From a virus, in the IMG/VR virus record IMGVR_UViG_3300027754_000489, positions 1-21,954 of that record: 21,954 nucleotides of DNA; one strand, given 5' to 3'. The notes beneath the pieces were generated by a model that had not been told where the DNA came from, searched no databases, and worked only from the letters and a program-made list of their open reading frames with translations. This document shows, in pieces, positions 1 through 21,954 of this stretch. The translations under genes and the position numbers were made by a program. Numbering within the stretch: position 1 is the stretch's first letter; the number at the start of each line of letters is the position of its first letter.

Positions 1-8
1 GCACACGT

Positions 9-91
9 TATGCAGTCGAGCCTCTGACCAGGGGTGATACCGTCGCGCGTAACCGCAGGTCAGAGGCCTATGCAACGCTCTGACCAGGGGT
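9..91. repeat. Direct and inverted repeats upstream of the terminase genes
   Basis: The 14-mer ctctgaccaggggt occurs at 22-35 and again at 78-91. Its first eight bases occur inverted between them (ggtcagag, 58-65). The first copy pairs with the inverted copy over 10 bp (20-29 with 58-67). The second copy can pair with the same inverted copy over 8 bp (58-65 with 78-85), so the two hairpins exclude each other. The hexamer tatgca also precedes both direct copies (9-14 and 69-74). The position just before the terminase genes would suit a packaging (pac/cos) or terminase-binding site, or a transcription control site. The function is inferred only. Confidence 0.6.
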
Positions 92-259
92 TATGTGGCT
101 AGGGGGGTGGGGTGGCGACGGGGCGGGGCTCGGCGCGTCAGTACCCCGGCCCAAGTCCGTTCTCTCCCCACGCAATAAAGTGCATTGCCATACATTTGGG
201 GTGTATAGAGTTGCATAAATGGTGCATGGTGGTTGTATAAATAGCTGATAGGAGTTGCT
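92..259. promoter_or_regulatory. Non-coding leader with G-rich tract and AT-rich promoter-like segment
   Basis: No convincing reading frame is present here. Bases 102-128 hold four runs of at least four G separated by short loops. Bases 171-247 are markedly AT-rich compared with the rest of the window. They contain TGCAT three times (181, 212, 223) and two -10-like hexamers (TATAGA at 204-209, TATAAA at 236-241). TTGCAT at 211-216 is a possible -35 for the second, but the 19-nt spacer is long. A Shine-Dalgarno-like GGAG at 251-254 precedes the TTG start at 260. A late promoter here is plausible from position and composition but not proven. Confidence 0.35.
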
Positions 260-526
260 TTGCTGGCCGAAGTACAAAAATCAAATCGGGATGGCTTGAC
301 GGCGCTACGTGATCTGCTGGCCCGAACGCTTGAGGACGCAGAACCGAAAGACGTTGCTTCGTTGGCGGGCCGGTTACAGTCGGTTTTGGCGGCGTTGGAT
401 GCGTTGCCGTTGGCGAAGGGGATAAATCCACTTGACGAAATCGCAGCTAAGCGTTCAAAACGTCGTGCTCCCGCGAGTACTGGTGGTGCCACCCCGGACG
501 GAAAGCGCGGGGCAAGAGGCGGTTGA
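260..526 (+). CDS. Putative terminase small subunit
   Basis: This 88-residue protein lies directly upstream of the large terminase and is probably the DNA-recognition small subunit of the packaging motor. The start is TTG at 260, with GGAG five bases upstream. The N-terminal half is predicted to be helical with regular leucines (residues about 12-50). A segment of the type PLAKGINPLDEIAAKR follows, which resembles short actinophage proteins found before terminases. The tail is basic and Gly/Ala-rich. The 3' end overlaps the large terminase gene by 95 nt if that gene starts at 432, which is an unusually long overlap. Assignment rests mainly on position, size and general resemblance; no classical helix-turn-helix is obvious. 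Confidence 0.6.
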   Translation: MLAEVQKSNRDGLTALRDLLARTLEDAEPKDVASLAGRLQSVLAALDALPLAKGINPLDEIAAKRSKRRAPASTGGATPDGKRGARGG

Positions 527-1841
527 CATCGCAGCCTCTGCCGGTTTGTTCCTTGATGAATGGCAGGCGTTAGCGCTTGATGAGGCGTTAGGCGAGGTTG
601 ACGGTAAGTGGGCGGCGTTCGAGGTTGGGTTGGTGTGTCCGCGTCAGAACGGCAAAGGGTCAATCTTGGAGGCTCGAGCGCTTGCGGGCCTTTTTCTGTT
701 TGACGAACGGCTAATTATTTGGTCGGCCCACGAATTTAAGACCGCGAAGGAGGCTTACCTGCGGGTTCGCCGGCTGATAGAAGACACCCCACACCTAAAC
801 GCATTGGTTCACCGCTACTACCAGTCAAACGAAATGACCGAAATTGTTTTGACGTCCGGCGCCCGGCTCAAGTTCCTAGCCCGGAACAACACTTCGGCGC
901 GTGGGTTCACGGGGGATTGTGTGATCTTGGACGAGGCGTTTGCGTTGACGCCGGACACGATGGCGGCGATTTTGCCGACGATGGCCGCGAAGTCGGTCAC
1001 CGGTAACCCACAATTGTGGTACACGTCGTCGGCGGGGATGCGTTCTTCTGTGCAGTTGCGAGCGGTCCGTAAACGTGCTTTGTCGCCGTCTCCTGGGTCG
1101 TTGTGCTGGTTGGAGTGGTCGGCACCGGTCGAGGCGCGCGACAGCCCGGAGGATCGAACGTGGTGGCGTCAAGCGAACCCGGCGTTAGGTCATCGGATCT
1201 CTGAAGATTTTGTGGCGTCGGAGTTTGCTTCGATGTTTGACGAAGGGCTCGAGCAGTTCTGCCGGGAACGGCTAGGGGTGTTCGACGAGGATGAGGTTAT
1301 TGACGCGGTGTTCCGTGCGGGGCAGTGGGCTGCGGTCGAGTCGCCGGACGTGTTTAACGGCGGTTTGACGTTTGCTTTGGCGGTGAACCCTGAAAGGACG
1401 CACGCTGCTATCGCGTGTGCTGATCGTTCGGGTTTGTGTGAACTTGGCGCATATCGGCCTATGGGCCCTTGGGTTGTTGAATTAGTTGCCGAATTGGCAA
1501 TAAAGCATGGTTCGACGGTAGCTGTGCAAGAATCGGGGCCGGCTGGGTCGCTGATAGCAGAGATCCAAGCGGAAGGCGTACAAGTCGAGTTGATTTCGCA
1601 TTCTGATTTGCGTGCGGCGTGCGGATGGATGTTCGACGCTGTCGCTGCTGGTAAGGTTAGGGTCCGGAAGCATCCGCAATTGGATGCTGCGGTTTTGGCT
1701 ACGGTGAAGAAACCTTCTGGTGATGGGTTTGTGTGGGATCAACGCGCCGGGGATGTCAGCGCTTTCGTAGCGTTGACGCAAGCGGCGTATATTGCGGCAA
1801 CAAAGTCGGAAGTGATGGTGCCTCTTGGAGCGTGGCGGTGA
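432..1841 (+). CDS. terL: Terminase large subunit (packaging ATPase/nuclease)
   Basis: This is the motor that cuts and pumps phage DNA into the prohead. The 469-residue length is normal. The ATPase domain shows a Walker A-type motif PRQNGKG (residues 70-76) and a Walker B motif VILDEA (164-169), with SARGFTGD just before it as in actinophage terminases. The C-terminal domain (about 310-460) matches the RNase H-like nuclease: FALAVNPERTHAAIA, then QESGPAGSLI, then GDVSAFVAL. The positions that usually carry the first two metal-binding acids appear altered (A317 and Q366/E367), while D441 is kept. The TTG start at 432 has AAGGGG ten bases upstream. GTG at 465 is an alternative and would reduce the overlap with the small subunit. 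Confidence 0.96.
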   Translation: MTKSQLSVQNVVLPRVLVVPPRTESAGQEAVDIAASAGLFLDEWQALALDEALGEVDGKWAAFEVGLVCPRQNGKGSILEARALAGLFLFDERLIIWSAHEFKTAKEAYLRVRRLIEDTPHLNALVHRYYQSNEMTEIVLTSGARLKFLARNNTSARGFTGDCVILDEAFALTPDTMAAILPTMAAKSVTGNPQLWYTSSAGMRSSVQLRAVRKRALSPSPGSLCWLEWSAPVEARDSPEDRTWWRQANPALGHRISEDFVASEFASMFDEGLEQFCRERLGVFDEDEVIDAVFRAGQWAAVESPDVFNGGLTFALAVNPERTHAAIACADRSGLCELGAYRPMGPWVVELVAELAIKHGSTVAVQESGPAGSLIAEIQAEGVQVELISHSDLRAACGWMFDAVAAGKVRVRKHPQLDAAVLATVKKPSGDGFVWDQRAGDVSAFVALTQAAYIAATKSEVMVPLGAWR

Positions 1842-2028
1842 ACGGCTGCAAATAGTAGGCGGCTTTTTTGGCGCGTTGGGGCTAGGGTTGTTTATTGGTG
1901 CGCTTCTCGGTCTTTGGGCCGGGGTTGGGGTAGCGTTGTGCGTGTCGGGCTGCGCTGCGGTCGTCGTCGGATTTCTGAAAGAACGTGAGGTGACCGATGG
2001 GGCTAGCTCGTCTGTTGTCAACACGTAG
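1825..2028 (+). CDS. Small two-helix membrane protein
   Basis: This 67-residue protein fills the junction between terminase and portal, overlapping the first by 17 nt and the second by 32 nt. Almost the whole of residues 10-50 is hydrophobic and Gly/Ala-rich. It is consistent with two short transmembrane helices in a hairpin, followed by a charged KERE segment. The start is TTG at 1825, with a weak GGAAG about 12 bases upstream; no better start exists in frame. Its function is unknown. A holin-like role or a packaging-associated membrane role are possibilities, but neither is shown. The consistent hydrophobic pattern argues for a real gene. Confidence 0.6.
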   Translation: MERGGERLQIVGGFFGALGLGLFIGALLGLWAGVGVALCVSGCAAVVVGFLKEREVTDGASSSVVNT

Positions 2029-3334
2029 CAACGAATCCCGGTCGACTTTCTCATTCGACGAATATCTACGTCTGATAACGAACGAATTTACGTTCTCGGG
2101 TATCAAGTACATCACCCCGGCGGCGTCTTACGCAGAGTTGACAGCAGCACAAGGGCAAAGAAACCCGATTGTCGCAGCGTGCGTAGCTGTCAGGTTGCTT
2201 GTGTTCGCCGAAGCCCGTTTTACATGGCAGTCTTTGAACGGTGGCCGCCCAGGGAAACTGTTCGGGAACCAGGAACTCGAATTGCTGGAATCGCCGTGGC
2301 AGACCGCTACAACCGGCGACCTTTTGGCCCGCTGCGAGGTCGACGCGTCGTTCTACGGGAACAGTTATTGGATACGTGAACGATCCGCTTTCGGTAACCG
2401 CGACATACTTACCCGGCTTGACCCGACTAAAGTCATTATCATCGACGCGGATCTCGGCGGCTACTCGCGCGAGCTGGTCGGGTACGCGGTCACTGACCAG
2501 GCCGGGAATGTTGTCGGCCAGTGGGACGCTAGCGAAGTCGCGCATTATCGGCCGTTGCCAGACCCGACGCATCCGTTTAGGGGCCGTTCGTGGCTCGACG
2601 CAATCCTGCCCGATGTCACAGCGGACACGGAACTTACCCGCTATAAGACGTCGTTTATGCAGAATAGTGCAACGCCAAATATGGCTGTTTCGTTAGACGC
2701 CGGGGTTTCACCGGCACAATTCGAATCGTTTGTAGAGAAAATGGACGCTTCGCACAAAGGTGTCGCGAACGCTTTTAAGACTTTGTATTTGGGTGGCGGC
2801 GCCGACGTAAAGGTAGTCGGCGCGAACTTTGAGCAACTAAACCTAAAGAACGTGCAAGGCGCGATTGAGTCGCGTATCGCCGCCGCTGCGGGTGTGCCGG
2901 CGTCTATCGTCGGCCTGTCCGAGTCGATGCAAGGTTCGTCGTTGAACGCCGGGAACTATCAGGCGGCGCGTCGCAGGTTCTCCGATGGGACGATCCGGCC
3001 GTTGTGGCGGTCTGTCGCAGGGGCAATGTCGACGCTATTGATTGCGCCTCGAGCATCGCGCCTATGGTTCGACGATCGCGACATCTCATTCTGCCAAGAA
3101 GACGTAAAAGACGCCGCAGATATTAAACAGGTCGAGGCGCAAGCGTTAAAAACGTTGATTGACGGCGGTTTCGACCCGGATTCGGCGATTGAAGCTGTCA
3201 CGACCGGAGATTTCTCGGTACTCAGCCATTCCGGGCTGGTTTCCGTGCAGCTCCAGCCGCCCGGAACGCTAGCCGCCGCGCCTCCGCTTGACCCGTCCGC
3301 TGTCCCGGCCCCCCAAGCGCTCCCGGTTGCCTAA
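1997..3334 (+). CDS. HK97-family portal protein
   Basis: The dodecameric portal forms the DNA-entry vertex of the capsid and docks the terminase and connector. At 445 residues it has the expected length. Family features include RNPIVAACVAVR near residue 54, a stem and crown region with FYGNSYWIRER (about 118-128), RLDPTKVIII and VAHYRPL. The helical C-terminal part carries AAAAGVPASIVGLSESMQGSSLNAGNYQ-type sequence near 295-320, characteristic of HK97 portals. The last 40 residues are Pro/Ala-rich and probably disordered. The ATG at 1997 follows GAGGTG. It is placed in the usual order between terminase and protease. Confidence 0.95.
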   Translation: MGLARLLSTRSNESRSTFSFDEYLRLITNEFTFSGIKYITPAASYAELTAAQGQRNPIVAACVAVRLLVFAEARFTWQSLNGGRPGKLFGNQELELLESPWQTATTGDLLARCEVDASFYGNSYWIRERSAFGNRDILTRLDPTKVIIIDADLGGYSRELVGYAVTDQAGNVVGQWDASEVAHYRPLPDPTHPFRGRSWLDAILPDVTADTELTRYKTSFMQNSATPNMAVSLDAGVSPAQFESFVEKMDASHKGVANAFKTLYLGGGADVKVVGANFEQLNLKNVQGAIESRIAAAAGVPASIVGLSESMQGSSLNAGNYQAARRRFSDGTIRPLWRSVAGAMSTLLIAPRASRLWFDDRDISFCQEDVKDAADIKQVEAQALKTLIDGGFDPDSAIEAVTTGDFSVLSHSGLVSVQLQPPGTLAAAPPLDPSAVPAPQALPVA

Positions 3335-3357
3335 GCGCAACCCACGAAGGATCAAAC

Positions 3358-4197
3358 ATGACCACATCAGAACGCGCCGCCCCTACCGATAACCTGATCC
3401 GCTCGTCGGCGCCGTCAACGTCGACCATCGCGCTCGGCTCCACTGACGGCGGCGCCGACGGCCGGACTTTGTTCGGCCATTTTTCGGTATTTGACACATG
3501 GACCGAAATAAACTCGATGTTCGAAGGCCGGTTCTTGGAGCGGATCGGCCAGGGTGCGTTCCGGGACACGTTCAAAGCGCAACGAGGCCAAATCCGGGTG
3601 ATTTTCCAACACGGACGAGACCCGCAGATTGGCGACAAGCCACTAGGCGCCCCCGACGTGCTCCGAGAAGACGCCCAGGGCGCTTATTACGAATCCGAAC
3701 TGTTTGACACGCCATACGTAAACGATCTACTGCCGGCGTTGCGTGCGGGGCAGTTGGGGGCGTCTTTCCGGTTCCGGGTCACCGCCGAAGAATGGGTAGA
3801 CCCAAAGAAAGCCACGTCGTCGAACCCTGACAAACTCCCCGAACGTACCATAAGGGCCGTTCACCATTTCGAGCATGGGCCTGTTACTTGGGGTGCGTAT
3901 TCTGACGCCACGGCCGGTGTACGCTCAGGGACAGATGACTTTATCGAGTCGTTGATGACCGACCCGCGGTTTGTGGCCCGTTTCACCGAACGCGCCGGAC
4001 TAAAAGTAGTTGAAAAGATCCTGTCGACGCTGCCTGCTCTTGGGCGCAGCGACGACACCGGAACGGAACCCGACGCCGTCGGTTCCGACGAACAAATGCC
4101 TGATGTGTCGGTCGTCGACCATGCAGAGGATTACCGCAACCAGATCGCCGCGACGCTTATGCGTTTCCGGCACGAACCGAAAGGCCCCCCATGTTGA
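3358..4197 (+). CDS. HK97-family prohead protease
   Basis: This serine protease matures the capsid by removing the N-terminal scaffold domain of the major capsid protein. In this 279-residue protein the core spans about residues 35-205. The catalytic His is H85 in VIFQHGRDP and the nucleophile Ser is S136 in GQLGASFRFRV; TWGAY near 183 lies in the conserved end of the fold. The first 30 residues are Ser/Thr-rich. The C-terminal 75 residues (acidic, then charged) extend beyond the catalytic core and could be a scaffold-like tail. The ATG at 3358 has GAAGGAT upstream. The gene overlaps the capsid gene by 7 nt, consistent with translational coupling. Confidence 0.93.
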   Translation: MTTSERAAPTDNLIRSSAPSTSTIALGSTDGGADGRTLFGHFSVFDTWTEINSMFEGRFLERIGQGAFRDTFKAQRGQIRVIFQHGRDPQIGDKPLGAPDVLREDAQGAYYESELFDTPYVNDLLPALRAGQLGASFRFRVTAEEWVDPKKATSSNPDKLPERTIRAVHHFEHGPVTWGAYSDATAGVRSGTDDFIESLMTDPRFVARFTERAGLKVVEKILSTLPALGRSDDTGTEPDAVGSDEQMPDVSVVDHAEDYRNQIAATLMRFRHEPKGPPC

Positions 4198-5588
4198 TTA
4201 ACGACATTAACGCCCGCCTCGGTGAGATTGACGCGGAGCTAGAACTCCTCGCAGCTCTCCCCGATCCCACCGCCGACGACGTCGCCCGTTCCGAGGAACT
4301 GATCTCCGAAGCCGACGAACGCCGCGCTGCCCGCATCGCCGCTAACGAGCGTTCGCAGCGTATCGCGGCCGCTCACGCCACGGCAAAGGAACAGAACCGC
4401 GATTTCGGCGGGTCGCCGTTCCAGATCATGGCAAAGGTTGACGCCTACGGCACCGACCTCCGCATGATGGACGCCGGCCAGGTAAAGGACGCCGCCCGCT
4501 CAATCCTCGAGCGTAGCGAAGCCCGCCACCTTGCATCCGACTCGAAAGAGAAAGCCGAAGGGCTCATTCAGAACCTTGATGCTCGTCTCGCGAAGCTGGT
4601 CATTACGACCAGCCGACCCGAGTACCGGTCTGCATTCGGGAAGTACATCACCGGCCGCGAAGGGCTTTTGTCGAACGACGAGCGCCGCGCAGTCGAGGAG
4701 TCCCGCACGAGCCTCGCGCTCGCTGACGCTAACGGCGGCTATGCCGTCCCGGCGCTGCTCGACCCGTCGATCATCTTCACCGGTTCCGGTACCGCAAACC
4801 CGATGCGTCAGGTGTCGCGTGTCGTCACCGGCATTGATGACACTTGGCGTGGCGTCACGTCCGCCGGTATCACCGCATCATGGGATTCGGAAGCCATTCA
4901 AGTTTCTGATGATGGGCCGACTCTCGGGCAGGCTACCGTTGTTTCGCACAAGGCTGCGGCGTTCGTGCCGTTCTCCGTGGAGATCGAAGGCGACTGGACC
5001 GGCCTCGCGTCGGAAATGTCGATGCTGTTCGGCGAAGCGAAAGACACCCTAGAGACGGCCGGTTTCGCGACCGGTTCCGGTATCGCAGACAACCCGTACG
5101 GTATCCTCACCGACTTGTTTGCCGCGTCGGCGACTGTTGGCGTGTTGCCGACCACCGACGGTTCGTTCGGTGCGGTTGACGTGCGAGCGTTGTTCGGTGC
5201 TCTCGGTCCTCGTTACCGAGGCCAGGCAGCGTTCATGTCGTCAATCGACGCCATGAACGAAGTCAGAGGTTTCGACACGACCGGCGGGCTCAGTAACCAG
5301 ACCGTCGACCTTACCCAGCCGTACAACTTCGCGGTGTTGGGCCGTCCGTACTACGAGAACTCGGGTTTCCCCGATTTCTCCGGTACGACCGGTGCGGCTA
5401 ACATCCTCGTCGTCGGCGATTTCAGAAACTACGTGATCTTTGATCGTGTAGGCTCCCGAGTAGAGTTCATCCCGCATCTGATGGGCGCCAACAACCGGCC
5501 CAACGGAACCCGCGGCCTTTACTTCTGGTGGCGTGTCGGCGGCAAGACCGTCAACACGAACGCATTCAGGCTTCTTCTGAACGCCTAG
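4191..5588 (+). CDS. Major capsid protein, HK97 fold with N-terminal delta domain
   Basis: This 465-residue protein builds the capsid shell. Residues about 1-150 are charged, helical and coiled-coil-like (ELELLAALPDP, ADERRAARIAANERS), as expected of an internal scaffold (delta) domain cleaved by the protease encoded just upstream. Residues about 170-465 have the HK97 capsid pattern: LADANGGYAVPALLDPSI, PMRQVSRVV, an E-loop region with SWDSEAIQVSDDGPT, FVPFSVEIEGDW, GSGIADNPYGIL, FMSSIDAMNEVR, LGRPYYEN and VVGDFRNYVIFDRVG. It starts inside the end of the protease gene (ATGTTGA overlap). A strong hairpin just after its stop suggests that capsid transcription is buffered from the genes that follow. 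Confidence 0.96.
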   Translation: MLINDINARLGEIDAELELLAALPDPTADDVARSEELISEADERRAARIAANERSQRIAAAHATAKEQNRDFGGSPFQIMAKVDAYGTDLRMMDAGQVKDAARSILERSEARHLASDSKEKAEGLIQNLDARLAKLVITTSRPEYRSAFGKYITGREGLLSNDERRAVEESRTSLALADANGGYAVPALLDPSIIFTGSGTANPMRQVSRVVTGIDDTWRGVTSAGITASWDSEAIQVSDDGPTLGQATVVSHKAAAFVPFSVEIEGDWTGLASEMSMLFGEAKDTLETAGFATGSGIADNPYGILTDLFAASATVGVLPTTDGSFGAVDVRALFGALGPRYRGQAAFMSSIDAMNEVRGFDTTGGLSNQTVDLTQPYNFAVLGRPYYENSGFPDFSGTTGAANILVVGDFRNYVIFDRVGSRVEFIPHLMGANNRPNGTRGLYFWWRVGGKTVNTNAFRLLLNA

Positions 5589-5597
5589 TAATTAAGG

Positions 5598-5637
5598 ATT
5601 CCCCCCGGTCTGCCTAGGCGGTCGGACCGGGGGGAAT
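5598..5637 (+). terminator. Perfect 13-bp hairpin after the capsid gene
   Basis: Arms 5598-5610 (attccccccggtc) and 5625-5637 (gaccggggggaat) are perfectly complementary. The 14-nt loop contains the small palindrome gcctaggc (5612-5619). It begins ten bases after the capsid stop. No T-run follows, so it may be a partial terminator, a processing or mRNA-stability element, or an intrinsic terminator of the U-poor type common in high-GC bacteria. Its role is inferred from position and stem strength. Confidence 0.7.
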
Positions 5638-5664
5638 AACCGCCTACACCGCCCAGGGGAAACG

Positions 5665-5910
5665 ATGGCAAAATATAAATATCCGCGATACGACACAAAC
5701 GTACGTGACGCAGGCAGCAAATATCCGACCGAGATCCGTATAGGCCAAAAATGGCACGCGGATTATCCGCTCGTAAAAGCTCATCCCGAACTGTTCGGCG
5801 ATGAGCCATCCGGGGAACCGTTGCCACGAGGGTTTATCCCTCCGGTAACTCGCGTGGAACAAGCCTCCGCGTCTCCCGGTGAGCGCCGGTCGGTCCGCCG
5901 TGACGATTGA
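5665..5910 (+). CDS. Small hypothetical protein after capsid gene
   Basis: This 81-residue protein starts at ATG 5665 with AGGGG a few bases upstream, the first gene after the capsid hairpin. The first 50 residues are rich in Lys, Tyr and Asp (YKYPRYDTNVRD, then IGQKWHADYPLVKAHPELF). This pattern recurs in small actinophage proteins located between capsid and connector genes. The last 25 residues are polar and charged, with no predicted membrane segment. A head-decoration or head-completion role would fit the position, but I cannot assign a function from sequence. Confidence 0.7.
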   Translation: MAKYKYPRYDTNVRDAGSKYPTEIRIGQKWHADYPLVKAHPELFGDEPSGEPLPRGFIPPVTRVEQASASPGERRSVRRDD

Positions 5911-7309
5911 CCCCGGATCAGTCCGGGTAGCGGTCCTCGTCGACGACGACCACGGCTACCACCCAAACTTTATGGATTCTTGGAACCCGATGCTAGCCGC
6001 CGACCTCGGCGGTCAACAGCGGGTGTGGCGCGGCGGGTACGCGTTCCAGCGTTGCACATCCGCCGGCGTCGTCGAAGGCCGCAACGAAGTCGCAAAAAAC
6101 CTGCTTAGCTCGACCGCCGAATGGTTGCTGTTCGTCGACGCCGACATGGGATGGGACCATACAGCGCTCGAGGATCTGATGGCGGTCGCTGACCCGGTCG
6201 CCCGTCCAATCGTCGGCGGTTTATGTTTTGGGTTCGGTCCGATCACCGATCGGATGGACCACGCAAACGCTGTAGTTAAAGTCCCGTTTCCCACGATCTT
6301 TGACCTTGTGGAACGAGACGACGATTTTGCGTTCCGTCCCCGTTTCTGGTATAAGCCAAACAGCGTTGTCGAATGTTCCGCTACTGGCGCAGCAATGCTG
6401 CTCATTCACCGCACGGTGTTCGAGGCGATCGCAGCTAAACCGGAACTCGGCCAGCCGTTCGACCGCATGAAGCATCCTCGTGGGAAGAAGCTGTGGGGTG
6501 AAGACACGTCGTTTTGTGCCCGTGCGAAAATGTGTGGTTTTCCGACGTATGTGCATACGGGCGTGAAGACTTCGCACGCCAAAACGGTTTATGTGACCGA
6601 GTCGACGTTTCTAGCGCAGGTGCGGCCGCAACCGGCGACCGAGCAGGTAGCGGTTGTGGTCCCTGTGATGAACCGGCCGCAAAACGCGCGGCCGTTTATG
6701 GAATCGTTGCGTGCGTCAACCGGGCTAGCTGCCGTGTATGCCATCGCAGACCCCGACGACCCCGAAACTTACATGGCGTGGATCGCTGCCGGCGCCGAAG
6801 TGCTACTAACGGAAACGGGGCGGTCTTCGTTCCCGCAAAAAGCAAATTTCGGATATGCGCACACTTCGGAACCGTGGCTGCTAGTCGTCGGCGATGACGT
6901 GCGTTTTCATCCGGGCTGGTTGGACCACGCGCAGCAAACCGCTGCGATTACCGGCGCCGACCTAGTCGCAACAAACGACCTAGGAAACCGTCGCGTCGCC
7001 GACGGATTCCACGCAACGCACCCAATGATCCGCCGCACCTACATTGACGAACAGGGCGCGTCGTGGGACGGCCCCGGCGTCCTAGTACACGAAGGGTACC
7101 GGCACAATTTCTGCGACGACGAATGGTCGGCGGTCGCCCGTCAACGTGGCGTGTTCGCCCCGGCGCTCGGCGCTCTCGTGGAACACAACCATCCGATCTT
7201 CGGGAAGGCCGAAGACGACGTCGTGTACCGCAAGGGGAAAGCGCACTACGACCAGGACCGCCGCCTGTTCGAGCGCAGGCTCCGCGACAACACGCAGGCG
7301 TCGGCATGA
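5879..7309 (+). CDS. Tandem (two-domain) GT-A-type glycosyltransferase
   Basis: This 476-residue protein appears to contain two glycosyltransferase-like domains in series. The N-terminal domain (about 15-225) begins with a VAVLVDDD strand and contains VEGRNEVAKNLL, the DxD-type motif LLFVDADMGWD and GEDTSFCARAKMCGF near its end, where the acidic catalytic residue would lie. The C-terminal domain (about 233-470) restarts with VAVVVPVMNRPQNARPF, then ADPDDPETYMAW, FPQKANFGY and LLVVGDDVRFHPGWL, a second GT2-like nucleotide-sugar and metal site. Such enzymes transfer a sugar from an activated nucleotide donor. GTG at 5879 overlaps the upstream gene by 32 nt; GTG at 5900 (11-nt overlap) is equally possible, and neither has a clear ribosome site. 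Linkage to the mutase suggests a galactofuranose donor, which is inference. Confidence 0.85.
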   Translation: MSAGRSAVTIDPGSVRVAVLVDDDHGYHPNFMDSWNPMLAADLGGQQRVWRGGYAFQRCTSAGVVEGRNEVAKNLLSSTAEWLLFVDADMGWDHTALEDLMAVADPVARPIVGGLCFGFGPITDRMDHANAVVKVPFPTIFDLVERDDDFAFRPRFWYKPNSVVECSATGAAMLLIHRTVFEAIAAKPELGQPFDRMKHPRGKKLWGEDTSFCARAKMCGFPTYVHTGVKTSHAKTVYVTESTFLAQVRPQPATEQVAVVVPVMNRPQNARPFMESLRASTGLAAVYAIADPDDPETYMAWIAAGAEVLLTETGRSSFPQKANFGYAHTSEPWLLVVGDDVRFHPGWLDHAQQTAAITGADLVATNDLGNRRVADGFHATHPMIRRTYIDEQGASWDGPGVLVHEGYRHNFCDDEWSAVARQRGVFAPALGALVEHNHPIFGKAEDDVVYRKGKAHYDQDRRLFERRLRDNTQASA

Positions 7310-7488
7310 GTTCGATAGAACGGCACTGCACGCCACATGGGTTCATCGGTCCACTGGAGCCATTGAAGTCTCTTTGCGCTCGCCGACATTGGCCCGCCGG
7401 GTCAGGGGCTTTCGATGTCATCTGCGATTACTGCGGAACCGAGTTCGGTTGGCACGTCGGCCGCAGGCTCCGCAACAACAGCAAATGA
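7306..7488 (+). CDS. Cys-rich mini-protein, possible zinc ribbon
   Basis: This 60-residue protein is fitted between two glycosylation genes with ATGA overlaps at both ends (7306-7309 and 7485-7488), which supports translation. It carries C8, H11, C24 and the knuckle-like CDYCGTEF (C40, C43), followed by H50. This could bind one zinc, although spacing is irregular for a classic zinc ribbon. The C-terminus is basic (GRRLRNNSK). A 19-nt near-perfect direct repeat lies just upstream of its start and at its own 3' end. Function is unknown; a small partner or regulator of the adjacent enzymes is speculation. Confidence 0.65.
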   Translation: MSSIERHCTPHGFIGPLEPLKSLCARRHWPAGSGAFDVICDYCGTEFGWHVGRRLRNNSK

Positions 7489-8543
7489 TCAACGTCGCGG
7501 GTGCCGGCTGGTCCGGCGCAGTGATCGCACGCCGCCTCGCTGAAACAGGGCGCTGTGTGACCGTATGGGAGCCCCGCAGCCACGTCGGCGGGAACTGCTA
7601 CACCGAACGCCGCCACGGCATAAACGTCCACGTCTACGGGCCGCACATCTTCCACACATCAAACGAGCGGGTCTGGCGTTGGGTGAACAAGTGGGGGATG
7701 TGGGAACCGTACCGGCTGAAAGTTATGTCGACCGCTCAGGGCGGCGTGTACTCACTGCCGGTGAACATGCACACCATAAACCAGGCGTTCGGGACAACAG
7801 AAACACCGAAAGGCGCACGGCGACTACTTGAGCTAGGAACAGGCGGTGACACGTTTGAAGATGCCGCCATTGGGGCCGTCGGCGAACGCTTGTACCGTCT
7901 CCTATTCGCCGGGTACACCGCGAAGCAATGGGGTTGCGACCCCAAAGACTTGCCGGCGTCAGTGTTCCGGCGCCTCCCGGTCCGGTTCAACTACGACGAC
8001 AACTATTTCGAGCACCGATGGCAAGCCATCCCCCGCAACGGTTACACCCCGATCTTTGAACGGATCTTGGACCATCCGAACATCACCGTACGGCTCAATG
8101 AGGCGTGCCCCCGTGGCGGGGAACACACCTTCTGGTCAGGTCCGCTCGACGGATGGTTTGGGCATGATGACGGCGCGTTGCATTATCGGACGTTACGGTT
8201 TCAACACATCGAATCGTCGGGGGATTGGCAGGGTGTTGCGTTAATGAACTACCCGGACCGCGGTATCCCGTGGACGCGCAGCGCCGAACATAAACATTTA
8301 GCGCCGTGGGAGTCGCACGACCGGACGATCGTTACCCGTGAAGTGCCAGCTGAATGCGGCCCGGCTGATATCCCGTTTTACCCGATGCACGATCAACCGA
8401 TGTTGCACGCCTCGTATCTTGAACGCGCAGCACAAGAAAAGAATGTAACGTTTGTCGGACGGTTAGGTACCTACCGTTATCTTGATATGGACGTCACGAT
8501 TTCCGAAGCGCTTGACGCAGCGGACCGATACTTAGCAGCCTGA
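7485..8543 (+). CDS. glf: UDP-galactopyranose mutase
   Basis: This FAD enzyme interconverts UDP-galactopyranose and UDP-galactofuranose, the activated donor for galactofuranose (Galf) transfer. The 352 residues agree with bacterial Glf enzymes of somewhat under 400. The start ATG 7485 overlaps the previous stop by 4 nt. Visible family marks are the dinucleotide-binding GAGWSGAVIARRLAETG (6-22), HVGGNCY (33-39), YGPHIFHTS (51-59), YTAKQWGCDP (from about 143), RLPVRFNYDDNYF with the conserved Arg, the IPRNGYTPIF segment and the C-terminal FVGRLGTYRYLDMD flavin motif. Nothing appears truncated. It is translationally coupled within a run of sugar-modifying genes in a phage structural operon, implying a supply of UDP-Galf for those transferases. 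Confidence 0.95.
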   Translation: MINVAGAGWSGAVIARRLAETGRCVTVWEPRSHVGGNCYTERRHGINVHVYGPHIFHTSNERVWRWVNKWGMWEPYRLKVMSTAQGGVYSLPVNMHTINQAFGTTETPKGARRLLELGTGGDTFEDAAIGAVGERLYRLLFAGYTAKQWGCDPKDLPASVFRRLPVRFNYDDNYFEHRWQAIPRNGYTPIFERILDHPNITVRLNEACPRGGEHTFWSGPLDGWFGHDDGALHYRTLRFQHIESSGDWQGVALMNYPDRGIPWTRSAEHKHLAPWESHDRTIVTREVPAECGPADIPFYPMHDQPMLHASYLERAAQEKNVTFVGRLGTYRYLDMDVTISEALDAADRYLAA

Positions 8544-8552
8544 GGGGGCTAC

Positions 8553-9242
8553 ATGACCGCCTTACTTCTTTCCGCACTTTATGGCAACTACGACGCGTTA
8601 AAGCATCCCCCGGAACAGGAAGGCGACGTGCGGTGCATGTTGCTAACCGACGACCTGACCGTGGAATCGGATGTGTGGGAAGTCGTGTACTGGCCTAAAC
8701 CGCATATGATTGGGCTGCTCGCGGCGAAAGCGCCGAAGATGCTCCCGGCCCTCTATGCGCCGGACTGCGACGCATCAGTGTGGGTCGACGCGTCCGTGCA
8801 AGTCTTGTCGCCGACGTTCACCGCCGAATGTGTCGAATATGCCCGAGACGGGTTCGCGACGTGGCCGCACCCGTGGAACCCGACACTAGCCGCCGAAGCC
8901 GCCGAATCGTTGCAACAAACCCGCTACCAAAACCAGATGCTCGAGCAGCAAGTCGAGCGCTTCCACGCAGAAGGGCTCCCCGCTGATACCTCCGTCCGGC
9001 ATACCGCAGTAGTCGCAAGGGCACACAATGACGCGACGCTAACCGCCGGCTATTTATGGGACGCCGAATATGAGTGGTCGATGGCCGATCAGATAGGTTT
9101 CATGTACGCTACCTGGCGGGCGGGTGTGCCAATGTACGAACTACCAATGTCGCAGGCGTTCTTGCAAGGGTTCTTGACCCCTGCCCGCCCCGACCGTTGG
9201 CTTTCGCATCACAGCCACCTGAAAGGCTATTGGGCGCCATGA
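8553..9242 (+). CDS. DUF616/TOD1-MUCI70-like glycosyltransferase-related protein
   Basis: This 229-residue protein begins at ATG 8553, preceded by GAGGGGG. Motifs resembling the DUF616 (TOD1/MUCI70) glycosyltransferase-like family are LYGNYDALKHP near the N-terminus, CMLLTDD, a WEVVYWP strand, KAPKMLPALY and the acidic VWVDASVQV, the likely metal and nucleotide-sugar site. Later, ADQIGFMYATWRAGVPMYELP resembles the conserved end of such domains. It overlaps the following gene by 4 nt. It is probably another transferase in the glycan cassette. The acceptor and donor cannot be read from the sequence. Confidence 0.75.
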   Translation: MTALLLSALYGNYDALKHPPEQEGDVRCMLLTDDLTVESDVWEVVYWPKPHMIGLLAAKAPKMLPALYAPDCDASVWVDASVQVLSPTFTAECVEYARDGFATWPHPWNPTLAAEAAESLQQTRYQNQMLEQQVERFHAEGLPADTSVRHTAVVARAHNDATLTAGYLWDAEYEWSMADQIGFMYATWRAGVPMYELPMSQAFLQGFLTPARPDRWLSHHSHLKGYWAP

Positions 9243-9778
9243 TAAAAGAACTATTTGACCGGTACCGAAACACCCCGTCCGATATCTCCGGGCACCTTCA
9301 ATACATGCACGACCTATGCGTCGAGCTAGGCGCAACATCCGTTGTTGAACTCGGCGTACGAACCGGCGTTTCGACCGCAGCGTTCCTAACAGCTATGGAA
9401 CACAACGGCGGGACTGTTTGGTCCGCGGACATCGACGCGCCACGGGTAGACCCCGAGATCGCAAACCATCCGTGCTGGCAGTTCGTATGGGGCGACGACC
9501 TCGAACTAATCGACCTTGCCCCCGAAGCGGATATAGTCTTTATTGACACTTCGCACGCCTACCAACAAACCCTAGATGAGCTTGACGCATACAGCCCAAA
9601 AGCGCGCCAAGTGATCCTGTTGCACGACACCCAACTAGAGCAGCCCGAAGGGCTCATAAACCAGCCGCCGTTCCCTGTCAGGAAAGCGTGCCTAGAATGG
9701 CTTGACCGGAACCCCGGTTGGGATTGGGAAGAATTCGAGCACTGCTATGGCCTCGGTGTGATGAGGAGAATGACGTGA
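9239..9778 (+). CDS. Class I SAM-dependent methyltransferase
   Basis: This 179-residue protein has a Rossmann methyltransferase fold. Motif I is VVELGVRTGVSTAAFL (about 35-50), followed by an acidic strand-2 end VWSADIDA. A later pair DIVFIDTSHAYQQTLDEL and RQVILLHDT matches the Methyltransf_24 / cephalosporin-hydroxylase-like group, in which FIDxxHxY is typical. The frame is open further upstream, but ATG 9239 gives an ATGA overlap with the previous stop and keeps the canonical N-terminus. It shares the glycosylation operon, so methylation of a sugar is a reasonable guess; small-molecule or protein substrates cannot be excluded. Confidence 0.83.
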   Translation: MIKELFDRYRNTPSDISGHLQYMHDLCVELGATSVVELGVRTGVSTAAFLTAMEHNGGTVWSADIDAPRVDPEIANHPCWQFVWGDDLELIDLAPEADIVFIDTSHAYQQTLDELDAYSPKARQVILLHDTQLEQPEGLINQPPFPVRKACLEWLDRNPGWDWEEFEHCYGLGVMRRMT

Positions 9779-10416
9779 CCATCACTAACGGGCTGCTAAC
9801 CGCCCCCGAGTATGCTTCCTATACCGGGGCGGACGCGCCACTAGGGCTAAGGCTTACACAATGGGAAACAGCGATCGAAGTCGCTTCCCGTTGGGTTGAG
9901 CAGCACTGCGGACGCCAGTTCCACGAAACGGACACCGGGGCTTCGCCGACCCCATCAGCCCGCTATTTCGAGGCGACCGGCGACAAAGTCCAAATAACCG
10001 ACTGTCAGTCTGTGACCATCGTCCAGACAGACACCTTGGACGACGGCACCTATTCGACAACCGTTCCCACATCCGATTATCAACTCCTGCCCGTCGGCGG
10101 TTTCGACGACTTGCTAGGCGTGTCGGTGCCGTATACGGCGATTAAGCAGACGGTGTGGGCGACTTGGCCTGTCGGGTATAGGGACCAGCCGATCAAAGTT
10201 ACGGGCCTTTGGGGCTGGGCGGCTGTCCCGTCCGCGGTCAAACGGGCGACGGCGATCCTTGCCCAAGACTTGCTACGCGACCCCGAAACAAACTTTGGTG
10301 GCCTGGTAGCGCAGAGCGATGGGGTTGTGCTGGGGTCGCGTGTCCCGACGCGAACTATCACGCTTCTTGATCCTTATGTGCGGGCGGTCCGTGCGCCGGG
10401 GGTTCAGGTCGCGTGA
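9775..10416 (+). CDS. Head-tail connector (HK97 gp6-like adaptor)
   Basis: This 213-residue protein is likely the adaptor ring under the portal. The start GTG 9775 overlaps the preceding TGA (GTGA) and has GAGGAG at 9763-9768. The N-terminal helical part includes LTAPEYASYTG and WETAIEVASRWVEQHCGRQF, a pattern shared by phage head-tail connector proteins. A beta-rich insert (ARYFEATGDKVQITDCQSV and DYQLLP) follows, then GLWGWAAVPSAVKRATAILAQ, in which VPxxVKxA is a hallmark of this family. The C-terminal VRAVRAPGV agrees. It resumes morphogenesis after the glycan cassette. Confidence 0.85.
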   Translation: MTITNGLLTAPEYASYTGADAPLGLRLTQWETAIEVASRWVEQHCGRQFHETDTGASPTPSARYFEATGDKVQITDCQSVTIVQTDTLDDGTYSTTVPTSDYQLLPVGGFDDLLGVSVPYTAIKQTVWATWPVGYRDQPIKVTGLWGWAAVPSAVKRATAILAQDLLRDPETNFGGLVAQSDGVVLGSRVPTRTITLLDPYVRAVRAPGVQVA

Positions 10417-10787
10417 ACGTCGCCGAGATCCGCGAACAACTAGCGTCGGCGCTCAGCGAAGCTGATATGTACGTCGCCAAATATCGGAACGAACCAACAG
10501 ACGGTTTCCCGCTGGCGATTATCAACGTCGATTCGATGATCGCTGACACGTTCCTCGATGGCTCTTACGCTCTGACGGTAACCGTCACGGTTCTCGTTTC
10601 GCGTGCTGATGTTCCTGACGGCTGGTCCCGGCTGGACCAACTGTTGTCGGATGACACGATCGGCGACGCGTTGCGTTCCGCCGAGTGTGTCGCGACAGTC
10701 GGCGCCTATGACCAGATAGGCGACGAAATCGAATACGACGCTGGCGTTCACATCGGTTTCACGGTCGCTGTTGAAGTGTTGGCCTGA
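10413..10787 (+). CDS. Probable tail terminator / tail completion protein
   Basis: This 124-residue protein starts at GTG 10413, overlapping the connector stop (GTGA). Its pattern is an N-terminal helix (VAEIREQLASALSE), a Pro-adjacent strand PLAIINVDS, a strand-rich TVTVTVLVSRA, a helix with LDQLLSDDTIGDAL and a final GVHIGFTVAVEVLA. This matches tail-terminator proteins of actinobacterial siphoviruses, which cap the tail tube and join it to the head. Position between connector and major tail protein supports this. A head-closure (stopper) role is the main alternative. Confidence 0.7.
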   Translation: MNVAEIREQLASALSEADMYVAKYRNEPTDGFPLAIINVDSMIADTFLDGSYALTVTVTVLVSRADVPDGWSRLDQLLSDDTIGDALRSAECVATVGAYDQIGDEIEYDAGVHIGFTVAVEVLA

Positions 10788-11386
10788 TGGGTGTGTCTAG
10801 TTCACCAGCGAAGTTTGTCTTGAAAGTTAACGAGCTGACAAAGGTTCCTGAGCGGGTAGCGTTGACCGCTGTTCGCGTCAACGCAAAAAACGCAGGGTCG
10901 AACGCCGAAAAGTCTGTTAGGTCCGCTACGAACGGTTCGGGGCGGCTCCGTAACGCAGGGGCGTTAGTTCGTGCGCCCGGAGCGCAACGCCGGGTCGTGG
11001 GCCGTAAGGGGGCACGGTTGCGAGTGTCTACGAGGGTCGCGCCTGGCGGGCAGTTTGCGACAATAAAAGCTCTTGGCCCGTGGCAACTTATCGAATATCC
11101 GACTGTGAGCCACGAGATCGGCCCCAGCGGCCAAACAAAAGATGTACTGGCCGGCCCTACGCTTTCCGGGCGGAAACTGAAATCGAAATCGGGACGCGCC
11201 GGGGCGAAAGGGCGCCAAGGTCGCGCTAAAGCATTACGGACCCCTTACGGGCTTAAACGGCGAGTGTACGTCAAAGGCACTAAAGGAAAGTTTCCGTGGC
11301 GTGCCGCCCGGCTAAAAACGTACCGTGAAGCGCCGCTAGCAATAAAGAAAGCGGCAACAGCCGAACTAGCAAAGGTGTTCCGATGA
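10787..11386 (+). CDS. Basic head-tail joining protein (HK97 gp10-like)
   Basis: This 199-residue, strongly basic protein starts one base inside the previous stop (TGATG). Many Arg, Lys and Gly residues occur, with a stretch RRVVGRKGARLRVSTRVA (about 65-82) that resembles the conserved core of phage HK97-gp10-like neck proteins, and a basic C-terminal helix ending AKVFR. An internal Lys/Gly/Arg-rich segment (LKSKSGRAGAKGRQGRAKAL) is unusually low in complexity. Position favours a head-tail joining or tail-completion role. The remaining possibility is an unrelated DNA- or RNA-binding protein. The function is moderately supported by order, less by sequence. Confidence 0.6.
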   Translation: MGVSSSPAKFVLKVNELTKVPERVALTAVRVNAKNAGSNAEKSVRSATNGSGRLRNAGALVRAPGAQRRVVGRKGARLRVSTRVAPGGQFATIKALGPWQLIEYPTVSHEIGPSGQTKDVLAGPTLSGRKLKSKSGRAGAKGRQGRAKALRTPYGLKRRVYVKGTKGKFPWRAARLKTYREAPLAIKKAATAELAKVFR

Positions 11387-12393
11387 GAGCACTAGTGATT
11401 GAACCGGGGCCGGCTTTCTCGGTGCTCGACGTTCAACGCGGCATCGTTGCCGGGCTACGCCACAACGGCATCGAAGCGCACTCGTTCAACCTCGGCGACC
11501 GCCTCAACCTATACTGCAACGCAGAACTAGCCGTCGACGGCGAATATCGGAAAGCGTTTGAAAGCGAAGCAGCGTACGCCCTAGCGTCAGAAGGAATCCT
11601 GTCCGCCTGCTGGAAATACGGCCCCGATATTGTTGTCATGGTTTCATCGTTTTTTACCCCGCCGGCGATCTACGAAGCGCTCCGGGCACGAGGCGTACAC
11701 GTCGTCCTTTGGCTGACCGAATCGCCGTACGAAGACGCCCGCCAAATCCCAATGGCACCCTACGCCAACACGGTCATAACAAATGACCCAACGAACCTAG
11801 ACGACTTCCGGGCCGTGAACCCGAACACCCACTATATTCCGCACGGCTACCACCCCGAGATCCACCACAACCAAAACAGGACCGGCCAATACCCGTTTAC
11901 GTTTGTCGGGACCGGGTATCCGTCACGGATAGAACTTTTCGAAAAAGTTGATTGGCCGTGCGAGCCGCTGTTCGCCGGTAACTGGCAGTCGGTAACAGAC
12001 GACTCGCCGTTGTTGCCGTTCCTGCTATATGACCGCGACCAGTGCATAGATAATGACTCTGTCGCCGACCTATACCGGGCGTCGATCACATCTGCAAACA
12101 TTTACCGTAAAGAAGCGATGTCCGACGACCTCGTAGCGGGATGGTCGATCGGCCCACGCGAAGTGGAACTAGCTGCGTGCGGCACCTATTTCGCTCGGGA
12201 ACCTCGAGCAGAAGGCGACGACCTGTTCCCTATGTTGCCAGCATTTACCGAACCCGGCGAGCTAGCAGATATCGTCCGGTGGGCACTCAACCATCCCGAC
12301 GAACGGTTTGCCGCAGCTCAACAGGCACGGGCCGCCGTTACGGATCGCACATTCAAAGACAACGCAGCACTACTTTTAAGGCACATCGGCTAA
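11383..12393 (+). CDS. CgeB-like GT-B glycosyltransferase
   Basis: This 336-residue protein starts at ATGA overlapping the previous gene. It fits glycosyltransferases with a CgeB/DUF3880-type first domain and a Glyco_trans_1_2-type second domain. Visible marks are VVMVSSFFTP, VLWLTESPYED (about 107-117), YIPHGYHPE (about 151-159), TFVGTGYPSRIELF opening the second domain, then GWSIGPREVELAACGTYF, with the acidic residue and Gly typical of donor binding, and FTEPGELADIVRWALNHPDER near the end. It has no homology visible to the transferases at 5879 or 8553. It is the gene before the major tail protein, so the tail tube is a candidate acceptor; this is inference. Confidence 0.87.
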   Translation: MRALVIEPGPAFSVLDVQRGIVAGLRHNGIEAHSFNLGDRLNLYCNAELAVDGEYRKAFESEAAYALASEGILSACWKYGPDIVVMVSSFFTPPAIYEALRARGVHVVLWLTESPYEDARQIPMAPYANTVITNDPTNLDDFRAVNPNTHYIPHGYHPEIHHNQNRTGQYPFTFVGTGYPSRIELFEKVDWPCEPLFAGNWQSVTDDSPLLPFLLYDRDQCIDNDSVADLYRASITSANIYRKEAMSDDLVAGWSIGPREVELAACGTYFAREPRAEGDDLFPMLPAFTEPGELADIVRWALNHPDERFAAAQQARAAVTDRTFKDNAALLLRHIG

Positions 12394-12477
12394 CGTCGGT
12401 CCCTGAGGGGGGACAATTCTCCGGTAACCAATCGAATGCCGCGTTCCGGGGCGGCCCATCCCCTATAGGAGAACCCA

Positions 12478-12876
12478 ATGGCGCGTATCAGCGGCAAAAA
12501 CGGCATTCTGTATGCAAACATCACATCGGGCGGCACCGCCGAACCGATAGCGTTCCTTAACCAGTTCTCTATGGACTTCACGACCGATAAACAGGACGTG
12601 TCCTGTTTCGGTGACACGACAAAGCAGTACGTTTCCGGGTTCGCTGACGCGTCCGGGGCGTTTGCCGGTTTCTACGACAACGCAACCGCGCAGCTTTACA
12701 CGGCTGCGATCGACGGCGTAGCCCGCAAATTCTACTTTTACCCGACGACCGCATCGACGGCACAGTATTGGTTCGGGACCGGGATTTTCGATTTCTCAAT
12801 CTCGGAACAAACTTCGGGTGGTGTCGCTATCTCCGGTTCGTGGGCGGCGGCTACTGCTGTCGCCAAGGTAGGCTAA
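12478..12876 (+). CDS. Major tail (tube) protein
   Basis: This 132-residue protein starts at ATG 12478 with a strong TAGGAG upstream, consistent with high expression. It is beta-rich, with the run FLNQFSMDFTTDKQDVSCFG, then GDTTKQYVSGFADASGAFAGFYD, ending FSISEQTSGGVAISGSWAA. Such N-to-C patterns (target label, D-V-S/T-xFGD, and the closing SWxA/T) are common to short tail tube proteins of Gram-positive siphoviruses. It is followed by the chaperone and tape-measure genes, the standard order. Its compact length suggests no extra decorative domain. Confidence 0.88.
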   Translation: MARISGKNGILYANITSGGTAEPIAFLNQFSMDFTTDKQDVSCFGDTTKQYVSGFADASGAFAGFYDNATAQLYTAAIDGVARKFYFYPTTASTAQYWFGTGIFDFSISEQTSGGVAISGSWAAATAVAKVG

Positions 12877-12897
12877 CCGTCGACAAGAGGGGAAACT

Positions 12898-13203
12898 ATG
12901 TGGACGCTCACTTTCGAGGATCGCAAACACCGCGAAAACGATTTGACGATCGGGCAAGCGGAACGCATCGAGGACATGACCGGCGAAAGCTGGTTGCGTA
13001 TCGTCCCTTTGCGTTCCGCTAAACACGCCCGGTCGATCCTGGTCGTGATGCACGCAGACGCCATCGGCGAAGCCGACGACGTGGTAGCGGCACGCGTTAA
13101 AGCGTTGAAAATGTCAGACTTCCTGAAAATGTACGGCACCGAGGAAGATGACGTGCCGTCGATGTATACCGACGGAAACCCTCCGGCGGCGGACGCGCCC
13201 TAG
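12898..13203 (+). CDS. Tail assembly chaperone, short product (G-like)
   Basis: This 101-residue protein starts at ATG 12898 with AGAGGGG upstream. It opens with WTLTFEDRKHRENDLTIGQAERIE, an opening typical of tail-assembly chaperones of actinophages, and contains MSDFLKMYGTEEDD. It is the unshifted product of a frameshift pair that guides tube polymerisation around the tape measure. The gene lies between the major tail and tape-measure genes. The stop is TAG at 13201-13203. Confidence 0.85.
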   Translation: MWTLTFEDRKHRENDLTIGQAERIEDMTGESWLRIVPLRSAKHARSILVVMHADAIGEADDVVAARVKALKMSDFLKMYGTEEDDVPSMYTDGNPPAADAP

Positions 13204-13310
13204 ACGGCTTCATTTGCCTATTCGCGCGTTCGCCGTGGTTCTGGCCTCCTGATGTGGTACGCAAACAGAAGCTCCGCGATTTGCGGATGCTGCTCGAGTC
13301 GATAAGTTAA
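12898..13310 (+). CDS. Tail assembly chaperone, -1 frameshift product (GT-like)
   Basis: A second open frame continues from the end of the short chaperone to a TAA at 13308-13310. A -1 slip at AAACCCT (13176-13182) joins residues 1-95 of the short protein to 42 more, giving 137 residues (segments 12898-13182 and 13182-13310). The extension contains LDGFICLFARSPWFWPPDVV and then a basic helix, KQKLRDLRMLLESI, the style of the T part of such fusions. The -1 frame is open only from 13152 (an upstream TGA ends at 13151), so the slip must lie within 13152-13200, where the heptamer is found. The frameshift is a prediction from sequence. Confidence 0.82.
13176..13182 (+). other. Slippery heptamer AAACCCT for -1 ribosomal frameshift
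   Basis: In the zero frame the codons are AAC (13177-13179) and CCT (13180-13182), preceded by A. A -1 slip would re-pair as AAA and CCC, matching the X XXY YYZ rule exactly. A GC-rich segment follows (13183-13200), which might help pausing, though I see no strong hairpin immediately downstream. Confidence 0.8.
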
Positions 13311-13318
13311 GGTGGGTT

Positions 13319-15595
13319 GTGGCTGGAACCGTTGAACGCTTACAGTTCTTAGTCACGTCAGATTCGGCGCAGGCGCGTGGCGACCTCGGGAAACTGAACC
13401 AGTCGGCGTCGGCGTCGATGTCTGGCATCGCGAAGCTCCAAGAGGCGTTTAAGCTCGGCGCCGGCATCGGCGTCGGTACCACAGCGGTCGAAGGTGTTAT
13501 CGGCGGTTTGCAGAAACTGGGCGGGTTCGCCCTGTCGCAGATGGAATCCGCGATTGGTGCCGCGTCGGATTTGCAACAATCCGCCGGCGCAGTGAAAGCA
13601 ATTTTCGGTTCTGCGTCGAACACGATAAACGATTTTGGGCGTACGTCGGCGCAGTCTGTCGGCTTGTCAACGGCGGCTTTCAGCCAGAGCGCTGCGACGC
13701 TCGGCGCGTTCTTGCAAAATTTGGGTTTGACTAACGACGCTGCGGCTTCGACGTCGATTTCGTTGGTGCAAGTTGGAGCGGATCTAGCTGCGGCGTTCGG
13801 CGGCAAAACGTCTGATGCTGTCGCCGCTATCGGTTCGGCGTTACGTGGCGAACGCGACCCAATCGAACGATACGGGATCAGCGTCAAGCAAGCGGCTGTA
13901 GATGCACGGGTGTTGGCTTCTGGCTTGGACACGTCTACGCAGGCGGCGTTAACGAACGCTCAAGCTCAAGCAACCTTGTCTCTGATCCAAGAACAGGCCG
14001 GGAAGACCGCCGGCCAGTTTGGCCGCGAGTCTGACACGCTTGCGGGGCAGCAGCAGCGGTTCACCGCCGAACTAGAAAACGCACGCGCCGAGCTCGGAAC
14101 TGCGTTACTGCCAGCCATGACCGAACTAGTCAAAATCGGTCGCGATCTGATACCGGTTATCGAAGGGGTAGCGCTCGGCGTCGGCCTAGTAGCCGAAGCA
14201 GCAAAAGACGCCGCCGAACCGGTCGGGAAACTAGCCGGCGTTCTCGGCGCCCTTGTGAAAGCGCTCCCCTCTAACCCTCTAAAGAAATTGTTCGGCGGGG
14301 GGATGAGTGACGAAGAATTTAATCGGCTTGTCGCCGAAGGGGAAGCCACTAAAGCTCTCGCCGATAAAGAATTAGAATTGGGGGAAAAGTCAAGGGTGGC
14401 GGCAGCGGGCACTAAACTTCTCGCCGATCAGATGACCGATTTGCAGAAAGCGTCGTCGGGGCTTCTTGGTTCGCTTATCGGCGCCGACTCGGCAGAATCA
14501 GCATTCTTTAAAACACTTGAAAGCGGCAGTTCTTCCGCCGGGTCAAGCGCAAAAAAGATTGAACGTGCTTACCGGTCTATAGAAGACGCGCAACGATCTT
14601 TAACAGATTCGCAAAAAGAACTAGAAGAATCGTTGATCGCCCGTTTTGTTGTCGGGTTGGGGGCAACGTCGGACGAAATTACGTTAGGTCAGATCGCGGA
14701 GCGTGATTCGACGCGTGGATTGGCAGACGCGAAACGTGATTTGGCTGACGCGCAGTCGCGGCTAAACAAGTTGCGCGAGGTTGACAAGGCCGGGCTCCTC
14801 GACGCCGAAGCCGCATATATTCAAGCTCAACGCGATTTCGTCGACGCCGAAAAGACCGGCGATATTGTGCAACTGAACCGGGCGAAAGCAGATTTGTTAC
14901 GCACAGAGAAAGCGTTGGGCGAGCAGCGCGACCCGTCGGTTACCGGCGATTTGGCGCAAGCCGAACAGGACGTAGCCGCCGCTCAGGACGCGGTGACCAC
15001 CGCAGAGATCGACGCGGTACGATCCCGTAAGGATCTAAACGACCTGATAAACAGCGGCAAGGAAGGTTCTCTGGACCTTGCCGAAGCGAACAAGCAGGTC
15101 GAAGCGGCGCAGCGACGCGTTGAAGGTTCGGAACGGGCGTTGGCCGACGCCCAGGACGCTCTGAACGAGTCGGCGTCGGGGCTCGGCGGCTCAGTCAAGA
15201 ACGTAAACAAACAATTTGAGGACGGTTTGACCGCAGCCGACAAATGGTTGCAAAAACTTATAGACGAGAAAACCACCCCCGAAAAGTTTTCGGCTGCCGT
15301 CGCCGCCATTTATGGCAACCTAAAAAATGTCGCCGACCAGGCAGGCGAAACAGGCAACCTTGACACTTACCTTTCTAAGATCAGCGAAATTTATGCACAG
15401 ATCAGGAACATTTCAGGGTTCGGCAATTTCGCGCCAGGCGGTTTCTCAAACGACCCGGCGAACGCGTTCCAATCACTCCCCGAAACAAAAATTGTTATGA
15501 ATTTGAACGGCCGCGAATTCGGGGCGGCTGTCGTAGAAGGCTTGTTGGCTTACCAGTCAGCGAACGGCAGCGTTCCCATTAGGGTCACCGGATGA
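13319..15595 (+). CDS. Tape measure protein
   Basis: This 758-residue protein is the ruler that sets tail length and probably passes DNA into the cell. It starts at GTG 13319. The N-terminal part has a hydrophobic Gly-rich helix (about 44-72). Residues about 95-260 contain a conserved tape-measure domain: LGAFLQNLGLTND, ALRGERDPIERYGISVKQAA, LTNAQAQATLSLIQEQAG, and FTAELENARAELGTALLPAM. A second hydrophobic helix lies at about 272-295. Residues about 415-620 are long coiled-coil repeats (LADAKRDLADAQSRLNKLRE and similar). By the usual rule of about 0.15 nm per residue the tail would be near 115 nm, an estimate only. It ends with a 4-nt overlap into the next gene. Confidence 0.95.
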   Translation: MAGTVERLQFLVTSDSAQARGDLGKLNQSASASMSGIAKLQEAFKLGAGIGVGTTAVEGVIGGLQKLGGFALSQMESAIGAASDLQQSAGAVKAIFGSASNTINDFGRTSAQSVGLSTAAFSQSAATLGAFLQNLGLTNDAAASTSISLVQVGADLAAAFGGKTSDAVAAIGSALRGERDPIERYGISVKQAAVDARVLASGLDTSTQAALTNAQAQATLSLIQEQAGKTAGQFGRESDTLAGQQQRFTAELENARAELGTALLPAMTELVKIGRDLIPVIEGVALGVGLVAEAAKDAAEPVGKLAGVLGALVKALPSNPLKKLFGGGMSDEEFNRLVAEGEATKALADKELELGEKSRVAAAGTKLLADQMTDLQKASSGLLGSLIGADSAESAFFKTLESGSSSAGSSAKKIERAYRSIEDAQRSLTDSQKELEESLIARFVVGLGATSDEITLGQIAERDSTRGLADAKRDLADAQSRLNKLREVDKAGLLDAEAAYIQAQRDFVDAEKTGDIVQLNRAKADLLRTEKALGEQRDPSVTGDLAQAEQDVAAAQDAVTTAEIDAVRSRKDLNDLINSGKEGSLDLAEANKQVEAAQRRVEGSERALADAQDALNESASGLGGSVKNVNKQFEDGLTAADKWLQKLIDEKTTPEKFSAAVAAIYGNLKNVADQAGETGNLDTYLSKISEIYAQIRNISGFGNFAPGGFSNDPANAFQSLPETKIVMNLNGREFGAAVVEGLLAYQSANGSVPIRVTG

Positions 15596-17481
15596 GTCTT
15601 TCGGCGACTTGCAAAGTATCTATAGCTTTTGCTGATGGCCCGTTGGTGGCGTCTCCGGCGTGGACGGATGTCACGGCGTATGTTCGTTCGGTTCGTACGA
15701 ACCGGGGTCGCAGTAACGAGCTTGACGACTTCCAAGCCGGCACAGCGACAATAGTCCTCGAGAACACTGACCGCCGTTTCGACCCTGATTATGCTTCGGG
15801 GGCGTATTACCCGAACGTGAAGGTTCGCCGCCAAATCAAAGTCGAGGGTGTGTATTCGGCGACGACGTATCCGGTGTTCCGTGGGGTGGTGCAGTCATGG
15901 GGGCAGGATTGGCCGGTTCATAACCGCGACGCTACTTGCACAGTTCAAGCCGTGGATTTGTTCGGTTTGCTTGCGACATGGGATTTGCCCGAGTCCGCAT
16001 ATGAAACCGTTGTGCGTTCGCTGAACCCGACTAGCTGGTTTGATGTGGGTTCTACGGAACCGGCAGACCTGATCGGCCAATCAACTGTTTCTTATGGCGG
16101 GTTGAGGACAGAAGCCGCAGCGTTGGCAGTGGGCAGCACTGGGGCGTCGCGGCACGTTATCGACCCTTACGACGACAACGTGACGGTTTCGTCTGTCGCG
16201 TCTTTCGGGTTCAGCCCCAATTCGTCGAACAAAACGACTTTGGCGGCGTTCGTGAAGGTGTCCGACCTGCTTGAGTCGTACGACGGCGTCGTAGCGTTCG
16301 ACGTGTCGCTATTGGCTGTCGGCGTAAGGCACAATTCGGGAACAGGTGTTTGCAGAGTCGGTGTGGCTTCGACCGGGCAGTTCGTCGGCTACGTTTCGAC
16401 GTCGGGCGGTTCGGCCCAGGTTGGCGGAACGTCCGGCGAAACACTTGTAGACGGCTACCGGCATTATCTGGCTATGGTCCGCGACGGCACCGGTTTAACC
16501 CTTTACCTAGACGGTGTGTCGTTCGCTACCGCTGTAACCGGGTCCACTTCGTTTACCGTCCTAGACGGAACGATCGGGTCCGGGCCGTCTGGTCTGTCGA
16601 TCTCGTCTGTTAGGCGACGCCACGATTTCATCATCGACGAACCGACGGTGTGGCATGGGGTAGCGTTAACGGCCGCGCAGTTGTTGTCGTTGTCCGATAC
16701 CCGTGATGGGTGGGCAGCAGAAACCGCGTCCGCGAGAATTGTCCGCGTGCTCGATTTGTTAACGGTGCCGTCCGGGTTGTACTCGACTACTACAGCGTCG
16801 TCGTCTGTGGGTGCGTTCGTGGGCGGCAGCAACGCTCTCTCATATTTGCAGTCGGTCGCCCGTTCCGATCAGGGACGGCTCTTTGTGGACAGATCCGGTG
16901 TTATCACGTTCCAACCGAAAACGGCAGACATGGGCGGTTCCGCGTCGGTAACGTTCGCTGATGACACTACGGCGTCGTCGGTGCGTTACTCCGGGTTCGG
17001 CCTTGAGTACGACGACCGGCTGATTTATAACGATGTTGTTATCGCCGGGGTTAATTGTGAGGCAAAGAAAGAGAATTTGACTTCGATAGCGGCGTACTCG
17101 CAGCGGAGTTTGTCGCTTCGGACGCAACTTCCGACGACGGCGGCGGCTAGAGACGTCGCAGAAGCTACCGTGGCCCGGTATGCAGACCCGTCGACACGCG
17201 GCAAAGGTTGGAAAGCCCATCCGCAACGTGCGCTAAACGGCGTGTCTACCCTAGGGTATGCGACAGTTTTAGGGCGCGAACTCGGCGACCTTGTTTCAAT
17301 TAAACGCACCCCGCCTGTCGGGACTGCGATAACGCAAACAGTGTCGGTAACGTCTATCGGCCACGATATAAACATTCCCGAAGGAAAATGGGATGTGTCT
17401 TTTACGGGCGCTCCCGCATACACAACAGCATCATTTCGTTGGGGTACCTCTAATTGGGGTGGAACGGATTATTGGTCGTGA
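15592..17481 (+). CDS. Minor tail protein with LamG-like domain
   Basis: This 629-residue protein starts at ATGA overlapping the tape measure. The first ~150 residues (VRTNRGRSNELDDFQAGTAT, IVLENTDRRFDPDY, YPVFRGVVQSW and VQAVDLFGLL) form a tail-tip or hub-like domain common in actinophage minor tail proteins. Residues about 200-365 look like a concanavalin/LamG carbohydrate-binding sandwich, with YLAMVRDGTGLTLYLDGV and FIIDEPTVWHGVALTAAQLL. After it come DGWAAETASARIVRVLDLL, SYLQSVARSDQGRLFVDRSG and a C-terminal beta-rich end. It probably forms part of the tail tip and may contact surface glycans. Confidence 0.85.
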   Translation: MSLSATCKVSIAFADGPLVASPAWTDVTAYVRSVRTNRGRSNELDDFQAGTATIVLENTDRRFDPDYASGAYYPNVKVRRQIKVEGVYSATTYPVFRGVVQSWGQDWPVHNRDATCTVQAVDLFGLLATWDLPESAYETVVRSLNPTSWFDVGSTEPADLIGQSTVSYGGLRTEAAALAVGSTGASRHVIDPYDDNVTVSSVASFGFSPNSSNKTTLAAFVKVSDLLESYDGVVAFDVSLLAVGVRHNSGTGVCRVGVASTGQFVGYVSTSGGSAQVGGTSGETLVDGYRHYLAMVRDGTGLTLYLDGVSFATAVTGSTSFTVLDGTIGSGPSGLSISSVRRRHDFIIDEPTVWHGVALTAAQLLSLSDTRDGWAAETASARIVRVLDLLTVPSGLYSTTTASSSVGAFVGGSNALSYLQSVARSDQGRLFVDRSGVITFQPKTADMGGSASVTFADDTTASSVRYSGFGLEYDDRLIYNDVVIAGVNCEAKKENLTSIAAYSQRSLSLRTQLPTTAAARDVAEATVARYADPSTRGKGWKAHPQRALNGVSTLGYATVLGRELGDLVSIKRTPPVGTAITQTVSVTSIGHDINIPEGKWDVSFTGAPAYTTASFRWGTSNWGGTDYWS

Positions 17482-17484
17482 CTT

Positions 17485-18045
17485 ATGGCATACAGTGACC
17501 CGCAAGGAACCCATAACCCGTCTACGGGGACTTCGCCGCCGGCGGCGTGGGGTGACCTTGTCCGCGATGATGTTGTGTGGCTGGCAGGCGATTCGGCTTC
17601 GGGTAACGGGAAACCGATGTGTCGTGTCTATAACTCGGCGGCTTTGTCTGTTGCCACGGCGACCTTTACGGCGTTGACGTTCAATTCGGAACGGTACGAC
17701 GTCGGCGGCTGCCATTCGACGGTTACGAACACTGGGCGGCTTACCGCTCCGACGGGCGGCGCCGGGGTGTACCACATCTCCGGGCATATGACGTACGCCG
17801 CGAACGCGACAGGTATCCGCGAATGCCGAATCAGGTTGAATGGCGCAACATATATTGCGGCACTATCAGACACGGCGCTTTCTGCGTCCGGTGATCATTC
17901 TATGACGGTGTCGTGTGATTACAAATTGGCTGCCGCTGATTATGTTGAACTTGTGGCGTATCAATCGTCGGGCGGTTTATTGAATGTAACCAATTCGGCA
18001 AACATCACCCCCGAGTTTTCGTGGCATTGGGTTGGTGTCGGGTAA
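17485..18045 (+). CDS. Tail fibre protein with C1q/TNF-like jelly-roll
   Basis: This 186-residue protein has a short N-terminus (MAYSDPQGTHNPSTGTSPPAA) and a C-terminal C1q-like jelly roll (about 50-186). Marks are TFTALTFNSERYD, GAGVYHISGHMTY, ECRIRLNGATYIA, DHSMTVSCDYKLAAADYVELVAYQ and FSWHWVGVG, matching the strand order of C1q-like domains used by phage receptor-binding proteins. Trimer formation is typical of this fold. It starts 3 nt after the previous stop and overlaps the endolysin gene by one base (TAATG). Confidence 0.78.
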   Translation: MAYSDPQGTHNPSTGTSPPAAWGDLVRDDVVWLAGDSASGNGKPMCRVYNSAALSVATATFTALTFNSERYDVGGCHSTVTNTGRLTAPTGGAGVYHISGHMTYAANATGIRECRIRLNGATYIAALSDTALSASGDHSMTVSCDYKLAAADYVELVAYQSSGGLLNVTNSANITPEFSWHWVGVG

Positions 18046-18605
18046 TGATCGCCGCATATTGTTTGCCGGGCGCCGACCCTGACCTGGCGGAACCGTTCGC
18101 GACGCGTTTGTCTGTGCTGCTCGAGCGGTTCGGCGGCAGGCTTATGGTGATGTCCGGGCGGCGCAGCTACGCCGAACAGCAGCGGCTGTATGCCGCCTAT
18201 CTGGCAGGCGGGAACCTTGCCGCTAAGCCCGGCACGTCGAACCACGAGCGGGGCTTAGCGGCCGACCTAGACCGCACCGACGGCGCATCGCTGCCGTGGG
18301 TGGACGTTCACCGTGTGGCGGCAACCGCCGGGCTATGCTTCCCTTTGTACGCTGCAGGGCTAGGCGAACCGTGGCACGTCGAATCAGATCCGACATGGGT
18401 CGACCCTACCGAGGAAGTGCTAGACATGACCCGACAAGAATTAGCGGAAGCGTTCGGCGGCAGCCTCGACACCGAAGGCCGGATTGTTATTCCGCTCGCA
18501 GACGGCAACTTGTACCCGGTCGGGAACATCCTCGGTTTTATTCACGGTGAGTTGACCCGCCCGGATCTGTTGTTGGCGCGTATAAAGATTGCGCTCGGCT
18601 CGTGA
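18045..18605 (+). CDS. Endolysin: M15 peptidase with C-terminal shared module
   Basis: This 186-residue protein cleaves peptidoglycan peptide stems. The N-terminal M15 (VanY/Ply-type) domain shows SGRRSYAEQQRLY (37-49), TSNHERGLAADL with H67 and D74, and GEPWHVE with E108 and H111, which together supply the zinc ligands (H67, D74, H111) and the catalytic acid. Residues 128-186 are a separate module that begins TRQELAEAFGG and ends near GELTRPDLLLAR. It is almost identical to the N-terminus of the last fibre gene in this window. ATG 18045 is preferred over an upstream open stretch because it gives TAATG coupling. An internal ATG at 18426, with GAGGAAG eight bases upstream, could also make this module alone. 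It is placed among tail genes, so a virion role cannot be excluded. Confidence 0.9.
   Translation: MIAAYCLPGADPDLAEPFATRLSVLLERFGGRLMVMSGRRSYAEQQRLYAAYLAGGNLAAKPGTSNHERGLAADLDRTDGASLPWVDVHRVAATAGLCFPLYAAGLGEPWHVESDPTWVDPTEEVLDMTRQELAEAFGGSLDTEGRIVIPLADGNLYPVGNILGFIHGELTRPDLLLARIKIALGS
18426..18605 (+). CDS. Possible internal-start product of endolysin C-terminal module
   Basis: Within the endolysin frame, ATG 18426 is preceded by GAGGAAG at 18411-18417, spaced eight bases. Translation from it would give a 59-residue protein that is exactly the shared module. Its opening lines up with the true start of the fibre gene at 21473, which uses the same MT...ELAEAFGG opening. Some phage endolysins make their binding domain alone from such internal starts. 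That is family knowledge; here it is a prediction. Confidence 0.4.
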   Translation: MTRQELAEAFGGSLDTEGRIVIPLADGNLYPVGNILGFIHGELTRPDLLLARIKIALGS

Positions 18606-18895
18606 CCGCCGCTTATGTGCTATCGGAGACGTCGGTGCTTGTTCAGGTCGGGGTTGCCGCGGGTGCGTTGTCGGCGATCATCGGTCTTGTTTACGTCATC
18701 GCACGGGCGGTCCGGTCGGTGCAGGCGGTTAGCATCGCTGCGATCTCTGCGGCGGTTGACTCGTCCCGCACCGGGCACCTTGTCGACTATCACCTCGGCC
18801 CGAACGACGGCACGATCCCGCTGCACAAGCGGGTCGACCGCATCGAAGTGCAGGTCGAGTTGCACCGCCAGACCGAACCGAAAGGGCATCCATGA
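18602..18895 (+). CDS. Single-TM holin-like membrane protein
   Basis: This 97-residue protein starts at GTG 18602 with a GTGA overlap on the endolysin stop. One transmembrane segment is clear (about 12-37, VLVQVGVAAGALSAIIGLVY). The remaining C-terminal half is polar and charged (HKRVDRIEVQVELHRQ). Coupling to the endolysin suggests a holin or a holin regulator. The single helix and long cytoplasmic end would equally suit a spanin-like or anti-holin part, so the exact role is inferred. Confidence 0.65.
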   Translation: MTAAYVLSETSVLVQVGVAAGALSAIIGLVYVIARAVRSVQAVSIAAISAAVDSSRTGHLVDYHLGPNDGTIPLHKRVDRIEVQVELHRQTEPKGHP

Positions 18896-19065
18896 TCCGC
18901 AACGAAGCCACACGGGCCTACCTGTACCGAATCCTCCTCACCGTGCAACCGCTCGCGATCGCGTACGGGTTGACGACTTCCGAGCTCGCGGCCCTGTGGG
19001 TGTCGGCCGTGTCGGCGCTGCTCGGTTTCGCGCTCGCGACGGCGAACACTTCGACGCAGCGATGA
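18892..19065 (+). CDS. Small membrane protein, holin candidate
   Basis: A 57-residue protein can be read with ATGA overlaps at both ends (18892-18895, 19062-19065), which makes it credible despite its size. It has a basic N-terminal region, a hydrophobic helix (about 13-27, ILLTVQPLAIAYGL), a short turn with TSELAA, and a second helix (about 34-50, ALWVSAVSALLGFALA). A two-helix hairpin of this kind is typical of small actinophage holins. Together with the preceding membrane protein it makes a two-gene lysis pair with the endolysin. Confidence 0.68.
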   Translation: MIRNEATRAYLYRILLTVQPLAIAYGLTTSELAALWVSAVSALLGFALATANTSTQR

Positions 19066-19412
19066 GCGCGCCCGGCGTCCGTAACCTGTCGATCGTGCAT
19101 CGCGACAGTTACGCGCACACGATCACGATTGTGGACGCTAACTCTGCGCCGGTTGTGTTGACTGGCAGGACTTATGATGCGCAGATCCGAGCGCAGCCGG
19201 CGGAGTCCGGCACCGCCGACGCGGCGTTCACAATTAGCCTCACGAACTTGGCGACGGGTGTCATCGTGATCACGTTGACGGTCGGGCAGACCGGGGCGCT
19301 TATCCCCGGCCTCCCATACTTTTGGGATCTGCAAGAAACGGTGACGGCTAGCACGTTCAAAACGACGATCCTTGCGGGGCGCGTGTCTGTCGTTCAAGAT
19401 GTGACGGTCTGA
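19062..19412 (+). CDS. BppU-like N-terminal domain protein, tail/baseplate
   Basis: This 116-residue protein starts at ATG 19062 overlapping the previous stop. The pattern NLSIVHRDSYAHTITIVDA, VVLTGRTYDAQIR, then LTNLATGVIVITLT, YFWDLQET and LAGRVSVVQDVTV matches the small beta-sandwich found in baseplate upper protein (BppU)-like and related phage structural proteins. Typical marks are the LTGxTxxAQIR and WDLQ motifs and the DVT ending. The frame is open far upstream, but those residues are not homologous and would overlap other genes. It is likely a virion part at the tail tip. Confidence 0.78.
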   Translation: MSAPGVRNLSIVHRDSYAHTITIVDANSAPVVLTGRTYDAQIRAQPAESGTADAAFTISLTNLATGVIVITLTVGQTGALIPGLPYFWDLQETVTASTFKTTILAGRVSVVQDVTV

Positions 19413-19413
19413 C

Positions 19414-19785
19414 ATGGCGGCCGACACGACGACAGTGCGTTATGTCGCCGAGTCGACGACGGTCGAGGTGGCTGCGGCGACGACGGTTGTGCAGACGGTT
19501 GACTCTTCGACCGTTATCGCTACGGGGTCGACCGGACCCGCTGGCGCTAACGGCGCCACGGGCGCGCAGGGTCCGCAAGGTGACAGCGGTGCTCGGGCAC
19601 GCCAACACGCATTTGTTTCGACCGGTTACGGCACCGACTACTTCGGCTCCGCTCCACTCGGGACCGCTACCACGACCGCATTGTGGATCATCAAGAAGAT
19701 CGCGCTAAGCAACGCAGGGGCGGCGACCGTGACCACCGCGACGAACGTCCAATGGGTCAACTACCTGACCGCCACCTACACCTAA
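19414..19785 (+). CDS. Collagen-like minor tail protein
   Basis: This 123-residue protein starts at ATG 19414, one base after the previous stop. Its first 35 residues are a Thr/Val-rich beta segment. Then about eight Gly-X-Y triplets follow (GSTGPAGANGATGAQGPQGD, ~38-60), a short collagen-like triple helix. The remaining residues (FVSTGYGTDYFGSAPLGT, ALWIIKKIALSNAG) are compact, and the sequence ends WVNYLTATYT. Phage fibres use such collagen-like linkers to join trimers. A tail appendage is likely, and the receptor is unknown. Confidence 0.75.
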   Translation: MAADTTTVRYVAESTTVEVAAATTVVQTVDSSTVIATGSTGPAGANGATGAQGPQGDSGARARQHAFVSTGYGTDYFGSAPLGTATTTALWIIKKIALSNAGAATVTTATNVQWVNYLTATYT

Positions 19786-19797
19786 AGGATTCTTGCC

Positions 19798-20082
19798 ATG
19801 CTTATTCAGAAAGCTGTTCCGTATGAGGCAGCCGATGGCCGCAGCTACCGGTTGTGGTCGGTGTCGCTCGCCGTGTCAGCGATCGGTTCCGGCGAAGAAG
19901 TAGCGGTAGCTATGCGCCTCATTCCCGCACGTCGGACAACCGTTGGCACTGTCGTGTTGTGTACCGACGAGGGTTGCGAGCGGGCGGTGTCGACGACCAC
20001 TTCGGCGAACCCTCGTGCCGATGAGTTGTCGCGGATTCTCGGGGCCACTGTCCGTGCGTTCATCGAAGCGGCAGGCATCTAA
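19798..20082 (+). CDS. Small hypothetical protein between tail-fibre genes
   Basis: This 94-residue protein starts at ATG 19798 with AAAGGA upstream and ends one base inside the next start (TAATG). Sequence marks are VPYEAADGRSYRLWSVSLAV, two Cys in VLCTDEGCERAV and a helical C-terminus (DELSRILGATVRAFIEAAG). I do not recognise the family. Position suggests a tail part or an assembly factor for the fibre that follows. Confidence 0.65.
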   Translation: MLIQKAVPYEAADGRSYRLWSVSLAVSAIGSGEEVAVAMRLIPARRTTVGTVVLCTDEGCERAVSTTTSANPRADELSRILGATVRAFIEAAGI

Positions 20083-21335
20083 TGGCGACAAGATGGGCGG
20101 TCGCGTCGGGGTTGTGGTCCGCGGCCTCGACATGGGACGGGTTGACGACTGTCCCCGCTTCTGGTGACACGATCCACGCCGACGGCAAGACGGTCACGAT
20201 TGACGCGTCAGTCAACGTGGGCGCAGGGACACTAAACACTACTCAGCGTTCGGGCGGGACTGTAGGCGGACAATTCGTCCTGAATACCGGGGTGGTCGTT
20301 ACCGCTGCGACGTTCACTGCTGGGACGTCCGGGGCGTCGACCGCCGGTTGGTTGTTGTCGGGTACTGCGTCGGCGACGCTCACCGGGAACCTTGCCGGGG
20401 GAGCGACGGCAAGCGCTTCGGTCGGGGCGTTCCACTCGACTTCGTCGGGCACGTTGACCATCAACGGCAACATCACTTGCTCGAACACTGGCAACCCGAA
20501 CGCGCTAGTGTGGATCGCCGGTACAGGGCATTTGACCGTCGTTGGGGACGTAGGCGGCACGGGAGCGGCAGCGAACGGCAGAGCAATCACGTTCCGGTCC
20601 ACCGGCAATCTGTCAATCACGGGCACCGTTACTTCGGGCACAACGAACGGCACCTACGGCGTCGAGTTGTCGACATCTAACCCGGCGTCGGTGACCATCA
20701 TTGGCGCTGTCACGGGCCGAGGGAACTTGGCTCAGGCGGTCGTGGTGAACACCAACCCGAGTGCGTTTACGATTACCGGGGCGGTGACCGCAGGGTCCGG
20801 CGCTCAGGCGGTGCTCATCTCTAACGCCAGTTCGCCATGCTCGATCACCGGGACAATTACCAGTGTCTCCGGGCAGTCCGCTGTCGAGTCGATCCTCGGC
20901 GGGTTGTTGACGATGACCGGCCCGTTCGTCACTTCCACGCAGGATCGGCAGATGCCGTTCTACGCGAAGAAGGTGGCGTTGTCGCCGATCTTGAACAACT
21001 ACTTCGAGTTCAGGGACACGACCGGCGCGCACGGCACAGCGGTACGTTTGTACTCGTCCGATTCGCTCGTCGATGTGCCTGTCCCCGCTAACGTCCGCAC
21101 CGGCACCATCTACGGTGTCCTCACCGGAACGTGCGCTGTACCGGCCGCATCGTCGGTTGCTTACGGGGTCGCAGTGGACGCCACAACCGGCACCGCACTA
21201 CTCACCCCCGCCGCCGCCGCCGCCGCCGTCTGGGACTACCTGCGAGCCTCAGCGACCACCGCAGACTCGATGGGTCAACGGCTAGCGAACACGGCAACCG
21301 TCGACTCGACCGGCGCACAACTCGCAGCCCTGTAA
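20082..21335 (+). CDS. Beta-solenoid tail fibre protein
   Basis: This 417-residue protein opens with WAVASGLWSAASTWDG, then VPASGDTIHADGKTVTID, a start seen in phage tail fibres with a right-handed beta-solenoid. Residues about 60-300 are Thr/Gly/Val/Ser-rich with repeats of ~22-27 residues: SITGTVTSGTTNG, VTIIGAVTGRGN, FTITGAVTAGSGAQ, and CSITGTITSVSGQ are successive turns. The C-terminal part has FYAKKVALSPILNNYFEF, a poly-Ala run and VWDYLRASATTADSMGQRL, a motif also found at ends of actinophage fibres. It probably binds or degrades a surface glycan. The strong hairpin cluster after its stop ends this transcription unit. Confidence 0.8.
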   Translation: MATRWAVASGLWSAASTWDGLTTVPASGDTIHADGKTVTIDASVNVGAGTLNTTQRSGGTVGGQFVLNTGVVVTAATFTAGTSGASTAGWLLSGTASATLTGNLAGGATASASVGAFHSTSSGTLTINGNITCSNTGNPNALVWIAGTGHLTVVGDVGGTGAAANGRAITFRSTGNLSITGTVTSGTTNGTYGVELSTSNPASVTIIGAVTGRGNLAQAVVVNTNPSAFTITGAVTAGSGAQAVLISNASSPCSITGTITSVSGQSAVESILGGLLTMTGPFVTSTQDRQMPFYAKKVALSPILNNYFEFRDTTGAHGTAVRLYSSDSLVDVPVPANVRTGTIYGVLTGTCAVPAASSVAYGVAVDATTGTALLTPAAAAAAVWDYLRASATTADSMGQRLANTATVDSTGAQLAAL

Positions 21336-21341
21336 CTAGGT

Positions 21342-21361
21342 TTCCGTCCCCCCTGACGGAA
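21342..21361 (+). other. 7-bp hairpin after fibre gene
   Basis: Perfect arms 21342-21348 (ttccgtc) and 21355-21361 (gacggaa) with a 6-nt loop, just after the fibre stop at 21335. It is the first of three hairpins and may act in termination or transcript end protection. Confidence 0.5.
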
Positions 21362-21365
21362 CGCA

Positions 21366-21396
21366 GACACGCCGTTACCCCCCTCGGCGGCGTGTC
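21366..21396 (+). other. 9-bp hairpin, second of three
   Basis: Arms 21366-21374 (gacacgccg) and 21388-21396 (cggcgtgtc) are perfectly complementary with a 13-nt loop. It lies between the other two hairpins. Confidence 0.5.
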
Positions 21397-21403
21397 GTGC
21401 CGT

Positions 21404-21436
21404 AACGCCCCCTAGTCTTCAGACTGGGGGGCGTTT
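21404..21436 (+). terminator. Strong intrinsic terminator, 15-bp stem
   Basis: Arms 21404-21418 and 21421-21435 pair along 15 positions with one T-G wobble (21413/21426). The top of the stem opens to a four-base or longer loop in practice. A short T run (21434-21436) follows. This is the best terminator in the window. It separates the beta-solenoid fibre gene from the last fibre gene, which has its own strong ribosome site. Confidence 0.8.
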
Positions 21437-21472
21437 ACGCGTCTATGCTGCGACCGGACCAGGAGGGGCGAC

Positions 21473-21954
21473 ATGACACCACACGAGCTAGCGGAAGCGT
21501 TCGGCGGACAACTTGACACCAAGGGGCGCGTGGTGATACCGCTTGCCGACGGCGAGCTGTATCCGCTCGGGGACATCTTGGGCTTTATTCACGGCGAACT
21601 GACCCGCCCCGATCTGCTACTCGCGCGGGTTGTCGCAGCGGTCGGACGGTCGGCGCCGGCGCCGATCCCGTACCCGGTCCCCGCACCGGTCCCGAAGCCG
21701 ATCCCTGCTCCCCCACCTCCCATCCCCGCACCGATCCCCGCACCGATCCCCGCACCGATCCCCGCACCGATCCCGACGCCCGCAGGGTCGCCGATCGACA
21801 AAGAGTTTGCGGCACGCTACTCGACCGGGACCGGCACCGCCACACAATATGTGGCACTCACTGGAAACGACACCAACGCTGGCACCGCCGCCGCCCCGAA
21901 ACGTACCGTCCTCGCCGCCGCTCGAGCACTCACCGTAGGCGGAACCGTCTACGT
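21473..21954 (+). CDS. Tail fibre/spike with shared module and beta-helix start (cut by window)
   Basis: The frame is open from ATG 21473 to the right edge (160 codons seen). AGGAGGGG at 21461-21468 is an excellent ribosome site. Residues 1-53 are nearly identical (44/53 positions by my count) to residues 128-180 of the endolysin. Residues about 60-105 are a Pro-rich linker with IPAP repeats encoded by a 12-bp tandem repeat. Residues about 120-160 begin a right-handed beta-helix: YVALTGNDTNAGTAAAPKRT, then AARALTVGGTVYV, as in pectate-lyase-like phage depolymerases. The first module probably anchors the protein, or binds the cell wall, and the rest could be a polysaccharide-degrading spike. 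The catalytic part is outside the window. Confidence 0.82.
   Translation, partial: MTPHELAEAFGGQLDTKGRVVIPLADGELYPLGDILGFIHGELTRPDLLLARVVAAVGRSAPAPIPYPVPAPVPKPIPAPPPPIPAPIPAPIPAPIPAPIPTPAGSPIDKEFAARYSTGTGTATQYVALTGNDTNAGTAAAPKRTVLAAARALTVGGTVY
21722..21769 (+). repeat. Four perfect 12-bp tandem repeats (IPAP linker)
   Basis: The unit atccccgcaccg is repeated four times without change and is in frame, coding for Ile-Pro-Ala-Pro. Imperfect copies lie on both sides. Length changes would keep the frame and alter linker length by four residues each time. Confidence 0.9.

Follow-up and report, generated by a model that had tools for sequence, protein, structure and literature searches.

Does a tailed phage that carries a UDP-galactopyranose mutase among its head genes use the enzyme to coat its own virion, or to change the envelope of its host? 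An earlier note on this locus had proposed both uses for a galactofuranose (Galf) modification cassette of five coupled genes lying between the capsid protein and the head-tail connector. We analysed the locus in a window of 21,954 nt, i.e. the whole stretch of viral DNA at hand, which probably comes from an uncultured tailed phage of an actinobacterial host. Its features are:

4191–5588, plus strand: HK97-type major capsid protein (PF05065, 2e-31; phrog_10)
5598–5637, plus strand: GC-rich strong hairpin right after the capsid gene (from the folding energy of stretch 5589–5664)
5665–5910, plus strand: 81-aa head protein adjoining the capsid gene, with a conserved C-terminal VEQATAAPGE-type motif
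5879–7309, plus strand: tandem glycosyltransferase (GT), 476 aa, two GT2-type GT-A domains (PF00535)
7269–7292, plus strand: direct repeat copy 1 (24 nt), near the 3′ end of the tandem GT gene
7306–7488, plus strand: Cys-rich mini-protein, 60 aa, four Cys, CxxC (weak phrog_2210 match, E 0.004)
7457–7480, plus strand: direct repeat copy 2 (24 nt), 3′ end of the mini-protein gene
7485–8543, plus strand: UDP-galactopyranose mutase (Glf/UGM), 352 aa (PF03275, 8e-64)
8553–9242, plus strand: DUF616/TOD1-MUCI70 glycosyltransferase, 229 aa (PF04765, 6e-08)
9239–9778, plus strand: SAM O-methyltransferase, 179 aa, rhamnosyl-O-methyltransferase/CmcI-like (PF13578, 7e-11; PF04989 RMNT_CmcI, 1.5e-06)
9775–10416, plus strand: head-tail adaptor, downstream border of the variable slot (phrog_442, 1e-17, match given as 9739–10413)
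11383–12393, plus strand: second glycosyltransferase (PF13524, 1e-10)
12478–12876, plus strand: major tail protein (phrog_10528, 4e-08)

All five proposed genes are present between the capsid and connector genes, the four enzymes with matches to protein families; the cassette lies downstream of the capsid gene but not directly after it, as the 81-aa head gene intervenes. Its ORFs are tightly packed, with 4-nt overlaps at three of the four junctions, and the adaptor, whose frame is open from 9718, has a likely GTG start at 9775, which gives a 4-nt overlap with the end of the methyltransferase gene. Over 18,433 nt the window is matched at 99.95% identity by another IMG/VR record; if the two are independent, this speaks against mis-assembly of the locus. 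Together the two overlapping records cover about 31 kb, and the longest records of the family reach 60–70 kb, so that a large part of the genome may lie outside them. Scans for sigma-70 promoters and terminators gave no more matches than in shuffled sequences. The stretch after the capsid gene (5589–5664) has a folding energy of −37.1 kcal/mol (z −2.8, with 1 of 200 shuffles as good), and energies at this place are also low in relatives, there without shuffle control. This hairpin may be an attenuator or RNA-processing site that lowers cassette expression.

The gene order of the relatives points to the acceptor. Among the relatives' loci, 93 are informative (6 of 99 are cut off), and in 90 of these the capsid gene precedes the tandem GT by at most 2.5 kb; the same holds for 73 of 76 informative non-redundant clusters. 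These counts use domain coordinates and replace a stop-to-stop frame count of 86 in 100 rows (≤1.5 kb, the analysed phage included). Even in one of the three loci that miss the adjacency (L215), the whole set is still within the head operon. Because it recurs in this way, the adjacency exceeds chance, and judged by gene order the tandem GT is not a stray gene. Thus, the likeliest glycan acceptor would be the major capsid protein. The second glycosyltransferase, which we take to be of GT-B type, has the tail protein gene no more than 1.5 kb downstream in 71 of the 75 loci that are informative (4 of 79 are cut off), and the major tail protein would be its likely acceptor. Accordingly, with the tandem GT by the capsid gene and the second GT by the tail gene, a transferase gene stands next to that of each abundant virion protein.

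The tandem GT itself has PF00535 as its second domain, and its first domain scores 26.2 bits against PF13641 (9.5e-06; cut-off 27). Residues D87, D89 and D340 are invariant in 38 aligned sequences, and the AF2 model (pLDDT 93.8) has GT-A folds. The top structural match of the first domain is STIV A197 (Z 19.4), and the second domain matches ppGalNAc-T2 (Z 18.5), protein O-GalNAc transferases being among its likenesses. The same lists also contain polysaccharide synthases and teichoic-acid transferases, so the structural matches fix neither donor nor acceptor; among the 50 matches listed, one covers the first domain alone. A GlfT1/GlfT2-type transferase is absent among the matches listed, an absence that excludes nothing. 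The tandem GT profile, the methyltransferase and the second GT found zero sequence relatives in the PDB. Among 50,697 INPHARED records (E 1e-5), only five gave partial matches to the tandem GT and none matched the tail-linked GT, and a profile search of genome contigs found a single locus, a prophage of Amycolatopsis pretoriensis, whose slot carries a 2OG oxygenase beside the tandem GT.

Whether the cassette really supplies Galf depends on the mutase. The protein is a full-length member of the UGM family, with GLF and FAD-binding Rossmann domains (PF03275, 215.5 bits against a cut-off of 26.3; PF13450), and it is a full-length homologue of Klebsiella UGM 2bi7 (E 1e-113); the match to a second structure, presumably that of M. 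tuberculosis, is weaker (5e-73). Seven residues, W149, R163, Y174, R265, Y299, R326 and Y332, are invariant in 13 aligned mutases and align with Klebsiella W160, R174, Y185, R280, Y314, R343 and Y349; these are active-site positions for the binding of substrate and diphosphate. The presence of a Glf in the cassette is thereby borne out, with one reservation: the NCBI equivalog TIGR00031 gives 272.7 bits over residues 4–349, below its cut-off of 303.75, which weakens the case for strict equivalence but leaves family membership untouched. In the tree, the mutase sits on a long end branch (0.73) and clusters with ten viral mutases (support 99/95), of which eight immediately follow a terminase gene. 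A 19-row actinobacterial clade with the Amycolatopsis copy stands apart, the tree including no named mycobacterial row, and four actinobacterial copies (L067–L070) fall in the larger 20-row group of the phage enzyme, the nearest at 57% identity. Direct capture of the mutase from an actinobacterial host is not favoured by this tree.

The strongest competitor accepts that the tandem GT glycosylates the virion, and supposes that the mutase is inactive or acts on another nucleotide sugar. The sub-threshold TIGR00031 score and the long branch would fit this, as would the relatives' loci that have the tandem GT without a mutase, but the full-length match and the seven invariant residues argue the other way. 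Moreover, the GC content and third-position GC of the mutase agree with those of neighbouring genes, so that it looks neither recently foreign nor decaying. We consider this explanation unlikely.

Bacterial UDP-galactopyranose mutases feed surface polysaccharides and other surface glycans, which leads to the second alternative, that the cassette alters the host envelope through a Galf polymer of wall or polysaccharide, giving superinfection exclusion or receptor change. Mutase matches occur in 73 of 396 sampled actinobacterial genomes, and teichoic-acid and polysaccharide transferases are among the structural likenesses of the GT domains. A serotype-converting gtr-type cluster, however, consists of a flippase and a membrane glycosyltransferase; in the gene products scanned of this incomplete genome (a few small genes left out) no flippase, polymerase or membrane GT was recognised, and strongly hydrophobic spans are lacking in the proteins of the cassette. 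The relatives' cassettes sit in the head operon, and the phage mutase groups with viral mutases, outside the clade of the Amycolatopsis copy. The earlier suggestion of altered arabinogalactan-type polymers is therefore disfavoured, and we regard an envelope function as improbable. Two small proteins elsewhere in the window (at 1825 and 18602) do have a strongly hydrophobic span.

Relatives of the phage differ in what may be called the variable slot, the stretch between tandem GT and head-tail connector. The slot appears empty in Brujita and Eyre, where zero genes separate the homologue of the 81-aa protein from the next connector gene (hhalign of the family against Brujita gp8, E 1.9e-07, and Eyre gp7, E 1.6e-10; 19 of 26 family members match phrog_9538). 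The DUF616 gene is present in 18 of 99 relatives, preceded by a sugar-nucleotide epimerase/dehydratase-like enzyme (SDR) in 11, by no such gene in six, and rearranged in one; in non-redundant clusters the counts are 11 with SDR and two without. The order tandem GT, SDR, DUF616, methyltransferase holds in 9 of the 11 SDR loci, and tandem GT, DUF616, methyltransferase in all six loci lacking it. In the closest relative, L182, the SDR occupies the position of mini-protein plus mutase, and methyltransferase, connector, second GT and tail protein follow in the same order; shared genes other than DUF616 are 70–75% identical. Since relatives have either an epimerase/dehydratase-like enzyme or nothing at the donor position, the glycan type can change while the core stays constant.

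Could the slot simply be a dumping ground for moron genes, the five genes not forming one pathway? Its contents vary widely and many of its ORFs have no family. Among 116 slot ORFs, the commonest methyltransferase family accounts for 17, epimerase and GDP-mannose dehydratase families for 10, 2OG-Fe(II) oxygenases for 6 and TOD1 for 5; these tallies are lower bounds, because ORFs were chosen mechanically by length and at least one is probably in the wrong frame (L021:9433-10416, which has no family and an SDR in another frame). By these family assignments, the slot cargo is glycan-type chemistry. The repeated gene orders given above speak against a mere collection of morons, as does the recurrence of mutase, DUF616 gene and methyltransferase together in the unrelated head operon of L117, and we judge this reading to have little chance of being right.

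The DUF616 model (pLDDT 89.9) aligns with an alpha-1,3-galactosyltransferase (Z 12.7, 200 residues, 3.4 Å), and its predicted fold is GT6 galactosyltransferase-like. Thus, the HMM searches and structure predictions proposed earlier gave family matches, and GT folds for both the tandem GT and the DUF616 protein. No DUF616 match was found in INPHARED (50,697 records, E 1e-5). The protein is only 36% identical to its L182 counterpart, from which a joint exchange of mutase and DUF616 had first been read; this divergence is not specific, because pairs of SDR loci also show 36–64%, and the sequences do no more than hint that donor enzyme and transferase were exchanged together. The mini-protein has no homologue in the relatives' loci searched. 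Its gene carries the second of two repeat copies (24 nt, 88% identical, spacing 188, with an 18-nt core for which 0.01 chance occurrences are expected), possibly the footprint of the exchange that brought the mutase in.

The mutase is, on this comparison, not the conserved part of the cassette. It was seen in the analysed phage only, in none of 99 relatives' loci and none of 50 whole records, and comparison within the lineage consequently says nothing on Galf itself. As to the survey for glf beside capsid genes that the earlier note proposed, two other phage lineages have a mutase among packaging or head genes. In 20 of 84 viral mutase loci a gene of one terminase family lies <2.3 kb upstream, within 32 nt in eight of these. 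The L117 head operon reads terminase, mutase, FkbM methyltransferase, DUF616, Stealth_CR2, an unassigned gene, protease, another unassigned gene and Phage_cap_E capsid. The idea that viral mutases generally come with such a cassette was rejected: this capsid family and the 81-aa gene are both missing from all 84 loci, PF05065 is absent from the 50 viral mutase records tested (out of 80 loci), and only five of 84 loci have a partial tandem-GT match. In INPHARED, 88 records match the mutase. Mutases of cultured phages (Aeromonas T4-like phages, Pootjesviridae, Lactobacillus ATCCB, Streptococcus suis elements) are likewise phage-borne; within the stretches covered of seven annotated contexts, where many neighbours are unannotated, no gene annotated as capsid, portal or terminase adjoins the mutase; fibre- or decoration-like genes occur a few kb away in RL38J1 and phiM9.

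Glycans placed on phage DNA bases are very improbable: in Lactobacillus phage ATCCB the mutase adjoins thymidylate synthase and beta-glucosyltransferase genes, and virus-encoded DNA glycosyltransferases are reportedly diverse (Pyle 2024), but here the cassette is located among structural genes, a scan of gene products from the incomplete genome recognised none for base modification, and PF00303 (thymidylate synthase/dNMP hydroxymethylase) is absent among the upstream genes scanned and from all 19 long family records, any of them possibly incomplete.

We therefore favour, as reasonably probable, a virion-glycosylation cassette with a swappable donor step, here for a (probably methylated) galactofuranose. 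The phage mutase would convert host UDP-galactopyranose to UDP-galactofuranose; the tandem GT-A enzyme would start and extend a short glycan on fresh capsid protein or on the adjacent 81-aa protein; the DUF616 enzyme, GT6-like in fold, would add a further sugar, perhaps galactofuranose; and the methyltransferase would cap the glycan by O-methylation. The separate GT (11383–12393) would glycosylate the major tail protein. Swapping of the donor-making gene would change the glycan type and leave the core machinery in place. The analysis shows which families the genes belong to, their synteny, the variation of the slot, the conservation of active-site residues and the folds as predicted; we infer the enzyme activities, the acceptor, the step order and a UDP-Galf-using transferase within the cassette; decoration of the virion with Galf, as first proposed, gains from the coupling of GT genes to capsid and tail genes, from the GT folds and from mutases in other head modules, and keeps the standing of a proposal.

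Known systems resemble parts of this arrangement. Mycobacteriophages Che8 and Rita reportedly bear glycans on capsid and tail tube (Freeman et al. 2023); capsid and major tail protein are demonstrated acceptors there and presumed ones here, with phage-encoded GTs in both. The GTs of F1 phage Maravista lie near the genome 3′ end, whereas here each GT is beside a structural gene, and the available parts of these accounts mention no donor-making enzyme, unlike the analysed phage with its mutase. A Rhodococcus phage is reported to pair a GT with a methyltransferase, as here. The STIV coat protein is glycosylated, with A197 as candidate enzyme; it is like our first GT domain in structure, but single-domain and from an archaeal virus, its donor is presumed host-derived, and the available portions of the reports describe no mutase or methyltransferase (PMC4187194, PMC10551542). 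In the open-access literature, beyond which print may differ, we found no paper joining galactofuranose, bacteriophage capsid and glycosyltransferase, nor one joining phage-encoded glycosyltransferase, capsid protein and glycosylation.

To our knowledge, phage coat sugars have so far been found case by case, whereas here the order of the genes by itself suggests, for dozens of uncultured phages, whether the capsid or the tail tube is the acceptor. Tentatively, and with somewhat less confidence than in the cassette itself, we see here a large uncultured actinophage lineage with two-arm virion glycosylation and an exchangeable donor/capping slot, serotype-like, in which the analysed phage would represent a galactofuranose serotype that makes its furanose donor with an enzyme encoded within the capsid operon, a similar arrangement having been reached separately elsewhere. 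The swaps seen in nature at the donor position (epimerase-like enzyme, none, mutase) form a series that predicts differing coat chemistries on a common core, and thus makes testable, by comparison of swap alleles, why tailed phages glycosylate their virions: shielding, stability, or adhesion to host or environment. As mammals lack Galf, a coat of this sugar should be readily detected and, if true, would bear on phage recognition by lectins and antibodies.

The late operon of the window, an IMG/VR virus record of 21,954 bases, runs from terminase, portal, protease, capsid and an 81-aa head protein to a tandem glycosyltransferase (GT), a 60-aa CxxC protein, a UDP-galactopyranose mutase, a DUF616 protein, a methyltransferase and the head-tail adaptor (connector), and continues with tail terminator, a 199-aa protein, a second GT, major tail protein, a 101-aa protein and tape measure. 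The five-gene cassette within the capsid operon, as described in the earlier note, is confirmed. A second IMG/VR record is 99.95% identical across 18,433 nt, and its upstream sequence adds two DNA methylases, a primase-polymerase and a regulator:

L061 (the near-identical record), 3053-3805: WhiB-family regulator, upstream

WhiB proteins indicate an actinobacterial host, so this gene points to an actinobacterium as host of the phage; among bacterial genomes, the sole relative found was an Amycolatopsis pretoriensis prophage (L062). Farther along the window, a C-terminal stretch of a VanY-like protein (about 18423-18602) has a second copy close to the beginning of another ORF downstream (21473-21650), with shared peptides ELAEAFGG...LTRPDLLLAR, which we read as internal duplication. 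LamG/concanavalin-like domains, possible glycan binders, occur in the protein at 15592-17481 and in an L062 protein at 12518-13417.

Linkage of GT genes to virion genes was assessed across relatives. Those of the tandem GT came from one scan (at least 51 loci) and a profile scan (best 80 of 233); the 99 loci examined comprise 98 from IMG/VR scans, with the near-identical record excluded, and prophage L062, which is counted also as IMG/VR locus L198. Six are cut at an edge, leaving 93 informative for capsid adjacency, and a capsid gene lies at most 2.5 kb upstream of the tandem GT in 90 of these and the 81-aa gene is present in 89; at the level of clusters (82 at 90% nucleotide identity), adjacency is found in 73 of 76 informative ones. 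Two of the three misses, L054 and L225, have portal and protease upstream and no recognised capsid gene, and in the third, L215, capsid and GT are separated by DUF616, a sugar-nucleotide epimerase/dehydratase-like enzyme (SDR) and the 81-aa gene. For the second GT (11383-12393), the best 80 of 346 IMG/VR relatives gave 79 loci, four of which end too early, and the major tail protein follows within 1.5 kb in 71 of the 75 informative loci. According to papers that cite Freeman 2023, the glycosylated proteins of mycobacteriophages are capsid and tail tube, and in the window's lineage the GT genes lie close to the genes of the same two proteins.

Capsids of Gordonia phage Eyre and Mycobacterium phage Brujita are 40% and 37.5% identical to that of the window, and in both the gene for the 81-aa homologue is directly followed by the next connector gene. 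At the thresholds used, 50,697 phage records yielded only five partial matches to the tandem GT and none to the DUF616 protein, the second GT or the 81-aa protein. A VEQATAAPGE(R/K)R-like C-terminal motif is strongly conserved in the 81-aa protein (window 5665-5910 and 25 relatives) and is common to Brujita gp8 and Eyre gp7; it may serve as acceptor or as a signal for assembly. A very stable GC-rich hairpin (5598-5637) lies directly 3' of the capsid stop codon, and low folding energies (raw values, without shuffle control) are likewise found 3' of the capsid gene in relatives, making an attenuator possible.

Over its full length the mutase aligns with PF03275 (8e-64) and Klebsiella UGM (1e-113), and seven residues that bind substrate in the Klebsiella enzyme are invariant among 13 aligned mutases; its score of 272.7 bits is below the NCBI equivalog threshold of 303.75. 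The tandem GT is predicted as two GT-A domains (pLDDT 93.8), and all 38 aligned sequences share D87, D89 and D340; taken as a whole, it has no more than a loose resemblance to enzymes of two domains, for example COLGALT1 and chondroitin polymerase (TM about 0.28). Among the matches listed, heparosan synthase, an archaeal mannosyltransferase and ppGalNAc-T2 tie for the second domain (Z 18.5-18.9); the first domain is less tested, since most structural matches listed span the second only, and its closest listed match is the viral GT A197 of STIV (Z 19.4, 174 residues, 2.5 A), described in excerpts of PMC4187194 and PMC10551542 as an essential gene and candidate enzyme for coat-protein glycosylation. 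The DUF616 model (pLDDT 89.9) folds like GT6 enzymes (Z 12.7, 200 residues, 3.4 A), its structural matches among viruses carry TOD1/MUCI70 or glycosyltransferase annotations, and the family nearest to the methyltransferase is rhamnosyl-O-methyltransferase/CmcI.

Between tandem GT and connector, gene content varies. We Pfam-scanned 116 ORFs of this slot (for each locus the first three of at least 75 aa, with loci taken from the IMG/VR scans other than the profile scan and from the prophage, excluding seven near-duplicate loci and the window; some are connector or fibre genes), and methyltransferases were commonest (17 for the leading family), followed by epimerases (10), GDP-mannose dehydratases (10), 2OG-Fe(II) oxygenases (6), TOD1 (5) and others. 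The oxygenases adjoin the tandem GT in several relatives (e.g. L062 11361-11990), suggesting the idea of hydroxylation preceding glycosylation, as in collagen; a further enzyme type in the slot is an FAD-dependent oxidoreductase (PF01266; L029 10607-11629). DUF616 occurs in 18 of the 99 loci: in 11 (11 clusters) an SDR stands between it and the tandem GT, in six (2 clusters) no SDR precedes it, and L215 is rearranged. Nine of the 11 SDR loci keep the order tandem GT, SDR, DUF616, methyltransferase, the exceptions being L021, with methyltransferase before DUF616, and L025, with none recognised. The SDR shows a relationship to both dTDP-glucose dehydratases and GalE, with scores below every cut-off.

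In the window, mini-protein and mutase take the place of the SDR, which the closest relative, L182, carries (identity to the window: tandem GT 75%, connector 73%, methyltransferase 72%, second GT 70%). A 24-nt direct repeat (88%) at the 3' ends of the GT and mini-protein genes may be a scar of exchange. DUF616 is only 36% identical between window and L182, and several SDR-SDR pairs are strongly divergent too (36-64%); L021-L191, at a similar GT identity of 73%, retain 63%. Donor enzyme and transferase may thus have been replaced together. No mutase was seen in the 99 relatives' loci, and a PF03275 search found none in 50 whole records, many of them fragments.

In a 71-row tree, the window mutase groups with ten viral mutases (99/95), apart from a 19-row clade that holds the Amycolatopsis copy and many more from actinobacteria; four actinobacterial copies fall within the same larger group of 20, and exact placement is unsure because its own branch is long (0.73). 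Of these ten, eight come immediately after a terminase gene (18-32 nt between it and the aligned start), a ninth follows at a distance of about 2 kb, and the tenth locus is truncated at that point. The same terminase is found less than 2.3 kb upstream in 20 of 84 viral mutase loci, with Terminase_3C in 15 of 19 records searched; these phages are related to one another and were counted as one lineage. Another lineage, whose mutase sits on a different branch, has the order terminase, mutase, FkbM methyltransferase, DUF616, Stealth_CR2, an unassigned gene, protease, an unassigned gene and Phage_cap_E capsid:

L117 (record of that lineage), 1729-12535: unrelated head operon with mutase

Among cultured phages, the mutase adjoined no annotated capsid, portal or terminase gene in seven annotated stretches (of 88 matching records; many genes unannotated). 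A cyanophage-like contig (L004 1649-4905) carries three consecutive genes, a glycosyltransferase-like ORF, a mutase and a psbA-like gene, of which the two outer ones were assigned by eye.

Building on the observed gene identities, predicted folds, residue conservation, synteny and slot variation, we infer that the cassette serves virion glycosylation. Its genes would be co-expressed late, at a level that the hairpin 3' of the capsid gene perhaps lowers; the mutase would supply UDP-Galf, the tandem GT would start and extend a glycan on the capsid, the DUF616 protein would make a further addition, the methyltransferase would cap it by methylation, and the second GT would serve the major tail protein. 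The cassette proteins appear soluble, the genes scanned included no recognised flippase and the cassette is tied to head genes, all of which makes action on the host surface less likely. Modification of DNA, for which one cultured phage offers a mutase in a thymidylate synthase setting, is also less likely, since none of 19 long relatives contains a member of that enzyme family.

The earlier proposal was that mutase-supplied galactofuranose could decorate the virion or alter host arabinogalactan-type polymers; comparison across relatives favours virion decoration, as judged from sequence, and the arabinogalactan alternative is disfavoured. Across the lineage, the two-arm gene arrangement suggests glycosylation of virions with a donor chemistry that can be exchanged, the mutase being one rare allele of it; this arrangement is a larger finding than the mutase cassette alone.
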